Source: a virus
Strand: one strand, 5' to 3'
DNA length: 64,000 bases
IMG/VR virus record: IMGVR_UViG_3300035698_022389
Span: 1-64,000 of that record
This document shows positions 1 through 64,000 of this stretch, in pieces (positions within the stretch are counted from its first letter, which is position 1; the number at the start of each line of letters is the position of its first letter). The translations under genes were made by a program, and so were the position numbers. Below the pieces are notes generated by a model. That model had not been told where the DNA came from and made no database searches. It saw only the letters and a program-made list of their open reading frames with translations.

Positions 1-1673
1 TTGAGTTTGTTAGAGATGTTTGCATTCTTTTGGGTATTGGGGTTTTCAGTATTAGAGGTCACACTAGAATATCTAATATTACAGAACGTCCTTTCACTAT
101 GTATAAGCTGAAATTTTTACGAAGTACCCTTGATGAGGATTTCTTTGTTATTCCTCATCATAAGAAGGCTTTCCTGAAATTGGGAGGAAGTAATGTAAAA
201 CGTAATGCCATGAATTGGACTGTGATCTCGGTTGAACCGACAGCTCGTGTTGAGAAAGTTTTTTGTGCTACCGTGGATAAACATCGGGATTTTGTTTTGG
301 GTGGTAATCTGGCTACGGGAAATTGTGACTTCTTTGGTCCTTATACGGCCAATAACACGATGTCTTACGCTAGGTTCCAGACCCCCAAGGACATTGACAA
401 GTATGGCAGATATTCAGAAGACCCAACGGCCAGAGCTTCTCTGAGAGTTACGTTCAGGTCGTGTATTGCCAAAGGTCTTCGTGGTGCTGGTAACATTGTT
501 ATTATTATGGATGAAGCAGCTCACTTTACAGACGGTGGTCAGTCCTCGGCAGCCAGTGTGTACGATGCTGTTACTCCTTCGGCAGCCACATTCTCCCCAA
601 AAGATCAGAATGACAAGAAAATCCCTATAGGTGATGTTGAAGGCCGTGTAATTTCAATTAGTTCCCCACTTGGTAAACAGGGGCACTTTTACGAACTTTA
701 CCAGCTTGGGTACACTGGAACAACAGCAGCTACAAATATGCTGTGCATCCAGGCTCCAACCTGGGAAGTCAACCCAACTCTTCCTCTTTCCGAGTATGAG
801 AAATTCTATTATAAAGATCCCGTAGTGTTCTTTACAGAGTTTGGTGGCCACTTTACAGACCGTACTCGTGGTTGGTTAGAACGGGAAGAAGATTTGCTGG
901 CATGTGTGGATAACTCATTACGACCTTTAACTCAGGCACCGGCCAGACGCCCTCACTTCATCGGAATTGATGTTGGGTTAGTAAAAGATGGCTCGGCTGT
1001 AGCTATTGGTCATACGGAGCGTGTTAATGGCAGTGAAAAAATTGTGGTTGATTTAGTTGATCAGATAAAGGCAGGTGAAGGAAAATATAAAGATGTTAGT
1101 AGATTAGAATTTGATCAGGTGGCTGACTGGGTAGCAAAATTATCTAAGAAATTCTATATTGTGGATGGTATATTTGATCAATGGGCAGGGATTCCATTTG
1201 AACAGGCACTTATAAAACGAGGGTTACGTCAAATTAAAACTGTTCATATGACTAGACAGATTAACTCAGACATCTTTAAAAACTTTAAAGATGCCATGTG
1301 GGAGAAGTGGTTAATGTTGTATGATTGGCCTATTCCACAAGATCCCGGAGAAGGCATACATTGCCCCTACATTGCACAACTGTTGGAAATGCAAGCCCAG
1401 TATCTCTCTAAGTACATAACACTCGTCCAGGCTCCCCAGGTGGCTGGGAAACATGATGATATGGTAGATGCTTTAGTTAGAATGGTTTGGACGGCTAGTC
1501 ATAGCCTTGGTACATCTAAAATTATCTCAGGTGTTCGAAATCCAAATGCCATTGGTGGGGCAACAGGTCATAGGGCCTCTCGGCGCGCTCGGCTGAATGC
1601 TCGAAGGACAGGTTCCAGTCCCGATCGGCAACCTTCACGAGTTAATAGGGGTTGTGTAAGGGGTCGTAGATGA
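1..1673 (+). CDS. Terminase large subunit (TerL), 5'-partial, interrupted by an intein
   Basis: This is the ATPase-nuclease motor that packages DNA through the portal. The reading frame is open at the left edge (first full codon at base 3), so the gene starts upstream. The first ~107 codons are the end of an intein; the C-extein starts with Cys at 324. The extein shows the Walker B motif IVIIMDEAAHF (catalytic Glu near base 513) and the RNase H-fold nuclease domain, with FIGIDVG (first acidic residue) and KHDDMVDAL (last acidic pair). The Walker A part must lie upstream. The Arg-rich C-terminus ends in ATGA, overlapping the next gene. TerL followed within 0.6 kb by the portal is the usual phage order. 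The family call is firm; the N-extein is not visible. Confidence 0.93.
   Translation, partial: EFVRDVCILLGIGVFSIRGHTRISNITERPFTMYKLKFLRSTLDEDFFVIPHHKKAFLKLGGSNVKRNAMNWTVISVEPTARVEKVFCATVDKHRDFVLGGNLATGNCDFFGPYTANNTMSYARFQTPKDIDKYGRYSEDPTARASLRVTFRSCIAKGLRGAGNIVIIMDEAAHFTDGGQSSAASVYDAVTPSAATFSPKDQNDKKIPIGDVEGRVISISSPLGKQGHFYELYQLGYTGTTAATNMLCIQAPTWEVNPTLPLSEYEKFYYKDPVVFFTEFGGHFTDRTRGWLEREEDLLACVDNSLRPLTQAPARRPHFIGIDVGLVKDGSAVAIGHTERVNGSEKIVVDLVDQIKAGEGKYKDVSRLEFDQVADWVAKLSKKFYIVDGIFDQWAGIPFEQALIKRGLRQIKTVHMTRQINSDIFKNFKDAMWEKWLMLYDWPIPQDPGEGIHCPYIAQLLEMQAQYLSKYITLVQAPQVAGKHDDMVDALVRMVWTASHSLGTSKIISGVRNPNAIGGATGHRASRRARLNARRTGSSPDRQPSRVNRGCVRGRR
3..323 (+). other. C-terminal part of an intein in TerL
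   Basis: The residues before Cys-324 have intein block F/G character: V-F-C-A-T-V-D-K-H-R-D-F-V-L, then GNLATGN immediately before the +1 Cys. The upstream segment (LLGIGVFSIRG...YKLKFLRS) resembles the second half of a LAGLIDADG homing endonuclease. The residue before the terminal Asn is Gly instead of the common His, which is tolerated in some inteins. The N-terminal Hint half lies outside the window, so I cannot tell whether this intein is contiguous or split. Confidence 0.85.
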
Positions 1674-1927
1674 CTACACTAGATCCTCAAAGTCCTGTTC
1701 GTGCTGATCATAGGTTTATAAAAAAACTGATGGCTTCGGTATTAGCTGGTAAAGTAAGCAATAGACCCGAGGAGTTTGACGCAATCTCTAAAAACTTCTC
1801 GGCTAAAGGGGGTTCATGGGTTCGGCTATTTAATGGTTCCCCTACGGATTTTAGTTTGTTAAAGAATATTATTAAAGGTGCTTTTGATAAAGATTTGTTG
1901 ACTAAGAGTCCAGAATGGAGTGCTTAA
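1670..1927 (+). CDS. Small conserved-position phage protein, unknown function (85 aa)
   Basis: A short soluble protein whose ATG overlaps the TerL stop (ATGA), which implies translational coupling. I see no motif I can name. It is mixed basic/acidic, with a predicted helical N-terminal half (RFIKKLMASVLAGKV) and no membrane segment. It sits between terminase and portal, a position where small packaging accessory proteins occur, but nothing in the sequence shows that role. Confidence 0.7.
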   Translation: MTTLDPQSPVRADHRFIKKLMASVLAGKVSNRPEEFDAISKNFSAKGGSWVRLFNGSPTDFSLLKNIIKGAFDKDLLTKSPEWSA

Positions 1928-2260
1928 ATGTCCAAGATGCGTGGCCGAAAGGCTCCTTCCCCCGAGGAACAGGAGCTAAATCAGCAGTTAGTGATTGCTG
2001 AGCAGGCATTGTTACGGGCAGCTACAGCCTGTCAGAGAATTGGTAAACAAGATCGGATTGTGGGCAGAAGAGCTTTACAGGCTTCTCGGAATATACACGC
2101 TGCAATTAATTCTATTGGAGAGATAGGGAATATGGTTCCAAATATTGATTCTTCAGACCCTGATATGATGTCCGAAAAGCAGCGGATTGCTTTATTTAGG
2201 GAGATACGGAACGCCCGATTGGAAAAACATAAAAAAACTCGTCTTAGGAGATCTGAATAA
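1928..2260 (+). CDS. Small helical phage protein, unknown function (110 aa)
   Basis: It starts directly after the previous stop codon and overlaps the portal ATG by one base (TAATG). The sequence is rich in Gln, Glu, Leu and Arg (EEQELNQQLVIAEQALLRAATACQ), suggesting a long helix or coiled coil, and it ends in a strongly basic tail (KHKKTRLRRSE). Its position before the portal gene is compatible with a packaging or head-vertex accessory protein, but the function is unknown. Confidence 0.7.
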   Translation: MSKMRGRKAPSPEEQELNQQLVIAEQALLRAATACQRIGKQDRIVGRRALQASRNIHAAINSIGEIGNMVPNIDSSDPDMMSEKQRIALFREIRNARLEKHKKTRLRRSE

Positions 2261-5200
2261 TGGCAAGAAGAAAAAAACAACAACAAGATGCTGTTGAGGT
2301 TCGAAAAGTCCCTAATAAAAAAAAGGGAGCTCAAGCAGGTAAACCTGATAAGATTATGACTGGTGCTATGAGGATGAAAACAGCTTTTTCAATGGCTTCG
2401 GGGACGACCGTGGGAGCAGGGGGTAACTTTTACTCTCCTGAATTATCCACAGATTTCCTTGAACTGCCCCAGAGTATTGATGAGCAGCGGAATTTTTATC
2501 GTCATTTCTATAAGCATGAGCCATTTGTAGGCCAAGCTATTGATCTTCATACAGAACTCCCGCTTTCAAAGCTTCGGGTGAGTCTGCCTATAACTAAAGA
2601 TCGTCAAATGGCCGAGAAGGCTTTGAGATTTTGTGAACAATGGTCAAAGAAAGTTCGGCTTCTCCATCGACTCCTGGAAATTACACATGAATATCATCTT
2701 CTCGGTGAGGTGTTTATTTTCTGTGAGGACATTAACCCTAATATTCCTAGAGAAATTAGGGAAGAACCTGTTCGTGAGATTACGTCTGAGGGTAAATTAC
2801 TGGAGTCTTGGGTTCCTTATGATGATGCAAATGCTCGTGAAGTAGCTTGGTTGAAGAACAATTACAAAGGGTGGACTGCTATTAAGACTCTCCCACCAGA
2901 GCAGATTCAGATGGAATCCTTCCCGTTTACGGATGAGCATCTGTTTGAGTTGGTTCCTGATTCTAAATCCAAAGATGTTGTGAATAAAGCTCAACAGGGT
3001 GATATTAGAGCCGCTGGGATTGTTGATTCGATGTCCGCAGATATTGTGGGTGCTATCCTTGCAGGTGAGAACCTCCCTTTGAATACGGATCCTGATGCAG
3101 GGTCCTTCGTTTATTATCTGGCCAGAAAACGTAGTCAATATGAAGAACGTGGAAGTTCTATTCTTCAACGTTGCCTACTCCCAGGCACTCCTATATGGAT
3201 TAAACGGGATGGTATTGTTCAACAAGTTTCCGTCGAAAATGTAAATGAAAACACTGATACAATGCTGACACATAAAGGTCGTTTCAAACCCTGTAAAGCA
3301 GGATCACGTCCCGTAAATGAGGTTATAACAGTATTGGATATTGCGGGTATTACTGAAAATCTTAGTTTAACTTCTGATCATGAAGTTTTGAGGGTTAATG
3401 GGGATGGGACAGAAGACTGGGTTGAAGCAGGTAAATTACAACCTGGAGATATGGTTAGAGAAGGTCATATTGTTCCTGATGGTGATCCTATAAAGACTAT
3501 TAACTTGGTAGACTGGTGGCAGAACCATTTCTTAAGTTCAGTTAAACGGGGTAGACCTGATATGGGTTTGCCTGAAACATGTCGGGAGTTGGTTGTCCAT
3601 AAAGCTTATTCCAATGAGGAAGGGCTTACTGTAACGTTTCATCATGACAACGATAACAAAAACAGGGTTAAAGCCACCTCTGTACTGGAGAAGATACTTA
3701 CATGGGCTAAGAGCCTAGTTACACCTATTACGATGCCTCAAGCTGCCGTAGCGGTTGCTGCAGGGGTGTCTGAACGGGATGTACGTGTATATACCCCCCG
3801 TCTTCGGAAAGAAGGTATGCTGAGGGTTGAAACTAAATCTCTAGGTAGGGGGAAAGGACAATCCTCAACGTGGTATCCAGCAGATACTGATAAGCTACCT
3901 CCTGTTATAACAGAAATGGTTTCCCCCATTAGTGAAATTATTATTAATGAAGATTTCTGTTATTTACTGGGTACTTGGATGGGTGACGGTTGTGTGTGGA
4001 CTGAAACAGAGAGCTTGTTGAATGTTCATAGCATAGGATGGTCTTTACATGATAAAGATATAGCAGCCCATGTAAATAATCTGGCTGGTCGTTGTTTTAA
4101 AGGGTCTGATATAAAAAAAGGGTGTTTGGTTAGTAAAGTTGCAAAATCTAATGACATCCGTATTGAGGACCCTCTCTTAGCTCGCTGGTTCAAAGAAGAA
4201 TTTGGGCATACTGCCCAAGGAAAACATTTGCCAGAATGGGTTTTCCACCTGTCTGACAAACATATTATGGCTCTTTTGCAAGGTCTTTTGGATACTGATG
4301 GTTGGTTAGGTGTAGGTAAGGCATATCGAATTGAATTTGCTTTGGATAATAAGGTTTTGATAGATCAAATTCATCTGCTTTGTAACAGGGTTGGGATAAA
4401 ATCTAAGGTTGGTATTGATCATAAGAAAGCACGGTCATGGACACGTACTTGGGATACCAAGGATGGCACTCGTACAAAGACATATCATTATGAAGCTAAA
4501 GATTTTCCTAAATTATCATGTTCTCGGTCCGAAGATGTAAGACGTTGGGCAAAAGGAAGTATAAAAGGTTCTCGTGCAATTTGGGATAACAGGGGTGTTG
4601 ATAAACGTGGTGGCCCAAAAACCATAAATGGTTGGATGGTACATAAGATAAAATCTGTTTCACATGTTCTTTATAAAGGTCCTGTTTATTCGTTCAATGT
4701 GGAGGGAGATACTTCACACTTTACTTTAACTATCACCCATAACTGTATGAGAACACTAGTTTTTAGAGATAAAGTTAGACAGTCGATGACTAGCATAGCT
4801 TCTCGTCATATGACTCCTTATAGGCTCGTATGGGCTGAGGATATGAATGATGATCAGACAGAAGAATTGCGTGAGCAGGTAGACTTGGCTCTTCAAGATC
4901 CTGATTACTCTATCATTACTTCTTTCCAGGTCAATTGGGAGGAAATGGGAGCAGATCAGCGACTACCTGATTGGAGTTGGGTTTGGGATTTCACTGACCG
5001 TCAGCTATATGCTGGGTTGGGTGTAACCGAGGGTTTGTTGTCTGGTGAGAGTTCTTATGCTGGTGATAGATTGCATTTGGAAGTCATTAATACAAGATAT
5101 ATGTTGCTTCGAGAATTGCTTCAAGATTTGGTGGAAGAGTATTTCTTCAAGCCTATGTGCCGTCGGATGGGTTTTGTTGAAGAAGATCAGGATGGAAACT

Positions 5201-5532
5201 TGGAAGTAGTTGTTCCTCGGTTGTCATTCACTCGATTGGCACTTCGAGATAATGCTGATACGTTTGATGCTTTGTTCAATTTGTATCAGAAGGGTTCTTT
5301 GGACATTGATACTATCCTCGACCTTCTGAATATCGATCCCGTCACCACAAAAGAGAAACTCCTTCGTGATTTTGGAACTCTCAATGATGCTACCTTTAAT
5401 GAAGTGCTTCGAGGTGCTTATAGCCGTGTAGGTGAGGGATTAGTGGAGGGTTCCAACTTGACTGAGAAAGTTGCTTCTGGTCTAGGATTACAGTATACGA
5501 AACCCGTGGAAGAAGGTAGCGGTCGTTTCTAA
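2260..5532 (+). CDS. Portal protein containing a LAGLIDADG intein
   Basis: The portal forms the dodecameric channel at the packaging vertex. The precursor is 1,090 residues; residues 305-828 are an intein, leaving a spliced product of about 566 residues, a normal portal size. The N-extein contains FYRHFYKHEPFVGQAIDLHTELPLS and the C-extein FRDKVRQSMTSIASRHMTPYRLVWAED, followed by a helical clip/stem-like region and an acidic tail. The call rests on these portal-like segments, the size and the position directly behind TerL. The intein interrupts the protein just after SSILQR, with Cys as both first intein residue and +1 extein residue, so splicing should be needed for function. Confidence 0.85.
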   Translation: MARRKKQQQDAVEVRKVPNKKKGAQAGKPDKIMTGAMRMKTAFSMASGTTVGAGGNFYSPELSTDFLELPQSIDEQRNFYRHFYKHEPFVGQAIDLHTELPLSKLRVSLPITKDRQMAEKALRFCEQWSKKVRLLHRLLEITHEYHLLGEVFIFCEDINPNIPREIREEPVREITSEGKLLESWVPYDDANAREVAWLKNNYKGWTAIKTLPPEQIQMESFPFTDEHLFELVPDSKSKDVVNKAQQGDIRAAGIVDSMSADIVGAILAGENLPLNTDPDAGSFVYYLARKRSQYEERGSSILQRCLLPGTPIWIKRDGIVQQVSVENVNENTDTMLTHKGRFKPCKAGSRPVNEVITVLDIAGITENLSLTSDHEVLRVNGDGTEDWVEAGKLQPGDMVREGHIVPDGDPIKTINLVDWWQNHFLSSVKRGRPDMGLPETCRELVVHKAYSNEEGLTVTFHHDNDNKNRVKATSVLEKILTWAKSLVTPITMPQAAVAVAAGVSERDVRVYTPRLRKEGMLRVETKSLGRGKGQSSTWYPADTDKLPPVITEMVSPISEIIINEDFCYLLGTWMGDGCVWTETESLLNVHSIGWSLHDKDIAAHVNNLAGRCFKGSDIKKGCLVSKVAKSNDIRIEDPLLARWFKEEFGHTAQGKHLPEWVFHLSDKHIMALLQGLLDTDGWLGVGKAYRIEFALDNKVLIDQIHLLCNRVGIKSKVGIDHKKARSWTRTWDTKDGTRTKTYHYEAKDFPKLSCSRSEDVRRWAKGSIKGSRAIWDNRGVDKRGGPKTINGWMVHKIKSVSHVLYKGPVYSFNVEGDTSHFTLTITHNCMRTLVFRDKVRQSMTSIASRHMTPYRLVWAEDMNDDQTEELREQVDLALQDPDYSIITSFQVNWEEMGADQRLPDWSWVWDFTDRQLYAGLGVTEGLLSGESSYAGDRLHLEVINTRYMLLRELLQDLVEEYFFKPMCRRMGFVEEDQDGNLEVVVPRLSFTRLALRDNADTFDALFNLYQKGSLDIDTILDLLNIDPVTTKEKLLRDFGTLNDATFNEVLRGAYSRVGEGLVEGSNLTEKVASGLGLQYTKPVEEGSGRF
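3172..4743 (+). other. Complete intein with LAGLIDADG homing endonuclease inside the portal
   Basis: The intein is 524 residues. Block A begins CLLPGTPIWIKRDG; block B is LSLTSDHEVL (T-x-x-H); the C-terminal end is VYSFNVEGDTSHFTLTITHN followed by Cys. The endonuclease core carries two LAGLIDADG-type motifs, LLGTWMGDG (about base 3964) and LLQGLLDTDG (about base 4273). Between Hint and endonuclease lies a winged-helix-like stretch (MPQAAVAVAAGVSERDVRVY) that may help DNA binding. All splicing residues (Cys1, TxxH, HN, Cys+1) are present, so it looks active. Confidence 0.95.
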
Positions 5533-5585
5533 CCCTATAAGACCCTTATATCAGGTACTGGGTTTTCCAGATGGAAGGGTTTGTG

Positions 5586-6998
5586 ATGAATACACATCAG
5601 CAAAAACAGGCAAAGCAACTTGCATTCCGATGGATTCGGAAGACGGCAAGTGGGTGGGAAAAACGAGTATCCCACCTTACTGACAGGTATTTTTTGTTGA
5701 AGACGGGCAAGGAATTCCCTACGGGTGAGGCTTTGCAGAAGTACCTTGAGGAACATCCGAAAGCTGATAAACGCCGTCATTGGGTCACAGATGAAAAGGA
5801 AAACAAAAAAGTTGAAGAGGGTAGTAAATCTAACCCTGAGATCGGATACGTCCGGAAATGGGGGAAAGCCCGCGCTTCAAAATTAGAGTCCATGAGAACA
5901 GGTTCTTTTACCCCCACTCCAATTTCAGGAACTTTGGGAGCTAAATCAGTTAAAGGCATCCAAAAAAATGCAAAAAAACTTCTCCGAACCTATTCAGCTC
6001 ATCTTCCTGGTGATGATGTGGATAATATGCGGGATTTCATTGACGATCTAGGGGACACCCTGGATTCGGCCCTTTCCTCTGGGGATTTCAAAGGGGTTAA
6101 GGCATCTGCCATGGACAAGATTATGCATGATGCCATTGAGGATCTTGTGTTTCAAACACATGAATCCTACAAACGTCAGCTCGGTGATCATGGTATTCGA
6201 CATATCGTTGGGAACATTAAGACTCAAAATCAGGTTTATGATGCTTTGGATAAGGCAGGTAAGAAAATTTCTGCTGCCGATAGGCTCAAAGCCATGTTGA
6301 TAATGGTTAACCATGACCTTGGATACACAGCTGCCCCTGCTGCAACAGATCTTAAATATACAGGTAAACACAAGGAATATGGGTCAAAGATTTTCAAGAG
6401 TGAGCGGGGGGATAACTATCAAGATTTGTTTGGTGATGGTTTAGATGAGTTTGTCCATCTGATTGAGACCCATGATTCTGATGAGATTGATTGGGATAAA
6501 GATCCCGTTGGTAGTGGCATTCGAGTTGCCGATAATCTTAGCCTCTATGCTAAAGATAAACTTCCTGGGCTATTCCGTCTGGTTCCAGATGGCCTTGATG
6601 TATTAGAAGAATTGGGGAGAGCTGCCACGGCAAAACCCCCTGATGATGATGAAGTGGAGAGAATCAAAAAGTCTTTAAAAGAAAAGGTTCAAAATACAGG
6701 GCTTTCTAGTGCTTTAAAAGATGCACTTCTGAATGCTGCCCAAGAAGTCAGTAGGTTCACTCCTAGATTTACGTTAGGTATGCTCGGTGGCCATGTGGGT
6801 TCAATAAATTTTAAGGATGGTTCCTTGGTGGTGAAGGTGAAGAAGGATGCCTATGACACCCAGCTCCAGAAATTATTTGACATGGGGCAGTCCCAGTTTA
6901 ATAAATTAGCTAAGTCTTATGGGGTTGATAAAGTTACGGATAATAAGTTTGAGTTGTCTAAGAACGGCAAGTCTGTCCTGAAACTTAGTATTGGATAA
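5586..6998 (+). CDS. HD-domain phosphohydrolase-like protein (470 aa)
   Basis: Metal-binding HD-superfamily motifs appear in order: HGIRHIVGN (His 202 and 206), NHDLGYT (His243-Asp244), HKEYGS, IETHDSDEID, and then GSGIRVADNLSLY. These match HD/HDIG-type phosphohydrolases, which remove phosphates from nucleotides or RNA ends. The N-terminus is basic (QLAFRWIRKTASGWEKRV) and the C-terminus is a small alpha/beta region. I chose ATG 5586 because a GGAAGGG ribosome site sits 8 bases upstream; an in-frame ATG at 5571 has none. It is followed almost without a gap by the giant multi-enzyme gene, whose nucleotidyltransferase belongs to a family often paired with an HD domain. Substrate unknown. Confidence 0.75.
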   Translation: MNTHQQKQAKQLAFRWIRKTASGWEKRVSHLTDRYFLLKTGKEFPTGEALQKYLEEHPKADKRRHWVTDEKENKKVEEGSKSNPEIGYVRKWGKARASKLESMRTGSFTPTPISGTLGAKSVKGIQKNAKKLLRTYSAHLPGDDVDNMRDFIDDLGDTLDSALSSGDFKGVKASAMDKIMHDAIEDLVFQTHESYKRQLGDHGIRHIVGNIKTQNQVYDALDKAGKKISAADRLKAMLIMVNHDLGYTAAPAATDLKYTGKHKEYGSKIFKSERGDNYQDLFGDGLDEFVHLIETHDSDEIDWDKDPVGSGIRVADNLSLYAKDKLPGLFRLVPDGLDVLEELGRAATAKPPDDDEVERIKKSLKEKVQNTGLSSALKDALLNAAQEVSRFTPRFTLGMLGGHVGSINFKDGSLVVKVKKDAYDTQLQKLFDMGQSQFNKLAKSYGVDKVTDNKFELSKNGKSVLKLSIG

Positions 6999-7002
6999 AT
7001 TA

Positions 7003-10000
7003 ATGAAACCTGAAAAATACTTCGGTGCTGCATATGGCAAAAAAACAGGAGATGGGACGGGAGTAGGTCTTTTTATCCCCCTCCCCGAACCTTTGGCTTC
7101 TCAATTCCCTAGTTTGGGGGATGCGGATACGAGTCCTTCCCATTGTACATTTCTGTATATTGGAGCTGTCAATAAAGACCAAGAAAAATTGTTCCTGGAT
7201 ACTTTGACTCAGGTGTTCACCGGTTGGGATAAGTCGGTGATGGGTGTTCTGGATTACCTTGATTATTTCATCCACCCTGAAAAAGAACGCCATGTTGCAG
7301 TAATGAAAATCCGTTTCAACCAACGGATGGATGAAATTCGTTGGAAACTTCGAGATGCCCTGATTGAAGTTGGTATCCATGTAGATGATGGTTTTCCTTT
7401 GGTTTATCAGCCTCATGCAACACTTGAATACATTGGCTGCCTTGACACTCCTTATGTGGGCACAGTTCCTTCAGGGAGTTGGACTTTCAATAGCATTGAG
7501 GTTTGGGGACTTCCAAAGCTCCATGTGATTCCATTCCAGCAAACACCTACAGACAGAATGGCTTCAAAATACATAGCGTCATTAAAACACCAGACATCTA
7601 TCGAATTGATGAAGTTCTTGGCAAATGCTGTGAACAAACTTGGTGCAGGGAGGCATGTCTATGTAGTTGGGGGAGCCGTCAGGAATTTCATTATATCAGA
7701 GCCTATAAAAGATATAGATATCGTTGTGGATTCCATTGGGGCAGGGAAAGATTCAGCTTGGTTGGCCAAGAAACTTCAGAAAGCCATTCCCACCCGAACC
7801 AACTTGGTGACAAATCAGTATGGTGTTGCCATAATAACAATCAAAGATGACTGGTTCATCGGGGATTCCAATTTGAAGGGTGAAACTATCGAGATAGCTA
7901 ATGCCCGTAAAGAGTCTTACGGGGGGGTAGATGGCAAAGGGTACAAACCTCACATGGTGGAACCCTCGACTATTCAGGAAGATGTAGTTAGAAGAGAGTT
8001 TACTTTTAACACATTATTGTGGCAGATGTCTGAATTAGCCAACGGTCCTGAGAAGGCTGAGATTCTAGATATGACGGGATGTGGCAGGAAAGATTTGGAT
8101 GAAGGGATGATGCGTTGTCCCAGTAATCCAAATAAGACGTTCACAGAGGATCCATCACGAATGATTCGTGCCATAAAATTCCTTATTAAGTATGGGTTCA
8201 AGATAGCTCCTGATGTGAAAGCTGCTATCAAACGGAATGCTCCGAAGTTGAAGAATATTCCATCTGGGCATTTGAGTAACATGATTGTCAATTTGTTTTT
8301 TGAGCCTGGATATGGTTCTAAGGCTTTAGTTGAGATGAAAAAATTAGGACTTTTGGATGTAGTTCAGGAGATTGCGGTTAAAGATAAGTCATTTAGGGAA
8401 GCTCTGGCAAATTGGTCTGATCGAAGTGCCAAGATAGATTTCCTGTTTGAACTGATGGACTATAATATGCCTACAGGACGTAGGTTGAAGTTCCTTAGTA
8501 AAGCTGATTTAGTGAAGCTCAGGGATATTACAGCTCCAATGTCTTCCGATGAAACCGAGAGACTCATTGCTCCGTTGGAGCAGCCTGGTAAACTTGTGAA
8601 TATGAAAGCTCTGATTTCAGAGTTTGGGTTGAAGGGTCAGGAAATCAGGCAATTGACGGATGTTATCCGTCAGGCCATCTTAAAAGATCCTCGGATGGTT
8701 ATGACCCCAGCTCGTCTGGAGAGGGAAACCCGTAAACATATGGGGAAGACAGCTAAGGTTTATACAGAGGCCGATCTGTTTCCAGCTCTACGAAAGTTTG
8801 AGGATGCCGTTGAACAACTGGATAAATATTATGCCATAATCCATGTCTATGTGGAATCTTTAGGTGATAAGGGTGGTGAAAAACAGTTGCAATTGGCTTT
8901 TGAGAGGGGTGTCCGACGGTATTGGGAATATGTTATTAATGCAGGTGCCGAATTGTCTCGGATAGTTCTTGACCAGAAAGCTATCCCTGCGGGGCAGGCT
9001 AAGAAAATTGAGATGGCAGCCCGATTGTTTATGTCTGCCCTGCGTTTCCCAAAGAAGTTTGACAATTGGATGAAAAAGAATACTAGGCATATCAAGTACC
9101 TAGAAGAAGCTGCTAAGAAATGGAAAGACAAAGAAGAAGGCGATGAGCTGTTTAAGATTGGACCTTTTGATGTTCATAATACTATAGGGGCATCTGATAA
9201 GGATCTTGAAGGAATCAAAACACTGGTTTCAAAAGGAATCTCTTTGGTCAAGAAAGCTAGTGGTGCTCTCACAGGTTACAAGAAGACTTTGTATGGTGAT
9301 GTTTTCGTCGTTGGTAAACTTCTGAAATCCCATACGATGGCTTGGTATGAGATAGGGGATGATTCTGTTTATATGAGGCTTATGAAAAAGGTTGATTATG
9401 ATGATCTTCAGTCCTTGCTTCATGAGTTAGCTCATCGGTATTGGAGAAAATTCTTATCCCATGGTGTAAAAACCCGCTGGCATGTTCATCACAATGCTGT
9501 TGGAGGATCAATGGCAGGTAAAGTTGATATGCCTGAAGTTGGGGACATTCTCCCATTTTCTGTCAATAAAACAAAAAAACCAAAAGTACTGGGGATTGAA
9601 TCTGGTGTTTATATTTTAGAAGCCCGTTCCGGTAATCCTTTAGCTGTGCAAAAGATGACTTTATACAAATGGATGCAGCAGGAACAGAAAACTGGAAAAT
9701 ATCCGACTAGATATGCAGCCACGGATGCAGAAGAACATTTCTGTGAAGCTATGGCTCTTTACGCTTTGGGGAAATTAGGTCCTGAGCATGTTAAGGCTTT
9801 AGAAGAATCTTTAACAGGGAAAGAGGATGAGCTTTCGTTCATTCAGAAAGATGTTGCTGCAATGACAGATCAAGCTATTGAGCGGGTAGCCAAAGGATTC
9901 AAGAAACGGGCTTCATATTTCAGAGCTGGTGACCCTATTTTCTTCGGTAAATACAAGAATAAAAAGGGCATAATCAAAGGTTTCGGGCAAAATTCAAAGA

Positions 10001-13000
10001 ATCAGTCTGTAACTGTTATCATCGAGCTTGACCCTAAAGGCAGAAAACAGGAGAAAGCAATCAGTTTGTACAACATCTGGCATCGGGACATTGAACGTCG
10101 TGCCTCTGTTGACCGCCTGGCTATCAAGTACGAAGCTCGTGTCAAAGAGCCTTGGAAGATGACTTTTAATGAATTCAGGAAATCTGTAAAAGTTCAGAGA
10201 GTTGAATGGAAAGCTGTCCAGACTTTCCAGGACTTCTTGAAGGCCAAACGGGTTAACCCATCAGATATTCCAACAGAAGCTGAGGAAGCAGATGCTATTG
10301 GTGGGTTGGTATTTAGGCGTCCTAATATGACAACTCAGCAAATAGGGCGTTTGAAGACATTAGTTCGTAAAAAATTGTATAAGGATAAATTATATAAGGA
10401 ATGGGGGACTACTGTTGATAGAGTTGAGTCCCGTTCAGATTTGGATTTAAGCAGGGCTGATGATAAAGCCTATTTGAGAGTTGAACATAAACGGGCAATT
10501 CGTAAAGCTCTCCATCATCGAAAACATGTCCCAGATAAAGTTTTGATTGAGTATCCTGAATTGACTGCTGTAGACAGGATTGCATCCAGGAGCTTAAAAG
10601 CTAAGGGTACTCATAACTTTTTACGGATAGAGAAACTTATGACAGATCTTCGTGAGGAATTACCACGAGGTTTTTATAGGAATACCCCTATAAAGGAAAG
10701 TCAAGTAAAAGATATTCAACGAAAAGCTCGTGCTTTGTATGATGCCCTTGTCTTTGATTTCGAGGGGACACGGGCTGCTTTCCTTTATAAAAAGAAAGCC
10801 CATCGTAAAATCGAGAATTTTCGTAAGTTCTTTTTAGCACTTACCAAAGTAACAGGTCCTGAAGAAATGATGGCATACCTCCAAAAATGGGGTGGTAAGA
10901 CTAAAGGGTACTTTGAAAAGTTTTGGGACTCCATGCGGTTTACTTTAGGTGTCATTCAAGCACTTGATGTGGAACGTATTGATTCTTTCTCAGTTGGTAA
11001 GTGGAATGTCTCATTATGGACATCTCCCCGTGCTGATTGGGATGATGGTAAGGTTGGTCGTTTGCAGTGGGTTTTGGACAGGGCTGATAAAATGACTACC
11101 TCTAAGGGGTTTGGGGGTGTGTCTTACGGTCGGGTAAATGCCTATCCCTCGGGTAATGTTCCAGTATCAGGGCATGGAAGTGGTTCAACCATGGCAATGT
11201 ATAACCCCTCAACTGATTTGGTCAGTTTGGGTGCAGGGAAAGATGTTAAGAGGACTCTCTTGGATTTAATCCATGAATTAGGTCATCGTTATTATTTCAA
11301 AAAAATGGGGTCACGGGGACGTGCCGCATGGGAGGAGTTTTTTGAAGCCTCTCAAGGTTCTCCCAATGTGGATAAGCTAATTGCCGATTGGGAAAGATAT
11401 GTTAAGAATGCAACTGGATGGGATGGTAAGAAATACGGTCGGTATCTGTTTCAGTATTACTCTTATTTGAAGAAAAAAGACCCTGAACAAACCATGTGGC
11501 TTGAAATGGTTGCAGATAAAATAGATATTAATGAGCCTTCCAATGCTTATGGTCCTAAAAAGGGGATTACCCCTGGCCTTGATCAGTTGATTGCACGTAA
11601 AGGGGAAGCTAATGTTTTCCTTCACCCTGTAACGGCTTACAGTGCTACAAGTCCATCGGAACTATTTGCTGAAACCTTCTCTCATGCAATCTTTTATGGG
11701 CCAAATACGATTCCCGAAATAGTCAGGGATGTGTTCAAGCGGGCAGCCCCTAAAGCAAAAATGGCCTCTGATAGGCAGATTAATCGCATTGCATCTAAGT
11801 TTCAGAAGAAAAAAGAAGTCCCTAAAGCAGATGGCAAAGGGACAACCACGGTCTATGAGTACAGTGAAGGTCAGATTCAGAATCGGAACAGGGACAAAGC
11901 CAAACGAATAGAGGCTCTTCGGGGGAAACTGGATAAACTCCATACGTCTATTAAGAAAGACCTGAAATCCAAAGATGAACAGACCTGGATGACTGCTCTG
12001 GCTATTGGGCTTATCAATGATACATTTGAGCGGGTTGGTAACTCAGGTTCAGCTAATGACGGCCATTTTGGTGTGACTGGCTGGCAGGCCAAGCATGTAA
12101 CTTTGGGGCCTGGAAAAGCTACTTTCAAATACGTCGGCAAATCAGGTGTGAGTCAGTCCAAGACAACCACCGATAATGGCCTTGTGAGTGCCCTGAAAGC
12201 AGCAATGGAGGGTAAGACGGGTTCTGACCCTATATTCAAGGCAGAGAGCTTCACAGTGGATTCAGGGAAGATTAACACCTATCTGAAGCCCTTTGACATC
12301 ACAGCTAAGGATGTCCGGGGTCTTCATGCTAACAGGCAAGTCCAGAAGGCTCTTAAATCCATCCGTTCTGCCGGTGGGAAATTACCAACGGATCCAAAGG
12401 AAAAAGAGAAGAAGTTGAAGGCTGAATTTCAGTCTGCCCTCGAACAGGCAGCAAAAGCTGTCGGTCATGAGGCTGCCACCTTGAAGAATCAGTATTTAGT
12501 TCCAGGATTGGAAGATAATTATCTGAAAGATGGGACTGTTAAAGAGAACTTGGCCAGACAGAAAAAGGCAACTAAAACCCACGGGGAAAGAGATGACGAG
12601 GAAACTGCTAAACTCGTAAAACCTCTCCCTAAGAAGAACCCTCCACGGTATGATCTTAGAAACGAACGGGTTAATGTGGATAAGGACAAGGATACAGGGG
12701 GCAATAAGGCTGATAATGATAAGGACATGAGCCTGAACTACAAGAGGGTTGCTATAGACCGTCTGGCTGACCGTTGGTTGAGACACGCTGTTGAGGCAAA
12801 GAAACCTGGGGATATCTGGAAAACGAACAAAGGTTATTCAGTTAAATTGGATGATGACACTATCCGACAGACGGACTCTGGGGCCAAGGCTAAAATTATA
12901 CTGGAGAAATTCCGTAGTGGGAAGAAACCCGAGGATGATCCGAGCGGGAAAAAGAAACCTCAAGAGGTACCTGGCAGTGTTGAGAAAGCTCTGATCAAAG

Positions 13001-14586
13001 TTGAGGAAGATAAAGCTCAAGCCAAAGTTGATGAAGCAGCTGCGAAGGCTGATGAAGTTCCTCAAGATGAAGAACCTGCTTCCAAGGAGGAAGCTATTTC
13101 AAAACAGCCTGAAATCTCGAAGTCAAAGAAACAGAAACGATTTGATGAGGTCGCTGCTGTTTATAATGGTTTTATTGTTGATATGGGGAAAGATAAACGG
13201 TTCAAATCCGTATTAAAAGAAATTAGTGATTTTGATAACCCACAGGAAGTTATGACAGCTTTCCAAACTCAAGTTACCGATATTAGGGCTGAGATAGATA
13301 AAGGAAACCTTTCTCCTGAAACCATTCAGGCTGCTTCAGATGCATTAGAAAACCCAGGTGGTGATGGCATGGCCAATGCCAAAATGGTTGGTCAGACTTT
13401 GGCATTGGCTATGATAGCCAAGAAATTAATAGCTAATCCTCTTTATAGAGGTGGTCAGTCTTCTGGTTTAGATGCTGAAGGTACGGTATCTGATTCCCGT
13501 GATCTAACAAAAAAAGCCAGGGAAACTGCAAATTATTACAGTTCCTTAACTCCGATTCTCCGACAGGAGGCTATTGCTGAAACTAAGAAGCTATTTACGG
13601 GGTTAGAGGGAGGTTCTACTCAGCGTCATGAATTGGATAAGTTAGCTGATGGTATTCATCATGCTGCTAGTGTTCAGGGAGATTACGATGATCCCCGAAG
13701 TGGTAATGCTTCTTTAAGGCCACCTCCAGGGCCAGGCCTTCGGAGTGTCTTGCAAGTTTTGGCCACTAAAGGTGAAGACCAGGATATTTTGGATATTATA
13801 GTAAATAGCTCAAAAGGTGGCCTGGGTTCAGATGATGCCAAGCTTAAAATCAAAAGTGCTTTGGACGATTTATCTGATGATGATTTGTATGAAGCTTGTG
13901 GTGGGGAAAATGGCCCAGATGCACTTACTATAGATTTGTTGCAGAATGGGGGTCTGTCTTCTAAGGAACTGGAATATGTTAAGGATATGTTAGTAGGTGG
14001 TTTGGTAGATAGTATTTCCTCTCATGATGAGATAACTGCCCGTATAACGCAGGGTGATAAAGTAATTCAACAGTTAGTAGACCTTGAAAAAACTCAAGAC
14101 CAAAAACCAGAAACTAAAACCCTAGGGGACTCTGAAAATTCAACCCTTCACGGGGACACAGAATATTGTTGGACATGTCCCCGTGAAGATGGAGCACCTT
14201 CTTCACAAGAACTGGTTAACAATATAGAAAATGGTGCCCGAAAGGAGACTGATGAGGAGCGGTTTAAGTTGGCTGAGTGTCTGAAAGAGGCTAAGAGTCC
14301 TGAGCGTAAGCAGAAGTGTCTCGATAAATTGAATAGGGTGCCCTTAGATAAATTAGCTAATGATAATGAGGATTTACGCCCAGAAGATCCTTGGCAGGAC
14401 GCATGTAATGTTTACCGTTTGAGCTTAGCCGAGGCTCGATTAAAGTTTTTTGAAGAAACTTTCGGTGAACTTCCTATAGATGACCCTTTTAAAGTCCAGA
14501 TTCAAACAGCAATCAAACTTTATGATGCTGAAGAGTTGGACAAAAGATACATCCGAGAGGGTGAGAAGTTAGGAAACTTATTTTAA
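7003..14586 (+). CDS. Giant polyvalent multi-enzyme protein: 2H phosphoesterase, nucleotidyltransferase, two HExxH domains, topoisomerase IB
   Basis: A protein of about 2,527 residues with recognisable modules in order. (1) A 2H phosphoesterase/LigT-like domain with two HxT motifs, HCTFLYI (47) and HATLEYI (138). (2) A CCA-adding enzyme/poly(A) polymerase-type nucleotidyltransferase: GGAVRN (223), DID (237-239), RREFTFNTL (330), EDPSRMIRAIKF (382). (3) HELAHRYW (807), a zincin-like site with a downstream EEHFCEAMALYA. (4) HELGHRYY (1424), with SELFAETFSHA near 1553. (5) Topoisomerase IB: RVGN (Arg1677), GKSG (Lys1713), DVRGL (Arg1772), VGH (His1822), QYLVP (Tyr1831). The rest is helical, charged linker. 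This architecture fits the 'polyvalent proteins' known from phages, thought to be delivered with the DNA. ATG 7003 is preferred over TTG 6991; neither has a clear ribosome site. Confidence 0.82.
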   Translation: MKPEKYFGAAYGKKTGDGTGVGLFIPLPEPLASQFPSLGDADTSPSHCTFLYIGAVNKDQEKLFLDTLTQVFTGWDKSVMGVLDYLDYFIHPEKERHVAVMKIRFNQRMDEIRWKLRDALIEVGIHVDDGFPLVYQPHATLEYIGCLDTPYVGTVPSGSWTFNSIEVWGLPKLHVIPFQQTPTDRMASKYIASLKHQTSIELMKFLANAVNKLGAGRHVYVVGGAVRNFIISEPIKDIDIVVDSIGAGKDSAWLAKKLQKAIPTRTNLVTNQYGVAIITIKDDWFIGDSNLKGETIEIANARKESYGGVDGKGYKPHMVEPSTIQEDVVRREFTFNTLLWQMSELANGPEKAEILDMTGCGRKDLDEGMMRCPSNPNKTFTEDPSRMIRAIKFLIKYGFKIAPDVKAAIKRNAPKLKNIPSGHLSNMIVNLFFEPGYGSKALVEMKKLGLLDVVQEIAVKDKSFREALANWSDRSAKIDFLFELMDYNMPTGRRLKFLSKADLVKLRDITAPMSSDETERLIAPLEQPGKLVNMKALISEFGLKGQEIRQLTDVIRQAILKDPRMVMTPARLERETRKHMGKTAKVYTEADLFPALRKFEDAVEQLDKYYAIIHVYVESLGDKGGEKQLQLAFERGVRRYWEYVINAGAELSRIVLDQKAIPAGQAKKIEMAARLFMSALRFPKKFDNWMKKNTRHIKYLEEAAKKWKDKEEGDELFKIGPFDVHNTIGASDKDLEGIKTLVSKGISLVKKASGALTGYKKTLYGDVFVVGKLLKSHTMAWYEIGDDSVYMRLMKKVDYDDLQSLLHELAHRYWRKFLSHGVKTRWHVHHNAVGGSMAGKVDMPEVGDILPFSVNKTKKPKVLGIESGVYILEARSGNPLAVQKMTLYKWMQQEQKTGKYPTRYAATDAEEHFCEAMALYALGKLGPEHVKALEESLTGKEDELSFIQKDVAAMTDQAIERVAKGFKKRASYFRAGDPIFFGKYKNKKGIIKGFGQNSKNQSVTVIIELDPKGRKQEKAISLYNIWHRDIERRASVDRLAIKYEARVKEPWKMTFNEFRKSVKVQRVEWKAVQTFQDFLKAKRVNPSDIPTEAEEADAIGGLVFRRPNMTTQQIGRLKTLVRKKLYKDKLYKEWGTTVDRVESRSDLDLSRADDKAYLRVEHKRAIRKALHHRKHVPDKVLIEYPELTAVDRIASRSLKAKGTHNFLRIEKLMTDLREELPRGFYRNTPIKESQVKDIQRKARALYDALVFDFEGTRAAFLYKKKAHRKIENFRKFFLALTKVTGPEEMMAYLQKWGGKTKGYFEKFWDSMRFTLGVIQALDVERIDSFSVGKWNVSLWTSPRADWDDGKVGRLQWVLDRADKMTTSKGFGGVSYGRVNAYPSGNVPVSGHGSGSTMAMYNPSTDLVSLGAGKDVKRTLLDLIHELGHRYYFKKMGSRGRAAWEEFFEASQGSPNVDKLIADWERYVKNATGWDGKKYGRYLFQYYSYLKKKDPEQTMWLEMVADKIDINEPSNAYGPKKGITPGLDQLIARKGEANVFLHPVTAYSATSPSELFAETFSHAIFYGPNTIPEIVRDVFKRAAPKAKMASDRQINRIASKFQKKKEVPKADGKGTTTVYEYSEGQIQNRNRDKAKRIEALRGKLDKLHTSIKKDLKSKDEQTWMTALAIGLINDTFERVGNSGSANDGHFGVTGWQAKHVTLGPGKATFKYVGKSGVSQSKTTTDNGLVSALKAAMEGKTGSDPIFKAESFTVDSGKINTYLKPFDITAKDVRGLHANRQVQKALKSIRSAGGKLPTDPKEKEKKLKAEFQSALEQAAKAVGHEAATLKNQYLVPGLEDNYLKDGTVKENLARQKKATKTHGERDDEETAKLVKPLPKKNPPRYDLRNERVNVDKDKDTGGNKADNDKDMSLNYKRVAIDRLADRWLRHAVEAKKPGDIWKTNKGYSVKLDDDTIRQTDSGAKAKIILEKFRSGKKPEDDPSGKKKPQEVPGSVEKALIKVEEDKAQAKVDEAAAKADEVPQDEEPASKEEAISKQPEISKSKKQKRFDEVAAVYNGFIVDMGKDKRFKSVLKEISDFDNPQEVMTAFQTQVTDIRAEIDKGNLSPETIQAASDALENPGGDGMANAKMVGQTLALAMIAKKLIANPLYRGGQSSGLDAEGTVSDSRDLTKKARETANYYSSLTPILRQEAIAETKKLFTGLEGGSTQRHELDKLADGIHHAASVQGDYDDPRSGNASLRPPPGPGLRSVLQVLATKGEDQDILDIIVNSSKGGLGSDDAKLKIKSALDDLSDDDLYEACGGENGPDALTIDLLQNGGLSSKELEYVKDMLVGGLVDSISSHDEITARITQGDKVIQQLVDLEKTQDQKPETKTLGDSENSTLHGDTEYCWTCPREDGAPSSQELVNNIENGARKETDEERFKLAECLKEAKSPERKQKCLDKLNRVPLDKLANDNEDLRPEDPWQDACNVYRLSLAEARLKFFEETFGELPIDDPFKVQIQTAIKLYDAEELDKRYIREGEKLGNLF
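7135..7440 (+). other. 2H phosphoesterase domain within the giant protein
   Basis: Two HxTxxxI signatures about 91 residues apart (HCTFLYI and HATLEYI) define the two-histidine phosphoesterase superfamily. Members open 2',3'-cyclic phosphates or process 2'-5' linkages in RNA. Both His and Thr of each motif are present, so the site looks intact. Confidence 0.85.
7650..8310 (+). other. tRNA nucleotidyltransferase / poly(A) polymerase-type domain within the giant protein
   Basis: The head-domain signature GGAVRN followed 9 residues later by DIDIVVD, then RREFTFNTL and EDPSRMIRAIKF, is the order found in class II CCA-adding enzymes and bacterial poly(A) polymerases. Both catalytic Asp residues are present. 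Whether it adds CCA, only A, or another tail cannot be read from sequence alone. Confidence 0.9.
11850..12545 (+). other. Topoisomerase IB catalytic domain within the giant protein
   Basis: The five catalytic residues of poxvirus/bacterial topoisomerase IB have matches in order: Arg in FERVGN, Lys in YVGKSG, Arg in AKDVRGL, His in AVGHEA and Tyr in KNQYLVP. The His-Tyr spacing is 9, the same as in the vaccinia enzyme. Surrounding text (FGVTGWQAKHVTL, FDITAKDVRGLHA) also matches the family. It would relax or transiently nick duplex DNA. Confidence 0.85.
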
Positions 14587-14691
14587 GAAGTAAACTTTTT
14601 CAATCTTTCATCTATATTTGAGGATACCTAAGTAGAGGGCATAGTGCGCCTCGTTTTAACTTGAGTATGGATGACCTTACAAGGAGGACAT
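14587..14691 (+). promoter_or_regulatory. Intergenic leader before the acidic repeat protein
   Basis: About 105 bases with no gene. Its only clear element is the strong ribosome site AAGGAGG at 14681-14687, which fixes the start of the next gene at 14692/14695 and not at the upstream ATG 14671. No convincing promoter or terminator was seen. Confidence 0.5.
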
Positions 14692-15735
14692 ATGATGACT
14701 ATGACGTTGACTAAAAAGGGCGCACGGCAAGTGACTGAAACATTGGATAAGGTTGCAACCTTATTTCAGAATGACCACAAAACCCTTGGGATTGACCCAA
14801 AAATTGCCACTGATTTTGCTCACCGTTGTGATGTTCTTTCCGACCATGTTGAGAAACGTGCCGGAATTAACCGTACAGCTCTGACAGAATACGATCCTGT
14901 AAAAGAAACAGGATTCAATCCCGAAGAAATCGGGATTGAAAGATCGGGTCCCCTTGAAATGGTGGATTCAGATGAACCTTTCATGAACGGTGAGTTCACT
15001 CAGCAAGAGAATCGTGAACTTCGTTATGACCAGCAAAGTGGTAAACTCGGTCCAGACCGTACTACTCTTGCCCCACAAAACATTCCTGCAGGCAAACAAG
15101 CATTCGAGAAAATGGGTCGTGAAACTGTCATCAACAAGATGAGTATGATGAATGACACTCTGCATAATACAGCTTTGAAATTAGCTGCACTTAACCAAAG
15201 CATTTTGGCTGATGGTGTGACTAAGCTAGCCCAAGCTGTGATGGATACCCAAGTAGGCATCTCTCTCGGTATCGTGACTGCTGCTCAAAGCACTGAAATC
15301 ATGGATTCTTTCGAACTTGTGATGCCTCACATTGCTGCTGTAAGTCCTCAAACTCAGTCTAAAGTTGCTAGGATGATTGATCTTGCACTTCATATCGCAA
15401 AAAAAGCGGAAGAAGATGAAGATAATGACGACAAGAAGGACGACAAGAAGGACGACAAGAAGGACGACAAGAAGGACGACAAGAAGGACGACAAGAAGGA
15501 CGACAAGAAGGACGATAGTGGCAAATCTTTCTTTGAGAAGATGGAAGAAGCCAAGGCTAAGAAAAAGGCCAAGAAATCTGGTGAAGATGAAGATGACCTT
15601 GATGATGATGATGATGTAGAAGGCAAAAAGAAAGCAGCTAAGAAGTCTGATGAAGATTCAGAAGCTGAAGAGGACGATGATGATGTGGAAGGTAAAAAGA
15701 AAGCCTCTCACGGATTCATTCTGAACGCTGACTAA
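14692..15735 (+). CDS. Probable head morphogenesis protein with DDKK repeats and acidic/lysine tail (347 aa)
   Basis: The N-terminal two thirds is a helical soluble domain (TETLDKVATLFQNDHKTLGIDP...). From residue ~246 it becomes low complexity: seven perfect DDKK units (12-base GACGACAAGAAG repeats, 15427-15510), then acidic blocks ending in VEGKKKA. Very similar VEGKKKA/KKSDED blocks occur in the acidic protein encoded at 18023. It lies just ahead of the protease gene and may act as a prohead core or scaffold component; this is inferred from position and charge only. Start chosen at the ATG behind AAGGAGG. Confidence 0.7.
   Translation: MMTMTLTKKGARQVTETLDKVATLFQNDHKTLGIDPKIATDFAHRCDVLSDHVEKRAGINRTALTEYDPVKETGFNPEEIGIERSGPLEMVDSDEPFMNGEFTQQENRELRYDQQSGKLGPDRTTLAPQNIPAGKQAFEKMGRETVINKMSMMNDTLHNTALKLAALNQSILADGVTKLAQAVMDTQVGISLGIVTAAQSTEIMDSFELVMPHIAAVSPQTQSKVARMIDLALHIAKKAEEDEDNDDKKDDKKDDKKDDKKDDKKDDKKDDKKDDSGKSFFEKMEEAKAKKKAKKSGEDEDDLDDDDDVEGKKKAAKKSDEDSEAEEDDDDVEGKKKASHGFILNAD
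15427..15510 (+). repeat. Seven tandem 12-bp repeats encoding DDKK
   Basis: GACGACAAGAAG is repeated seven times without interruption inside the coding frame. Such a perfect array should change copy number easily by slippage. Confidence 0.95.
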
Positions 15736-15756
15736 ATCATCTACAAGGAGCATCTC

Positions 15757-16407
15757 GTGGCAAAAACAGCAGCTATCGTCAATTATCAAATCCGGGGAGC
15801 ACAGTTCGCTGTTGGCGATGTGGTTTACCCGTTTTTGGACGGCAGTTCTGACTTGAACGGTCGAGTTGTAGCCGTATGGCCAGCCATTGGCATGGTAGAT
15901 GTGGAATGGCCTCACGGGTCGGAACGTCTTCCTGTTGAAGATATTCAGAAAATATCTCCTGATTCTTTCTATCAACCCCCTGAAGTGGCACCTGGTGAAA
16001 GTAGTGTACCCGGTGGTGCTGAAAGTGTCCCTGTATCAACGGGTCCTTCGGAAAAAGCTGTTATTCCTGAAGAGGAACAAGTAACTCGGTTGACTGCTGC
16101 TTTCATCAAAAAAGCTGTATGGCAGAATTCCCAATTACCTGAATTCCGACGAAGACTTGGCCTTTATTGGGCTTCTCGTGACCGACGGTATAGAGCCCGA
16201 AAAATTGAATTGGGTGACGGTGTTTATCATTGTCCAAAGTGTGCTGGGGTTGAATTACGGAAAGCCATCTATAAACGACGTGCAGGTGAAAGCTTGCATT
16301 TATTAGGTTGCCCAAATTGTCTGTTCCTTATCAAGAAATCTGACATTATAGGTGACCCAACTTATACTGAGTTTGACATTACACCCAATCGGAAACGGAG
16401 GTTGTAA
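15757..16407 (+). CDS. Virion-region protein with SH3-like and zinc-ribbon segments (216 aa)
   Basis: It starts with GTG behind AAGGAG (15745-15750). Residues ~10-60 form a small beta domain of KOW/SH3 type (FAVGDVVYPF...GRVVAVWPAIGMVDVEWP). The C-terminal part has a four-cysteine zinc ribbon, YHCPKCAG and LGCPNCLF. Between them lies a linker with LTAAFIKKA, resembling LTAAVRKRA in the protein at 18023. Its gene overlaps the protease start by one base. It is likely a structural or assembly accessory protein; specific role unknown. Confidence 0.7.
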   Translation: MAKTAAIVNYQIRGAQFAVGDVVYPFLDGSSDLNGRVVAVWPAIGMVDVEWPHGSERLPVEDIQKISPDSFYQPPEVAPGESSVPGGAESVPVSTGPSEKAVIPEEEQVTRLTAAFIKKAVWQNSQLPEFRRRLGLYWASRDRRYRARKIELGDGVYHCPKCAGVELRKAIYKRRAGESLHLLGCPNCLFLIKKSDIIGDPTYTEFDITPNRKRRL

Positions 16408-18023
16408 TGGCATTCATGAAGTATGCAACAGCTACCGTTGTTCAACCACATGTATCGGCCAATGTTTGGAGTAATATTCGGACGGCAGGGGATGTGGCCA
16501 GGTCTGGTGGAAACTTGGACAAGAATCTTATTGTTCGGGCTTCCGACTTGTTTGAGCAGGACTTTAAACCGAGTGAGTACCTCTTAACTCATGCTACTAT
16601 TATTGCTTCAGTTGACACATTTGCTCCAGTAGGATCAAAGGTTGGTTCTCAACTGGTGGATGGCTTCCAGGTCAATCGTAAGTACCCTGACTTTAGAATC
16701 ACAGCAACCACTGATAAATTTATCAACAATAATAGTGATGCCTGGTCACGAGATGTCCTCATGAAGTCCTATCAGACTTTCGTGGGGGGTCATAATTTCG
16801 TGGAGCATATTCAGGTGGAGGAGTTATCCCGGGGACGAATCATTGATGCCGTGTCTCGTGATATTGGTGATTCCATCTATGTTGACATCCTTATTGCTAC
16901 AGATAGAAAACACACAGACCTGATTCAAGCAATTGAAAATGGGAAAATGTCAACCTTATCGATGGGTTGTTCTGTCGACGGGACTATTTGTAGTAAGTGT
17001 GGGCATTGGGCAGCTGATGAAACCGAAATGTGCCCACATATCAAATACGAGAAGGGGAATACATTCTTTGATAACCAGGGGCGTCAGTCACGGGTAGCCG
17101 AACTTTGTGGGCATGGTACAATAGACCCACATGGTGGCGTTCATTTCGTTGAAGCCTCTTGGGTAGAGCAACCTGCATTTACTGGGGCTGTTTTACGGAA
17201 TGTGTTGGAGCCTACTCCTATTACAACTGCTAAAGTACAAGAAGTTTTGGCTTCAGTACCACCTCAATGGTCGGAGACTGACTATTTGAAGGTTGCTGGC
17301 TTCATGCCCCTCGTTGAAGAAGTGCTCGACACCAAAGTAATTGATAATGTTGGGCAAATCCGTCATGACGGGGCTTTAGTGGGGGCCATTGGCAAAACTC
17401 AACGTGCTGCCATTTATGGTTCCGCAGACCCCTTCCTGGCAGGTTGGGACGATGAGGGTGTTGAAGAGGGGGCTGAAGAGGGGGCTGAAGAGGGGGCTGA
17501 AGAGGTCAGTGATACACCTCCAACTGGAGAGCCTGCTAAGAGTCCTTTAGAGGATGCTGAAGAAGATCTTGAAAAACATTTAATGAACCGAGTAGTTCAA
17601 AGAATGAAAGACAAGATGAAGGATAAAGTTGTGGATGATGCTATTGGTGGGGAATCCTCAATGGCTCCAAATGACACCCTTATTAAAGAAGGCTCTGCTG
17701 GTAGGATGTACAAAGCAGCTTTGAATACGATTGTTTGGAAAACAGCAAGTGATGCTGATCTGGTGAATTCCTTAGCTGAGTATCATCAGAATATAGGTAT
17801 TGACATTCCTGTGGACATCTACAGGGCGTCATTAGTAGTAGGGTACCATAAGAAATATAGTTCGGTTGATTCGTTCTGGGATGCTTGCTGCCGAGTTCTA
17901 GGACGTGTGCCGAATCATTATGAGGCTAAAACAATTTTACGAATTTCCAAATTGTTGACCCAGAGAAAGTCTTTGGGCTGCAATTCTTCTCACTCAGGCA
18001 GTCGCTATAAGGAGGATCAGTAA
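16407..18023 (+). CDS. Probable prohead maturation protease (538 aa)
   Basis: The N-terminal ~260 residues resemble large-phage prohead serine proteases: TFVGGHNFVEH, SRGRIIDAV, VDILIATDRKHTDLIQAIENGKMSTLSMGC, then a Cys/His pair (CSKCGHWA and CPHIKYE) and EASWVEQPAFTGAVLRN. The catalytic His is probably in GGHNFVEH and the Ser in LSMGC. The C-terminal half is a helical extension with an acidic GAEE repeat (three exact 12-base units, about 17466-17501), as expected for a protease that also acts in the prohead core. It is translated from TAATG overlapping the upstream gene, with GGAGG just before. Order protease, acidic protein, major capsid protein supports the call. Confidence 0.75.
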   Translation: MAFMKYATATVVQPHVSANVWSNIRTAGDVARSGGNLDKNLIVRASDLFEQDFKPSEYLLTHATIIASVDTFAPVGSKVGSQLVDGFQVNRKYPDFRITATTDKFINNNSDAWSRDVLMKSYQTFVGGHNFVEHIQVEELSRGRIIDAVSRDIGDSIYVDILIATDRKHTDLIQAIENGKMSTLSMGCSVDGTICSKCGHWAADETEMCPHIKYEKGNTFFDNQGRQSRVAELCGHGTIDPHGGVHFVEASWVEQPAFTGAVLRNVLEPTPITTAKVQEVLASVPPQWSETDYLKVAGFMPLVEEVLDTKVIDNVGQIRHDGALVGAIGKTQRAAIYGSADPFLAGWDDEGVEEGAEEGAEEGAEEVSDTPPTGEPAKSPLEDAEEDLEKHLMNRVVQRMKDKMKDKVVDDAIGGESSMAPNDTLIKEGSAGRMYKAALNTIVWKTASDADLVNSLAEYHQNIGIDIPVDIYRASLVVGYHKKYSSVDSFWDACCRVLGRVPNHYEAKTILRISKLLTQRKSLGCNSSHSGSRYKEDQ

Positions 18024-19552
18024 TGTCAAGAAAGCAGCGTGAACGTATGACGTGGGCTGTGGGCCATCAGGCGAGTGCCCCGCCCGCAACTCCTGGTTAC
18101 AACGTGGAAGACCAAGACCATCCTGCAAAGCAGGGGCCGGACCCGGACATGCATAAGTATGAAGACGGGGACACCTCAAGCTGGGCAGAAGATGTCCGTC
18201 AACCCCCTTACCCGCAGGGCAACCCTCCTGCAATTCCTGGTTATGATGCCGAAGATCAGGATCATCCTGCACATGAATCTCCACCTCGTGTGTCTCTGAC
18301 GGCAGCTGTACGGAAACGTGCCAGTAAATGTTTGAAGCTTGCTACCATTCAGTTGGTTGGTAAGAAAATGACCAAAGCTCAAGTTGAAGACCATGCAATG
18401 GATTTGATGGAGTTAGGTGATTCTCAAATTGATAACATGTTGGAACGTTTTGGTGGTGGTTTCCTTGCCGATGAATTGGAAGTTGATGACGACCTTTTGG
18501 CAATGGATGACATGGACGACCTTTTGGCAATGGATGATATGGATGACATGGCTCTTGAAGAGCCTATCCTTGCTTCCAATGACAATATCATGGCCAAGCT
18601 TGAAGCTCTGACTGCTGAGGTTGTAGCTATGAAGAGTGGGTCAGATGACGATGAGGACGACGATGAGGACGGCGATGAGGACGGCGATGTAGAAGGTACT
18701 CAGAATGACCCTAAAGGTCCTACTCTTTGTCCAAAAGTGAAAGCATCCGACGACCCTATTGTCCAGGAATTCGATTCATATGATACGGGTAAAACTGGAT
18801 TCGTTGGCATCGATGAATGGAAGGGCAGCAAAACTGTCTTTGCAGCACTGGATACTGACAATGACCAAATTCTGGCTCGTGTTGACCTCATGACAGCATG
18901 TGGTGAGGTTCCTGCTACCATTGAAGCAGGTTTAGAACCTGAAGAAATGGCTATGTTGGCTGAGATGTCCATTGATCCAATTGATCCAATTGATGAAATC
19001 CTCGAAGATGAAGTCCTCGAAGATGAAGTCCTCGAAGATGATCCAATGGAACTGGAGCTTATGGATGAGCCTATTATCGAAGAACCTATGATTGTCGCTG
19101 AAGACGATGCTGGTATGTTTGGTATGACTCATGACCCAATGGGTTTGTCCGACAATGCTCCTGTTATGTCTTCTGAAGACGATGCTCTACTTCAAGAAAT
19201 TTTCGGTGGTAAGGTTGCCAAGAAATCTGACGATGACGAAGAAGTTATCGAAGAAGAAGTTGAAGGCAAGAAGAAAGCCAAGAAATCCGATGAGGACGAA
19301 GAAGTTATCGAAGAAGAAGAAGTTGAAGGCAAGAAGAAAGCCAAGAAATCCGATGAGGACGAAGAAGTTATCGAAGAAGAAGTTGAAGGCAAGAAGAAGA
19401 AAGCAGCAGTCCAACGACCTCAACCTCGTAAAAAGAGTGCTGGTGTTCAGCAGGTTGGTAACATGACCAAAGCTGCTGCCAACAGTGAGATGCTTGAACT
19501 TCAAAACATGTGGGCATCTTCCCCTGACGTGTCCAAAGTTTTCGGTAGCTAG
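18023..19552 (+). CDS. Highly acidic repeat protein with EF-hand pair, candidate scaffold (509 aa)
   Basis: Preceded by a strong AAGGAGG site and placed between protease and capsid genes, where scaffolding proteins usually are. It contains tandem repeats: DDLLAMDDMD, a 15-base VLEDE repeat (about 19009-19040), and repeated KKSDEDEEVIEEEVEGKKKA blocks (about 19220-19400). Around bases 18770-18900 are two calcium-binding EF-hand-like loops, DTGKTGFVGIDE and DTDNDQILARVD, with acidic residues at loop positions 1 and 12. A scaffold or prohead core role is inference from position and acidity. The C-terminal ~35 residues are non-repetitive. Confidence 0.72.
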   Translation: MSRKQRERMTWAVGHQASAPPATPGYNVEDQDHPAKQGPDPDMHKYEDGDTSSWAEDVRQPPYPQGNPPAIPGYDAEDQDHPAHESPPRVSLTAAVRKRASKCLKLATIQLVGKKMTKAQVEDHAMDLMELGDSQIDNMLERFGGGFLADELEVDDDLLAMDDMDDLLAMDDMDDMALEEPILASNDNIMAKLEALTAEVVAMKSGSDDDEDDDEDGDEDGDVEGTQNDPKGPTLCPKVKASDDPIVQEFDSYDTGKTGFVGIDEWKGSKTVFAALDTDNDQILARVDLMTACGEVPATIEAGLEPEEMAMLAEMSIDPIDPIDEILEDEVLEDEVLEDDPMELELMDEPIIEEPMIVAEDDAGMFGMTHDPMGLSDNAPVMSSEDDALLQEIFGGKVAKKSDDDEEVIEEEVEGKKKAKKSDEDEEVIEEEEVEGKKKAKKSDEDEEVIEEEVEGKKKKAAVQRPQPRKKSAGVQQVGNMTKAAANSEMLELQNMWASSPDVSKVFGS

Positions 19553-19566
19553 AACCTGATTTTTGT

Positions 19567-19600
19567 AACCTAACCGGAGGCTTTGTACTCCGGTTAGGTT
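19567..19600 (+). terminator. Hairpin terminator after the acidic protein gene
   Basis: A perfect 13-bp inverted repeat (AACCTAACCGGAG / CTCCGGTTAGGTT) with an 8-base loop, followed by TTCC. It is a very stable stem but the U tract is short, so it could also be an RNA-stabilising or processing hairpin. Confidence 0.7.
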
Positions 19601-19787
19601 TTCCACAATGTTTGATTGTGGATGATTGACAATAGAAAAGTTAATTTTTTATCGGTAAAGACATTATATTTACCGACATCTTAGTAGAAGGTCCTTACCG
19701 TAACATTGGGTTACGGTGGATTGAAACAGTGATGGTTAAAACCATCCCAACCAACCCTGTAAACAGGGAGTCAAAAGGAGGCTCAAA
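19601..19787 (+). promoter_or_regulatory. Hairpin-rich leader and possible promoter before the capsid operon
   Basis: After the terminator there are further inverted repeats: TCCACAAT/ATTGTGGA (19602-19622), TCGGTAAA/TTTACCGA (19652-19676), CCGTAAC/GTTACGG (19698-19716), GATGGT/ACCATC (19731-19746) and CCCTG/CAGGG (about 19755-19768). A consensus -35 TTGACA is at 19626-19631 but no good -10 is at normal spacing. AAAGGAGG at 19774-19781 serves the next gene. A string of hairpins ahead of highly expressed capsid genes suggests mRNA stability control (inference). Confidence 0.6.
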
Positions 19788-20486
19788 ATGCCTATTGGAC
19801 TCGGACAGGCCAGTGGTGGGTGGACTGAATCGTCAGCAGCTCTGAGAATACTATATGCTGGTATTCGTAATACAGAGGGTTTGTTGACTGATGATGCCTA
19901 TACCCAAACTAATCCACCGGCAGTGGCAACAAATGTATCCACAAAAGTTGATACCACCATCAATGGTGTTCTCAGCGGCAGTGTAGCATTTGCTCGCCCA
20001 GATGTAGGAGCTGATTCTATCGGTGGTGCCGGCAGTGCAGCCAATCAGTTGGCCATGCAAAATGCTGTTGCCCAAGCAATCGGTTTTAAAGCTCTCGGTG
20101 TGTTCATCAACACGGCAATCGGTAATGCCTATGAGAACCAGCCTGGTGTGGCAAGTGGACGTGGACCGTATATGTCCCAAATGGGAACCTACGGTAACCA
20201 ACTGTATGAAACAGCCCTGATCGGTGATTCGGTCGGTGGTGACCCAGCAGCTGGTGCAGCCATTGTGTATTACACGGGTGTCGGCCTCATTGCATCACGA
20301 AACGGCTATCTAACCCCTGCTCAGCAGTTGAACGCAGCTGCTAATGCCATTATCTCTTGTGATGATGTCACGATAGCAGCCGAATCGTATGTATTGAACA
20401 CTGATAATTCTTCAACCCTGCTTGGTATCGTAAAGATGCCACCGGATGCGACTCAAGCCGAAGTCGTGTACGACCAGCGTATATAA
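19788..20486 (+). CDS. Probable capsid decoration/structural protein (232 aa)
   Basis: A glycine-, alanine- and asparagine-rich soluble protein with no charge clusters, typical in composition of abundant virion proteins. It is encoded immediately upstream of the major capsid gene, with its own strong AAAGGAGG site and a structured leader. The C-terminal part (TLLGIVKMPPDATQAEVVYDQ) looks beta-rich. A head decoration or cement protein is the best guess; no family was recognised. Confidence 0.65.
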   Translation: MPIGLGQASGGWTESSAALRILYAGIRNTEGLLTDDAYTQTNPPAVATNVSTKVDTTINGVLSGSVAFARPDVGADSIGGAGSAANQLAMQNAVAQAIGFKALGVFINTAIGNAYENQPGVASGRGPYMSQMGTYGNQLYETALIGDSVGGDPAAGAAIVYYTGVGLIASRNGYLTPAQQLNAAANAIISCDDVTIAAESYVLNTDNSSTLLGIVKMPPDATQAEVVYDQRI

Positions 20487-20496
20487 GGAGGTACTC

Positions 20497-21369
20497 ATGT
20501 CTATTGATAATGCCGTGAAACAAAGGCTGATCGGTGAGTACATCAAGACCCCTGCAGGTCGTGCTAAACTCGCTGCTTCTATGACTCAACCCCTTCGTAC
20601 TCGTCGTGATTACGCCGCTGTGGGACGTAAGACCTTTTTGGTCGAACAACTCCCTGATGGTGCATTGCCTCTGTACGATAAAGACCCTGATGTGACAGCA
20701 TTCGTGGTTGGTGAAGAAGGTCAGAATATCCTGGCTGTTACCAAACCAAGACGAGTCATTTTCCCTCTGTTTGAAGTTGCTTCAAATCCAGAGATTCCTC
20801 TTACCCAGATTAAAGAACGTAGATTTGATCTCATTGAAAGAGCCCAAGAATTGGCCCGTGCCCAAATTCAGGCTGCTGAAGATGAGAGAGTGTTTGCAGT
20901 TCTTGACAGTATTGCCACAGCAGGTTTCGACTCTCTGCCAGCTCAGATGAACGCTGACATCCCAGTCATCGCTCCTATTACTGGTCAGATTCTTGCCGAT
21001 GCCTTTTCCCTAGTGGAACGTCATGACCTTCGTGTAGCTCGTGTGTACATGAATGCCCGTGACTATGCTGATCTCCGTAAGTTCGGTCGTGACATCCTGG
21101 ACATCGAATCACAGGCTGCTTTGCTTAAAACTGGTTTGATGGCTACCCTCTGGGGTGCCCAGATTGTCACAAGCCGGTTGGTCCCCGTTGGCACCGTGTA
21201 CATTTGTTGCGAACCGGAGCACTTTGGCAGAATTCCCGTTAGAACGGAGCTCACCGTTTTGAGTGCTGATGATCCGAAGGCTCGGACAATAGGCTTCTCC
21301 GTTTTCGAAAATTTGGGTATTGGCGCCTTCAACCCTCGGGGTCTGGCTCGACTGACCATCACCAGATAA
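20497..21369 (+). CDS. Major capsid protein (HK97-like fold, 290 aa)
   Basis: It matches the compact T4-/SPO1-style capsid proteins: an N-terminal helix (VKQRLIGEYIKTPAGRAKLA), a beta-rich E-loop region (TFLVEQLPDGALPLYDK), the long spine-helix region (FDLIERAQELARAQIQAAEDERVFAVLDSI) and a C-terminal A-domain (RVARVYMNARDYADLRKF...GAQIVTSRLVPVGTVYICCEPEHFGRIPVRTELTV). ATG 20497 is chosen because AAGGAGG at 20485-20491 precedes it; an in-frame ATG 51 bases upstream lies inside the previous gene. A strong terminator follows, so this is the end of the capsid operon. Confidence 0.88.
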   Translation: MSIDNAVKQRLIGEYIKTPAGRAKLAASMTQPLRTRRDYAAVGRKTFLVEQLPDGALPLYDKDPDVTAFVVGEEGQNILAVTKPRRVIFPLFEVASNPEIPLTQIKERRFDLIERAQELARAQIQAAEDERVFAVLDSIATAGFDSLPAQMNADIPVIAPITGQILADAFSLVERHDLRVARVYMNARDYADLRKFGRDILDIESQAALLKTGLMATLWGAQIVTSRLVPVGTVYICCEPEHFGRIPVRTELTVLSADDPKARTIGFSVFENLGIGAFNPRGLARLTITR

Positions 21370-21403
21370 ACTTTTAATATAACTAAGGTTTTTAGGTTAA
21401 GAG

Positions 21404-21438
21404 ACATGAGCCGGATTTTCTGGCTCATGTTTTTTTTT
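21404..21438 (+). terminator. Rho-independent terminator after the major capsid gene
   Basis: A perfect 9-bp stem (ACATGAGCC / GGCTCATGT) with a 9-base loop, followed by eight or more T residues. Confidence 0.93.
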
Positions 21439-21448
21439 CTTTTTATGC

Positions 21449-21478
21449 TTGACACCTTTGAGATTGTTCTGTTATACA
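21449..21478 (+). promoter_or_regulatory. Candidate sigma70-type promoter for the homing endonuclease/methyltransferase gene
   Basis: TTGACA (21449-21454) with TATACA (21473-21478) at an 18-base spacing, directly after the capsid terminator and ~55 bases before the ATG. A private promoter would let this inserted gene be expressed separately from the capsid operon. Confidence 0.6.
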
Positions 21479-21532
21479 TGTGTTACGAGGTTTTGTTTTT
21501 TTGTGTTTACATGTGTTGTGAAAAGAGGGTGT

Positions 21533-24100
21533 ATGGGACAATTAACTCCTAAGTTGTTAAATATTTTGTATAGTCAAGAAGGTCGGATTGAATCTTCTAT
21601 TGCAAAAGAATTTGGTCTTAGTCAGGTACAGGTAGGTAGGTTACGTAAAAAATGGGGAATACCTACAATGACTAAAGGTGAGAGAATTTCTTTATCTCTG
21701 CCTAGTGTGACTACTCAACAATGGGAATTGTTTATAGGTTCTTTGTTGGGTGATGGTAGTATGAGTCAAACCAGTGAGCTTTCTGCTCGTTTCATGGAGG
21801 GTCACAGTTTAAAACAAGAAGAGTATTTAAACTGGAAACATCATATCTTAAAGCCCTTTTCAAAGAAGATTTTTAATATTCAGAAAAGAGAGAATGGGAA
21901 AATACATAGAGGGAAAGGTTTTGTAACCAGCTCCTGTACCAAATTACGTATTTTTTATGATATGTTTTATCCAGCACCTTTACGGAAAAAGATTTTCCCT
22001 AGGAATTTACCTGCATTGATGACTCCGTTGGTTTTAGCTATTTGGTATATGGATGATGGGAGTATTACTTCAAAGGGTAAACCTAGGATTCATTTTGGGT
22101 TGGATAAGGTGAGTGAGGACAGGGCAGTAGCTGCTCTAAAGAAGTTAGGTTTGAAGCCTTGTCTTTATGGGATAGAAGGCGGTGACAGAACTTTTCATTT
22201 TCCAGGGCAAGCTATGAAATTTAAATCCTTGGTAGAACCTTATATACAGGAAGTTGTTTGTTTACAGTATAAGATACCTACAGAAACTAAACGGCAACAA
22301 GGGGACCGGCAAGCTAAGGCATTAACCCCTGAAAGGGCTTTGGTTTTGTATGATGCTGGTATGTCTATAACTATGATTGCTAATGTGTATGGTGTTGGTA
22401 CGTCTACTGTACGTAGACGTATAGGGTCAGAGAATTTACGTTTTTCTGGCCCTGTAGTTTTGAAACATTCTTTATCTGAAGCTAATATGATATTAGAATG
22501 TTTTAGCCCCGAGGATTGGTCGACTTTTTCTGAGGTTGAACAAGATCAGTTAGTCGCAGATATTATGAAAATACTACGAAACACCCCTTTCCCAATAGAA
22601 CCTTCTAAAGAATATCCTATGACTGTTGTAAGTAAATTAAGTAACACTTTTTTTTATCTGGAAAATGGGGATGTGATAAGACCTAAGAATCATATAGGGA
22701 CCTCATTCTGTGCTTCTCTTTTCCCTAATCGGTATAGGGCTTCTTCAAAAGGTGGCCCTACTGCTTTTGAGTCGTGGTATGACGATAAACAATTAGAGTG
22801 GGCTGTTCGTTTTCAGTTGAGATCCGGTGATCCGGTATTACCTTATAGAGTGTTAAAATCAATTACTATGAGATGTCGTACACCAACCGTCTTTAGACCT
22901 TCTGTGGCTGCTTTTATGTGTAGGAGATATCTTCCTAAAGGTGGTGTGTGGTGGGACCCTTGTGCGGGGTATGGCGGGCGTTTATTAGGGGCTTCTTCAG
23001 TGCCTGGGGTCCAGTATATAGGGACGGATGTTGATCCTGAAACTGTGAAGGGTAATTTGAAATTAAAATCGGTATTAGGGTATGTTAATTCTGAGGTTAT
23101 AGAAAAACCTGCTGAGAAGTTTGACCCGCCTCCGTGTGATATGGTATTTACGTCCCCTCCTTATTTTGATAGGGAGAGGTACTCCACAGGAGAAGATCAA
23201 TCATGGGTTAAGTATAATACTTTTTCTAAGTGGTGTAGTGAGTTTTTAGTCCCTATTATGAGGACGGCTTTTGAAAAATTAAATGAGGGGGGTGTTTTTG
23301 CTTTAAATGTTGCAGATATACGTAAAAATGGAGAAGTGGTTCCGATAGAGAAGGCCGTAAAAACCTTAGCAGTGGAGGTTGGTTTTGAGTTACTTGAGAC
23401 TTTAAAAATGCCATTAGCTGCTATGAACAGAAAAAACCCTACGGAACCTATTTTTGTTTTTAAGAAGTCTTTGAATCTGGGGGGTTCTAAAGATAGTTAT
23501 TATATAGATAGAGGGTGTAAGGGATTAGAAAAACCTGAAGGGAAAGGGCTTTCGGATCTTGGGGAAAAGCCTGATGAACCTGAACAAGTGTTGGGTTTTT
23601 TGCCCAGTCTGGGTATATGTTCCGTTTGTGGGAAAACTTTCCCTACTATGGAGCTAAGGAATGGCAACTGCCCTTCTTGTCTTGTTAAGGGTGTAGAGAT
23701 TGCTGTTTGTAAGGGTTGTGGTAAAGAGTTTGTTAGGAAGAACAAGCTTCATGAGTTTCATTCTGCTAATTGCAGGGCCCGTTATGATAGGAAAGAATGG
23801 AGAAAGACACATCCTGTGAAGGAAATACGTATTTTCACTTGTAAGGTTTGCGGGGTTAGTTTTGAAACGAGTCTACTTGGAAATTTCACTATATGCAATA
23901 CATGTAAAGAAAATAAGGATATTGCAAATCGAACCAGGATATGCAAATATCGTGAATGCCAGATGTCCTTTGTTGATACTTCTTCAAAAAATGGTATGAA
24001 CTATTGTTGTGAGGAGCATCGTCGAAGGGAGAAACTGTTTAGGTCTGGGAAACTATCGTCTGTTTCTCAATTCAGAAAGCCCGATCCGATCAATCCTTAA
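21533..24100 (+). CDS. LAGLIDADG endonuclease - HTH - DNA methyltransferase - zinc ribbon fusion (855 aa)
   Basis: An N-terminal HTH-like segment (SIAKEFGLSQVQVGRLRKKWG) is followed by a two-motif LAGLIDADG homing endonuclease: FIGSLLGDGSM (Asp74) and LAIWYMDDGSI (Asp174/175). A second HTH (SITMIANVYGVGTSTVRRRIG) follows. Then comes an SAM-dependent DNA methyltransferase with motif I WDPCAGYGGRLLG (Asp475) and motif IV FTSPPYFDRE (Ser541), the amino-methylating (N4-C/N6-A) type. The C-terminus carries several CxxC zinc-binding clusters (CSVCGKTF, CKGCGKEF, CKVCGVSF, CNTC). Start at ATG 21533 behind AGAGGG; the gene is flanked by terminators. It looks like a mobile gene inserted downstream of the capsid gene. 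Such a fusion could cut unmodified and protect modified DNA, which is inference. Confidence 0.85.
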   Translation: MGQLTPKLLNILYSQEGRIESSIAKEFGLSQVQVGRLRKKWGIPTMTKGERISLSLPSVTTQQWELFIGSLLGDGSMSQTSELSARFMEGHSLKQEEYLNWKHHILKPFSKKIFNIQKRENGKIHRGKGFVTSSCTKLRIFYDMFYPAPLRKKIFPRNLPALMTPLVLAIWYMDDGSITSKGKPRIHFGLDKVSEDRAVAALKKLGLKPCLYGIEGGDRTFHFPGQAMKFKSLVEPYIQEVVCLQYKIPTETKRQQGDRQAKALTPERALVLYDAGMSITMIANVYGVGTSTVRRRIGSENLRFSGPVVLKHSLSEANMILECFSPEDWSTFSEVEQDQLVADIMKILRNTPFPIEPSKEYPMTVVSKLSNTFFYLENGDVIRPKNHIGTSFCASLFPNRYRASSKGGPTAFESWYDDKQLEWAVRFQLRSGDPVLPYRVLKSITMRCRTPTVFRPSVAAFMCRRYLPKGGVWWDPCAGYGGRLLGASSVPGVQYIGTDVDPETVKGNLKLKSVLGYVNSEVIEKPAEKFDPPPCDMVFTSPPYFDRERYSTGEDQSWVKYNTFSKWCSEFLVPIMRTAFEKLNEGGVFALNVADIRKNGEVVPIEKAVKTLAVEVGFELLETLKMPLAAMNRKNPTEPIFVFKKSLNLGGSKDSYYIDRGCKGLEKPEGKGLSDLGEKPDEPEQVLGFLPSLGICSVCGKTFPTMELRNGNCPSCLVKGVEIAVCKGCGKEFVRKNKLHEFHSANCRARYDRKEWRKTHPVKEIRIFTCKVCGVSFETSLLGNFTICNTCKENKDIANRTRICKYRECQMSFVDTSSKNGMNYCCEEHRRREKLFRSGKLSSVSQFRKPDPINP

Positions 24101-24128
24101 TCAGCCTGGCCTCTGAAAGACAAAGAAC

Positions 24129-24158
24129 CCGACCTCTCACAAGGGGCCGGACTTTTTT
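24129..24158 (+). terminator. Rho-independent terminator after the endonuclease-methyltransferase gene
   Basis: Stem CCGACCTCT / AGGGGCCGG with one mismatch and one G-U pair, loop CACA, followed by a six-T run. Confidence 0.82.
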
Positions 24159-24211
24159 AACCTTCCTTGGGTATTGTCCATAGTGTCCAATAAACATCAG
24201 GATGCTTTCAA

Positions 24212-24436
24212 ATGGACGTAAAGAATATTGAAGATGTAGAAATATCCCCCAAAGCCAATGCTTTTCGAGTGTTGGACGATGGTAATGGGGCAAGTTGTTT
24301 TCTGGATTTTCTGGAGTATAGCCAAGAAAAAAACAAGGCTCGTGTTTTATCCCGAATCCATATAAACCGTGGATTTCTTTTAATAATTCTAGACAGGTTG
24401 AACTTATCCCTGAAAGAAATAACTGAGGACAGCTAA
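24212..24436 (+). CDS. Small DUF3467-like protein (74 aa)
   Basis: A short protein with the pattern FRVLDDGNGASCFLDFLEYSQ...ARVLSRIHINRGFLLIILDRL. It aligns over most of its length with the protein encoded at 32956 (FRIISLKGDVECVLDFLSLSQ...ASVVARIRVEKKFLTSIRDRL), so the two are paralogues. The pattern resembles the DUF3467 group of small proteins (assigned from memory). Function unknown. A weak CAGGA site precedes the ATG. Confidence 0.65.
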   Translation: MDVKNIEDVEISPKANAFRVLDDGNGASCFLDFLEYSQEKNKARVLSRIHINRGFLLIILDRLNLSLKEITEDS

Positions 24437-24536
24437 TTTTTACAATCTGTTTTTGGTTTCATCGGTAAGGTATGAGGTGTGAAGGCTATGTCATTTTTTA
24501 AGTCCACAAGTATGTGGATTACTAACGGAGGAAAAC
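24437..24536 (+). promoter_or_regulatory. Leader with a small hairpin
   Basis: TCCACA-AGTA-TGTGGA (24503-24518) forms a 6-bp stem just upstream of the CGGAGG ribosome site of the next gene. No clear promoter was found. Confidence 0.4.
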
Positions 24537-25523
24537 ATGACCCAGATAGTTCATAAGCGTGGTGTATTTCGTAAATTTCGATCCTTGAGTAATATTCATA
24601 TGGGAGCCTATGAAATGGATCTCCCTGCCCAGTCTGAAGTGGAGTTTGATGGGATGGTACTAAGATGGGGGGATGAGAAATATAATCTCCCATTGTTTGC
24701 TGGGGCTATCAATGCAAAATGGGCTGTTCCTATTGAGGATAATGTCAGTAGATACATTCCTCAGCCTGCTGGGATTGAAGTCCGTCCTGCCACATCGGAT
24801 GGCCCTGAACGTGGTGCCCCGATGGAGGTAGGCAAAGCTCCTGATGAGGAAGATGTTTTGGTTGGGACGGTAGAGGGTAACAATGCCCGTCGAGAAGCTG
24901 TGAACCATCCCCCGATACCTGTTGGTTCACAAGAATCAATGGACAGGGCAGCCTCTTTAGCCGAAGTTCGTCGACAACAGGCTGCAGTGGCCCAAGCAGC
25001 AGTTCTGGCAGAGGAAGCTAAAACTGCCAAAACCACTGTGGGTGAAGAACCTGTGGAGCTTCCCAGTATTCAGCATTCGGATGATGATGATCCAGCAGAA
25101 ACTGTGATTCAATCTAAGTTTTTTGATGATACACCAAAAGTTACTCATAATGGGATGGAGATTGTTTCTGAAGATCAGCAGGCTGTTCCTGTTGCTACTA
25201 TTGGTAGCAGAAGTTCAGCTACCGTCGGAACCAATGCTCTTGGTGGGGCGCGTACTGTTTTATCGAATGCTTCTCAAGCAGCAACAGCTGTGAGAATGGC
25301 TAAAGCTACCCGACCTATACGGACGGCTAAGGTTCCTGTTGTACCAGCCCCAAAACCAACCTCAAAGGTTAAATGGAAACGAACAGGGTTGAAACCGGCA
25401 GAACGTGCCGTGGTTGCTGTGGATAAGTACGGATCAAACCCAGATTCTCTGAAACAGGTTATGAAACAAGAAACGGATCAGGTACGCAGACTGATCCGTA
25501 AAAAGATTAAAGACAGGGTTTAA
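24537..25523 (+). CDS. Virion-region protein of unknown function (328 aa)
   Basis: An N-terminal globular part of ~90 residues (RGVFRKFRSLSNIHMGAYEMDLPAQSEV is beta-like) is followed by a long Ala/Glu/Pro-rich, probably disordered or helical region, and a basic helical C-terminus (KQETDQVRRLIRKKIKDRV). It is translated from an ACGGAGG site. Placement after the capsid genes suggests a head accessory protein, but no family was recognised. Confidence 0.65.
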   Translation: MTQIVHKRGVFRKFRSLSNIHMGAYEMDLPAQSEVEFDGMVLRWGDEKYNLPLFAGAINAKWAVPIEDNVSRYIPQPAGIEVRPATSDGPERGAPMEVGKAPDEEDVLVGTVEGNNARREAVNHPPIPVGSQESMDRAASLAEVRRQQAAVAQAAVLAEEAKTAKTTVGEEPVELPSIQHSDDDDPAETVIQSKFFDDTPKVTHNGMEIVSEDQQAVPVATIGSRSSATVGTNALGGARTVLSNASQAATAVRMAKATRPIRTAKVPVVPAPKPTSKVKWKRTGLKPAERAVVAVDKYGSNPDSLKQVMKQETDQVRRLIRKKIKDRV

Positions 25524-25601
25524 ACCCCCACTTGTATCGGTTATCTTTCAATGATAAGCCTCTGTTAGGAGCATGATGTTTTCTAATGGAGGTTTTTCGT
25601 T

Positions 25602-26069
25602 GTGATACAGAATAAACAGGCCAGTAGTCAAGCGGCATGGGCACTCTTAATGGGTGGTGTTGCACACGCCCGAGTGGATGCTCATCGTTTAAAACATCTG
25701 ATAAATCGGGCAATACGTTTGGTTGATGCTTCTGAGGAAAAGGAGCATCTTTATCAGGTAGCTGGGGATATTATTGTGGGCATCCCAAAACGACTAGGCC
25801 AATTAGAAATAGACTTAGACAGGACAGGTTTGGCATTATCCAAGATGGGTGCTGAATTTCTTTCTGCTAGATTATCTTTATCAGACAAGGCAATGGTGGA
25901 TGAAGCTGTGGAACCTGCTTTTGGCAGATCCACACCAAAAGATTCTGATGTGGATAAATTGGCAAGGCGTTTTATGATGGCAGGCACTAATTCTAACTTC
26001 CCTAAAGCTCCCGAAGTTCTTCAGGGTGTCCTGACAAAACTTGATATGTCAGGGGCAAAAGTGACGTGA
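25602..26069 (+). CDS. Virion-region helical protein, unknown function (155 aa)
   Basis: Starts with GTG behind GGAGG (25588-25592). Mostly helical, with no membrane segment. Near its C-terminus it carries DVDKLARRFMMAGT, which matches the DR[ILM]Ax[KR][FYW] motif that separates domains in the giant polyvalent protein. It overlaps the next gene by four bases (ATGA), so the two are probably translationally coupled. Function unknown. Confidence 0.65.
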   Translation: MIQNKQASSQAAWALLMGGVAHARVDAHRLKHLINRAIRLVDASEEKEHLYQVAGDIIVGIPKRLGQLEIDLDRTGLALSKMGAEFLSARLSLSDKAMVDEAVEPAFGRSTPKDSDVDKLARRFMMAGTNSNFPKAPEVLQGVLTKLDMSGAKVT

Positions 26070-27628
26070 AACTACACAGTTACAGTAGACCTACAGAGGA
26101 ATTATCCGGTTATAAGACGTTTGTACGTCCTGACACGGCTGATAACCCGAAGGACATTAAACCAATACTTCCTTCTCCTCCATGGTCTCGCAGTAAGCCC
26201 TCTCCACCTTTAGGATTTGGTAAGCCTGCTCCAGGGAATCAAAATTATAAAATCCCGAATAAACCAGGTGATGATTCTCCCGTACCGAACCCTGCTCCGA
26301 GTACAACTGTGCAACGTCGTCCCGAGGTGAATTCGGCTGTAGGTCGTCCTGGGCCACCTTCGGCAAAGAAAAGGCAGAAAGATCAACGTGGTCAAGCCAA
26401 GATGTACCACAGGAAATATTATCAAGGACACAAAAGTAAAATTAAACATCAGATGGAAGTTTGGTATACTAAGTGGAAAAACAAATTTAATTATAAGAAA
26501 GATCAACAAAAACGTCGTAAAAATCCCCAACAGTTCGAGAGAAAACCAGGTGGGGGGGTTAAGGAGAATAAGAATCGGGCTGAGCAGGATCGTAAAAAGA
26601 CTGCTGAAATGATATATCTTCCAACGGCTAGTTTGTATTCTATTAGAACTGGACAGTATGGGTTGATGTTGGGTGCCGAGCCTGATACAGGCTATATTAT
26701 GATTTATTTTGATAATCATGAAATAAGGGAAGTTCCTTTTGACATATTCCTTAATGACTATGTGATGCTTTCAGAAGAAGATATTGAAATTGCTCTTGAT
26801 AATCTGGATGCCGCTTTTGGTATTGATGAAGAAGCTGAGGCACTCGAACGTGTTGTTGCTAAATATGCTGACTTCTTATATGAGAAACGACCTCCTCAGA
26901 TGGATCCTGATACTACCTATGACCGTGGTTCCGAACGTCAAAAGAATGATGATTCACCTATACCTGGTAGGATGCCTAATTATTATATCAGGGATAATCC
27001 AGGGTCAGCTAAAGTTATCCCCGAGAATAAAGATTTTGTTAATAACAAAGCTGCTATTAAAGTAGCTTCTCGAATTTCGGATATTAGGGATGCATGTAGC
27101 TCTGAGTTACGGGCAAAAGCAGGAGGAGTAAGTATTCGTTTGGCCAAAGCAGATGCTCGAAACGCATTATGGTTGTTTGATGCTACTGGTTTTGGTGGAA
27201 AGAAATACCGAATTAGAATTAAGGCAGTACCTAAAGGAAATGTTCGAGATATGAATAAGGTTGATATTTTGGTATCGTGTACTTGTCCTTATTGGCAATG
27301 GCAGGGTCCTGAATATTATGCCCAGCAAGAAGGGTACTTGTTTGGTAAACCCCGAGGAACTGCCTCAAAGCCGGACGTTAAAGACCCAAATGGCCACCAC
27401 AAGGCATGTAAACATATTCTTGCATGCTTAGATAAGGTAGCAGGTTATAAGGTGCCTAAAAAGCCTGGGAAAATTAAGAAATTGGCTTCTGCTCTTCAGT
27501 ATTTGGCTAATCTCATTTCCCAGGGTGAAGTGGCTGTCGTTTCTAGTAATCAAATGGAGTTGGAGTTGCTTCTTCATCGGTATAGTCTAAAAAAGGCTTT
27601 TGAAGGAGAAAACCATGCCAATTTATGA
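26066..27628 (+). CDS. Structural-region protein with SWIM-type zinc motif (520 aa)
   Basis: The N-terminal ~170 residues are proline-rich and then strongly basic (disordered-like). The middle has a beta-rich domain (SLYSIRTGQYGLMLGAEPDTGYIMIYFDNHEIREVPFD). The C-terminal domain contains CTCPYWQWQGPEYYAQQEGY and, about 40 residues on, CKHILACL: together CxC...CxH, a SWIM-type zinc site. A VVAKYADFL segment resembles the repeated basic motif of the giant protein. The SWIM site suggests nucleic acid or protein binding; the role in the particle is unknown. Confidence 0.7.
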   Translation: MKLHSYSRPTEELSGYKTFVRPDTADNPKDIKPILPSPPWSRSKPSPPLGFGKPAPGNQNYKIPNKPGDDSPVPNPAPSTTVQRRPEVNSAVGRPGPPSAKKRQKDQRGQAKMYHRKYYQGHKSKIKHQMEVWYTKWKNKFNYKKDQQKRRKNPQQFERKPGGGVKENKNRAEQDRKKTAEMIYLPTASLYSIRTGQYGLMLGAEPDTGYIMIYFDNHEIREVPFDIFLNDYVMLSEEDIEIALDNLDAAFGIDEEAEALERVVAKYADFLYEKRPPQMDPDTTYDRGSERQKNDDSPIPGRMPNYYIRDNPGSAKVIPENKDFVNNKAAIKVASRISDIRDACSSELRAKAGGVSIRLAKADARNALWLFDATGFGGKKYRIRIKAVPKGNVRDMNKVDILVSCTCPYWQWQGPEYYAQQEGYLFGKPRGTASKPDVKDPNGHHKACKHILACLDKVAGYKVPKKPGKIKKLASALQYLANLISQGEVAVVSSNQMELELLLHRYSLKKAFEGENHANL

Positions 27629-27998
27629 ATTTCAGTGTAAAAAATGTTTCAAAAACTTTGAAATGATCTTACCAATTACGGAGTACAGTGCAGCTCAAGT
27701 CTGTCCTGAATGTGGCAACCCTGCAAAGAGATTAGTGTCTCTTTCTGATTTTATTTTGAAAGGTGATGGGTGGTATGGCAAAGCCCAGCGGATTAAAGGG
27801 CAGATGAAAAAGAAGAATGAAAAGATTCTGGAACGGCAGAAAGATAGGTATCATGGGACTCAACCGAGCATTCAGCCGAATGTGGGTGGGAAACCTGTTG
27901 ATTCCTGGTCTGATGCCCAGCAAATAGCAAAAGAACAAGGCAATCTGGCTGAAACCTATCAGCCATTGGTAGATAAAGAAAAAAGAGGTGACTCATGA
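27615..27998 (+). CDS. FmdB-type zinc ribbon protein (127 aa)
   Basis: Begins MPIYEFQCKKCFKNFE and continues with CPECGNPAKRLVS: the two-CxxC zinc ribbon of the FmdB family. The C-terminal half is basic and helical. ATG 27615 is chosen because AAGGAG (27603-27608) lies 6 bases upstream; the gene starts inside the end of the previous one. A second member of this family is encoded at 49816. In phages these small ribbons often accompany head-tail genes; function is not established. Confidence 0.78.
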   Translation: MPIYEFQCKKCFKNFEMILPITEYSAAQVCPECGNPAKRLVSLSDFILKGDGWYGKAQRIKGQMKKKNEKILERQKDRYHGTQPSIQPNVGGKPVDSWSDAQQIAKEQGNLAETYQPLVDKEKRGDS

Positions 27999-28855
27999 GT
28001 AGCTATGGCCCATTCGATGCTCGTATAGGTGTATTGGAGCGTTTACCACACTTCGTTGACCTTATTACCAGGAACAAACCAGGGGTGACTCAGTATCGCC
28101 TTTGGGGTGCTCGTAACATCAATGATGCTTATGGGGATTTGACCGATAGTGGTGTTGGGGGTACAGGTCCCACGTTGATGATGACAGCAAATTTTGCTGG
28201 TCAGCGTGTCCAGAGTCCTGAACTTGTCCGTCGAAAAGCAGGGATGGTGGAAGAAAGCCGTAAAGGTCAAACCTCATTCCAGTTTGACATCGTTGATTTC
28301 TTGGCTCCAGCAGCCCCTCAACCGTTTGGACCTGACGAGGAACCTGTGTTTGTACGTCTGCAAGAATTCAGGCAAGCTACAGGTAGTTGGCAGGCCGTTC
28401 CGATAGGGGCACCTATTAATCCAGGTGAACCTATCCTTGGGCCCACTCTGGTAGTTCCAGGCTCTCGGCAAAATAAATCAATTTCTACGGAAGTTGTCGG
28501 TATTGCCCCTGCTGCTACAGGTTGTATGGAGATGTATCCTCCTAACTTTGATGAAACCCTCCAGCAACCCATTCCTATGCATGTCGTGTTCCCTAGACCT
28601 GTGGATAATGTTGTCATTCGGAATGATGCTGAGGATGCTGACACTTGGCTTTTGGTGTCTTACGGCCTTGGCCAACCGATGTTTGCTATCCCTGGTGGTG
28701 GTGGTAATGTCAGCACGGTATCTTATGATTCAGCTCAGGGAAGCATCGGTGAGATGATTTTTGCTTGTGATACAGCAGTTCCTGCTGGTTCTGTCGGTGG
28801 TGATCCAGGTTGCCCCTTTACGGTTGTTGTTATTTCACCAAGCTGGCGTCCCTAA
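27995..28855 (+). CDS. Probable virion structural protein (286 aa)
   Basis: Overlaps the zinc-ribbon gene by four bases. The sequence is beta-rich, Pro/Gly-rich and evenly charged (QSPELVRRKAGMVEESRKGQTSFQFDIVDFLAPAAP...), typical for a head or neck component. No motif could be named. A hairpin follows the gene. Confidence 0.65.
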   Translation: MSSYGPFDARIGVLERLPHFVDLITRNKPGVTQYRLWGARNINDAYGDLTDSGVGGTGPTLMMTANFAGQRVQSPELVRRKAGMVEESRKGQTSFQFDIVDFLAPAAPQPFGPDEEPVFVRLQEFRQATGSWQAVPIGAPINPGEPILGPTLVVPGSRQNKSISTEVVGIAPAATGCMEMYPPNFDETLQQPIPMHVVFPRPVDNVVIRNDAEDADTWLLVSYGLGQPMFAIPGGGGNVSTVSYDSAQGSIGEMIFACDTAVPAGSVGGDPGCPFTVVVISPSWRP

Positions 28856-28909
28856 CATAGTCAAACTATTGGGGACATTCTCGATTTAATAAACTGCTAT
28901 AGTTAAGTG

Positions 28910-28928
28910 AGCAGGGATGGTCCCTGCT
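28910..28928 (+). terminator. Hairpin between structural genes
   Basis: AGCAGGGA-TGG-TCCCTGCT is a perfect 8-bp stem with a 3-base loop. There is no long T run after it, so it could be a weak terminator or an RNA-processing signal. Confidence 0.5.
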
Positions 28929-28969
28929 TGTTCGGATGACTTTCTTTTTTTGAGACGGAGGTGGAAAAT

Positions 28970-30151
28970 ATGCCTTATATCTGTCTGACAAGAAGTGACA
29001 TCCCGGACGGAACCTTGCAAATTTTGGATTTGCTCCCAAATGCATCGCTACGGCATCCGGGTTATGACCCCCCTGCCCAAACGCGTTACATTAACCGAGT
29101 TCAGAACGAAGCATTGGCTCTAGTCAACGGGGTGTCCTATGGGGTAAAAAATGGGTTGGCAGCCTATATCCTGGACAGAGTGGAGCCTGGAGGCCTACAA
29201 TTTGGGTCGGCTGAAGTGGACTTGGATGCTCCTGGAGCAGTACTGGCTGGTGATATTATTGCCATTGGTGGAGTCCCTTTCACGGCTACAGATGGTCTTT
29301 ATGATCCTGCATTGCAGGAGTTTTACTCTGATGTAGGTGGTGGCTCTGACGAAACAGTCATGGCTAATTCACTTATTGATGCCGTGAATGATCCAGCTTC
29401 TCAGGCATTGCTCCTGGCAGCTGGTGGGACCTGTACAGCTTCGGCTGGTGGTTCTTTGGGTGCAGGGGAAGTTACTTTGACGGCTGATACAGCTGGTGCA
29501 ACAGGAGCTTTGACTCTGACAGAAAGCACAGCAGGTGCCCGAATTGACATTTCGGAAGATCACCTGTCCAGAGCATTTGAGGCTTTTACGGCAGCCCATG
29601 CTTACAACATTGCCGTTCGAATCATCGCCCGATTGGATGCTGCTTCTGCTTTGACCGCAGCCGATGTAAACACAGCAATCAATGCCGAACCTGGTGTTTC
29701 CGGGTGTGCTATTGCCAGTGTTGGAACTCTGGGATCTCTGATAGAGGTACTCTCAGTGTTAGCAGGTCGTGGATACCGTCTGCCTGATTTGTCTTCTATC
29801 TATACGGGAGCCGGATATGACATCTGGCATACCGCAGCAGCTGGAAGTTTTGACATTTCCCATTTAGTGAACGACAGTCGGATGGTAGCCGGTGAACTCG
29901 TACCGAATACGATTGGTGGTGACACTGCGCAGATTCCGGTGAAGGGTATCACGGACACTTTCCACAGCTCCACATTGGACATTTCTCTCCTTGAGGGTGA
30001 TTTGTCAAAAATGGGTGCTGGAATCACTCTCTGGCCGGACAGTGACCCTACTCCACATTTCCCGTGGACATATCAAAAAGGGACTGCCTATACTCAAATA
30101 ACCGCCCGCGTCGTCACGGTCTATGATGATGATGGCTCAGTTCTCGTTTAA
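28970..30151 (+). CDS. Virion protein, paralogue 1 of a tandem trio (393 aa)
   Basis: Starts MPYICLTRSDIPDGTLQILDLLPN, which aligns with the N-termini of the next two proteins. It shares their central LxxxVEPGGL and ILxxLxGRGYRLP elements and a short C-terminal strand ending DGSVLV. ATG 28970 follows GGAGGTGG. Compared with the other two it has an extra ~100-residue Ala/Thr/Gly-rich insert (about bases 29240-29560). Probably an abundant head-surface or fibre-like protein; function inferred only from context. Confidence 0.68.
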   Translation: MPYICLTRSDIPDGTLQILDLLPNASLRHPGYDPPAQTRYINRVQNEALALVNGVSYGVKNGLAAYILDRVEPGGLQFGSAEVDLDAPGAVLAGDIIAIGGVPFTATDGLYDPALQEFYSDVGGGSDETVMANSLIDAVNDPASQALLLAAGGTCTASAGGSLGAGEVTLTADTAGATGALTLTESTAGARIDISEDHLSRAFEAFTAAHAYNIAVRIIARLDAASALTAADVNTAINAEPGVSGCAIASVGTLGSLIEVLSVLAGRGYRLPDLSSIYTGAGYDIWHTAAAGSFDISHLVNDSRMVAGELVPNTIGGDTAQIPVKGITDTFHSSTLDISLLEGDLSKMGAGITLWPDSDPTPHFPWTYQKGTAYTQITARVVTVYDDDGSVLV

Positions 30152-30166
30152 AAGGAGGGTACAGAC

Positions 30167-30973
30167 ATGGCATATGCGTATATCGTACTTAACAGAAATG
30201 ACATTGCAGACAATCTTCTGCAAGTATTTGACATCAAACCCAACACCAGTCAGCTCGGAATCTATGATTCTGTGTGGGCTAATCAAGGTGGACAGACAGG
30301 TTATTTGACTTGGTTGTCACAGCATGATGTCGTGGCTACAACTGCCGGTGCTGGTGCTATCGAAGTCACTAATGCCGCTTACAAAGGTCTAAATGCCTAC
30401 CTGCTTGATAACGTCGAGGACGTTCAGAACGGTAACTTGGCTTTGACCGACACTTTTGCCATTGCAATTGGTGATGCCATCCGGGATAGACTCTCGGCAG
30501 GTGGAACTTTGACTTTGGCAATTATCAATGGCCTTATTAACACTGCCCTCGGTGGTGCTGCCAGTTCTGATCTGGATGGTACGGCTGTTGCTTCCTACTC
30601 AACAGGCACAGTCGAAGAAGTTCTTCGTATTCTGGCAGGTGAAGTTTACCGTGTCCCTGCAGCCGCTCAGGTTGGTGATGCAGCCAATGCTTTCCCAGGT
30701 CATGGTGTAGCCCACGTCAGGCTCGGTGCTTATGTGGCTACTACAGACAGTGAATACCGTTATGTCCGTAGATTTGCCAATACAGGTTCTCTGAATCTGT
30801 CGTGTTTATCGGGTAATATGTCCAAGATGAAAGCTGCTACCTATTCTTGGCTGAATCCTTCGTACACTTACGGAGCAGCTGGGACAGCCGTGACATTGGA
30901 TGGAACCCAAATCCCAGCAACAGGAGTCGCAGCAGCCGTTGCGGTTTTCATAAACGACGGCACTTTGCTGTAA
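30167..30973 (+). CDS. Virion protein, paralogue 2 of a tandem trio (268 aa)
   Basis: Begins MAYAYIVLNRNDIADNLLQVFDIKPNTSQ, closely matching paralogue 3 (VLAQRFDVGGMNIQVLDLKPNSSQ). It contains VEEVLRILAGEVYRVPAAAQVGD, aligned with DDILRILSGEIYRSPMNCIICN in paralogue 3, and ends INDGTLL. An AAAGGAGG site precedes the ATG. It is the shortest of the three and probably represents the core fold. Confidence 0.7.
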   Translation: MAYAYIVLNRNDIADNLLQVFDIKPNTSQLGIYDSVWANQGGQTGYLTWLSQHDVVATTAGAGAIEVTNAAYKGLNAYLLDNVEDVQNGNLALTDTFAIAIGDAIRDRLSAGGTLTLAIINGLINTALGGAASSDLDGTAVASYSTGTVEEVLRILAGEVYRVPAAAQVGDAANAFPGHGVAHVRLGAYVATTDSEYRYVRRFANTGSLNLSCLSGNMSKMKAATYSWLNPSYTYGAAGTAVTLDGTQIPATGVAAAVAVFINDGTLL

Positions 30974-30988
30974 GAAGGAGGTTAACTC

Positions 30989-31936
30989 ATGGCACATAAA
31001 GCTTATGTTCTTGCCCAGAGATTCGATGTGGGTGGGATGAATATTCAGGTTTTAGACCTTAAACCAAATTCGAGCCAAAAAAGTAGCTCATATGATGGTG
31101 ACGGGCAAACCTTTTACCTGAATTGTATGGATTTACCTGGATCAACTCATATGATCGCTAATGGATATGAGTCAGGTAGTCGTCAAACTGAACTGGCTGC
31201 TTTCTATGAAGCTGTAGCTGATGACACCACGGGTGGTGGTAATGATGTATTAGCAAATCAGAACGCTTGCCTCGGGTTAGCATCTTACCTTCGTGAGCGT
31301 GTTCAACCTGGTGGTGTGGCTTTGGCAACGGCTGGTCGGATGACAGTGGCTCATGCCAATGACCAGGCACTCGGTATTTTCACCCTGGTTCGGGCAGGTA
31401 CTGCTCTAACAGTAGCCGGTATCAATGTCGTATTGTCAAGTGTACCTGATGGGGGTATAGCAGCTACTGATCTTGATGGTGCTGCAGCCTTTTCCAGGTC
31501 TTTCGGTTCCGTAGACGATATCCTTAGAATCCTCTCTGGTGAAATCTATCGGTCGCCGATGAATTGTATCATCTGTAATGTTGCTAATCAGTTCCTGACT
31601 CTGGCAGATCGAGACATTTTGGTAGCAGCCCAAGTTAGTGTAACTACAGGTCAAACCTTCGTGTCTCAGGGTGGATTTTTGACTAATCTGGAAAATGGTT
31701 ATGAAAAGATTCCTACTCTGGCCATTACAGGTGACATGTATGCTTCAATAGGTGGTGGTTATTTGTTCAAAATGGAAGCTGGGATGACCTTCAAAAATCC
31801 TAACTTTGCATATGCAGCAGCAGATGTGACCCCTTATAAGCCTCTTGCTCGTTCAATGAATGGTACACCCATTCCGGCAACAGGAACTCTGGGGACTGTG
31901 CGTGTGTACAATTATGAAGGAACTAATCTGCTTTAA
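30989..31936 (+). CDS. Virion protein, paralogue 3 of a tandem trio (315 aa)
   Basis: Shares the N-terminal VLDLKPNSSQ, the middle LRERVQPGGVAL and LRILSGEIY, and the C-terminal IPATGTLGTVRVYNYEGTNLL with the two upstream genes. Its ribosome site is AAGGAGG. A strong terminator follows, so the three paralogues end a transcription unit. Likely homologous subunits of one structure. Confidence 0.7.
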   Translation: MAHKAYVLAQRFDVGGMNIQVLDLKPNSSQKSSSYDGDGQTFYLNCMDLPGSTHMIANGYESGSRQTELAAFYEAVADDTTGGGNDVLANQNACLGLASYLRERVQPGGVALATAGRMTVAHANDQALGIFTLVRAGTALTVAGINVVLSSVPDGGIAATDLDGAAAFSRSFGSVDDILRILSGEIYRSPMNCIICNVANQFLTLADRDILVAAQVSVTTGQTFVSQGGFLTNLENGYEKIPTLAITGDMYASIGGGYLFKMEAGMTFKNPNFAYAAADVTPYKPLARSMNGTPIPATGTLGTVRVYNYEGTNLL

Positions 31937-31961
31937 AAGTAGGTTCCTGTTTTAAATCGAG

Positions 31962-31996
31962 AACGGAGACCACTTGTGGTCTCCGTTTTCTTTTAA
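31962..31996 (+). terminator. Rho-independent terminator after the paralogue trio
   Basis: Stem AACGGAGACCA / TGGTCTCCGTT (11 bp, perfect) with loop CTTG, followed by TTCTTTT. Confidence 0.9.
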
Positions 31997-32066
31997 TAGC
32001 CTACCCTATTATAGGAACCCCGTTTTTTGTGGACGGTGGGAAAATAAACAGACAAGGAGACATACA

Positions 32067-32312
32067 ATGGAAACAAGGAAAGAGTTTAGAACTTCAGACC
32101 TTTACTTTGCAGCATACTTAAAAGTGGCTGGTGTGGAATTCAGGGGAACAACCAAAGAAGGAACCCGAGTTTTTTTCTTATTTGAGCCAGGAGATGGGAT
32201 ATCTGACTTGAAGACACAGTATTTCAACAGGTTTGCAAAAGTTCCTGCTCTGACATTCGTTGATGAAATTCGTTCAATGAAGGGTCTGACCTACATGGAA
32301 AATGGAAACTAA
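32067..32312 (+). CDS. Small DUF5659-like protein (81 aa)
   Basis: METRKEFRTSDLYFAAYLKVAGVEF is the pattern of small phage proteins grouped as DUF5659 (assigned from memory). ATG 32067 is selected by the AAGGAG site at 32054; an upstream in-frame ATG at 31974 lies inside the terminator hairpin and is unlikely. Ends in TAATG overlapping the next start. Function unknown. Confidence 0.7.
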   Translation: METRKEFRTSDLYFAAYLKVAGVEFRGTTKEGTRVFFLFEPGDGISDLKTQYFNRFAKVPALTFVDEIRSMKGLTYMENGN

Positions 32313-32671
32313 TGGCAACTGTCCTTGTTAACACCCCATTCACATTTCAGGTTTTATTCCTGGATGTGGATAATATCCCCATTGTGGCATTGAACCCAAC
32401 GATTACTATATTCAGTTTCAGTGATCTTGGGGTAAAACAGGAGTTGGTCGCTGCCACTGTAATGACCCCAGCTACCCCTGTGGAAGTTGGACGTTATACT
32501 CACACATATACCGTGCCCAGTGCATTCGGAGATGGAGATATGATTTATGGTGAAATGACTGGAGAACATCCTGTCAGTGGAGACTTTCTATGGTATAGTG
32601 AGGAAGTCTCGGTGGTAACTTTGCCACCAGGGTCACAAGGATTGTCATGGAATACTGTTAAAGGTGGTTGA
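32312..32671 (+). CDS. Small beta-sandwich virion protein (119 aa)
   Basis: The pattern of alternating beta strands (VNTPFTFQVLFLDVDNIPIVALNPTITIF...GRYTHTYTVPSAFGDGDMIYGEMTGE) is Ig-like and resembles the N-terminal domain of the protein encoded at 33335 (GEYYASLMVPQGSTPGTYRIRWTF). Probably a structural adhesin or decoration domain. It overlaps the upstream stop by one base. Confidence 0.6.
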   Translation: MATVLVNTPFTFQVLFLDVDNIPIVALNPTITIFSFSDLGVKQELVAATVMTPATPVEVGRYTHTYTVPSAFGDGDMIYGEMTGEHPVSGDFLWYSEEVSVVTLPPGSQGLSWNTVKGG

Positions 32672-32673
32672 AA

Positions 32674-32955
32674 ATGTGGGTTATTTATTTATTGGCTACT
32701 TATGGCATCGTGTTTATGCTCCAGAATAAATGGGAGATTAGATTCTTTTGTCACTCTGACTTCTTTGAGAATCTATTGGATTGTGCCTTTTGTTTAGGGT
32801 TTTGGCTTGGGGGTTTGGTCTGGATTACCGTTCCGATATTTTCAAATCTTATCATAGACACGGATACAATCCTTGGTTTCTTTTTCTTCGGCCTCCTGTG
32901 GTCTTTTGCTTCAGCAACATTCTGCTACGTTGTAGATAAGTTCATGGAGGATTGA
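32674..32955 (+). CDS. Small membrane protein with CxFCxGFWxG motif (93 aa)
   Basis: Three hydrophobic segments: residues ~2-17, ~36-60 and ~65-85. The central motif LDCAFCLGFWLGGLVW resembles the DUF1360-type small membrane proteins (from memory). ATG 32674 follows AAGGTGG with 6-base spacing. It is one of the few membrane proteins in the window and may act in the host envelope or lysis/infection control; no direct evidence. Confidence 0.65.
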   Translation: MWVIYLLATYGIVFMLQNKWEIRFFCHSDFFENLLDCAFCLGFWLGGLVWITVPIFSNLIIDTDTILGFFFFGLLWSFASATFCYVVDKFMED

Positions 32956-33333
32956 ATGACTGATATGCGGATAGATTGTAAAGTGGATGTACCTGTAGAG
33001 CTGCAGGGTGGTAATTATGCGGACGCCTTCCGAATTATCTCCTTAAAAGGTGATGTTGAGTGTGTCTTGGATTTCCTGTCGCTGTCACAATGCCGTACTC
33101 AAGCCTCTGTAGTAGCTAGAATTCGTGTGGAAAAGAAGTTCCTAACTTCTATCAGGGATCGGCTGGAAGCAACACTGGAAGAAATACAAGAAATACAAGA
33201 TATCAGTTATGGCAACCTGACATCTGAACAGGTTGATTCTATTTGGGATCAATCCGAGGTTTTTGATTCCGAAATTGAAGGTGAAGGGGCTATACCATTA
33301 ATATGGTTCATATTCCCAGAAAAGGTGGGTTAA
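32956..33333 (+). CDS. DUF3467-like protein, paralogue of the 24212 gene (125 aa)
   Basis: VPVELQGGNYADAFRIISLKGDVECVLDF...ASVVARIRVEKKFLTSIRDRLEATLEEI aligns with the 74-residue protein at 24212. This copy has a longer acidic C-terminal tail. The start codon follows the preceding stop directly. Function unknown. Confidence 0.65.
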   Translation: MTDMRIDCKVDVPVELQGGNYADAFRIISLKGDVECVLDFLSLSQCRTQASVVARIRVEKKFLTSIRDRLEATLEEIQEIQDISYGNLTSEQVDSIWDQSEVFDSEIEGEGAIPLIWFIFPEKVG

Positions 33334-33334
33334 A

Positions 33335-33835
33335 ATGGCAGTAGCCTTTATTCCGGGAGAAACAATATCAAGAGGAGACTTAGACATCTTCTTGCAGAAT
33401 AGTTTAGGGAATCCAGCAAATGCTGCAGAGATTTACTACACTCTTTACTATGTAGCTCCAGGTCCTCCTGAATCCGAAGTACAGGTTGGCCAACCTCAAC
33501 GAATTCCCGTAAATCCTGCCGTCGGGGAGTATTACGCTTCTCTTATGGTTCCCCAAGGTTCAACCCCAGGAACATATAGAATTCGATGGACATTCAGAGA
33601 ACTTATCAATTCACCCCAACAGCAAGTCGTTCAGGAATTTGCTATCGTGACAGCAGCTGGCTCCTTATTGGTTCCTGGATATGATCAGGCTCAGACAGCA
33701 ATGATGAGAAGCCTTCGGATGCTTTTAAGAGATCAGTGTGTTGGTGGTGAAGTTACAGTAGAAGTGGATGCCGATGGTGAATTGATGGTTGTGTCCATGA
33801 AAGATTTATGGGAGGCTTTGAAAGATGAAGTCTAA
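33335..33835 (+). CDS. Split-intein gene, part 1: N-extein of a virion protein plus IntN1
   Basis: Residues 1-134 are a beta-rich N-extein that ends SLRMLLRDQ. At Cys135 (33737) an intein block A begins, CVGGEVTVEVDADGELMVV, followed by SMKDLWEALKDEV and a stop: 32 residues of an intein N-fragment. The matching C-fragment starts the next gene. Fused in register, DQ joins CPDKFYHFRPPEYEG and gives a continuous structural protein. The IntN ends between blocks A and B, so this is the 'atypically split' type known from phage metagenomes. Trans-splicing is inferred, but residues on both sides are intact. Confidence 0.85.
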   Translation: MAVAFIPGETISRGDLDIFLQNSLGNPANAAEIYYTLYYVAPGPPESEVQVGQPQRIPVNPAVGEYYASLMVPQGSTPGTYRIRWTFRELINSPQQQVVQEFAIVTAAGSLLVPGYDQAQTAMMRSLRMLLRDQCVGGEVTVEVDADGELMVVSMKDLWEALKDEV

Positions 33836-33914
33836 CCAGCCACATCAAAAATTATTACCTTTATTAAAGAAATATGAAGTTTTTCCATATGGACAGAAAA
33901 AGATAGGTTGAAAA

Positions 33915-34679
33915 ATGTTAAGTGTGCATGATAAACTGAGAAATGCTTTTCGTGTAGGGAAGTTAAAAACGAGATCAGTATCACCTGAAGGAAAAATGGA
34001 ATGGAAATGTGTAACAGATGTCCATAGGGCTGAGGTTCCTTGGGAAGAAATTCGGAGGGTAGATACTAAATATGGTCATGCTTATTTAACTAAAGGGCAT
34101 AGAGTTTTTGTATCTCCTGTAATAAAAAAGAATGCTGGGGATTTAGTAGAGAATGATAGTGTTCTTGGCATAGATGCTTCAGATACTGTTTTTTATCCTA
34201 GTTTAACATCTATAGCTGTTAAACCCTCTCGTAAATATATGTATGATTTAACTGTTGCTGACTGGCATAATTTTGTTTTGTTTGATTCACGGATGGTTAT
34301 CAGTAATTGCCCTGACAAATTTTATCATTTCAGGCCACCTGAGTACGAAGGGGATATCGGACAGTATAATCGAATATTTGGTCAGATATGGGAAGACGAG
34401 GAACTTTTGGAGTACCTGCTGAGGTCTTTGGATTGGTTCAACATGTTCCCCCCACTAACTCAGAAGATCAATACTTTGACCATTCTGCTTCAAGCCATGC
34501 CCGCATGGAGGACAGCCATCCTGTGGGGTGCTATTACTCATGCTTGTTTTGCTTTATCGATAAATTGGGTCGCGGACGAATTTTCTGTTCGTGGTGATCA
34601 GGAGGTAACTGTAGTAACTAAATCAGGTAAAGAGATTTCTTTATCGATTCAAGAATTGTATGAGATATGCAAGAACTAA
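33915..34679 (+). CDS. Split-intein gene, part 2: IntC1 - middle extein - IntN2
   Basis: Residues 1-131 are an intein C-fragment: block B YLTKGHRVF (TxxH), block F MYDLTVADWHNFVL, and ISN before Cys132 (34308). Residues 132-223 are a 92-residue middle extein (CPDKFYHFRPPEYEG...INWVADEF) with hydrophobic, membrane-like helices. At Ser224 (34584) a second intein N-fragment begins: SVRGDQEVTVVTKSGKEISL, then SIQELYEICKN and a stop, 31 residues. So this one polypeptide carries an intein half at each end and could only be matured by two trans-splicing events. Confidence 0.87.
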   Translation: MLSVHDKLRNAFRVGKLKTRSVSPEGKMEWKCVTDVHRAEVPWEEIRRVDTKYGHAYLTKGHRVFVSPVIKKNAGDLVENDSVLGIDASDTVFYPSLTSIAVKPSRKYMYDLTVADWHNFVLFDSRMVISNCPDKFYHFRPPEYEGDIGQYNRIFGQIWEDEELLEYLLRSLDWFNMFPPLTQKINTLTILLQAMPAWRTAILWGAITHACFALSINWVADEFSVRGDQEVTVVTKSGKEISLSIQELYEICKN

Positions 34680-34696
34680 TTAGTAAACGACAATTT

Positions 34697-34719
34697 ATGG
34701 TAGGCAAAAGGGACTTGAA
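34697..34719 (+). mobile_element. Solo left end of a TnpB-type (IS200/IS605-like) element
   Basis: The 19 bases TAGGCAAAAGGGACTTGAA (34701-34719) are identical to the left end of the TnpB-derived element at 47366-47384, and both follow TTAT-G. No right end or tnpB sequence is present here, so it looks like a scar left after loss of an element between parts 2 and 3 of the split gene. Confidence 0.7.
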
Positions 34720-34767
34720 AAAGACTCCAGATATTTGTGTAGCTAGGGTGCAGGAGGTATTATTACA

Positions 34768-35451
34768 ATGTTGAGAATAAAAGAACAATGTGAAATCAGA
34801 GAATCTTTTAAGGAGGGTACTTTACAGGTAAAAAGTGTTGACCCTGTTACAAAAGGTGTGGTATTACAGCCTATTATTGAGGTGTTAAAACATAAAACCC
34901 CTGATAAAGTTATGTTAGAAGTGGTTACCGATTGTGGGACGGTGGTTACAACACAAGATCATTCTTTGTTTAAATCTGATATGGTATCTGTTGAAGTTTC
35001 CAATTTAAAAGAAGATGATGAAATAGCCTGGGTGGATGGTATTTATAAACCCATGAAAGTCAGAAAGATCAATGTAGTCCCTAATGAAGTTTTTACTTAT
35101 GATTTAAGTGTCCCTCCTTTTCAGAATTTTACACTCTCTAATGGAGCTGTAGCACATAATTCATATAGCATAGGCGGGGTATCCTTGGATATTGAGAAAT
35201 CCTCAAAATACGAATCCTTGAAACAAAATGCTGAAGGTCAATTAGAGAAAGCAGCTGAAGCAAAACAACGAACTGTTAAATTTATCCGAGGGTTACAGCA
35301 GCCCAGATTCGGCCTCGGAGTAAGGAGCAGTTTTGGCCCACATGTAGGTAACGGCATACTTAGCCCTCGGAGTTTTATGGCTTGGGCTGTTGCTGTTTTA
35401 ACACCTGCATTAGTTTTTGTTAGTTCTGCCAACAGTCTAGGTTTGGTCTAG
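34768..35451 (+). CDS. Split-intein gene, part 3: IntC2 plus C-extein
   Basis: Residues 1-131 are an intein C-fragment: TTQDHSLF (TxxH block B), FTYDLSVPPFQNFTL (block F) and AVAHN before Ser132 (35161), the canonical HN-S junction. The remaining 96 residues are the C-extein (SYSIGGVSLDIEKSSKYESLKQNAEGQLEKAAEAKQRT...), with a coiled-coil-like stretch and a C-terminal hydrophobic helix. AGGAGG at 34752-34757 serves the ATG. Joined to parts 1 and 2 the product would be 322 residues. IntC1 and IntC2 have exactly the same length. Confidence 0.87.
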   Translation: MLRIKEQCEIRESFKEGTLQVKSVDPVTKGVVLQPIIEVLKHKTPDKVMLEVVTDCGTVVTTQDHSLFKSDMVSVEVSNLKEDDEIAWVDGIYKPMKVRKINVVPNEVFTYDLSVPPFQNFTLSNGAVAHNSYSIGGVSLDIEKSSKYESLKQNAEGQLEKAAEAKQRTVKFIRGLQQPRFGLGVRSSFGPHVGNGILSPRSFMAWAVAVLTPALVFVSSANSLGLV

Positions 35452-35535
35452 GTTTTCGGTAAAAAGTTAATTATTTTTTATTAGTGTAGTTTGAGGTTGC
35501 TTGGAGAGATTATAATCTAGTGGTGGAGGTTTAAT
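35452..35535 (+). promoter_or_regulatory. Candidate promoter region of the accessory island
   Basis: A perfect -10 hexamer TATAAT (35511-35516) sits in the palindrome AGATTATAATCT, upstream of a GGAGG site. The best -35 (TTGAGG, 35491) is only 14 bases away, so spacing is poor. The island behind it is a plausible separate transcription unit. Confidence 0.4.
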
Positions 35536-35961
35536 ATGAGTGTTTCTGTAGAAAGGTTAATTCATCGGTATATGCAAGCATTTGTGTCTAAACAATCCCC
35601 GAAGGCCGTTGTTTATATTAGTAAAGACTCTGTATATTTTCAGGGTGCCCTTCCTTGTGGGGTTATGGGGTCTATTAAAGATATGATGAAAACTCATAAG
35701 AAGGGGTTGGATTTGTGTAAACAGACGGTTTTAGCATTACGCAAGGCATTTCCAACATGTAAAGCATGGAAATTACCCACAAAAGATTTTGATTATCTTG
35801 CAGGGGAGACTTCAAGTAGACTTTTCCCTTTGTTTTTTTCAACAGGACAACCAGCTTCTTTAGGGGTGTTTCAATTTGAACTTATGGATGTAGATGAAGT
35901 TGAGGCCATCACTCTTAAAGTGATGAAACATTTGGGTTGGGAAATTAAAATAATGGAATAA
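35536..35961 (+). CDS. Accessory protein of unknown function (141 aa)
   Basis: First gene of the accessory island, with a GTGGAGG site. Mixed alpha/beta, soluble, and without the shared NPxLRKHLVPLLK module of its neighbours. No recognisable motif. It ends seven bases before the next gene, suggesting cotranscription with the module-bearing genes. Confidence 0.6.
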   Translation: MSVSVERLIHRYMQAFVSKQSPKAVVYISKDSVYFQGALPCGVMGSIKDMMKTHKKGLDLCKQTVLALRKAFPTCKAWKLPTKDFDYLAGETSSRLFPLFFSTGQPASLGVFQFELMDVDEVEAITLKVMKHLGWEIKIME

Positions 35962-35968
35962 GGTAGTT

Positions 35969-36451
35969 ATGAAAAAACAAACATCTTTTCAAAAATTCAG
36001 TCCTGAAGGATTAAAGCAGGCATTAATTAAATTAGCTTCTGATAATCCTGAACTAAGGAAGCATTTAGTACCCCTTCTGAAAGAAGCTGGGTATAAACGT
36101 AGACCTGAGTTTACAATGGAGATTTCAAGGGGGGGCGCTGAATTTGGGTTTTATTACCCCTACGTGAAAACCAACATGGAAGAACAAAAAGAGAAATGCT
36201 GGGAAGAATTTAAGGCTATTGTAAAAATCATTTTTAAGAAATATAAGGGTAGGAAACTATATTTTAATTCTAATTTATCTGATATAATAGTTTTACCAAA
36301 AGAGTTTATGTTACATAAAAACAAAAAACCTAGTATTAGTGTCCCTGATGTGTTTAAGCATAAGAGTTTAAACATTGAAAAAGAAGTAAAACAGATTGTT
36401 AATCGCTTTGGTTGGGTTTTAGATATTGGTTGGGTCGCATATTATCATTAA
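35969..36451 (+). CDS. Accessory protein with N-terminal RKHLVPLLK module (160 aa)
   Basis: Residues ~13-40 carry the island's shared module (LIKLASDNPELRKHLVPLLKEA). The rest is an alpha/beta domain of unknown family (FTMEISRGGAEFGFYYPYVKT...). The DNA of the module (36032-36089) is identical over 58 bases to that in the gene at 37465, pointing to recent recombination. The LKE-A sequence at the module end matches the T4-type prohead protease consensus (L/I-x-E); cleavage is speculative. Confidence 0.65.
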   Translation: MKKQTSFQKFSPEGLKQALIKLASDNPELRKHLVPLLKEAGYKRRPEFTMEISRGGAEFGFYYPYVKTNMEEQKEKCWEEFKAIVKIIFKKYKGRKLYFNSNLSDIIVLPKEFMLHKNKKPSISVPDVFKHKSLNIEKEVKQIVNRFGWVLDIGWVAYYH

Positions 36452-36499
36452 TCCAAGTCTGCAAATAAAGTTGGCCAAGGAAAGTATATGGTGTTTTAA

Positions 36500-37177
36500 A
36501 TGAAAAACTTTATCAGACATGCAACTTTGAGGGCATCCTCTAAAAAAGTTATTGATGCTTTTATCTTAAAGAAACCCCTTGAAAACCAATCTATGACTTC
36601 AACGGGGAAAGAACTCTCAAGTATTTCGATGGGTGGCCAACTACTTGCCAAATGGGTAGGCCGAAAAATAGCATTTGTAGGATTAGAGTCTTCTCGGACT
36701 GTATCCTCTATAGTTAGGTATCTTACGAAAAAGGCTGGTCACTCAATGGTGACTTTCGATTATGACCGAAAGGGTTTTAATCGGTCTATTCATTTTCAAA
36801 CGGGTGGGGATGTAAACGGTCCTCAGTATGATGGTTATGTTTATGCCAGGTTGCCTTGGCGGGATAACCAGTTTGTGGGCCAGTTAACTTGGACTGAGTA
36901 TCAGGATGAGTACAGTGTCCGAATGATTGAGGTTTTACCTGAATACCGAAGGACTGGTATTGGTAAAGCTCTGATGGAGTATTTTATGAAAGATCAAAAG
37001 ATTACTAAATCTGATATTAATACAGGGATGAGAACTCCTGATGGTTCTAAATTTTGGGATAAGTTATCCAAAGGGATGGAACACCCTGAGAATTTAAGAG
37101 CTAAAGTAATTAAGCTGGCTCACGAGAACCCTAAGTTACGAAAGCATTTAGTTCCTATTTTGAAAGAGGCTGAATAA
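36500..37177 (+). CDS. GNAT-type acetyltransferase with C-terminal RKHLVPLLK module (225 aa)
   Basis: Residues ~120-180 form a GNAT core: a beta strand SVRMIEVLPEYR followed by RRTGIGKALMEYF, the acetyl-CoA pyrophosphate-binding loop (R-x-x-G-x-G). The extreme C-terminus is the shared module VIKLAHENPKLRKHLVPILKEAE, here ending the protein instead of starting it. The substrate is unknown; it could modify a host protein or tRNA. The stop overlaps the next start (TAATG). Confidence 0.75.
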   Translation: MKNFIRHATLRASSKKVIDAFILKKPLENQSMTSTGKELSSISMGGQLLAKWVGRKIAFVGLESSRTVSSIVRYLTKKAGHSMVTFDYDRKGFNRSIHFQTGGDVNGPQYDGYVYARLPWRDNQFVGQLTWTEYQDEYSVRMIEVLPEYRRTGIGKALMEYFMKDQKITKSDINTGMRTPDGSKFWDKLSKGMEHPENLRAKVIKLAHENPKLRKHLVPILKEAE

Positions 37178-37437
37178 TGGGAACTGGTAATAATAACAAC
37201 GATATAACATTTTTTGATTCTGGCCCAAACAAAACGAAATACATGCTAGCTACAGTAAATTCTACTATAAATAGCGATAAAGATACAAACAAGTATCCAC
37301 CGACTGAAAGACTAATAACGACTGAAACTATTGAAGTATATATTGGGGTTGGTGATCGTGCAGAATTTGTTACACATATTTTTGATGCAAAGAAGGCTGA
37401 AAACCAAAGGTTAAATAGAAAACTGAGTTCTTATTAG
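37177..37437 (+). CDS. Small accessory protein (86 aa)
   Basis: A polar, Asn/Thr/Lys-rich short protein without the module or a named motif. It overlaps the acetyltransferase stop by one base and is followed directly by the next gene, so it belongs to the same operon. Its coding status is supported mainly by the tight packing. Confidence 0.5.
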   Translation: MGTGNNNNDITFFDSGPNKTKYMLATVNSTINSDKDTNKYPPTERLITTETIEVYIGVGDRAEFVTHIFDAKKAENQRLNRKLSSY

Positions 37438-37464
37438 GTGGAAAAGGGAAGGAAACCTTTCAAA

Positions 37465-38763
37465 ATGTCTAAAGATTTATCAAAGTTAGTAAAGAAGTTA
37501 GCTTCTGATAATCCTGAACTAAGGAAGCATTTAGTACCCCTTCTGAAAGAAGCTGTTGTACCTATTAAACAAATGGCAAAAAAGGCTTCAATTAAAACAG
37601 TGGAGCAGTTTGGATTATTTAAAGTTTATGGGCCTTATACAGATATAGCTCCTTTGATTAAGTCTTTGAAGCAGTGGGGTTTTAGATATGAGCCTGTTCA
37701 TAAAGTTTGGGAGATGCCTTTAGAAAAGGTAACCCCAGCTTTACGTAAAAGATTGGATAAATTAATTGCAAAACAAACTCCTTGGGAGGATATTTTGCAA
37801 CAGGCTGTAACAAACGGTTGGGTTTTAAGTTTTGTTTATAACGAGGAATTGATTCAAGATGCTCGCAAATTAAAAGGGACTTGGGATAAAAAACATAAAT
37901 ATTGGGTATTCCCGACAGCAAGGGCTTATAAGGAGATGTCTGATATTGTTAAAGATAAAGAAGACATTTTGAATGAGATACTAAAAAAGAAAGAGGGTTA
38001 TCTGCAACAAAAAAAGGAGGCCCTGCGTAAGGGTTGGTTTGTACAGTTTGATTATGATACAGATTTGATAAAAGAAGCCAAATCTTTAAATGGCTTATGG
38101 GACACTAATCAGAAGGTATGGGTATTTCTTGATATTTCTGATTATAAGAAAATGAAACGTGCCATACATGAGGATGATGATAAAGATGTCCCCTCAAATG
38201 CTATTGTACGCAGTCAATCTAGTAAGAACAAGACTCCTCGTTTTCAAAAAGGAGATTCCTTTAGAGACCCTGAAAATCATAAGGTTTTAACAGTTTTCAA
38301 CATAATGTCCAAATACTATGCTGAGGATGGAAGGTCCTTTGGTTTGGGTATGGATAGAGGTTGGGCACATTCGTTTTATTGTAAACTGGCCGGAAAAAAA
38401 GGGGTGGCTGAAGTAGAATTACAAGAATTTAAAGAATTGTCTCGGCAGCAAATGGTTAAGGCATACCAGAATATGGTTAAGATGTTTAAGAAAAAAGGGA
38501 AATTCCCCAAACCTGGCTCAAAATTGATAACTTTACGTGGGAAAAAACATATGGAATCCGATACCTCCTCTATTCTTTATGGTGGCGGGCATTGGTTTGT
38601 GGTTGAGAGTGGTAAAATATGGTATGTAGAGAACAACGGGGCAGATGGTGATAATTGGGCTCATAACAATATTGCCACATCTGGTGCGGGGGCATTAGGG
38701 TGGTATCTCCCTTATTCTGAGGGGTTAGCTGAGGAGCTTAAAATTATGGATAAGAAACTTTGA
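37465..38763 (+). CDS. Module protein with three HARP-like repeats (432 aa)
   Basis: N-terminal module KLASDNPELRKHLVPLLKEA (residues ~12-31). Then three repeats of a HARP-like pattern (hydrophobic-Y-x(n)-LI-x-LKxxG-x(n)-W): residues ~50-86 (IKSLKQWGFRYEPVHKVWEMP), ~118-150 (FVYNEELIQDARKLKGTWDK) and ~190-221 (FDYDTDLIKEAKSLNGLWDT). HARP-type domains occur in annealing helicases and nucleases and bind DNA. The C-terminal ~180 residues are a separate unknown domain. ATG 37465 is preferred; GTG 37438 is possible. Confidence 0.65.
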   Translation: MSKDLSKLVKKLASDNPELRKHLVPLLKEAVVPIKQMAKKASIKTVEQFGLFKVYGPYTDIAPLIKSLKQWGFRYEPVHKVWEMPLEKVTPALRKRLDKLIAKQTPWEDILQQAVTNGWVLSFVYNEELIQDARKLKGTWDKKHKYWVFPTARAYKEMSDIVKDKEDILNEILKKKEGYLQQKKEALRKGWFVQFDYDTDLIKEAKSLNGLWDTNQKVWVFLDISDYKKMKRAIHEDDDKDVPSNAIVRSQSSKNKTPRFQKGDSFRDPENHKVLTVFNIMSKYYAEDGRSFGLGMDRGWAHSFYCKLAGKKGVAEVELQEFKELSRQQMVKAYQNMVKMFKKKGKFPKPGSKLITLRGKKHMESDTSSILYGGGHWFVVESGKIWYVENNGADGDNWAHNNIATSGAGALGWYLPYSEGLAEELKIMDKKL

Positions 38764-39140
38764 TGTGGTGGGTTTATGTAATTCAATCTCAAGAAGTCCG
38801 GACAGGTAAAAAAGGAAATATTTTACCAGGGTTTCATTATGTAGGGTGTACTACTGATCCGGCTCGAAGGTTGCGTGAGCACAACGGTTTGTTGTCTGGG
38901 GGCGGGAAATATACCAGCAAGCACCGTCCTTGGGTGGCCCGAAGTCTTTATGGTCCTTATTTTGGCAGGTCTGAAGCAATGAAGGCTGAGTATGCTTTAA
39001 AGCATGGGAAACGCAGTACAGCTCGAACACGGTGGTCTGTAGAAGATTCCCCTTGGTGTCGAGGATTAGGTCCGAACGATCCGTGGGTGGTCAACGGTAT
39101 TTTTCCTATAGAACTCTGTAAGAAGGAGGAGTTTTTATAA
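38763..39140 (+). CDS. GIY-YIG nuclease domain protein (125 aa)
   Basis: MWWVYVIQS...GFHYVGCTTDPARRLREHN is the GIY-YIG pattern (with VYV...HYVG), followed by the conserved Arg in RRLREHN and a Glu in AMKAEYALKHGKR. These small single-domain enzymes resemble SLX1/UPF0213-type nucleases. The start overlaps the preceding stop (TGATG). It lacks the shared module. It could be a homing endonuclease that helps spread the island, or a repair/defence nuclease. Confidence 0.82.
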   Translation: MWWVYVIQSQEVRTGKKGNILPGFHYVGCTTDPARRLREHNGLLSGGGKYTSKHRPWVARSLYGPYFGRSEAMKAEYALKHGKRSTARTRWSVEDSPWCRGLGPNDPWVVNGIFPIELCKKEEFL

Positions 39141-39180
39141 GGTGTTGGCTGAAATAAAAAGAAAGCAAGGAGAAGTTAAA

Positions 39181-39705
39181 ATGAGTAATTTACGTTCAGA
39201 ATTAGTGAAGCTAGCCAGTGACAACCCTGGGTTTCGAAAACACCTGGTTCCTATTCTGAAAGGGGAGCCTAGAAGTATGAAAAGGGCAAATGTTATGAAA
39301 AAAGAAGCTGGTGGTATGGCTAGCGCCTTAGATTTAGTGTTTTTGATCATAAGTCAGGAATCCTCTTCCAAAGGTCAGAAGATGTTTATGGATACTAAGA
39401 AAGCTCTTGAGTCTGATGAGCAGTCCAAGAAATTGATGTCCGAGGTGTTAAGGGGGGTGGCAAGATCCTTAATACTTGACCAAAAGGAAAACACGGCTTT
39501 AAACTACATCCGTATGGCAATGAAGAATGTTAGATCCGCCGGATCTGCCAGGAATTCTATTTTCAAGGCTGCTCATGCTCTTGGTATCAAACTTCCAAGT
39601 TCTATATTTGCATCTAATGACTCTGAATTACAGGAACAATTACAGAAGCTGGCCAATGAGAACCCAGAAGGTATCAGGAAGCATTTGGTTCCTCTTTTAA
39701 GATAA
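39181..39705 (+). CDS. Accessory protein with modules at both ends (174 aa)
   Basis: Residues ~4-27 (LVKLASDNPGFRKHLVPILK) and the last ~25 residues (QKLANENPEGIRKHLVPLL) are two copies of the shared module, flanking a helical middle (DLVFLIISQESSSKGQKMFMDTKKALE...). ATG 39181 is chosen because AAGGAG lies 8 bases upstream. The upstream stretch 39142-39201 is nearly identical to 40144-40203 inside the next gene, which reveals recombination. Function unknown. Confidence 0.65.
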   Translation: MSNLRSELVKLASDNPGFRKHLVPILKGEPRSMKRANVMKKEAGGMASALDLVFLIISQESSSKGQKMFMDTKKALESDEQSKKLMSEVLRGVARSLILDQKENTALNYIRMAMKNVRSAGSARNSIFKAAHALGIKLPSSIFASNDSELQEQLQKLANENPEGIRKHLVPLLR

Positions 39706-39792
39706 CTTGGACTTTGATTTAGGTGGTTAGAAGATTACTTAAGTGAAATTGAGTTGGAAATTATAATACTTTCTATGTGAAAGGGTGGTGGA

Positions 39793-40581
39793 ATGAGTGA
39801 TACAAAATATTTACAGTTATTTCCAGTAATAGATAAAGCAGTAAAGAAATATTTATCTAAGTCCAAATATATAAAACGAATTAGGCTCAAAGGCAAAGAT
39901 AAACATTCTATTCTATATAGTGTGGATTGGGCATTTGAACCTCATAAAGATGCTCCAATCCCAGAATACTTTGCGGTAACTAGCACAGGGAGAACTCTTT
40001 ATTTGGAGTTGAGTGTCCCAGGGTTCTTTAGTTATTCATCACCAACTGAAATGTCTATGGATTTAGAGATTGCTCTTATCAACCCTGTTAAGGTTGAACA
40101 GAAGATTAAAGAGATTGCAAGAGCTATTGACCCTATAGCTTCCAAGGTGTTGACCGAAATAAAAAGAAAGCAAGGAGAAGTTAAAACGAGTAATTTACGT
40201 TCAAAGTTAGTGAAGTTATCCAATGAGAATCCTGATGGTATCAGGAAACATTTGGTTCCATTGCTGAAACAGGCTTTGGCTGGTCCAGATAAGAGTGGTC
40301 GGAATTGGAAAGAAATCAATGATTCCAAAGGTCATCGGTGGATGTGGTCTGGTAAACCTGGTCCTGTATTTGGGGTTTACGAATTTGAAGGCCCAGGAAT
40401 CCCTCTATACCGTCTTCAGACAATTTTAGACGATGGGGGTATGCTGAAATGGAAACGTCAGGTGAAAGACCCGAAAATGGCTTTTGCTCAAGCAGCCTCC
40501 GTTTGGAAAATGTTCCATGCTGATGGGACTATGGGCGGCAATCTTTTAATGGGTTGGAAAAGGATGGCTTCTAATAGATGA
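39793..40581 (+). CDS. Fused accessory protein with internal RKHLVPLLK module (262 aa)
   Basis: Residues 1-~116 are an alpha/beta domain (YLQLFPVIDKAVKKYLSKSK...). At ~118-160 comes VLTEIKRKQGEVKTSNLRS plus the module LVKLSNENPDGIRKHLVPLLK. Then follows a C-terminal domain (GHRWMWSGKPGPVFGVYEFEGPG). The middle DNA contains the AAGGAG site and start region of a former separate gene, with the ATG changed to ACG, so this is a gene fusion (compare 39142-39201). Function unknown. Confidence 0.65.
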   Translation: MSDTKYLQLFPVIDKAVKKYLSKSKYIKRIRLKGKDKHSILYSVDWAFEPHKDAPIPEYFAVTSTGRTLYLELSVPGFFSYSSPTEMSMDLEIALINPVKVEQKIKEIARAIDPIASKVLTEIKRKQGEVKTSNLRSKLVKLSNENPDGIRKHLVPLLKQALAGPDKSGRNWKEINDSKGHRWMWSGKPGPVFGVYEFEGPGIPLYRLQTILDDGGMLKWKRQVKDPKMAFAQAASVWKMFHADGTMGGNLLMGWKRMASNR

Positions 40582-40622
40582 ACGCTATTTAGAATTATTT
40601 CTAGTTATTTAAGGAAAATACA

Positions 40623-41519
40623 ATGAGTAATGGAATTAAAGACCTCAAAATATTGTTGGATATTAATGCTACATATCCTAAATTTGGTTCCCCTGAGTAT
40701 GAGCAGATGGTTACAAAGGCTGTTCTGCTCAAGAAGCCCTTGTTAGTAGCTTATACAAAGTTTGTTCAAAAAGAGGCATCTAAAGACAGGTCTGCCGATC
40801 CTGCAATGGTGTTCTTAGGTTCTATGGCTATGAATATTAATAGGGATTTTACAAAGCTGATTACCTCCACATCCAAGAACTATCCTGATTGGATATCTTT
40901 GTACAATGGTTTGGTTCCTAGAGGTAGAAAAATAGGTGGTAAAGCATATAAGTCAGCTTTTGCTAAAGGATTTGATGCAGCACATGGTCGAGGGACATTT
41001 GTTAGGGCTGAATTAAACAACAAGAAACAGAGGGCTTCTAGTAATTTACGTTCAAAATTAAGCCGTGATGAGAAAATACCAAGATATACAGAGTTATTAT
41101 CAGCCAGGATTTCCAAATTGGCTTCGGACTATCCTGAGTTACGAAAGCATTTGGTCCCTTTATTGAAACAGGGTTCCATTTTCAAATATGAGTCTTCTAC
41201 ACCTATAGACAAAAGGGTTCTGGTTAGAAACCTTAATAAAGTCCTTGGGAATGTTTCTAGAGGATTCTTCAATGATGAGCATTGGAGAGGGCCTAAGAGA
41301 GTATGGGATGCTTTGAATAAGATAGGTATAACTTGGGAGCAGACAAAGAACTTCTATGATGGGAAAATGCCCCCACAATCAAAGACTTGGAAGTTTGAAG
41401 TTGAGTTCACCTCTAAAAAAGGTAGGGCAGCTAAATTATATGGTCACATGGTAGCATCTGGTGCTGGTTCTGTAAATGACCCCTTGAGCCGTTATGATAT
41501 TGTCGTTTACGTAGGATAA
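40623..41519 (+). CDS. Accessory protein with internal RKHLVPLLK module (298 aa)
   Basis: The N-terminal ~135 residues are helical (GIKDLKILLDINATYPKFGSPEY...). A relic SSNLRSKLS sequence, like the start of other module genes, precedes the module ARISKLASDYPELRKHLVPLLKQG (~160-183). The C-terminal domain contains PIDKRVLVRNLNKVLG, which has a degenerate copy at 42070-42110. Likely another fusion of two former genes. Function unknown. Confidence 0.65.
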   Translation: MSNGIKDLKILLDINATYPKFGSPEYEQMVTKAVLLKKPLLVAYTKFVQKEASKDRSADPAMVFLGSMAMNINRDFTKLITSTSKNYPDWISLYNGLVPRGRKIGGKAYKSAFAKGFDAAHGRGTFVRAELNNKKQRASSNLRSKLSRDEKIPRYTELLSARISKLASDYPELRKHLVPLLKQGSIFKYESSTPIDKRVLVRNLNKVLGNVSRGFFNDEHWRGPKRVWDALNKIGITWEQTKNFYDGKMPPQSKTWKFEVEFTSKKGRAAKLYGHMVASGAGSVNDPLSRYDIVVYVG

Positions 41520-41538
41520 AATTTAAGGATAAATTAAG

Positions 41539-41991
41539 ATGAGTACTTTACGAGATAAAGTAATAAAACTTGCCCACAAGAATCCTGAACTTAGGAAACA
41601 CCTGGTTCCGTTACTAAAGAGTGCTGGTGGTGGGATATATCAAATTTTCTTTAATATATTTAAGGAAGCCTTTAAAGAATCTTGTACTAAACTATACACT
41701 CAATTTTACCGTGATTATCGTTGGGAGGATATAGAAGGAGTGTCTTCAAGTATCCAACCAGGACTTTGGCAAGTTGTTTCTAAATATAGTCCTATGGTTG
41801 CAGTTTCTTATCATGTGACTGGTACGAAACTGACTATTACTTGTAGTCTTTTAAATCTTCATCATTCTCTATCTAAAATGGAAAAGGTTATTCCTTTGGG
41901 GGAATTTCTAGCCCGTGATATGACTGAAAAAGACATGCAAATCCTTATTATGAAATTCATTATTAGTTGTGCTAAGAGGGTTTGGAGATAA
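41539..41991 (+). CDS. Accessory protein with N-terminal RKHLVPLLK module (150 aa)
   Basis: The module is at residues ~3-28 (LRDKVIKLAHKNPELRKHLVPLLK). The rest is a mixed alpha/beta domain (FNIFKEAFKESCTKLYTQFYRDYRWED...) of unknown family. An AAGGA site precedes the ATG. Its end overlaps the start of a decayed module-gene remnant in another frame. Confidence 0.62.
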   Translation: MSTLRDKVIKLAHKNPELRKHLVPLLKSAGGGIYQIFFNIFKEAFKESCTKLYTQFYRDYRWEDIEGVSSSIQPGLWQVVSKYSPMVAVSYHVTGTKLTITCSLLNLHHSLSKMEKVIPLGEFLARDMTEKDMQILIMKFIISCAKRVWR

Positions 41992-42139
41992 GAATCCTAA
42001 ACTCCGACCTCATCTGGTTCCATTATTGAAAATAGCAGCTATTTTCAATAATGATTTCTCTGAGCTAATCGATAAAAGGATTCTGGTCAGGAAACTTAAT
42101 AAGGAGAATCTTATTATACAGGATGTAAGTTATAAATGA
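41987..42139 (+). pseudogene. Remnant of a module gene
   Basis: Reading from 41987 gives DKNPKLRPHLVPLLKIAA, then ELIDKRILVRKLNKENL, and a TGA at 42137. The first part is the shared module and the second matches PIDKRVLVRNLNKVLG of the gene at 40623. There is no start codon or ribosome site, so it is a truncated duplicate. Confidence 0.75.
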
Positions 42140-42175
42140 CCACTAAAATGGGATTAACCTCAAGGAGAAATTACG

Positions 42176-42706
42176 ATGAGTGATTTACGTTTAAATTTAG
42201 TGAAGTTAGCCAATGATAACCCTGATGGTATCAGGAAGCATTTGGTTCCTCTATTAAAACAGGCTAAAACCTATGACTTTGAGGAAGGGGACCCCATAGG
42301 AACTAATGAGAAAATGTGGGCTGAATATAAACCTAGTCTTAAACTTCAAGTACAGAAGTTGGAGCAGCTCGGTCTGAGATACATTAAAGTGCAACGTCAT
42401 GGTATGTTGGCTTTGTCATTCAAATATAAGAAATGGACAATTGAGATATCAATCCTTCGGTTATTTGAGTTGAGAAACGTAAAAGGTCTGGGTGCTTTTG
42501 CCAGTCGTTTCGGTAAATTAGAACAGTTAATCGAAGACGAGATCCAAAATATCAAGCTGGCTGGTGGCCCACGTCAATATTCCCCGTTCTTCTCAACCTA
42601 TTATAGTAAGGTGAAAGCCATCATGGGAGGGGCAAAGACCAAAGGTTTGGCTATATCTTTTGTTACAGAAGTTATCAAAGAGATGGGTGTTCGGATTTGG
42701 ACATAA
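42176..42706 (+). CDS. Accessory protein with N-terminal RKHLVPLLK module (176 aa)
   Basis: Module LVKLANDNPDGIRKHLVPLLKQA at residues ~6-29, then an alpha/beta domain (MWAEYKPSLKLQVQKLEQLGLRYIKVQ...). AAGGAG precedes the ATG. It is the last gene of the accessory island; the intergenic region behind it contains a hairpin. Function unknown. Confidence 0.65.
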   Translation: MSDLRLNLVKLANDNPDGIRKHLVPLLKQAKTYDFEEGDPIGTNEKMWAEYKPSLKLQVQKLEQLGLRYIKVQRHGMLALSFKYKKWTIEISILRLFELRNVKGLGAFASRFGKLEQLIEDEIQNIKLAGGPRQYSPFFSTYYSKVKAIMGGAKTKGLAISFVTEVIKEMGVRIWT

Positions 42707-42934
42707 TGAAATTTTAGGTTTTCAAAGTTAAAAAAAGTTTTGTAAGATATATAGCTTCTCGTAAAATGGCAAAACCCAGCAGGAATTAACCTGACGGGTT
42801 TTGTCGTTTGTGGTTTTGGCTGTGGATTTTTCTATGGAGACCTTAATTGGGTGCTGCTGTCAGAGTCTGATGTTCTGAATAGGTTCCTTATAATCCATAG
42901 GTAATAGGGGCTGTTTCCAGTATTGGAGTTTAGC
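42707..42934 (+). promoter_or_regulatory. Intergenic region: hairpin and possible promoter
   Basis: AAAACCC (42771-42777) pairs with GGGTTTT (42796-42802), with a short AGG/CCT inner stem: a terminator-like structure closing the accessory island. A perfect -10 TATAAT lies at 42889-42894, but no good -35 is at the right distance. GGAG at 42925 serves the next ATG. Nothing else was seen in this 228-base stretch. Confidence 0.5.
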
Positions 42935-43195
42935 ATGGCTGATAAAAAAACAGCAGGAGTTGCAAGTCGTCGGGTATATTCATATGTGGCTGATGATGGA
43001 ACTGTCTTTTATTCGTTTACAAAGACGAGACAGACGGTTTCCACTGGCAAACGATTAGTATTGCAAAGTCGGAATGGAACCCCTCTGCTCCCGTTCATGG
43101 TTTTCATGAGAGGACAGGCAGATAAAGAAGCTTCCGTCGAGGATGATTCTCGGCTGGAAAAAACAGAACAAATGAAAGGACAAACAGATGATTGA
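42935..43195 (+). CDS. Small structural-region protein (86 aa)
   Basis: A basic N-terminal half (KKTAGVASRRVYSYVADDGTVFYSFTK) of likely beta structure and an acidic, polar tail. It overlaps the next gene by eight bases. Function unknown; position suggests a head-tail connector accessory. Confidence 0.55.
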   Translation: MADKKTAGVASRRVYSYVADDGTVFYSFTKTRQTVSTGKRLVLQSRNGTPLLPFMVFMRGQADKEASVEDDSRLEKTEQMKGQTDD

Positions 43196-43643
43196 AGACA
43201 CTCAAGACATGGCCTCCGTAACCCAAGACTCCGAAATCAAAGAAGCACCTGCTTCAAGTCTTCCAACAGGGGAAGCTCTTGCTAACGATGACCCGCCCAC
43301 ATCAATTGGTGATGAACCCGAGGGTGGCAATTCTGACCCTTCATTCTTGGGCACTGTTGAGAAATCTGAACAAGACAGCATTATGGCTTTGCAGCAGAGT
43401 CATCAACAGCTTGTGTTTCAGCTGGGGAATACCGTTCTCCGTATATTTGAAACAGTGAATCGGGTTGGTGGCCTTGAAGATCAGATTCAGGGTGTTTACC
43501 AGGCCATCGGTAAGCGTTTGAATATCGGATCAAAAACTCGTTGGTCAGTGATGCAGGACGGATCAGTCCGAATCATCCCTGAGCAGCCCAGTGGTCCACA
43601 GGTCGTTCCTCCGCCGTCGGAGGGTGATAAATCGGAGGGCTAA
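43188..43643 (+). CDS. Structural-region protein with central coiled coil (151 aa)
   Basis: An acidic disordered N-terminus is followed by a helix (ALQQSHQQLVFQLGNTVLRIFETVNRVGGLEDQIQGVYQAIGKRL) and a short beta segment (TRWSVMQDGSVRIIPEQP). It ends directly before the next gene's ATG. Function unknown. Confidence 0.58.
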   Translation: MIEDTQDMASVTQDSEIKEAPASSLPTGEALANDDPPTSIGDEPEGGNSDPSFLGTVEKSEQDSIMALQQSHQQLVFQLGNTVLRIFETVNRVGGLEDQIQGVYQAIGKRLNIGSKTRWSVMQDGSVRIIPEQPSGPQVVPPPSEGDKSEG

Positions 43644-45056
43644 ATGTGTGCAGCAGGATGGGGACCAGCCCCAGGTGATCAACCACTTCCACCTCAAAAT
43701 GGGTCCGTAATAAGCCCATACATTGCAGGAGTTCTTGACCTTAATTGGGATGACCCATCCCTGCTGGCTAAAAATGCTGCTTGGGTGGTAGTAGGGGTTA
43801 ATATCTATCGGAGTGATGTCTCTGATAGAGGCCCCTTCTACCGCATTAATGAATTCCCTGTCGGGGGGACTTTTTATCGAGATTGGACTCAGAATGTTCA
43901 AGTTACAGAAACTGTAGCTTGGGCAGCTTGGACATATAAGGGTACAGGCCCTAATACCCGACAGTATTCATTTTCTACCACACAACACCCAGTCGTCAAA
44001 CAAGTACCTGAGCCTCCCTACGATAGGCCAACTCCTGCAAACATGCCCTCAGATGTGACTATCGTCATTGATGGTGTAGAAGTCCCCGTTAATTCCGTAT
44101 TCGGCCCCACAGGGGAGATTGTCCTCATTAATCAAGGTGTTTTCAACGTGGCTACGGAGAAGATTGAACCTGCATTACTCCCAACGGAAGATGCTGTAGT
44201 GGAGATATCATATTGGGTGAGTAAGAACCATATCCGTTCCAGCCTTGATACCAGCTTGTTTTACCGTTTGACTACTGTAGTAATAGATACCAGTACTCCG
44301 AGCGGTTATAAAGAAACTGAATTAGAATGGTGTAAGCCTATTTTGACCGCCACGGTTGAGGATATGGATTACATTTGGAGAGAGGCTGTCCGACGAAATG
44401 CCTGGATTCTACAACAGGGTGGGGAACGGGTAAAAATCTTCATTCGACGAACAACTGGGGTTCCTTGTAGCTGTGGACTTGATCCGAAGACAAAAGAGTA
44501 TTTAGGGCAGCACTCACAAAGATGTGTTTCCTGCTATGGCACAGGTTTTATTGGTGGGTTTGAGGGTCCCTATGAGGCAATTATTGCTCCCGATGACTTT
44601 GAGCGTCGGATGAGTCAAGGTCCTACAGGTCGTCGTAAAGAGCATACTGGTGAAGTTTTCATGGGGCCAAGTCCCGTTGTAACCCAACGCGACCTTATCG
44701 TGAAACAGACCAATGAACGGTATTCGATTGCTCCTTCCAGACGGCCTACTAACCGTGGTAATATGCTTCAACAGCATTTTACCATTGGGTATTTGGATGA
44801 ACAGGACATCAGGTACAAAGTACCTATTGATGGTGTGGCTGATCTCGTCCGTCCTCAGACTCGATATGGTTTCCGACAATATCCTTCGATGCCAGTGGAC
44901 GGGGAACTTTCATTCCCAGAATCCACAGCTCCTGATCAGGCAGCCTATCCTGAAGGTCCTGACTCTCAAACCCCGATGCAGACAGATAAGCAACCATGGG
45001 CAGAAGGGACTCAACAGAGAGGGCGTTCGCCGGTTTGGGAAAACCAAAACGAATGA
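43644..45056 (+). CDS. Probable neck/tail-connector protein with a zinc motif (470 aa)
   Basis: The N-terminal ~110 residues look like a fibronectin-type beta domain (AAWVVVGVNIYRSDVSDRGPFYRI...). The central part has a helical segment (DYIWREAVRRNAWILQQGG) and two cysteine clusters, CSCG and CVSCYGTG, forming a zinc-ribbon-like site. The C-terminal ~150 residues (FMGPSPVVTQRDLIVKQTNERY) are beta-rich, and the tail is polar. Ribosome site GGAGGG. Order and size suggest a neck or head-completion protein; this is inference. Confidence 0.62.
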   Translation: MCAAGWGPAPGDQPLPPQNGSVISPYIAGVLDLNWDDPSLLAKNAAWVVVGVNIYRSDVSDRGPFYRINEFPVGGTFYRDWTQNVQVTETVAWAAWTYKGTGPNTRQYSFSTTQHPVVKQVPEPPYDRPTPANMPSDVTIVIDGVEVPVNSVFGPTGEIVLINQGVFNVATEKIEPALLPTEDAVVEISYWVSKNHIRSSLDTSLFYRLTTVVIDTSTPSGYKETELEWCKPILTATVEDMDYIWREAVRRNAWILQQGGERVKIFIRRTTGVPCSCGLDPKTKEYLGQHSQRCVSCYGTGFIGGFEGPYEAIIAPDDFERRMSQGPTGRRKEHTGEVFMGPSPVVTQRDLIVKQTNERYSIAPSRRPTNRGNMLQQHFTIGYLDEQDIRYKVPIDGVADLVRPQTRYGFRQYPSMPVDGELSFPESTAPDQAAYPEGPDSQTPMQTDKQPWAEGTQQRGRSPVWENQNE

Positions 45057-45089
45057 TTTTCTTAGTAATATCAAGTACTTAGGTGGGTA

Positions 45090-45704
45090 ATGCCTCGTAT
45101 AAATTACAATCGAATCAGGGCTACCTATGGGAAAACATGGGCTAAGACAGGTGAGATTGAGATAGATGCCAGTATTCTTCAATTGATTGGGGAAACACTA
45201 GTGTCTGTGGTTAAAGTTGAGGCCAAGAATGATTTTGCAAAACGGGAGTGGTCACAGAATGACCCAATGGGAGGTCCTTCTATCGGTGATTCTTTCAAAT
45301 ATGAAATTTTAGGAGAGCGGACAGTCGTCCTCAAATCCAGTTTTTATGGGTTAGCTCAGTTGACTTCCAGGGAAGGAATTCCTGAACGAAAAATGACTTG
45401 GTTGACTCAGCAGGGTCAGATGAGGAATATTAAGAAACCTAAAGAGTTTGGTGAAGTCTCTAATGTTAAGTCTACATCTTCAAGCTCAAAACCCTTAGTA
45501 GTGCCTCTGACTACTAGCACAGGGGAGGTTATTTTCAGGATGGCACCGTTACGAACAGCAGATGCTTGGATTCATCCTGGTATTGCCAGATTTAATTTCA
45601 TGGAGAGGGCTGTTAGGAAAGCCAAGATTCAGGTAGATAAGATTATGACTGAATACTGTGGTAATGTCATAAGTGCAGGGATCGCCGAGGTTTTTAATGA
45701 TTGA
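45090..45704 (+). CDS. HK97 gp10-like tail completion protein (204 aa)
   Basis: The C-terminal WIHPGIARFNFMERAVRKAK resembles the conserved end of HK97 gp10-like/minor tail proteins (HPG followed by a phenylalanine-rich helix). The N-terminal part (TGEIEIDASILQLIGETLVSVVKVEAKNDF) also fits that family's first helix. These proteins complete the head-tail interface. AGGTGGG precedes the ATG. Confidence 0.6.
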   Translation: MPRINYNRIRATYGKTWAKTGEIEIDASILQLIGETLVSVVKVEAKNDFAKREWSQNDPMGGPSIGDSFKYEILGERTVVLKSSFYGLAQLTSREGIPERKMTWLTQQGQMRNIKKPKEFGEVSNVKSTSSSSKPLVVPLTTSTGEVIFRMAPLRTADAWIHPGIARFNFMERAVRKAKIQVDKIMTEYCGNVISAGIAEVFND

Positions 45705-46332
45705 AGCTCAGATTATTTGCACTTGCCCATCCATATGGATACAAGATTTGAACTTAAATATGAAACGTGGCCAGTCGGCAATGGTTTCAGAATCTAAAGC
45801 TAAGGCTTCAACGGATTTGGGTTTAGCACGTAGGAATGGTGGCGTTAGTATTACGTATGTACAACGATTTCAGGAACTTAAACCCCCTCAAGTAGAACCT
45901 GTGGTTCAGGTATCGAAGAAAGTACCCTTACCAACTCCTTTGCATCAACCTGAGTCTCCTGTCCTTCCTGCTGAAAGAGTCAGGGTGGAGAGAATGACCT
46001 TGGACGAGGATGCTTTGGTGGATAAACTGGCAGCCAAAATGAATTCATTACGAAGCAGTAACACCAATTCTTTAATAGATTCTTTGATAGGTGAAGTTCA
46101 GGCCATGAGGAAAGAGTTCTCAGAGGGTCAAAAGAACCATGGTCAGATTGTGAAAGAGGTTGTTCATTCTGAGGGTAGGGTAAAAGAAGATGTCCCTATG
46201 TTTATCCCTAAGACTATTATGGGGAAAAAAGCAGGGGATGTTAAGATAGAGATTGAAGAAACTACTTCAGAAAGCACTGTGGATGAGGCTTCGGAAGCTT
46301 TACGTGCTTTACGGAAAAAGGAGAAATCATGA
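45697..46332 (+). CDS. Structural-region protein with disordered and coiled-coil segments (211 aa)
   Basis: ATG 45697 overlaps the previous gene and follows CGAGG. The middle is proline-rich (QVEPVVQVSKKVPLPTPLHQPESPVLP), followed by a helical region (VDKLAAKMNSLRSSNTNSLIDSLIGEVQAMRKEF) and an acidic/lysine C-terminus. It overlaps the actin-like ATPase start by four bases, so it is coupled to it and may be a partner. No family recognised. Confidence 0.55.
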   Translation: MIEAQIICTCPSIWIQDLNLNMKRGQSAMVSESKAKASTDLGLARRNGGVSITYVQRFQELKPPQVEPVVQVSKKVPLPTPLHQPESPVLPAERVRVERMTLDEDALVDKLAAKMNSLRSSNTNSLIDSLIGEVQAMRKEFSEGQKNHGQIVKEVVHSEGRVKEDVPMFIPKTIMGKKAGDVKIEIEETTSESTVDEASEALRALRKKEKS

Positions 46333-47348
46333 CAGATGAAAAAACACCTGTGATTCCAGTACCTTTTGGCGTGGGGTGTGATATTGGGACTATGAATATT
46401 GTGTCTGCCCGTCGTGGAAAAGAAGGGATTACGACCAAACGTATGCGTGATGTCTTCATCGATTTGCCTATAACTGCCAAGAAGATGTTGAAATTGTCTT
46501 CTACCAGCTTTGTTGAACGAGAAGACGATGTTTTGATTCTTGGGGATGCTGCTTTGGAGACGGCTAATGTTTTTGGAACCCCTCCTCGACGCCCACTTTC
46601 GGATGGAATAATCTCGGCTAGTGAAATAGACAGCTTGGAAGTCCTTGGTATGCTTATCAAGAATGTGCTGGGTAAACCCAGGACTCCGAACGAGGCTTGT
46701 TATTTCTCTGTACCAGCAGAACCGATAGATAGGCCTGACAAGGACATAATTTACCATCGTGGAGTATTTGAACGAATTGTTGCTGAGTGTGGATATACTC
46801 CATATGCAGCCAATGAAGCTATGGGTATTGTGTATTCTGAAACAGCTAATGAAGGATTTTCTGGTGTAGGAATCTCTTTTGGTAGCGGCATGACGAACGT
46901 TGCCCTATCCATCAACACCATTGAAGGTCTGACGTTTTCCATTGCCCGTGGCGGCGACTGGATTGATGCAGGTGCTGCTAGTTCTGTCGGCCAGACTCAG
47001 GCACGTATATGTGCATTGAAAGAGAAGGGTTTTGATTTGATGAAGCCTGAAGGTCGGGAACAAGAAGCTCTGGCCTTCTATTATAAGTCGGCCATTGACT
47101 ATGCTCTGGATAACATTGAAGAACGTTTCAAGGCCATTCAAAATCAATTTGTTTTGGCTAATCCTGTCCCCCTCGTAGTGTCAGGTGGTACGAGTTTAGC
47201 AGGTGGGTTCATGGAGTTTTTCAAGTCTGTCTTTGAGAAACGGAAGAAGTTCCCTATCGAGATTTCCGAGATTCGACATGCTCAGGAACCCCTGAATGCC
47301 GTTGCTTACGGTTTGTTGATTCAAGCTATCCAAGAACACGAGGATTAG
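46329..47348 (+). CDS. Actin-like ATPase (ParM/MreB/Hsp70 fold, 339 aa)
   Basis: Three nucleotide-binding motifs of the actin superfamily are in order: phosphate-1 FGVGCDIGTMNIV (residues ~13-25), phosphate-2 GVGISFGSGMTNVALS (~178-193) and the adenosine motif PLVVSGGTSLAGG (~279-291). Length is close to bacterial actins (320-350). Such proteins form filaments that segregate DNA or position phage replication sites; others are ATPase chaperones. Its place between neck and tail genes is unusual. Confidence 0.85.
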   Translation: MTDEKTPVIPVPFGVGCDIGTMNIVSARRGKEGITTKRMRDVFIDLPITAKKMLKLSSTSFVEREDDVLILGDAALETANVFGTPPRRPLSDGIISASEIDSLEVLGMLIKNVLGKPRTPNEACYFSVPAEPIDRPDKDIIYHRGVFERIVAECGYTPYAANEAMGIVYSETANEGFSGVGISFGSGMTNVALSINTIEGLTFSIARGGDWIDAGAASSVGQTQARICALKEKGFDLMKPEGREQEALAFYYKSAIDYALDNIEERFKAIQNQFVLANPVPLVVSGGTSLAGGFMEFFKSVFEKRKKFPIEISEIRHAQEPLNAVAYGLLIQAIQEHED

Positions 47349-47364
47349 AAAGGAGTTTATTATG

Positions 47365-47843
47365 ATAGGCAAAAGGGACTTGAATAAACATTAAATAATT
47401 TAACATAGTTATGAAAATAAACAAAGCACATAAAATTAGACTTTATCCAAATAACAAACAGGAAACTTATTTCAAAAAAACTTCTGGAATCTCAAGATTC
47501 GTTTATAATTGGGGACTCTCTGAATGGAAATCCCAATATGAATCAGGTTTAAAACCCTCCTCCTATAAATTAGTTAAACAATTTAACTCCATAAAACATC
47601 AACAATTTCCTTGGGTTTATGAATGTTCGGAGTGTGGGTTAAAGATGGATTGTGATTTAAATGCATCAATTAATTTAAAACAACTCGCTGAAAGTCATTC
47701 AGAGAGGATAAATGCTTGTGGAGATGAAAGCTCTGGTCACTGCGTTGCCCCAAGGGCAAGCAAGGACGAAACTATTATCTATGAAGCAAGAAAAGGGCAG
47801 TTGTTAACCCGTTTGGTTAACAGTTCAAGTCCCTTTTGACTAG
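47365..47843 (+). mobile_element. Non-autonomous TnpB-type (IS200/IS605-like) element
   Basis: Bounded by a perfect 15-bp inverted repeat, CAAAAGGGACTTGAA (47370-47384) and TTCAAGTCCCTTTTG (47824-47838). It contains a tnpB gene with a large internal deletion. The region between the end of tnpB and the right end has two stable hairpins: TTGCCC-CAA-GGGCAA (47745-47759) and GTTAACC-CGTTT-GGTTAAC (47803-47821). They lie where the omega (guide) RNA of TnpB is usually encoded. No transposase TnpA is present. Confidence 0.82.
47411..47839 (+). pseudogene. tnpB: Internally deleted tnpB (142 codons left)
   Basis: The first ~74 residues match the TnpB N-terminus (HKIRLYPNNKQETYFKKTSGISRFVYNWGLSEW). 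They then jump at QFPWVYE directly to the C-terminal zinc/RuvC end ECSECGLKMDCDLNASINLKQLAE. Full TnpB is about 400 residues, so the catalytic RuvC core is gone. The join falls in GGGTTTATGAA, a sequence also present upstream of the same zinc motif in the second copy (57640 region), so the deletion probably occurred between short direct repeats. Confidence 0.88.
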
Positions 47844-48351
47844 ATATAAATATTTATAAAAGTCGTGTACTGAGTTTACTTTTATTGTAATTGCCCTTGT
47901 TGGTGATACTCAACATGCTGCTTTACTAGTAACTATTCGAAAACTTCTTTATCTAGGACTGTTGTCAGGTTATATCCTTTTAACCGGTTTTATTTTGACT
48001 GCATATTCAGTTATTTCAGGGCTTTCATCTACAGGAAAATTTAAGCTGATTGCTTCACGCCCCAAATTATTTAATCAAATCACAGATGTTTTTAATTCAG
48101 GGTTTATCTATTTAATGATTGCAATCGTAGTTGTTGTTTTTTCACTTGTTTTTGATACAGGTGAATTTGATAGTCTGCCCCCCATAATTAATGTTTGCAT
48201 TTTTATCTTTGTTCTCATGAAATTGATAGGGTGTTTTAAAATGCTGGATAAAATTACTTCTCTAGCATCCCAACCTTCTACAGACCGTATTGGTCCAGAT
48301 AAAAGATATAAAACGCTTGATCAGGCTCAGATTGAAGATGATGATATATAA
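47844..48351 (+). pseudogene. 5'-truncated membrane protein gene downstream of the TnpB element
   Basis: From 47860 the frame is open without any ATG: EFTFIVIALVGDTQHAALLVTIRKLLYLGLL, then GYILLTGFILTAYSVISGL, two further hydrophobic segments around 48110-48230, and a polar tail ending IEDDDI. A TTG at 47962 is the only plausible internal start, but it has no ribosome site. A strong ribosome site plus ATG (AAAGGAG at 47349, ATG 47362) stands immediately left of the element. I read this as a membrane-protein gene whose start was separated by the insertion. Confidence 0.6.
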
Positions 48352-48566
48352 AAACATTTTCAGTTGCTTAATGTTTCAGTATTTCTTGAGAAGCCCCCTT
48401 TACCCAAGAACCCAAAGAACTTTAATATTGGTCAAACACGGGAGGTGACCCGTGTCATATTAGATAATCCTGATGGAGAAGAATTTGAAACAGGTCTTAT
48501 GACGGCTACTATTAGCGGGGAACTGCTCGACGAATAATTCCCCTATGAAAGCACCTACATAAGGAG
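48352..48566 (+). pseudogene. Start-less reading frame, possible gene remnant
   Basis: The same frame as the preceding gene continues after its TAA as ~61 open codons to 48537: VSVFLEKPPLPKNPKNFNIG, then EEFETGLMTATISGELLDE. The protein-like text and the lack of a start codon or ribosome site suggest the end of a decayed or frameshifted gene. AAGGAGG at 48561 belongs to the next gene. Confidence 0.45.
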
Positions 48567-48572
48567 GTGCTC

Positions 48573-49772
48573 ATGTACTTCAGATTAACCGAGGCATTAA
48601 AAAAACGACTCATCATGGAACTGAGGAATTATTGGTCTTACCATCCTCTATATCCAGACCTGCCTGACCACATCATTGGGAAATACTCATTTAGAGAACG
48701 CCCTTCAACTGGCATTATTGTAAAAACTGGTGGTGGGAGTCATGTTTCGTTGTCAGCTGACAACTACATAGGTATTCAAGAGAGCTATGTCAATTTGACC
48801 AGGTACAAAAACAAACCAGGACTGGCCATTGAATGGGTCAGAGAAGATGCTGTTGCTATCCAGAAAAATAATGGAGTTTTCCCAACCCCACCTGGTGTTT
48901 ATTATGTCCAATTGACTGAGGACAGGGAATTCTGGGTGGATGCCCTTGTTAATATTTACAATGAGATTCTGACTCCTGTAGACACCTTTACATACTCCAT
49001 GACAGCAGATCCTTTACAAGGGACTCTCCGTATCTTTGAAATGCCTGCTCGGTATCAGCTGGTGGAGGATGAAAATTACACCGTTGAGGTGGATGGCCAA
49101 GGGAAACCCACAGGTGAGATTACTCTGAAACAAGCTCTGACAGGGAATAGATATTTGGTTGCCGACTATAAACATCCAATCGGTTCTCAGGGTCCTTATA
49201 CCATCGACCCAGGCTTTGCAAACAATACAGCAATTCCAGGAGTCGTTCTGGCTTTTGGTCGACGAAACAAAAAAGGAGATATTCAGGCTGTCGTCGTGGA
49301 TGACGTTCGAAGGTCATCTGCTCAGGTTTATGGGGGTAAGTGGGAAATCTCAATGGAGTTTGATGTTGTGGCTAGAGATGTCTATGCCCAGCAGGAAATT
49401 GCTGACCAAACCGTCATTTATTTGTGGGGTATCCTTAGACCTCGGTTATCTTCTGAAGGTATTGAAATGTCCGAGATTTCTCTTGGTGGGGAGTCTGAAG
49501 AAGTTTATGATGAGAGTGGTGATGATTATTTCTATAACTCATCGTTTTCGTTGACAGTTACGACGGATTGGGAAGTCCATATCCCATTGAGTGCTTTCCT
49601 CCGTCAAGTAACCCCAGCCAGCCGTGAGTATACTGAATATTTGGCTACAATTTCTGATGACCAATTGAGAGAAGCTGGGGCAGGGATACGTCAAGCAGGT
49701 GAGATGGGATTGGAAGTTATGAGGGATCCTTATTTCGTTGGGAGGACAGCAACATTTGAAGTAATTCGGTAG
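48573..49772 (+). CDS. Probable neck/tail structural protein (399 aa)
   Basis: ATG 48573 follows AAGGAGG. A beta-rich protein of even charge with long structured segments (GIIVKTGGGSHVSLSADNYIGIQESYVNLTR, GKWEISMEFDVVARDVYAQQEIADQTVIYLWGILRPRL). The second segment, a helix with DQTVIYLWG, is typical of head-tail joining proteins of large myoviruses, but I cannot name the family. It lies upstream of the sheath gene. Confidence 0.62.
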   Translation: MYFRLTEALKKRLIMELRNYWSYHPLYPDLPDHIIGKYSFRERPSTGIIVKTGGGSHVSLSADNYIGIQESYVNLTRYKNKPGLAIEWVREDAVAIQKNNGVFPTPPGVYYVQLTEDREFWVDALVNIYNEILTPVDTFTYSMTADPLQGTLRIFEMPARYQLVEDENYTVEVDGQGKPTGEITLKQALTGNRYLVADYKHPIGSQGPYTIDPGFANNTAIPGVVLAFGRRNKKGDIQAVVVDDVRRSSAQVYGGKWEISMEFDVVARDVYAQQEIADQTVIYLWGILRPRLSSEGIEMSEISLGGESEEVYDESGDDYFYNSSFSLTVTTDWEVHIPLSAFLRQVTPASREYTEYLATISDDQLREAGAGIRQAGEMGLEVMRDPYFVGRTATFEVIR

Positions 49773-49815
49773 TTTTTTAATTTTTCATATCTTCTTAGAG
49801 AAAGGAACCAGATAA

Positions 49816-50265
49816 ATGCCCGTATATACATATCAATGTGGTTGTGGAATTCGATTTGAGGGTTCGGCCAGCATGGCTAAACATTCTAAACCTCATAAAT
49901 GTCCTGACTGTGGGGAGATGGCTGATCGATTGATGCCCTCAGATGTAAATGGTGTTTTCAATCAGGAAGTTTCAGGACCTGTTCCTCAGAATACTGGTGT
50001 GGATGGTTTGGATGCCCATATTGACAGGGTGATAGGTCAGTCCGCAGAACAAGGTCGAAAAGCTCATGTGGCTCGTGTCGATACTAAGAAAGAATTGTTA
50101 CGGGATAATCCTGGGGCAACTGGAAAAGACATTACGAAAACCTCTGATGGGGAGTTTCATTTGATGTCCTTGGAGGAACGGGATGCCCGAGATACAGCTC
50201 TCTCTATCAATAATCAGGCTATGAATGCCATTGAACAGGAGAGGATGAAATCCGCTCCTAAATAA
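49816..50265 (+). CDS. FmdB-type zinc ribbon protein, second copy (149 aa)
   Basis: MPVYTYQCGCGIRFEG...KPHKCPDCGEMADRLMPSDV is the same zinc-ribbon family as the gene at 27615, with a different C-terminal helical tail. The first pair is CGC instead of CxxC. AAAGGAA precedes the ATG. Function unknown; located directly before the sheath gene. Confidence 0.75.
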   Translation: MPVYTYQCGCGIRFEGSASMAKHSKPHKCPDCGEMADRLMPSDVNGVFNQEVSGPVPQNTGVDGLDAHIDRVIGQSAEQGRKAHVARVDTKKELLRDNPGATGKDITKTSDGEFHLMSLEERDARDTALSINNQAMNAIEQERMKSAPK

Positions 50266-50444
50266 AACTAGACCACAAGTGGTCGTGGACAAAACATACA
50301 GATGAAAATATGGACTAACATTTTGAGCTTAATTAACCGCCTTTGGCTGGAGATACATACGAACTTACGGATAAACAAATGAAAAGGTTTGAGCTGAAAC
50401 TTCACATTTGACTTGTGGAATGAACTAAAATTAAGAGGTGTAAA
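50266..50444 (+). other. Intergenic region before the sheath gene
   Basis: Contains GACCAC-AA-GTGGTC near 50274-50287 (a small hairpin) and a protein-like fragment LAGDTYELTDKQMKRFELKL near 50345-50410 that lacks a start and is preceded by a stop. This may be a relic of a gene end. AAGAGGTG near 50434 is the ribosome site of the sheath gene. No promoter was recognised. Confidence 0.4.
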
Positions 50445-53400
50445 ATGGCCTTTCCAGGAAAAAACTACAGCCCGCCAGGAGTTTATACTCGAACACTTTT
50501 CGAGAATCCCGTTTCTGGAGCTATTGACAGTTTCAAAATCCCGATTTTCATCGGTGAGGGGAACGAATTTTTAACCCAGAATAATCTGGAGGTCGTTCGG
50601 GGATCATCCCAGAAAGTTGACCAAAAGATTGTAGGTGAAGATGAGGCAGGACGTGCTGTGGTCAGCACTACCCAAGCAGGTGTCATCACATTGGGAGATT
50701 TTAACGGAGTCTTGGACACGATTCAAGTCCGTAAATACCCCATTGTAGATGGGCAAGGCTCGGGTGTAACTACGAACAGCCGGGCGGATGTGGTAGTTAC
50801 CATCAATAACCAGATTATGGTTGTTCGACAGGTGACTGGGGCTACAGGAGTCGTCAAGTTGGCTCAACCCCCACAAGTTACAGATGAAATCCGTGTTACT
50901 TACTTTTTCAAACGCACGGATACTCTGACTACTGATGATGTCAGTGCCCAAGTCAACCCGAATCCTGCAGTTGTCAGGGGTGTTGATGGTATTGCCGACA
51001 TAGACTCCCCAGTCGGTCAAGAAGGTTCGGTTGGTTCCAGCATAGTCATTGATTTGCATGGGGACATCACGAATGCCTCCGGTCAGGTTGTTGTTCCAGC
51101 TAACAATGTTCTCAATCTAGTGATTGATGGTGTGGCATATGTTATCACCATTGCTCCTCGGAATGATTACACAATGGCTCAAATTGCTGCATCTATTACG
51201 GCAGCTAACAAGGGAACTCTGACTGCTGGTGCTTTCACTAATAATTTTGGTCTTTCGGTACTTTTATTAAATGCTAGTGGTAGCATCGTAGTGAAAGCAG
51301 GCTCAGCTAATGCTCCTTTGGGGCTCATAACTGGTTCTGCAGACACTCGAACTACAACTTTCTATACCTACGAAGGTCCTATCGTTGATGGTTCTAACGG
51401 TGGTGTTGCAACAACAGACCCCGCAAAAGTAGTGGTTAAAGTCAATAACAGTCAGGTCATTCCAGTATCAGTGAATGGAACCACACGGACAGTTACTTTG
51501 TTAGCAGCTCCTAAAGCTGGTTCAACTGTGACCATCCAATACTGGTTTAATGCCTGGCAGGATACCTTTGATTACTTGCTACATAATGGCATCACTGAAA
51601 TTACTCAGTGTGGTGTTGCTCCGGATTCTAAATCTTACATCCAGGATGCTGATTTTGTCCTGAAAGATGATAAGATTGTCTGGGGTACGGCAGCATTGAT
51701 AGCCAGTGGTGTTCATACTACAGGTGCTGTTTTGTTTGGGGAAACCCAAATTACTAGCACCTTGGTAGACAACAAGACATTCCTTTCAGTTTGTACCTCA
51801 GTCGTACAGAGCAGTGGTGGTATCTCCTCTGATAACCGTATGGATTTCACACTTCCTTTCCAACCAACTCTGGGTAATGGACGAAACACCCCCTTGGGTC
51901 AGAGTTTGTTCCAGACGGTTTCCAATGGACGTATTGATCTTCCAACCAACCGCCCTGATGTGGTGGATGTATATTGGGGTTACGATGTTCAGGATGCTCT
52001 CGAAAGAGGTGGGGTGGCTGTAGATAAAGTGGAAGGTATCACTGTTACGTTGGCTGAGGCTGTTCCAGTCGGGGCCACCGTGTTTGCATCCTTCTGGTAC
52101 AATCTCCTGACAGACACTGAATTCACCTTGTCTTGTGTGAACCCCGGAGCTTCAGGCATCGGTACATATACCGTTGAAGATAAAGGTGACAACACTGTCT
52201 ACAGTGCTACATATAACACCAGTACAAAGGGTTCCTCTCTTAATGGTGTGACTCTGGAATTCCCATCAGGTTCTGAATTGACACCCGATCTTCACTTTGA
52301 AGGTTTGTCTGGTGATGATTTTGTTGGGCCTGTTGAAGAAATCGTGACAGTACAGTTTGCTTCTCGTGTAGCAACTCCAGCAAAATGGACGCTGCCTGGG
52401 AACGGACCTTATGAGTTCATTAAAGAGTACTCTGATAGACTCAGGGTTAAACTGCACACTTACGAATCCGTTAGTGCCGCGGGTCTGAATCTTGATAATC
52501 CTTCTGGTAGTGCATCCGTTCCTGGACATGGTGGTGGGTTCTTTGCTTCCATCGTCGGTGATGAAGTGGATTACACAGGTGGAACCAGTGCAACTATTGG
52601 TCAAAGTTATTCTTTGGCAGCTGCTGAAGATTTCTACCTTCAAGTAGATGATGCCAATATTCTGGTGAAAACATCCAGTACAGTAACCAACGTAGATGTT
52701 AGCTACTTTGCAGATGTCATCAACGAAGCTGCCAGCGGTCATCAAGACATAGCCGTAGCAGGTGGTGTTAGCACTATTGAATTGCCGCACACCAAATCCG
52801 ACGTGAATAATTATTACGTTGGCTGGAGAGTGGTTATCGGTAATCATGCTCTTGGTGGAGCAACTCAGGGTCAGTACAAAACTATCACAGCTTATGATGG
52901 AACTGCTTGGATAGCAACTCTGGATTCTGCTTGGGCTGGTGGGGCTGTTGCAGTAGGAACTCCTTACTTCATTTATAACCCTGATGCCCGTTCTACAATG
53001 GTCGGTGCAACAGAGTTTAATGGCCCCGTAACAATCACAGCCTCTGCCCATGACAAACTTAAAGTGGGTTATATTGGTGATGTTGTCGGTACAGAAGGTT
53101 TCGAGATTACATTGGGTGCCGCAGCTTATGCTACCCCAGCTCTCTTGGCTGCCCATATCCAAAGTAGAATTGACACAGCTATTATAGCCCGTGTTTTGAT
53201 CACACCAAATCTGGCTGGTTTCAATATTGAATGTACGGCTAATGCTCAAGCTAAGTTGCAGTTTAAATTGCAGCTTCCAGGGTTAGACAATGCTGGTTAC
53301 ATCCAGTTCCTCGATGCTACCAATGCTCCTGTTGAAGATTTTGCAGTGGTTGCAGGCTTAGATACAGGGGCAGCAATTGGTGACGGTCAGGCAGCTCTCC

Positions 53401-55775
53401 TTCAGGCTCCTATTGCAAGGTCTTACCTTTGCCCATCGGGTACGGGTGACCGCAAACTGTATGACAGACTTATTATTCGTAACCGTCTGTTGCCTGGTGG
53501 TGGTCCTGATAGCAGTATGGATGCTCATGACATCGAATCACAGACTCAGCTTCAAGTTCTGACGGGTAACACCAAAGCAGGACTGGCTTCAGGTTTGTAT
53601 GGAACAGCCAGTCGTTCGGCAACAGTCCGATCTTCTACCGTGAGCGGGCAGGTTGGTTTTATCGGTGGTATGGATGCTGACAGTGAACCCGAGGTCATAT
53701 TCTATGATGGTACTGGGACTGTGGCAGTAAATAATATCTTCAAGTTTGATGTGGATGGAACTCCTGTAGAAGTTATCTTCGATGCTACTGCTACTGGGAC
53801 AGCTACCAATCTTGGTCCAATTTCAGATGATGATTCTGTTTTGGGTCAAATTAAAGTGGCAATGGCAGATGTACCAGGTGCCCCGTTTGGCAACGCAGCC
53901 AACATCGTGAGTACTTTTATCCTACGTCAAGAAGGTGCCGGCTTCCGTATCACAGGTGTTGAAACAAGCTCCCTGTCCAAAGTGTCCGTCAGTAATGGTT
54001 CGGCCAACGGTGTATTGGGTGCTTCTTCAGGGACAGTGGCACTTCGAGAAACTGTATCGGTTAGAAAATTGGCTTCTGCTTTAATGGCAAATCGGCACAG
54101 CAATTTTACCACTTGGATGCTGACTCTTTCTGCTGCTGACCTTTCCTTTTCCCGAGACGGCTTGGCTAATGTTGAAGAAGACAGTGTTGGTGGTCAATTC
54201 CTTTATGTGCAGGATGCTCCGATACTCGTATCCGAATTGGGAACCCAATCTTCGGTCGAAATCAAGAACACCTTGAGCCAAATTGATGATGCTTTAGCAT
54301 ACAACACAGGTCTGAATGCTAAAGATAGTGATGGTGCTTCTGGTGAACCTGCTTTGGACGGATTTTTCGTAAAATCCAGTGTGTCTGATGGTTCAGGTAC
54401 AATCAATGAATCCCAACTTAATCCTTCTGGTGACGGTACGGGTCAAGATGGAATCGTTGGTCAAACTTATCGGGATGAAATTACAGGCTTGGTTTTCACC
54501 CTTCTACCTCGTGGTTGGAGTACAAATCCAAATGGTCCGTGGCTTCAGTACCCAACAGGTGCTAACTCTACATTCCGTATTCAGATCAGCGGAACTTTCT
54601 TGACGGATGCCAATATCCCTCATAATGCTTTCAATGGTGTGGAACTGACTGTAGCTAACACTGTTGATGTTGGTGTCAGTGACACTGCCTTGGTTGAAAC
54701 CTTCAAACGTGGGGGTAATGAACCATCTATCGGTGACTTGTACTATACATCGTACATTTACCAGAAACAGGACTTCACAACGACGTTCTACACTAAGATG
54801 AGTTCCATCGAACAAGCTTATGGGAATATTGGTGTAGATGCTCCGTTAACAATGGCATCAGATTTAGCTGTGTTGAATGGTGCTGTCCTATTGGGTCTAA
54901 AACAAGTCCCTCGGGAATCAGGTGAGCCTTATGCTAGCCTGACAACGTACAGGGACGCCATTCAGGAGCTGGAAGGTACTTTGCCTGGGTTCGTTAACCC
55001 TGACATTATTACTCCACTTCGTGGTGATTCTACGGACTTGTATCAGTATCTGAAACAATCTAATGAACTGATGTCCTCTATTCGGTATAAGTCTGAAAGG
55101 ACTTCTATCATAGGTATGGCCGCAGGTTCCTTGCCTGAAGCATGTGGTAACTTGGCACAAGCCCTTGAAAATACTCGTATGCGACTGGTTTACCCTGATG
55201 TTGCAGTGGTTTCTATCACGGATGCCTTGGGGAACAGCACAGATGAGTTAATGGATGGTCCCATGTTAGCAGCAATGCTGGTAGGTTCTGTTGTCAGTCC
55301 AAATCTTGATGTGGCAACACCATGGACAGGCCGACGATTGGTTGGTGTCCAACAGCTCGGACGTATCCTTGATGCAGTAGAGCAGAATCTGCTGGCCACG
55401 AAAGGTGTTACCGTGTTGGAAGACAAACCTCCGTTTATTCGTGTACGTCATGGTTTGACAACTGACATGACTAATGTCTTGACCAAGCTGCCGACTATTG
55501 TGTTGATTGCAGATGAAGTCCAACGTCAGTCACGACAGCTTTTGGAGAACTTCATAGGTATCAAATTCTTGCCTGGTATCCTGTCACAGATTGAAGGTCG
55601 GATGGCAATGTTGATGAAGCAACTGGTAGCTGCTCAAATCATCACGGCTTACACAGGCATTAAAGCATCTACACAGGCAGATGATCCTACATCTGCCGAA
55701 ATTGCTGCTTACTATGCACCGGTTTTTCCATTATTATATCTGCTCTTGACCTTTCACCTCCGTTCCAGCTTATAG
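50445..55775 (+). CDS. Giant contractile tail sheath protein (1,776 aa)
   Basis: The N-terminus (FPGKNYSPPGVYTRT) and the C-terminal ~150 residues are typical of phage tail sheaths: GVTVLEDKPPFIRVRHGLTTD, ITAYTGIKASTQADDPTSAE and VFPLLYLLLTFHL. The usual length is 450-700 residues. Here the extra ~1,100 residues are multiple beta-rich insert domains (repeated patterns such as TVTIQYWFNAWQ, EIRVTYFFKR, TVFASFWYN), likely decorating the outside of the tail. The C-terminal polymerisation/contraction core appears intact. It makes the phage a myovirus. Confidence 0.88.
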   Translation: MAFPGKNYSPPGVYTRTLFENPVSGAIDSFKIPIFIGEGNEFLTQNNLEVVRGSSQKVDQKIVGEDEAGRAVVSTTQAGVITLGDFNGVLDTIQVRKYPIVDGQGSGVTTNSRADVVVTINNQIMVVRQVTGATGVVKLAQPPQVTDEIRVTYFFKRTDTLTTDDVSAQVNPNPAVVRGVDGIADIDSPVGQEGSVGSSIVIDLHGDITNASGQVVVPANNVLNLVIDGVAYVITIAPRNDYTMAQIAASITAANKGTLTAGAFTNNFGLSVLLLNASGSIVVKAGSANAPLGLITGSADTRTTTFYTYEGPIVDGSNGGVATTDPAKVVVKVNNSQVIPVSVNGTTRTVTLLAAPKAGSTVTIQYWFNAWQDTFDYLLHNGITEITQCGVAPDSKSYIQDADFVLKDDKIVWGTAALIASGVHTTGAVLFGETQITSTLVDNKTFLSVCTSVVQSSGGISSDNRMDFTLPFQPTLGNGRNTPLGQSLFQTVSNGRIDLPTNRPDVVDVYWGYDVQDALERGGVAVDKVEGITVTLAEAVPVGATVFASFWYNLLTDTEFTLSCVNPGASGIGTYTVEDKGDNTVYSATYNTSTKGSSLNGVTLEFPSGSELTPDLHFEGLSGDDFVGPVEEIVTVQFASRVATPAKWTLPGNGPYEFIKEYSDRLRVKLHTYESVSAAGLNLDNPSGSASVPGHGGGFFASIVGDEVDYTGGTSATIGQSYSLAAAEDFYLQVDDANILVKTSSTVTNVDVSYFADVINEAASGHQDIAVAGGVSTIELPHTKSDVNNYYVGWRVVIGNHALGGATQGQYKTITAYDGTAWIATLDSAWAGGAVAVGTPYFIYNPDARSTMVGATEFNGPVTITASAHDKLKVGYIGDVVGTEGFEITLGAAAYATPALLAAHIQSRIDTAIIARVLITPNLAGFNIECTANAQAKLQFKLQLPGLDNAGYIQFLDATNAPVEDFAVVAGLDTGAAIGDGQAALLQAPIARSYLCPSGTGDRKLYDRLIIRNRLLPGGGPDSSMDAHDIESQTQLQVLTGNTKAGLASGLYGTASRSATVRSSTVSGQVGFIGGMDADSEPEVIFYDGTGTVAVNNIFKFDVDGTPVEVIFDATATGTATNLGPISDDDSVLGQIKVAMADVPGAPFGNAANIVSTFILRQEGAGFRITGVETSSLSKVSVSNGSANGVLGASSGTVALRETVSVRKLASALMANRHSNFTTWMLTLSAADLSFSRDGLANVEEDSVGGQFLYVQDAPILVSELGTQSSVEIKNTLSQIDDALAYNTGLNAKDSDGASGEPALDGFFVKSSVSDGSGTINESQLNPSGDGTGQDGIVGQTYRDEITGLVFTLLPRGWSTNPNGPWLQYPTGANSTFRIQISGTFLTDANIPHNAFNGVELTVANTVDVGVSDTALVETFKRGGNEPSIGDLYYTSYIYQKQDFTTTFYTKMSSIEQAYGNIGVDAPLTMASDLAVLNGAVLLGLKQVPRESGEPYASLTTYRDAIQELEGTLPGFVNPDIITPLRGDSTDLYQYLKQSNELMSSIRYKSERTSIIGMAAGSLPEACGNLAQALENTRMRLVYPDVAVVSITDALGNSTDELMDGPMLAAMLVGSVVSPNLDVATPWTGRRLVGVQQLGRILDAVEQNLLATKGVTVLEDKPPFIRVRHGLTTDMTNVLTKLPTIVLIADEVQRQSRQLLENFIGIKFLPGILSQIEGRMAMLMKQLVAAQIITAYTGIKASTQADDPTSAEIAAYYAPVFPLLYLLLTFHLRSSL

Positions 55776-55818
55776 GTCAGTGATTTCAGGTACTTACAAA
55801 CCTGAGTGACACAACTTG

Positions 55819-55860
55819 AAAACCTTCTTGGGTCTTGGTATTCTGACTCAAGGAGGTTTT
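55819..55860 (+). terminator. Long hairpin after the sheath gene
   Basis: AAAACCTTCTTGGGT (55819-55833) pairs with ACTCAAGGAGGTTTT (55846-55860), a 15-bp stem with G-U pairs, followed by CTT. It can act as a terminator. It also buries the AGGAGG site of a tiny downstream reading frame. Confidence 0.7.
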
Positions 55861-55863
55861 CTT

Positions 55864-55990
55864 ATGGGTGGTCCAAAATCAAAAGCAACCAAAGAAGAAA
55901 AATTACGGTAGCATTTCACACAGAGGAGCTTTATGATAATGTTGATTATCATAAAGGTCGGTTGGTGCAGGCGGGCATTCTTTCAAGATA
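55864..55990 (+). CDS. Possible tiny peptide gene, perhaps frameshifted
   Basis: Behind CAAGGAGG (55849-55856) an ATG opens MGGPKSKATKEEKLR and a stop (55909-55911). One base back, the frame continues with a protein-like stretch VAFHTEELYDNVDYHKGRLV...LSR to 55991. Either this is a 15-residue basic peptide, a small gene broken by a one-base change, or a -1 frameshift product across GAAGAAAAATTACGG. Low certainty. Confidence 0.35.
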
Positions 55991-56022
55991 AAACCCCCTG
56001 GGAATATTCCCAGGGGGTTTTT
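55991..56022 (+). terminator. Bidirectional terminator between convergent genes
   Basis: A perfect palindrome centred on GGAATATTCC with AACCCCC/GGGGGTT arms, T-rich on one side and A-rich on the other. It separates the + strand tail genes from the single minus-strand gene and can stop transcription from both sides. Confidence 0.9.
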
Positions 56023-56038
56023 GGTCTCCAATTGAGTT

Positions 56039-57352
56039 TTATTTACCGAAGCCTACTTCTTTCAGTTGTTTTTGCAGTTGTTTTTGCATCTGCTTTTTTG
56101 AAGCTTGGACGGCTTCCACACTTTTTGCAAGGCCTAGTGTTATCGCATGTGTGATTATCTCTGCACGAGTATATCCTGTGTTTTTTTCTAGCAGCTTGAT
56201 CTTTTCATGGGTGTCCAGAGTAAGTCCCATTGTGATTTCTGGACGAGGTTTCGTAATAGGGGTAGTCATATCAAGGATAGCCACGGCAGGTTTTACGACA
56301 GGAACCACGAGGGATTTCACGACAGGAACCACGATGGATTTCACGGTGGGTTCTAGTTTGAGGCTTTTTTTCGGGATCATAGCTACGTTGGACAAATTTT
56401 TGTTGTGCATCCATATCACAAACTCCTTTAATGCTGAGTGTACTGAATGCATTGTTGAGTCAGCGTATCTTAATTGTATAACATTGAAATGTTGTACAAT
56501 TGAGTTGCCTGTGATGTCCTTAATTTTAGTGTCTTTTCCTACCGTTTCCATGAAATCAAGAATTCTTGATTTGTGTTTTTTGATGTTGGCTGGTCTAGTT
56601 TTTTTGACTCTGACAGGCAGATCCCTGAAATATGCTTTGATCACAGCTTGCAGAGTGATCTCTGGCACTGTAACCGGGGCAATGGCATCGGCTTGAGCAG
56701 TATCGGCCTTGCCTTCGGTTGTGGCTGTAGCGTCGGCAGCAGTGGTAATTTTATCCTTTTTTGAGGTAAATTGGAATGTGATTTTTCTTTGTTCGTTGTT
56801 AGTGTTTTTTGGTCCCATGATTTTTTTTACATCTCCGTTATTAATAAGTTGTGTGATACCTTTTTGTGCATCCTCTTCTGAGATTTTGAAAAAGGCTGTT
56901 ATATCGTTAAGTTCTGGGGTTTTGGGGTATCTGTGACCTTTTTTCACCCCGTTGGAACAAAAACGGATATAATTTTTAATAATTTGTTTTTGCCATGAAT
57001 TTTTGAAATCGGGTGTGAACGGGTCGATTGCATAACATGCCCCGAAACAAACCCTTGCAATACGCCCACGTAGAAACGATGAGGGTTTATATTCAAGTTT
57101 TGAATCCTTTATTTCAGTGTCGATAAATTCTTTTGAGGTTAGCAATTGCATATAACTTTCTAGCTCTTTAACTCGTACCGTCCGATACCAATTTTTTGAC
57201 AATTTATCCCCTAGTGATTTTTCTTTTTTCTTTTTTTCTTTTTTTAGCATATTGTGAATTTGCTGGCTTGAAAATCTTTCCCCAAATGAGTCTCCTGCAT
57301 TAAGGATTACGGACATAATTTCGAAACTTTGTCGGTTTAAATCTTTTCTCAT
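56039..57352 (-). CDS. DNA-binding protein with integrase-like core-binding domain and ribbon-helix-helix (437 aa)
   Basis: The only clear minus-strand gene. The N-terminal ~200 residues look like winged-helix modules (LNRQSFEIMSVILNAGDSFGERFSSQQIHNML). Residues ~245-325 resemble the N-terminal SAM-like core-binding domain of tyrosine recombinases (TRPANIKKHKSRILDFMETVGKDTKIKDIT...SALKEFVIWMHNKNLS), but no catalytic R-HxR-Y domain follows. The C-terminal ~45 residues (ITMGLTLDTHEKIKLLEKNTGYTRAEIITHAI) fit a ribbon-helix-helix. A short repeat, VKSIVVPVVKSLVVPVVK, links them. Probably a regulator or DNA-bridging protein. Ribosome site AAAAGGAC. Confidence 0.68.
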   Translation of the reverse strand: MRKDLNRQSFEIMSVILNAGDSFGERFSSQQIHNMLKKEKKKKEKSLGDKLSKNWYRTVRVKELESYMQLLTSKEFIDTEIKDSKLEYKPSSFLRGRIARVCFGACYAIDPFTPDFKNSWQKQIIKNYIRFCSNGVKKGHRYPKTPELNDITAFFKISEEDAQKGITQLINNGDVKKIMGPKNTNNEQRKITFQFTSKKDKITTAADATATTEGKADTAQADAIAPVTVPEITLQAVIKAYFRDLPVRVKKTRPANIKKHKSRILDFMETVGKDTKIKDITGNSIVQHFNVIQLRYADSTMHSVHSALKEFVIWMHNKNLSNVAMIPKKSLKLEPTVKSIVVPVVKSLVVPVVKPAVAILDMTTPITKPRPEITMGLTLDTHEKIKLLEKNTGYTRAEIITHAITLGLAKSVEAVQASKKQMQKQLQKQLKEVGFGK

Positions 57353-57428
57353 TTTTTTAGTCCTTTTATTTTAAGTCCAAAAATTGGTCATGTCTATTAG
57401 TCATAAGGTCTTAGTCATAAGGTCTTAG
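57353..57428. repeat. 14-bp tandem repeats next to the TnpB remnant
   Basis: TTAGTCATAAGGTC occurs at 57397-57410 and 57411-57424, with a third, partial copy running into the element end at 57425. They repeat the terminal bases of the element right end. Nothing else was seen in this gap. Confidence 0.8.
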
Positions 57429-57775
57429 TCATAAGGGATTTGAACTGTTAACCCTACTGGTTAACAATGGCCCTTTTCTTGCTTCATAGATAATAGTTTC
57501 GTCCTTGCTTGCCCAAAGGGCATTGCAGTGACCTGAGCTCTCATCTCCACAAGCATTTATCCTCTCTGAATGACTTTCAGCGAGTTGTTTTAATTTAATT
57601 GAAGCATTTAAATCACAATCCATCTTTAACCCACACTCCAAACATTCATAAACCCGTTCCTATAATGTCAGGTCCTTTTTGACAGGTCCTTTTTGACATT
57701 ACCACATCCTGAACAAGTTTTGGAACTCGGGTAAAACCGATCGGCCTTAATTACTTCTACCCGCAAAAAAATATA
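57425..57775 (-). mobile_element. tnpB: Second TnpB element remnant (3' half and right end), minus strand
   Basis: On the minus strand the text reads VIKADRFYPSSKTCSGCGNV, then, after a break, RVYECLECGLKMDCDLNASI and KLKQLAESHSERINACG: the C-terminal zinc region of TnpB. It is disrupted by a duplicated 14-bp unit (57670-57683 and 57684-57697) and an in-frame stop. The end TTCAAATCCCTTATGACTA resembles the right end of the first element. Hairpins equivalent to those of the first copy are kept (GTTAACC/GGTTAAC, 57447-57465; TGCCC/GGGCA near 57512). The 5' half is absent. Confidence 0.82.
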
Positions 57776-57864
57776 TTATCCAAACAAAATAAAAAAATAA
57801 TAAAAAAATGTTTTAACTTGACAGTAATGTGACACCTAATGTAGTATATTTTTAGGAGGTACTT
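57776..57864 (+). promoter_or_regulatory. Promoter region of the MerR-like gene
   Basis: TTGACA (57818-57823) and TAGTAT (57842-57847) are separated by 18 bases, slightly long as in MerR-controlled promoters. The AT-rich upstream part (A and T runs at 57768-57812) may act as an UP element. AGGAGG near 57853 is the ribosome site. Autoregulation is inferred. Confidence 0.5.
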
Positions 57865-58551
57865 ATGGATTACATTTATTTTTTACATGATCGTACATCT
57901 AATGCTATCAAAATTGGATGCTCAAAATATCCAGAACAACGGATGAGGGAAATTCAAATAATGATTCCTGGTGATGCCTTTCCTTTGAGGTATGTTGAAG
58001 TGGCTGGGAATGGGTTTGATGTTGAGCGTACTTTACATATGAAGTTTCGGGGGATTCGGATAAAAGGAGAGTGGTTTAAAGCAACACCTGAGCTTTTGGA
58101 TTTTGCTGAATCAGGAGTTCTTCCTAATTCTACAAAAGTTGAAGTAGTTTTAACACCTTCAACTCGTGTGTCTGTCCCACGGTTATCTTTGAAAGAGCTA
58201 ACTGCTCAAACAAAGGTGGCAGCTAGGACTGTCCGTTATTATGTTTCTGAGGGGTTACTAAAACCTCCTGTTACTTCGGGGAAGTACGCTAAATATACAG
58301 AGGAGCATATTAAAACTATTAATGATATTCAAAACATGCAAGAGGAAGGGATGTCTTTGGGAGAGATAAGACAACGAATTTCACCTGCGGAGTTAGTTAT
58401 AGATATTCACAAGAAAAGGGCAACCTGTGTTACTCCTGTTGTAGGAGTGAAAATGATAATTGATGAAGATGTCCCATCACATATCAGTCATGCATTTATT
58501 AAGGCTGTGGTAGATGCAGCCAAGACATTACCAACATACAAAGGAGATTGA
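57865..58551 (+). CDS. T5orf172 (GIY-YIG-like) - MerR HTH fusion regulator (228 aa)
   Basis: Residues 1-~90 match the T5orf172/MUG113 domain: YIYFLHDRTSNAIKIGCSKYPEQRMREIQ, then VERTLHMKFRGIRIKGEWF. Residues ~110-175 are a MerR-type DNA-binding domain: LSLKELTAQTKVAARTVRYYVSEGLLKPP, then YTEEHIKTINDIQNMQEEGMSLGEI. The C-terminal ~45 residues are unknown. It stops just before the VIT-VWA gene and likely regulates it. The combination of a GIY-YIG-type fold with MerR is not one I know as standard. Confidence 0.8.
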   Translation: MDYIYFLHDRTSNAIKIGCSKYPEQRMREIQIMIPGDAFPLRYVEVAGNGFDVERTLHMKFRGIRIKGEWFKATPELLDFAESGVLPNSTKVEVVLTPSTRVSVPRLSLKELTAQTKVAARTVRYYVSEGLLKPPVTSGKYAKYTEEHIKTINDIQNMQEEGMSLGEIRQRISPAELVIDIHKKRATCVTPVVGVKMIIDEDVPSHISHAFIKAVVDAAKTLPTYKGD

Positions 58552-58552
58552 A

Positions 58553-61033
58553 ATGAGACACTTTATGGAAGAATCTGTAGGAAACGTCCTGACAGAAGCA
58601 GGGACGGGGCTAACTATCCCGCTCACAATGCAGAGGCTGGATTTGGTTGGCCGAGTGACCCCAGTAGGAGCAATGCTTCGGGTAACTCATCGGTTCAAGA
58701 CTGAGGGGCAGATTGAGCCTATGGAGGCCCTTTATACATTTATGTTGCCCCGTAATGGCACACTCAGACGATTCATCGTTAAAGGTGAAAATTTCAAGGT
58801 GGAATCCAAACTCGAACCTCGTGCAGAAGCTCGTGAAGCATATGAAGAAGGCATGGAAGCAGGGCATTTATCGGTATTGGCTGAAGCCAATCAGGATGGC
58901 ATGGTTTCTTTGTCTGTTGGTCAAGTGCAGCCTGATGAAATCATAACTGTTGTTATGGATATAGTGTCAGGTGTTGAAATCAAAGACAATATTTACCGTT
59001 TTCGTTTTCCCTTCACTCTGGCTCCCAGCTATCATGCTCGTGCAATAGTTACTTCAACCAAAGACGACGGGAAGATGACATTACCTTCGGATGTATTTGG
59101 TGACATTATACTTCCTGAATGGAAAAATGATGCTTCTGGTCTTCATCGGGTATCTTTCAGAATGAATGTTGAAGCTGCCGGCAAACTAGATTCAGTATCG
59201 TCTCCATCTCACAGGATTCTGGTCCGACCGAGTGGCGAAGGTTCTGCCGAAATTGAATTGTCAGGTACAGGAGATGTTCCAAACCGTGATCTGGTGATTG
59301 ATGTGCAGGCAAAAGAAGTTGAAGCTTCTGTGTTTGCTGATGCCAAGTTGGTTTCCAAGAAATCCAGCAAAGATGACCCCAAGGTTATGAAGGGTGCATC
59401 TCGATGGACGGTTGTTGTCCCATCGAGCCTGCTCCCTAAATCAAAGAAAGTTTCCAGAAAAGTCTGTTTCGTCTTGGATGACTCTGGTTCAATGGGTGGT
59501 CAGCCAATTGAACAGGCAAAATTGGCAGTCCGAGCCTGTTTATCGGCTCTTAGGCCAACAGATGAATTTGGTTTGATTTACTTTGGGTCAAGCTACACCG
59601 TTTTCGATGCTAAAATGGCTAAGGCCACAGATGTAAGTCGGAAACGTGCTGACCAATTTATCAGTAGAATACATGCAGGCAGTGGTGGAACCAATTTGGC
59701 TGATGCTCTTGGTGCTGCTATTAGTGTTCTGGGTGGTTCTGGTGGGGATATTTTCTTGATGACAGATGGCCAAGTGTTTGAAACAGGCACTATTGTTGAG
59801 CAATGTGCTGCAGCAGGGGCGAAAGTTCATGTTTTGGGCATTGGTTCAGCCAGCCAAGACAGGTTTCTTTCCAGCCTTGCTCGTCGGAGTCATGGTGTAC
59901 AGAAGATGGTGGGTGTGACTGAAGATGTGACAGCCAGCTCTTTGGAGTTATTCAATGCTGTTAGACGGCCCATTCAGATTGACCTGAAGGCATATGTTAC
60001 AGGCAAGAAGATGTCTCAGGAACATCAGGTTGATACCATTTGGGATGGTTATCCTGTATTGCTGACAGATGATGGTACTACAGGTCTGAATCTCCCACAA
60101 ACCGTGACGTTTACTTGGGGCTGTGGTAAATCAGTTAAGAAGGTCAAAGTTCCTGTGAACTGTATTCAAGAAGTTCCAAATGGTTTGTCTGGTCTTTTAC
60201 ATGCGGGACGACAGGTGGAAGACCTTGAGGCTGCTTTGGATGCTGCTCTGAAAGATGGCCCTGAGAAAAAAAATATAGAAGCTCTCCTGAAGGTTGTTTC
60301 CATAAGTTATGGATTGGCCAGCCGGTTGATGTCTTTGATAGCCATCGTAAAACGTGCTGGTGACCAAGCAGGCACACAGGTGAAACAACAGGTCGTTGCT
60401 GTGGGTATCCCTGAAGGAATGGGTGGTGCAGGTATATTCCGTGGGTGTGGTGGCCAATCTTTTAGTTCCTATGTTCCTGTTAGTTCCTGTGTTTCTGAAA
60501 GCATCCTGAATTATGGTGCTTCTGAAAGCATCCTGAGTTATGGTGCTTCTGAAAGCATCCTGAGTTATAGTGCTTCTATGGACGGGATGGGACAGGAACC
60601 CGTGGAAGCTTCTTCTCTAAGAGGTTTTCAGATGAAGGGTGTTTGTGACTTTGCTGTTACGGACACCGATGATATCGTGGACAATCCCTCTGAATTGTTT
60701 GGGTCTTTGACAAAATTACAATCTGATGGTGGTTTGCCTGGTGAAACTCGGAAGAAACGTGCTCATGAGACTGTGATTCTGGCATTGGCAGCTTATATGT
60801 CTGATAAAGACAGTGATGCTCCCAAGTACAATCTCCACATTGAACGGATGCTGGAATTCTTGAATCATTATCTTGACTTGAATGTTGGGAAAGACCCCGA
60901 CATGGCCAAAATGGTTGGAATCATTGAGGTAGGGCTGGTTCGGGTGAATGAGGAATGTATGCAAATCCTTAGAAATCCCCTGGCAGGTGACCCTGAAACT
61001 AATTGGGTTCGGCTGTCAAGTGTTCTAGTTTGA
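58553..61033 (+). CDS. VIT-VWA domain protein (826 aa)
   Basis: The N-terminal ~150 residues are a VIT-like domain (VGAMLRVTHRFKTEGQIEPMEALYTFMLP...SVGQVQPDEIITVVMDI). Residues ~305-480 are a von Willebrand factor A domain with an intact metal site: DDSGS (Asp309), GSGGTNLADAL (Thr) and LMTDGQ (Asp). The C-terminal half contains three 9-residue repeats SESILxYGA and a helical end. No signal peptide. In bacteria, VIT-VWA proteins act in protein-protein contact and stress systems. ATG 58553 follows AAGGAG by 6 bases. Placed between sheath and tube genes, it looks like inserted cargo. Confidence 0.82.
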   Translation: MRHFMEESVGNVLTEAGTGLTIPLTMQRLDLVGRVTPVGAMLRVTHRFKTEGQIEPMEALYTFMLPRNGTLRRFIVKGENFKVESKLEPRAEAREAYEEGMEAGHLSVLAEANQDGMVSLSVGQVQPDEIITVVMDIVSGVEIKDNIYRFRFPFTLAPSYHARAIVTSTKDDGKMTLPSDVFGDIILPEWKNDASGLHRVSFRMNVEAAGKLDSVSSPSHRILVRPSGEGSAEIELSGTGDVPNRDLVIDVQAKEVEASVFADAKLVSKKSSKDDPKVMKGASRWTVVVPSSLLPKSKKVSRKVCFVLDDSGSMGGQPIEQAKLAVRACLSALRPTDEFGLIYFGSSYTVFDAKMAKATDVSRKRADQFISRIHAGSGGTNLADALGAAISVLGGSGGDIFLMTDGQVFETGTIVEQCAAAGAKVHVLGIGSASQDRFLSSLARRSHGVQKMVGVTEDVTASSLELFNAVRRPIQIDLKAYVTGKKMSQEHQVDTIWDGYPVLLTDDGTTGLNLPQTVTFTWGCGKSVKKVKVPVNCIQEVPNGLSGLLHAGRQVEDLEAALDAALKDGPEKKNIEALLKVVSISYGLASRLMSLIAIVKRAGDQAGTQVKQQVVAVGIPEGMGGAGIFRGCGGQSFSSYVPVSSCVSESILNYGASESILSYGASESILSYSASMDGMGQEPVEASSLRGFQMKGVCDFAVTDTDDIVDNPSELFGSLTKLQSDGGLPGETRKKRAHETVILALAAYMSDKDSDAPKYNLHIERMLEFLNHYLDLNVGKDPDMAKMVGIIEVGLVRVNEECMQILRNPLAGDPETNWVRLSSVLV
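60494..60574 (+). repeat. Three 27-bp repeats in the VWA gene
   Basis: Three consecutive copies of a 27-base unit (nine codons, SES-ILN/S-Y-G/S-A) with two to three base changes between them. In frame, so the protein gains or loses nine residues per copy. Confidence 0.92.
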
Positions 61034-61060
61034 TTCTGAAATAAAAGCTTCAATTTGTAG

Positions 61061-61095
61061 AATGGGGTGGTTTTTTACGAGACCACCCCATTTTT
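61061..61095 (+). terminator. Rho-independent terminator after the VWA gene
   Basis: Stem AATGGGGTGGT / ACCACCCCATT (11 bp, perfect) with a 10-base loop, followed by TTTTT. Confidence 0.93.
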
Positions 61096-61196
61096 CCGTC
61101 CTGGGTGTTCGTTAGGGAGCCTATATTATAGCATTAGTTGTAAGGGTTGATGATTGTGTACCTAATTCGAGCTTTCCAATGACGGAGGTTTTTAAC
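61096..61196 (+). promoter_or_regulatory. Leader of the tail tube gene
   Basis: Contains TATATTATAG near 61122, a possible -10, and the ribosome site ACGGAGG (61181-61187) that selects ATG 61197 over the in-frame ATG 61179. No convincing -35. Confidence 0.4.
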
Positions 61197-62039
61197 ATGC
61201 CAAATACAGATAATAGTACTGCAAACACGGGGGTGGGCGGGACTTCGTACATGTACGATTATGGAACTAGCCCCAATACTCGAACAGCTGTCAGCCAAAA
61301 GGTTCGTATTCTGACACCTCATATGGGGAATACGACCACAATGGCTCAGATGGGTGTGCTTTCACAATTCAATCCTAGCCAGAGTCGTACCGTAGAACCT
61401 GTTCGAGGAGTTGGTTTTGGTGATCAAGTTGCTGAATTGGTGCCCTCTGTAACGGAACCAACTACAGGCAACTTTGAAAGAGCACTCTTGTACCTATGCA
61501 ACTTGTGGCAAGCCTCTGGTTATGCTTCAGGTATAGATGGTCCTGTTCGTTCTTTAGCCCATCATAAATGGCCTTTCGACATTGAACAGCAAGTTGTTTT
61601 CAGTACGTTGGCCGATGTGGACATGGGTGTACCAAATGAAGGTATTGGATTCGAGGCGGGTACTTTCCAAGGTGGTGTAGATCAAATTAAATACGGTGCG
61701 GTTACTCCAAACCCAAATGTTACTAATACTCAGGGTAACGGTGATGAGCAAGGGCATTCTGCCATTATCACTGTATATGAAGCATGTTGGTTCACCAGTT
61801 GGTCCACGACATTTGCTAAAGATTCTGGCCTTATCATGGAATCTGGTGACGTAACCGTCAGTGATGTCCATGATTTTGCTTCTGTCTATGGTGAGTTCTT
61901 GGCAACAGGTAATGATCCAACAGTTGGACAGCTTGGTTCTATTCGATATGCTGAATCCGGTTATGACGTAGCTGGTGCAGCTGGTCGTCAGACCATTGGT
62001 GCAGCTGGCCAAGGCGTTTTTGCCGTTGGTGCTACTTAA
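61197..62039 (+). CDS. Tail tube protein (280 aa)
   Basis: The segment VEPVRGVGFGDQVAELVPSVTEPTTGNFERALLYLCNLWQASGY...GPVRSLAHHKWPFDIEQQVVFSTL has the pattern seen in tube proteins of large myoviruses. The size is a little above the usual ~160-220 residues because of Gly/Ala-rich ends. It forms the inner tube within the contractile sheath. It would normally follow the sheath gene directly; here the 5-kb regulator/VWA insertion separates them. Confidence 0.72.
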   Translation: MPNTDNSTANTGVGGTSYMYDYGTSPNTRTAVSQKVRILTPHMGNTTTMAQMGVLSQFNPSQSRTVEPVRGVGFGDQVAELVPSVTEPTTGNFERALLYLCNLWQASGYASGIDGPVRSLAHHKWPFDIEQQVVFSTLADVDMGVPNEGIGFEAGTFQGGVDQIKYGAVTPNPNVTNTQGNGDEQGHSAIITVYEACWFTSWSTTFAKDSGLIMESGDVTVSDVHDFASVYGEFLATGNDPTVGQLGSIRYAESGYDVAGAAGRQTIGAAGQGVFAVGAT

Positions 62040-62265
62040 TCCAGGCTTTCCTTGATTGCTTGGGTAAAGTACAGGTAAACCTGGGATACAACCCAGCAGC
62101 CTGTTAAGACAAACAGATGGACAGATGGACAACAACTTGAGCTTTTTTCCCTCCTTCTTTTTTTGGGGGTGGTCTGACTTACCTATTGAAACTAACAGAC
62201 AAGCTCAAACTTGTGCTATCCAGGGCTGCGAGGTTGTTTCCTTTAACAGAAAGGGAATAACGATA
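62040..62265 (+). promoter_or_regulatory. Leader before the tail-chaperone-like gene
   Basis: About 225 bases with a small CTGGG/CCCAG hairpin (62080-62096), the short direct repeat ACAGATGGACAGATGG (62111-62126) and a T-rich run at 62147-62165. An open frame from 62125 joins the next gene but has no ribosome site. AAAGGGA at 62250 points to ATG 62266. Confidence 0.4.
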
Positions 62266-63600
62266 ATGGAACAAATTACACTTGACGCTCTGGAGAGTGC
62301 TCTTGCCCCTATCGAAGCCATCGGTAAAAGTGAGATAACTTTCGACGTTCTGGGGACGAAATCAAACCCTGGTACACCCGTCACACTACGAATTCTTCTC
62401 CCTGAAGAAGAGATTATAGCTCAGAGATATGCTTCTGAAGCTTTGGCAGATACCAACGAAAAGAAAACTCATGATGCCTTAGAGTATCTGGAGCGTTTCA
62501 AGGTTGGTATCTTGTCGTATTCTATCGTGGCTGTCGGCTCCCTTGATTTCCATGATGTAGATTACATTGCCACAGGGGAAATTCTGGAGAACGGCCAAGC
62601 TGTCAAAGAACCCAAACATTTGGCCATGAGAAAACTCCTTTTCCGATGGACTCAAGATATTAGAACTAGGATGCTCAACAAATACAATGAGTTACTGCTC
62701 AAAGTGGAGTTGAAGTCCGAGAAAGCTATTGTTTTCGACCCTGTAGACCTGGCAACAGAGATTGAACGGGTTGAGAAACGGCTGGGAGAATTGAAGAAGG
62801 CTCAGGAGAAAGATAGCAGTATTACTACTTCGGCTATCCATGATCAAGTGAAAGAGATTGCAGAGCTTGATAAAGCAGATAGTCGAGACCGTAGGGCTGC
62901 CGTTGATGCAATGGCCTCAAAACGGGCTGGTGTCGCCCCACAGGTAGATGAAGATGTAGCTTTACCTGAAAATGTGGATGCCTCTCCTGCACTGGGTCCC
63001 CAACGAACAGAATCAGTTGAGTTGAAGCCTGCTGTCTTCCATGAAGCAGCCACCCCACCTCCTGAGCGAGCGGTGGAGCAACAAGTAGTTCCAACACCAC
63101 CTATCACTCAGGAAGCGCCCCAAACACAGCCTGTTGAGAATACAGAACCTCCATTACCTGTATGGGAGGATGACTCTTTCGTGGATGCCAGTGATGTTGA
63201 TGGGATGAAGGCTGCTGTTCATGCTGAAAACCAGAGACTTTTGGCAGCTAGACGTGGGCAAGTTCCTCCTGACCAAGGAGCTTTAAATACCATGAGGGCA
63301 GAGCAAGCTGCCAAAGGCCAGCCTGTGATGCGTCCTGGTGTACAACCTCCTCATATTGGAGCTAAGGCCGTAGCAGATGGATTAGAGTCCGAAGAAACCC
63401 AGATTCTGGATGCTTCACGGAAAGCTCTGAAAGAATCCTCTGGTAAAATAGGTGATACAGATGTTTATCGTCAGCCCGTTGAAATTTTGGATAGAATGGA
63501 GCCAACCAAACCTGCTCCACAGCAACCGGCAGTTTTGAATAGTGGCCCTGCAACTCAATCTGTCAACCCGAGGTTCCAACCTGTTAATCGAAAGCCATAG
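62266..63600 (+). CDS. Tail-region protein, chaperone-like N-terminal domain (444 aa)
   Basis: The N-terminal ~190 residues (FDVLGTKSNPGTPVTLRILLPEEEIIAQRYASEAL...) have the helical look of phage tail assembly chaperones or T4-like tail accessory proteins. The C-terminal ~250 residues are Pro/Glu/Ala-rich and probably disordered. It lies directly after the tail tube gene, where tail assembly chaperones are encoded before the tape measure. The assignment is from position plus general appearance. Confidence 0.55.
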   Translation: MEQITLDALESALAPIEAIGKSEITFDVLGTKSNPGTPVTLRILLPEEEIIAQRYASEALADTNEKKTHDALEYLERFKVGILSYSIVAVGSLDFHDVDYIATGEILENGQAVKEPKHLAMRKLLFRWTQDIRTRMLNKYNELLLKVELKSEKAIVFDPVDLATEIERVEKRLGELKKAQEKDSSITTSAIHDQVKEIAELDKADSRDRRAAVDAMASKRAGVAPQVDEDVALPENVDASPALGPQRTESVELKPAVFHEAATPPPERAVEQQVVPTPPITQEAPQTQPVENTEPPLPVWEDDSFVDASDVDGMKAAVHAENQRLLAARRGQVPPDQGALNTMRAEQAAKGQPVMRPGVQPPHIGAKAVADGLESEETQILDASRKALKESSGKIGDTDVYRQPVEILDRMEPTKPAPQQPAVLNSGPATQSVNPRFQPVNRKP

Positions 63601-63603
63601 CCT

Positions 63604-64000
63604 ATGGGAATGTTGCCGACGACAACTCCCGAGCAACGGGCAGCGTTCTATGAGGACGTTGAAGATTTCACCAGTGTGGGATTTATATCTCATTCATTGA
63701 GTCTTGCAGGTGCTCGTTTGTCATTTCGGTCTTTGTCTGCTGGAGATTTGTTTTTAATTAGAACCCATGGTGATGACGAGGATTGGCAGGCATGGATGGT
63801 AGCTTCTTCTATCTGGATGGTGGATGGTTTCAGCCTTCTGGGAGAAACTAATTCTCCATATCATATCCATAAAATGTTGAAAGACATACCTCGGTCAACA
63901 ATGGCTATTTTGTTCAGTATTGTTAAGGGGTTGTTTTCTCGGCAGGATCAAGCTATCGGAGCAGTTGAGGCATATTGTTATGAAAATGCTTCACGTTTTC
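63604..64000 (+). CDS. Tail-region protein, 3'-partial
   Basis: Opens with ATG three bases after the preceding stop: MGMLPTTTPEQRAAFYEDVEDF, then LSFRSLSAGDLFLIRTHGDDEDWQAWMVASSIWMVDG, and runs open through the right edge. The helix-rich pattern with repeated tryptophans resembles tail assembly chaperone partners. No ribosome site is evident, so it is probably translationally coupled to the upstream gene. Confidence 0.6.
   Translation, partial: MGMLPTTTPEQRAAFYEDVEDFTSVGFISHSLSLAGARLSFRSLSAGDLFLIRTHGDDEDWQAWMVASSIWMVDGFSLLGETNSPYHIHKMLKDIPRSTMAILFSIVKGLFSRQDQAIGAVEAYCYENASRF

What the first reader, a model, noticed from the sequence alone, without database searches (positions are those of the whole stretch)
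33335..35451. One virion protein in three genes joined by two consecutive split inteins
Three adjacent + strand genes read as N-extein+IntN1, IntC1+middle extein+IntN2, IntC2+C-extein. IntN1 (32 aa, Cys1 at 33737) and IntN2 (31 aa, Ser1 at 34584) hold only block A. IntC1 and IntC2 are each exactly 131 aa, with TxxH block B, block F and terminal Asn followed by Cys (34308) and Ser (35161). Precise joining gives a continuous 322-residue protein (134+92+96). 'Atypically split' inteins with short IntN are known from phage metagenomes (AceL-TerL, VidaL types). A middle polypeptide carrying intein halves at both ends, so that two trans-splicing events are needed for one structural protein, is to my knowledge not a described arrangement. 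Different nucleophiles (Cys versus Ser) would help keep the two pairings orthogonal.
Basis: partly seen in the sequence, partly recalled or inferred. Interest (0 to 1): 0.95.

Follow-up and report, generated by a model that had tools for sequence, protein, structure and literature searches.

The report
Phage protein stitched from three genes
A large bacterial virus encodes one of its probable particle proteins in three separate pieces that two different self-splicing linkers are predicted to join, and related viruses preserve nearly every step of how selfish DNA broke the gene apart, which makes this apparently the first natural protein known to need two such joins.

Summary
Comparison supports the interpretation. 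About 50 non-redundant relatives, including Tunturiibacter phage Tunturi_5 ('head-tail connector protein'), carry the same protein as one uninterrupted ORF with both predicted junctions exactly closed. Across 92 non-redundant alleles, site 1 is occupied in 23, site 2 in 24, both in 8; in 6 of those 8, window included, both are split. The +1 residue tracks occupancy: Asn becomes Cys/Ser at site 1, Asp becomes Ser/Thr at site 2. Most occupied relatives still carry a free-standing endonuclease gene between the intein halves: TnsA-like at site 1, Vsr-like at site 2. The window kept only the ends of each. So this is a doubly 'fractured gene' whose endonucleases are gone and whose atypically split inteins remain. 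Splicing and pair orthogonality are inferred, not shown. I found no earlier report of a natural protein needing two trans-splicing events, but the key paper (Dassa 2009) could not be read. Verdict: real; new variant of a known kind.

The parts
33335..33736 (+). N-extein E1 (134 aa), predicted Ig-like beta domain plus the helix before site 1
   Evidence: tblastn to unsplit homologues ends exactly at the junction; AF2 model of the unsplit L008 homologue
33737..33832 (+). IntN1 (32 aa, Cys1, block A); stop codon 33833-33835
   Evidence: 91% identical to IntN1 of L005, dN/dS 0.07
33825..33911 (+). Remnant of the site-1 endonuclease gene: 28-codon mini-ORF with the HEN1 start; it runs, out of frame, through DNA of the HEN1 end. 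Stop is 3 nt before the IntC1 ATG
   Evidence: DNA alignment to the full HEN1 of L005
33915..34307 (+). IntC1 (131 aa, block B TxGH, block F D/H, ends S-N)
   Evidence: dN/dS 0.27 against L005
34308..34583 (+). Middle extein E2 (92 aa), +1 Cys replacing conserved Asn
34584..34676 (+). IntN2 (31 aa, Ser1, block A); stop codon 34677-34679
   Evidence: dN/dS 0.07 against L005
34667..34774 (+). Remnant of the site-2 endonuclease gene: 35-codon mini-ORF with both ends of HEN2 and the likely ribosome-binding site of IntC2; its stop overlaps the IntC2 start
34768..35160 (+). IntC2 (131 aa, block B TxxH, ends H-N)
35161..35448 (+). C-extein E3 (96 aa), +1 Ser replacing conserved Asp; stop codon 35449-35451

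Best explanation
One conserved phage gene, probably for a head-tail connector or other virion protein, has two homing sites in conserved stretches. Each site was invaded by its own atypically split intein (about 29-38 aa IntN, roughly 124-140 aa IntC) that carried a free-standing endonuclease gene between its halves: a TnsA-like PD-(D/E)XK nuclease at site 1, a Vsr-like nuclease at site 2. That cut the gene into three cistrons. In the window both endonuclease genes were later lost by internal deletion. Their two ends survive as 28- and 35-codon mini-ORFs that keep the start region of the downstream cistron. Three polypeptides are made, the two halves of each intein associate, and two trans-splicing reactions (Cys1/Cys+1 and Ser1/Ser+1) yield the 322-residue protein. 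Shown: anatomy, exact closure in unsplit homologues, +1 covariation, site-specific intein clades, endonuclease remnants, purifying selection on three of the four intein halves. Inferred: splicing, selectivity of pairing, homing, translational coupling, virion role.
For: Unsplit homologues join at exactly the predicted residues; L008 and L009, within the same 100/100 clade as the window, are empty at both sites. +1 residue by occupancy: site 1 occupied 23/23 C/S versus empty 69/69 not C/S/T (Fisher 4e-22); site 2 occupied 24/24 S/T versus empty 63/68 not C/S/T (1e-17). Six independent double-split genomes. Full endonuclease ORFs between the halves in relatives, their ends in the window gaps. 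Site 1 and site 2 inteins are reciprocally monophyletic, 100/100. dN/dS 0.07-0.27 for IntN1, IntC1 and IntN2 (IntC2 synonymous changes saturated, pN/pS 0.50). Catalytic residues kept. The split point falls in the only low-confidence stretch of the folded domain. Every relative of either intein family recovered in IMG/VR lies in this gene at these sites.
Against: No biochemical or proteomic evidence of splicing. IntC1 lacks the penultimate His and IntC2 the block F His, so splicing could be slow. Four alleles empty at site 2 carry Ser at +1. The connector name comes from one annotated homologue at 27% identity; PDB fold hits to the extein were weak. Homing activity of the endonucleases is untested. 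Alleles share ancestry, so the Fisher values overstate the number of independent events.
Confidence: 0.91

Rival explanations
1. The inteins are decaying relics: the three fragments assemble without covalent joining, as reported for the Aeh1 NrdA pieces, or the gene is a pseudogene.
For: The endonucleases are gone; IntC2 is the fastest-changing part (47% identity to L005); a functional gene in pieces without splicing is known for Aeh1 nrdA (described in PMC3653736).
Against: dN/dS 0.07-0.27 on IntN1, IntC1 and IntN2; all nucleophiles, block B His and terminal Asn kept; +1 nucleophile present in all 47 occupied sites and nearly absent from empty ones.
Confidence: 0.06
2. Assembly or sequencing error: contiguous inteins broken by false frameshifts or a chimeric contig.
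For: A single metagenomic record of 132,879 bases.
Against: Each gap holds the degraded ends of a gene that is intact in L005; five other genomes have both sites split.
Confidence: 0.01
3. The inteins splice as proposed, but the split state is itself selected, for example to delay or gate production of the structural protein (this adds a function to the best explanation rather than replacing it).
For: Split state persists after endonuclease loss in several lineages (W, L015, L125, L111); the mini-ORFs keep the IntC start regions.
Against: Refusion to a contiguous intein also happens (L031), so splitting is not essential; retention follows simply from where deletions end.
Confidence: 0.05

Closest known systems
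'Fractured genes' (Dassa et al. 2009, NAR 37:2560, doi 10.1093/nar/gkp095; known to me from memory and from citations, full text not held)
   Same: Phage gene broken by a split intein with a free-standing endonuclease gene between the halves; a Vsr-like endonuclease is one of the partners
   Different: Here two such breaks in one gene, so a middle polypeptide carries intein halves at both ends; host gene is a probable structural gene rather than DNA synthesis or repair; a TnsA-like nuclease at one site; both nucleases deleted in the window
[quoted passage not shown] PolB16 OarG, PMC10189870, IntN 15 aa and IntC 168 aa)
   Same: Short IntN holding block A only, long IntC
   Different: Different sequence families, two in series in one protein, different host gene
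Jumbo phage MIJ3 split PolB intein with an HNH endonuclease gene (PMC6892783)
   Same: Single fractured gene in a jumbo phage
   Different: One split site, polymerase gene, different endonuclease family, typical split position
Engineered three-segment tandem protein trans-splicing (PMC12707363)
   Same: Three segments joined by two orthogonal split inteins, so the middle segment has an intein half at each end
   Different: Man-made; here natural
[quoted passage not shown]
   Same: Two intein insertions in one phage gene
   Different: Not described there as two split inteins forming a three-piece gene

Membership tests
Class 1 split intein | Block A nucleophile, block B TxxH, block F, terminal Asn, +1 Cys/Ser/Thr | tested here: met
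   deviations: penultimate Ser in IntC1, Gln for the block F His in IntC2
Class 1 split intein | HINT fold | tested here: met
   AF2 of the contiguous relative L042, pLDDT 96.6; Foldseek top hits are inteins
Class 1 split intein | Protein trans-splicing activity | not testable with these tools
   Needs coexpression and mass spectrometry
Atypically split intein | Split close to the N end, with block B in the IntC half | tested here: met
   IntN 32 and 31 aa; TxxH lies in IntC
Fractured gene | Split intein with a free-standing endonuclease gene between the halves | tested here: not met
   Window has only remnants of both endonucleases; met in relatives L003, L005, L101, L109 and others. The window is therefore a derivative, not a full member
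Fractured gene | Endonuclease related to Vsr (found in about half of the loci of that study, from memory) | tested here: met
   In relatives only: site-2 endonucleases hit Vsr, MTES_1575, DUF559 and PHROG homing endonuclease; site-1 ones hit TnsA-like PF08722 instead
Fractured gene | Homing into intein-free alleles | tested here: inconclusive
   Site-1 occupancy needs at least 6 changes on the extein tree and empty alleles coexist; cleavage untested
Head-tail connector protein | Homology to a connector | tested here: inconclusive
   Tunturi_5 annotated connector, 27% identity over 87%; Foldseek to a portal-adaptor complex at E 5e-3 only

The most novel reading that the evidence does not exclude
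This is the first natural protein known to be assembled from three gene products by two orthogonal split inteins, found in at least six distinct large-phage genomes.
Probability: 0.65. Interest if true: 0.85.

Novelty: new variant of a known kind. Interest (0 to 1): 0.78.

Why it matters
Three-piece assembly by two split inteins has, as far as I could find, been made only by engineers. This locus offers a candidate natural orthogonal pair with short (31-32 aa) N fragments. The allele series makes an open question testable, namely how split inteins arise and are lost: it shows split inteins with endonuclease genes still between the halves, endonuclease deletions that leave the split in place, and at least one clear return from split to contiguous intein. 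It also suggests that an intein can settle where no usable +1 residue was present, bringing Cys or Ser with it and altering the host protein.

Tried and rejected
Single contiguous intein broken by a frameshift: rejected, gap DNA is endonuclease remnant. Exteins as separate proteins: rejected by contiguous homologues. Pfam and PHROG searches of the extein: no hit. Bacterial and archaeal genomes: no relative. PDB sequence search with the unsplit extein: nothing meaningful; fold search weak, many Ig-like hits at E above 1e-3; viral fold library gives Bacillus phage G gp165 and minor tail proteins. Window neighbours against annotated phages: only an unannotated huge phage record or nothing. Nucleophile difference as the source of orthogonality: rejected as necessary, since L101, L109 and L111 have Ser+1 at both sites.

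Full report
Observation. The three + strand ORFs and every coordinate of the finding are correct. IntN1 (32 aa, Cys1 at 33737) ends gene 1. Gene 2 is IntC1 (131 aa), E2 (92 aa, from 34308) and IntN2 (31 aa, Ser1 at 34584). Gene 3 is IntC2 (131 aa) and E3 (96 aa, from 35161). Joining gives 322 residues. Both joined inteins match Pfam Intein_splicing (intein 1 is under the curated cut-off). The family profile hits only inteins, intein-like domains and their host proteins in the PDB. A contiguous relative folds with pLDDT 96.6, and Foldseek returns inteins at the top. The only lower-confidence stretch of that model, within residues 31-40, is where the window and its relatives are split.

Test by homologues. 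tblastn with the spliced product finds Tunturiibacter phage Tunturi_5, whose 'head-tail connector protein' covers residues 5-284 in one ORF, and the 485 kb huge phage LR745208. Scans of IMG/VR brought in many more relatives. In most, E1, E2 and E3 are contiguous and the predicted splice points coincide exactly with the closed junctions. L008 and L009, within the same 100/100 clade as the window and L005, are empty at both sites. The unsplit protein is predicted to have an N-terminal beta domain and a helical C-terminal part (mean pLDDT 74, so a rough model); site 1 follows helix 118-134 and site 2 follows helix 199-225, before a disordered loop. Both sites lie in conserved stretches (97th and 92nd percentile of ten-column windows).

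Occupancy and the +1 residue. Among 92 non-redundant alleles, 53 are empty at both sites, 15 have site 1 only, 16 site 2 only and 8 both (the later scans were made with inteins, so these counts do not estimate frequency). In the extein-based scan alone the counts were 45, 4, 6 and 4, a weak tendency to co-occur (p = 0.02). Six of the eight are split at both sites: the window, L005, L015, L101, L109 and L111. L031 and L106 are split at site 1 and contiguous at site 2. Occupied site 1 always has Cys or Ser at +1; empty site 1 never has Cys, Ser or Thr (64 of 69 Asn). Occupied site 2 has Ser or Thr; empty site 2 mostly Asp (58 of 68), with four Ser and one Thr exceptions. The simplest reading is that the inteins brought a nucleophile that the host protein lacked. 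Shared ancestry means the Fisher values (4e-22, 1e-17) overstate independence, but site-1 occupancy alone needs at least six changes on the extein tree.

Origin of the split. In L005 each pair of halves encloses an intact gene: 307 aa with a TnsA-like N-terminal PD-(D/E)XK domain at site 1 (E 0.001, under the Pfam cut-off; the L003 and L031 homologues pass it), 316 aa with MTES_1575, Vsr and PHROG homing-endonuclease matches at site 2. The other relatives that were scanned have the same site-specific pairing of endonuclease families. Intein trees separate site 1 from site 2 with 100/100 support, and scans with either intein family return only this gene at these sites. In the window the gaps are 79 and 88 nt and align to the two ends of those endonuclease genes. 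The remnants form mini-ORFs of 28 and 35 codons that start inside the IntN stop region and end 3 nt before, or overlapping, the IntC start, and the site-2 remnant keeps an AGGAGG start signal. Similar mini-ORFs occur in L015 (33 codons) and L125 (47), each fusing the two ends of its endonuclease in frame; L111 site 2 keeps a 41-codon 3' remnant. In L031 site 2 the deletion instead fused the halves in frame: the contiguous intein still contains the endonuclease end and the former IntC start codons (GGAGCGTATGATGG), and it lies within a clade of otherwise split inteins. At least four split/contiguous changes are forced on the intein tree. So, by inference, loss of the endonuclease either keeps the downstream start signal, and the gene stays in pieces, or fuses the halves in frame, and the intein becomes contiguous.

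Function. IntN1, IntC1 and IntN2 show dN/dS of 0.07-0.27 against L005; IntC2 is too diverged for a dN/dS (synonymous sites saturated, pN/pS 0.50). Nucleophiles, block B His and terminal Asn are kept. I infer that both inteins splice in trans. Pair discrimination is plausible: IntC1 and IntC2 are 28% identical, IntN1 and IntN2 41%, and site-1 IntN fragments carry a net charge of -6 to -9 against -5 to +1 at site 2. A wrong pairing of IntN1 with IntC2 would skip E2, which gives a clear test.

Comparison with what is known. The parts are known kinds: atypically split inteins (PMC10189870) and genes fractured by a split intein with an endonuclease between the halves (Dassa 2009, from memory, cited in PMC10448857 and PMC3653736; MIJ3 PolB, PMC6892783). 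Engineered three-segment splicing exists (PMC12707363). I found no report of a natural protein needing two trans-splicing events in the literature searches made, but the library lacks Dassa 2009 and most subscription journals, so priority is uncertain. By the strict definition the window is a derivative of a fractured gene, since its endonucleases are gone.

Limits. Splicing, orthogonality, homing and translational coupling are untested. The virion role rests on one distant annotated homologue and weak fold similarity.

Noticed in passing
window 1-1673: The large terminase gene at the start of the record begins with what looks like another intein C half (...GNLATGN before CDFFGPY; Pfam Intein_splicing E 0.01; terminase by PHROG). 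The record edge cuts it, so split or contiguous cannot be told.
   Followed up: partly
window 36000-42300: About ten places carry a near-identical peptide, KLASDNPELRKHLVPLLK or a variant, in otherwise different proteins, often near an end. It looks like a shared signal, for example for virion packaging or processing.
   Followed up: no
window 21449-24100: 883-aa ORF combining a LAGLIDADG endonuclease domain, helix-turn-helix matches and a DNA methylase domain.
   Followed up: no
L122, L123, L133, L141: Alleles empty at site 2 but with Ser at +1; all four are occupied at site 1. Scar of a precise intein loss or a pre-existing Ser, unresolved.
   Followed up: partly
L003 6630-8063: Further endonuclease-like ORF directly after the connector gene of huge phage LR745208 (DUF7487 and ROS/MUCR matches), suggesting an endonuclease hot spot.
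   Followed up: no
L003 4655-5698, L005 4701-5624, L031 4742-5617: PHROG 218, labelled 'head closure', is the best PHROG match of the site-1 TnsA-like endonucleases; automatic annotation may mislabel such nucleases as head closure proteins.
   Followed up: no

Follow-up and report, generated by a model that had tools for sequence, protein, structure and literature searches.

The window analysed here is a 64,000-nucleotide stretch of a virus genome (positions 1 to 64,000 of IMG/VR record IMGVR_UViG_3300035698_022389, which is 132,879 bases long). It contains an island of genes that share a short peptide module, of which a six-frame search finds 10 copies in nine plus-strand ORFs between positions 36011 and 42265 (five N-terminal, two C-terminal, two interior, and one decayed). 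A preliminary description of this DNA had likewise counted 10 copies, and had placed them at the N-terminus, the C-terminus, both ends, or the middle of the proteins, as found here. The copies are listed below, with arrows marking predicted cuts.

36011..36088, + strand: copy 1, N-terminal in ORF 35969-36451, LKQALIKLASDNPELRKHLVPLLKEA, site KEA↓G
37094..37171, + strand: copy 2, C-terminal in ORF 36500-37177 (GNAT acetyltransferase), LRAKVIKLAHENPKLRKHLVPILKEA
37477..37554, + strand: copy 3, N-terminal in ORF 37438-38763 (DUF5710-like repeats), LSKLVKKLASDNPELRKHLVPLLKEA, site KEA↓V
39190..39261, + strand: copy 4, N-terminal in ORF 39142-39705, LRSELVKLASDNPGFRKHLVPILK
39628..39702, + strand: copy 5, C-terminal end of ORF 39142-39705, LQEQLQKLANENPEGIRKHLVPLLR-stop
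40195..40275, + strand: copy 6, interior in ORF 39793-40581, LRSKLVKLSNENPDGIRKHLVPLLKQA
41097..41174, + strand: copy 7, interior in ORF 40623-41519, LSARISKLASDYPELRKHLVPLLKQG
41548..41625, + strand: copy 8, N-terminal in ORF 41539-41991, LRDKVIKLAHKNPELRKHLVPLLKSA, site KSA↓G
41978..42037, + strand: copy 9, decayed, in ORF 41969-42139, KNPKLRPHLVPLLKIA plus a remnant of the ORF 40623 cargo
42185..42265, + strand: copy 10, N-terminal in ORF 42176-42706, LRLNLVKLANDNPDGIRKHLVPLLKQA, site KQA↓K

Each copy matches a profile built from the copies at E 1e-12 to 1e-17 (six-frame ORFs), and reversed proteins gave zero profile matches, which together rule out chance. The same six-frame profile search found no further copies in the rest of the virus record. 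The likely start of copy 4 is the ATG at 39181, behind AAGGAGAAG, and its candidate sites (KRA and KEA↓G) lie 7–14 residues further on. Copy 7 has KQG where KxA is expected and is preceded by a truncated tag start (SNLRSKL). Copy 9 has lost its first helix. The tag and cargo of copy 10 recur together at another locus (L015). Two ORFs inside the island are module-free (37177-37437 and the GIY-YIG ORF 38760-39140). The acetyltransferase assignment of ORF 36500-37177 made in the preliminary description is confirmed (Pfam, 3.7e-07). The repeat protein it called 'HARP-like' has only weak matches, to DUF5710 (0.0017) and phrog_24323 (5.4e-07), and that label is not confirmed.

The repeated unit has two parts, a helix-NP-helix hairpin of 24–26 residues (LRSKLIRLAHxNPELRPHLLPLL) and, next to it in the direction of the cargo, the tripeptide [KR]-x-A. 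An AlphaFold2 model of the copy 8 segment (45 residues, 70 rows) has helices at residues 4–14 and 16–28 separated by a break at N-P, with pLDDT ~80 and pTM 0.47. One row whose source was unsuitable for structure prediction had been dropped from the alignment, along with others. A single-sequence model of ORF 39142 had a pLDDT of 48.8 and was discarded. A search of PDB sequences with the tag returned nothing better than E 1.1, and a search of one literature library found no published description of the hairpin peptide.

An iterated profile search of fetched ORFs expanded the family to 198 copies (194 distinct sequences) in 179 distinct ORFs. The observation made in the preliminary description is thus right, and bigger than stated. 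Two scans of IMG/VR yielded 49 and 68 loci, some of them common to both. One of the queries (A4) consisted of composed consensus variants and served only to broaden the scan, the copies themselves being taken from real loci; a broad alignment (A3) was dropped as a contig-scan query because it was too variable. In 16 large records checked whole, there are 5–15 copies per record at E < 0.01. The tagged phages are all uncultured, and most of the records are fragments. As many ORF starts are uncertain, N-terminal and interior copies were separated by the nearest Met, which lies within 12 residues for 144 of 188 copies.

The tripeptide occurs within 10 residues past the hairpin in 141 of the 165 non-C-terminal copies (85%), as compared to 8% of random windows in the same proteins; for the narrower pattern [KR][TEQSV]A, these values are 71% and 2%. 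The constant part of the site is [KR]-x-A. The residue preceding Ala is E in 36% of copies family-wide, T in 17%, and Q in 15%, and the residues past Ala are A and G, then R and S, resembling the sites in the scaffold (see below). The spacing from the hairpin varies between 0 and 7 residues, as in LLTKTA, LLASSEKTA, and LLVGTGSKVA. Among the 24 copies without [KR]xA, several read KEG or KQG. In C-terminal tags the site is found on the other side: [KRH]xA lies just ahead of the hairpin in 11 of 20 (3.1 expected; equalled in 0 of 2000 resamplings), as in EELAKTA↓SLRSRV...LLTR-stop, and past the hairpin in only six. This swap ties the site to the cargo junction rather than to the helix, as expected of a cleavage site. 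No [KR]xA precedes the tag in the window's own two C-terminal copies, which makes copy 2, for instance, an exception to this pattern.

The island is located among the virion genes of the record, which include the following.

30-1673: terminase-like
2260-5532: portal
14671..15735, + strand: core protein, with an N-terminal helical domain ending KRA↓G and an acidic tail with KKA↓S
16407..18023, + strand: head maturation (prohead) protease, with a conserved IRTA↓G near the N-terminus (phrog_18299, 5.8e-14; 41.5% to the annotated protease of phage Tunturi_5)
18023..19552, + strand: acidic scaffold-like protein between the protease and capsid genes, with many KKA/KSA sites and N-terminal HQA↓SAPPA
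20446..21369, + strand: major capsid protein (MCP; phrog_2522, 1.4e-50; start uncertain, homologues suggesting an internal Met)
50445-55775: tail-sheath-like ORF, judged by its N-terminus, similar to annotated Tunturi_5 gp326

We compared these capsid regions among 22 phages (20 carriers, LR745208, and the window). The scaffold homologues contain 197 [KR]xA[SAG] sites against 48 expected from composition (4.1-fold over 22 homologues, with z-scores inflated by repetitive low-complexity tails). The core protein contains 96 against ~25 (3.8-fold), its sites being kept in most homologues, and for the protease the enrichment is 2.4-fold. The MCP and the decoration protein contain less [KR]xA than expected. 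Most control tripeptides are near or below expectation, the main exception being A-x-[KR] in the scaffold (1.5-fold). Individual sites are conserved as well. RxA↓SAPPA is kept at a matching position at the scaffold N-terminus, one [KR]xA occurs near the scaffold C-terminus in 22 of 22 genomes, and [VI]RxA[SAG] occurs near the protease N-terminus in 19 of 22 homologues. Separately, the MCP has a conserved KLA↓A near residue 24, which may or may not be cut.

The module is most likely a packaging tag for ejected proteins, which the prohead protease would cut after [KR]-x-Ala. The hairpin might instead direct its proteins elsewhere, for example to a replication compartment or a host partner, with [KR]xA being a mere helix end and linker. 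The tripeptide could indeed be a helix cap in the 97 of 141 copies in which it lies directly at the helix end. In the other 44 it is 1–7 residues off, however, and in C-terminal tags it is on the opposite side of the hairpin; the motif is also enriched in scaffold, core protein, and protease and not in the decoration protein or MCP. Such an address is favoured by the distribution of tagged genes, which are spread through the genomes and not grouped with head genes. Proximity to virion genes, a trait of polyvalent proteins (see below), is weak and speaks against packaging to that extent: 47 of 133 tagged genes lie within 25 kb of a capsid gene, slightly more than the 36.6 expected by chance. 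In favour of packaging, LR745208 has one tagged gene placed between those for scaffold and capsid. We consider a different destination unlikely.

The preliminary description proposed a different cleavage rule, that of phage T4. In T4, the internal proteins IPI-III and Alt are loaded in the prohead through N-terminal propeptides of 10–19 residues, which the gp21 protease removes by cutting after L/I-x-E, and they are ejected to fight the host (PMC9026906). The LKE-A endings that suggested this rule are present in three window copies, but E precedes Ala in only about a third of the family, as noted above. (L/I)-x-E-A occurs in 34 of 165 copies and is missing from 79%, and LxE is not enriched in the head proteins (ratios of 0.99 in scaffold, 0.76 in core protein, and 0.97 in protease). 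A capsid-targeting sequence with the T4 specificity is therefore very improbable.

The cargo is diverse. Grouping of 217 cargo segments gives 147 groups, of which 112 have a single member, and in six groups the same cargo is seen both preceding and trailing the tag. A helical cargo ending RNNVFKAAxxLGxKLPSxMF, for example, has the tag at its N-terminal end in locus L102, at its C-terminal end in L024, and at both in ORF 39142; the occurrence of tags at either or both ends of one cargo family indicates that the tag is portable. Domains identified among 169 tagged ORFs include RNA ligase, ART-PolyVal, 2H phosphoesterase (2H-SAK), pentapeptide repeat, RelA/SpoT, DUF2958, DUF5710, DUF7007, ParB-like nuclease (ParBc_2), and LPD1, among others. 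Most of the remaining tagged ORFs have no domain assigned, and none of the cargo domains listed belongs to terminase, capsid or head, tail, or replication families. Most carriers are shorter than 400 amino acids and have one tag; only a few are long and have several (e.g., ORFs of 868 and 1243 amino acids).

These ORFs could in principle be diverged paralogues, with the module a normal repeat or domain of one folded family, since one island has several tandem copies and some ORFs have flanking pieces in common. The number of cargo groups, the tagging of the same cargo at opposite ends, and the unrelatedness of the known cargo domains make this hardly credible. As judged by sequence, the module is a shared tag on variable cargo, as the preliminary description had suggested from the window alone, and is not a domain of one family. 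A secretion signal for host signal peptidase I is the least plausible reading: it would account for the basic start, the hydrophobic LLPLL stretch, and the Ala ahead of the proposed cut, but, by general knowledge of signal peptides, the stretch spans only about six residues and contains Pro, and position -3 is Lys/Arg and not a small residue, while the tag also occurs at C-termini and in the middle of proteins.

Packaging into the head remains the best reading because the cargo is of the polyvalent type and the tripeptide matches the motif that fills the scaffold. Packaging and injection have been predicted for the polyvalent proteins of phages and conjugative elements (Iyer et al. 2017, PMC5512222). 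The tagged cargo overlaps with theirs (ART-PolyVal, LPD1, and others) and includes conflict-related effector domains. Polyvalent proteins are large and multidomain, with no common address tag described, whereas the tagged proteins are mostly small and separate.

The tag is being copied between genes, as the nucleotide sequences show. An identical 45-nt second half is found in copies 1 and 3 despite unrelated cargo. The leader and copy 6 of ORF 39793 are 84% identical over 126 nt to the leader and tag of ORF 39142. Copy 6 keeps the leader and Shine-Dalgarno sequence of copy 4, with the start changed from ATG to ACG, which indicates that ORF 39793 is a fusion of two once-separate genes. The ORF of copy 9 is 72% identical to ORF 40623 over 92 nt, and copy 9 stems from a duplication of part of that ORF and has since decayed.

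Outside the IMG/VR records, the 485-kb uncultured phage LR745208.1 has ten matches to the window module (12 by profile); other phage records gave no convincing match. A scan of 84,980 bacterial and archaeal GTDB genomes matched only two small contigs of metagenome-assembled genomes, one of them phage-like with an rIIA-like gene (judged by eye), and a cellular origin of the tag was rejected. Of 37 carrier records, those with a full-length capsid gene have an MCP 72–89% identical to that of the window; one more carrier has an MCP fragment with 100% identity. The carrier proteases are 49–64% identical over the best-matching stretch. Tunturiibacter phage Tunturi_5 and Bacillus phage G are isolated relatives with a related capsid protein (50% and 38% identical to that of the window, respectively) and protease, and a search for the hairpin in these two phages found none. 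Given this single capsid lineage among carriers and the lack of the tag in Tunturi_5 and phage G, the tag is, on the sequences compared, a marker of one clade of huge phages.

The family, its spread, its swapped positions, the cargo-side [KR]xA, and the motif in scaffold, core protein, and protease can all be read directly in the sequences. The mechanism that we propose from them is as follows. The hairpin consists of a pair of short amphipathic helices that meet at N-P. It most likely docks on the scaffold or inner core while the head is being assembled, and would thereby draw a fused protein into the prohead by whichever end it is attached. As it destroys the scaffold, the prohead protease would also separate hairpin from cargo, by cutting at a [KR]-x-Ala that has Ala, Gly, or Ser after it. 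The freed cargo would remain in the head and, to judge from its type, leave along with the ejected DNA and act on the host like the T4 internal proteins and Alt. We also lean towards a more general proposal, in which the portable, end-independent hairpin and its protease site would constitute a general loading code for ejected proteins in this clade, moving between genes as a DNA cassette of ribosome-binding site, start codon, and tag, so that unrelated host-takeover proteins could join the injected set quickly.

Such a system would resemble that of T4 in having a short terminal peptide, unrelated cargo, presumed loading through the prohead core, and a protease motif that is shared by tag and scaffold and also fills the scaffold. 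It differs in that the motif is [KR]-x-A instead of (L/I)-x-E, and in that the tag is a 24–26-residue hairpin plus site, also found C-terminally and in the interior, with no evident sequence likeness to the T4 propeptides. The huge phages SPN3US and phiKZ have many ejected head (inner body) proteins with protease-removed propeptides, and cleavage motifs of AxE and S/A/G-x-E (PMC10052503, PMC13282480); the parts of these sources consulted describe no modular hairpin tag common to such proteins. By motif comparison only, a [SAG]xE site of this type is not enriched here (range 0.93–1.1; 0.93 in scaffold, 1.11 in core protein) and was rejected.

The injected proteins of huge phages are normally known only through virion proteomics of cultured phages. 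Were the loading code true, sequence would suffice to tell which proteins are injected across an entire uncultured clade. Here these would number ~180; most have no known function, and counter-defence activities are likely to be frequent among them. The code would also provide a prohead-protease motif with Ala, not Glu, ahead of the cut, and an either-end tag that could be used to bring foreign proteins into large capsids.

The isolated relatives have KxA-rich head proteins (scaffold gp332 in Tunturi_5 and protease gp19 in phage G). When 227 Tunturi_5 ORFs were ranked by [KR]xA content relative to their own composition, gp328, annotated as the DNA ejection protein, and the scaffold gp332 came out on top. 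Four Tunturi_5 proteins, including an ADP-ribosyltransferase and a NUDIX protein, have a short N-terminal MxxSxLLx[KR]xA, a pattern noticed post hoc and offered as a lead. This pattern and the ranking suggest that the protease motif predates the hairpin and that the relatives may use other tags, such as the one that starts the ADP-ribosyltransferase (MSRSKLLTRRA↓S).

Besides the hairpin tag, two additional motifs, YLKEHPxADxSKHTV and KFxNPETGNxVxFxSLPxxEQ, recur among the tagged proteins (ORFs L026, L033, L039, L046, L047, and L107), and the clade's proteins look to be assembled out of several short reusable modules. In the uncultured phage LR745208, a protein of unknown function, L140 (402081-401419), bears the core protein's N-terminal domain, with EKTA/S (slash, proposed cut) coming after it; here the core domain has apparently been put to new use as a second kind of tag. 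In Tunturi_5, an isolated relative lacking the hairpin tag, four proteins have in common the short N-terminus MxxSxLLx[KR]xA: the ART gp205, the NUDIX protein gp273, the minor head protein gp272, and gp220.

Several further features of the window are as follows.

2260-5532: intein with LAGLIDADG, inside the portal gene
6991-14586: single ORF of 2531 aa, with a tRNA-nucleotidyltransferase head, a topoisomerase IB core, and other regions
21449-24100: LAGLIDADG-DNA methylase fusion
33915-35451: intein pieces
38760-39140: GIY-YIG endonuclease (Pfam, 3.8e-10), untagged, within the island
46329-47348: volactin-family actin (PF25216, E 1.3e-72)
47411-47839: ORF resembling a truncated TnpB/OrfB transposon protein

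The volactin family is best known from haloarchaea. A member was found in 12 of the 16 large tag-bearing phage records and none in Tunturi_5 or phage G, the isolated relatives without the hairpin tag; the gene in the window is a phage actin conserved within the tag-bearing clade. The topoisomerase IB core of the 2531-aa ORF is of the eukaryotic type.

The features at 2260-5532, 33915-35451, and 21449-24100 are intein or homing elements. The GIY-YIG endonuclease is possibly a homing element that aids movement of the island genes. The resemblance of the ORF at 47411-47839 to a truncated TnpB/OrfB protein, zinc-finger end included, was judged by eye.
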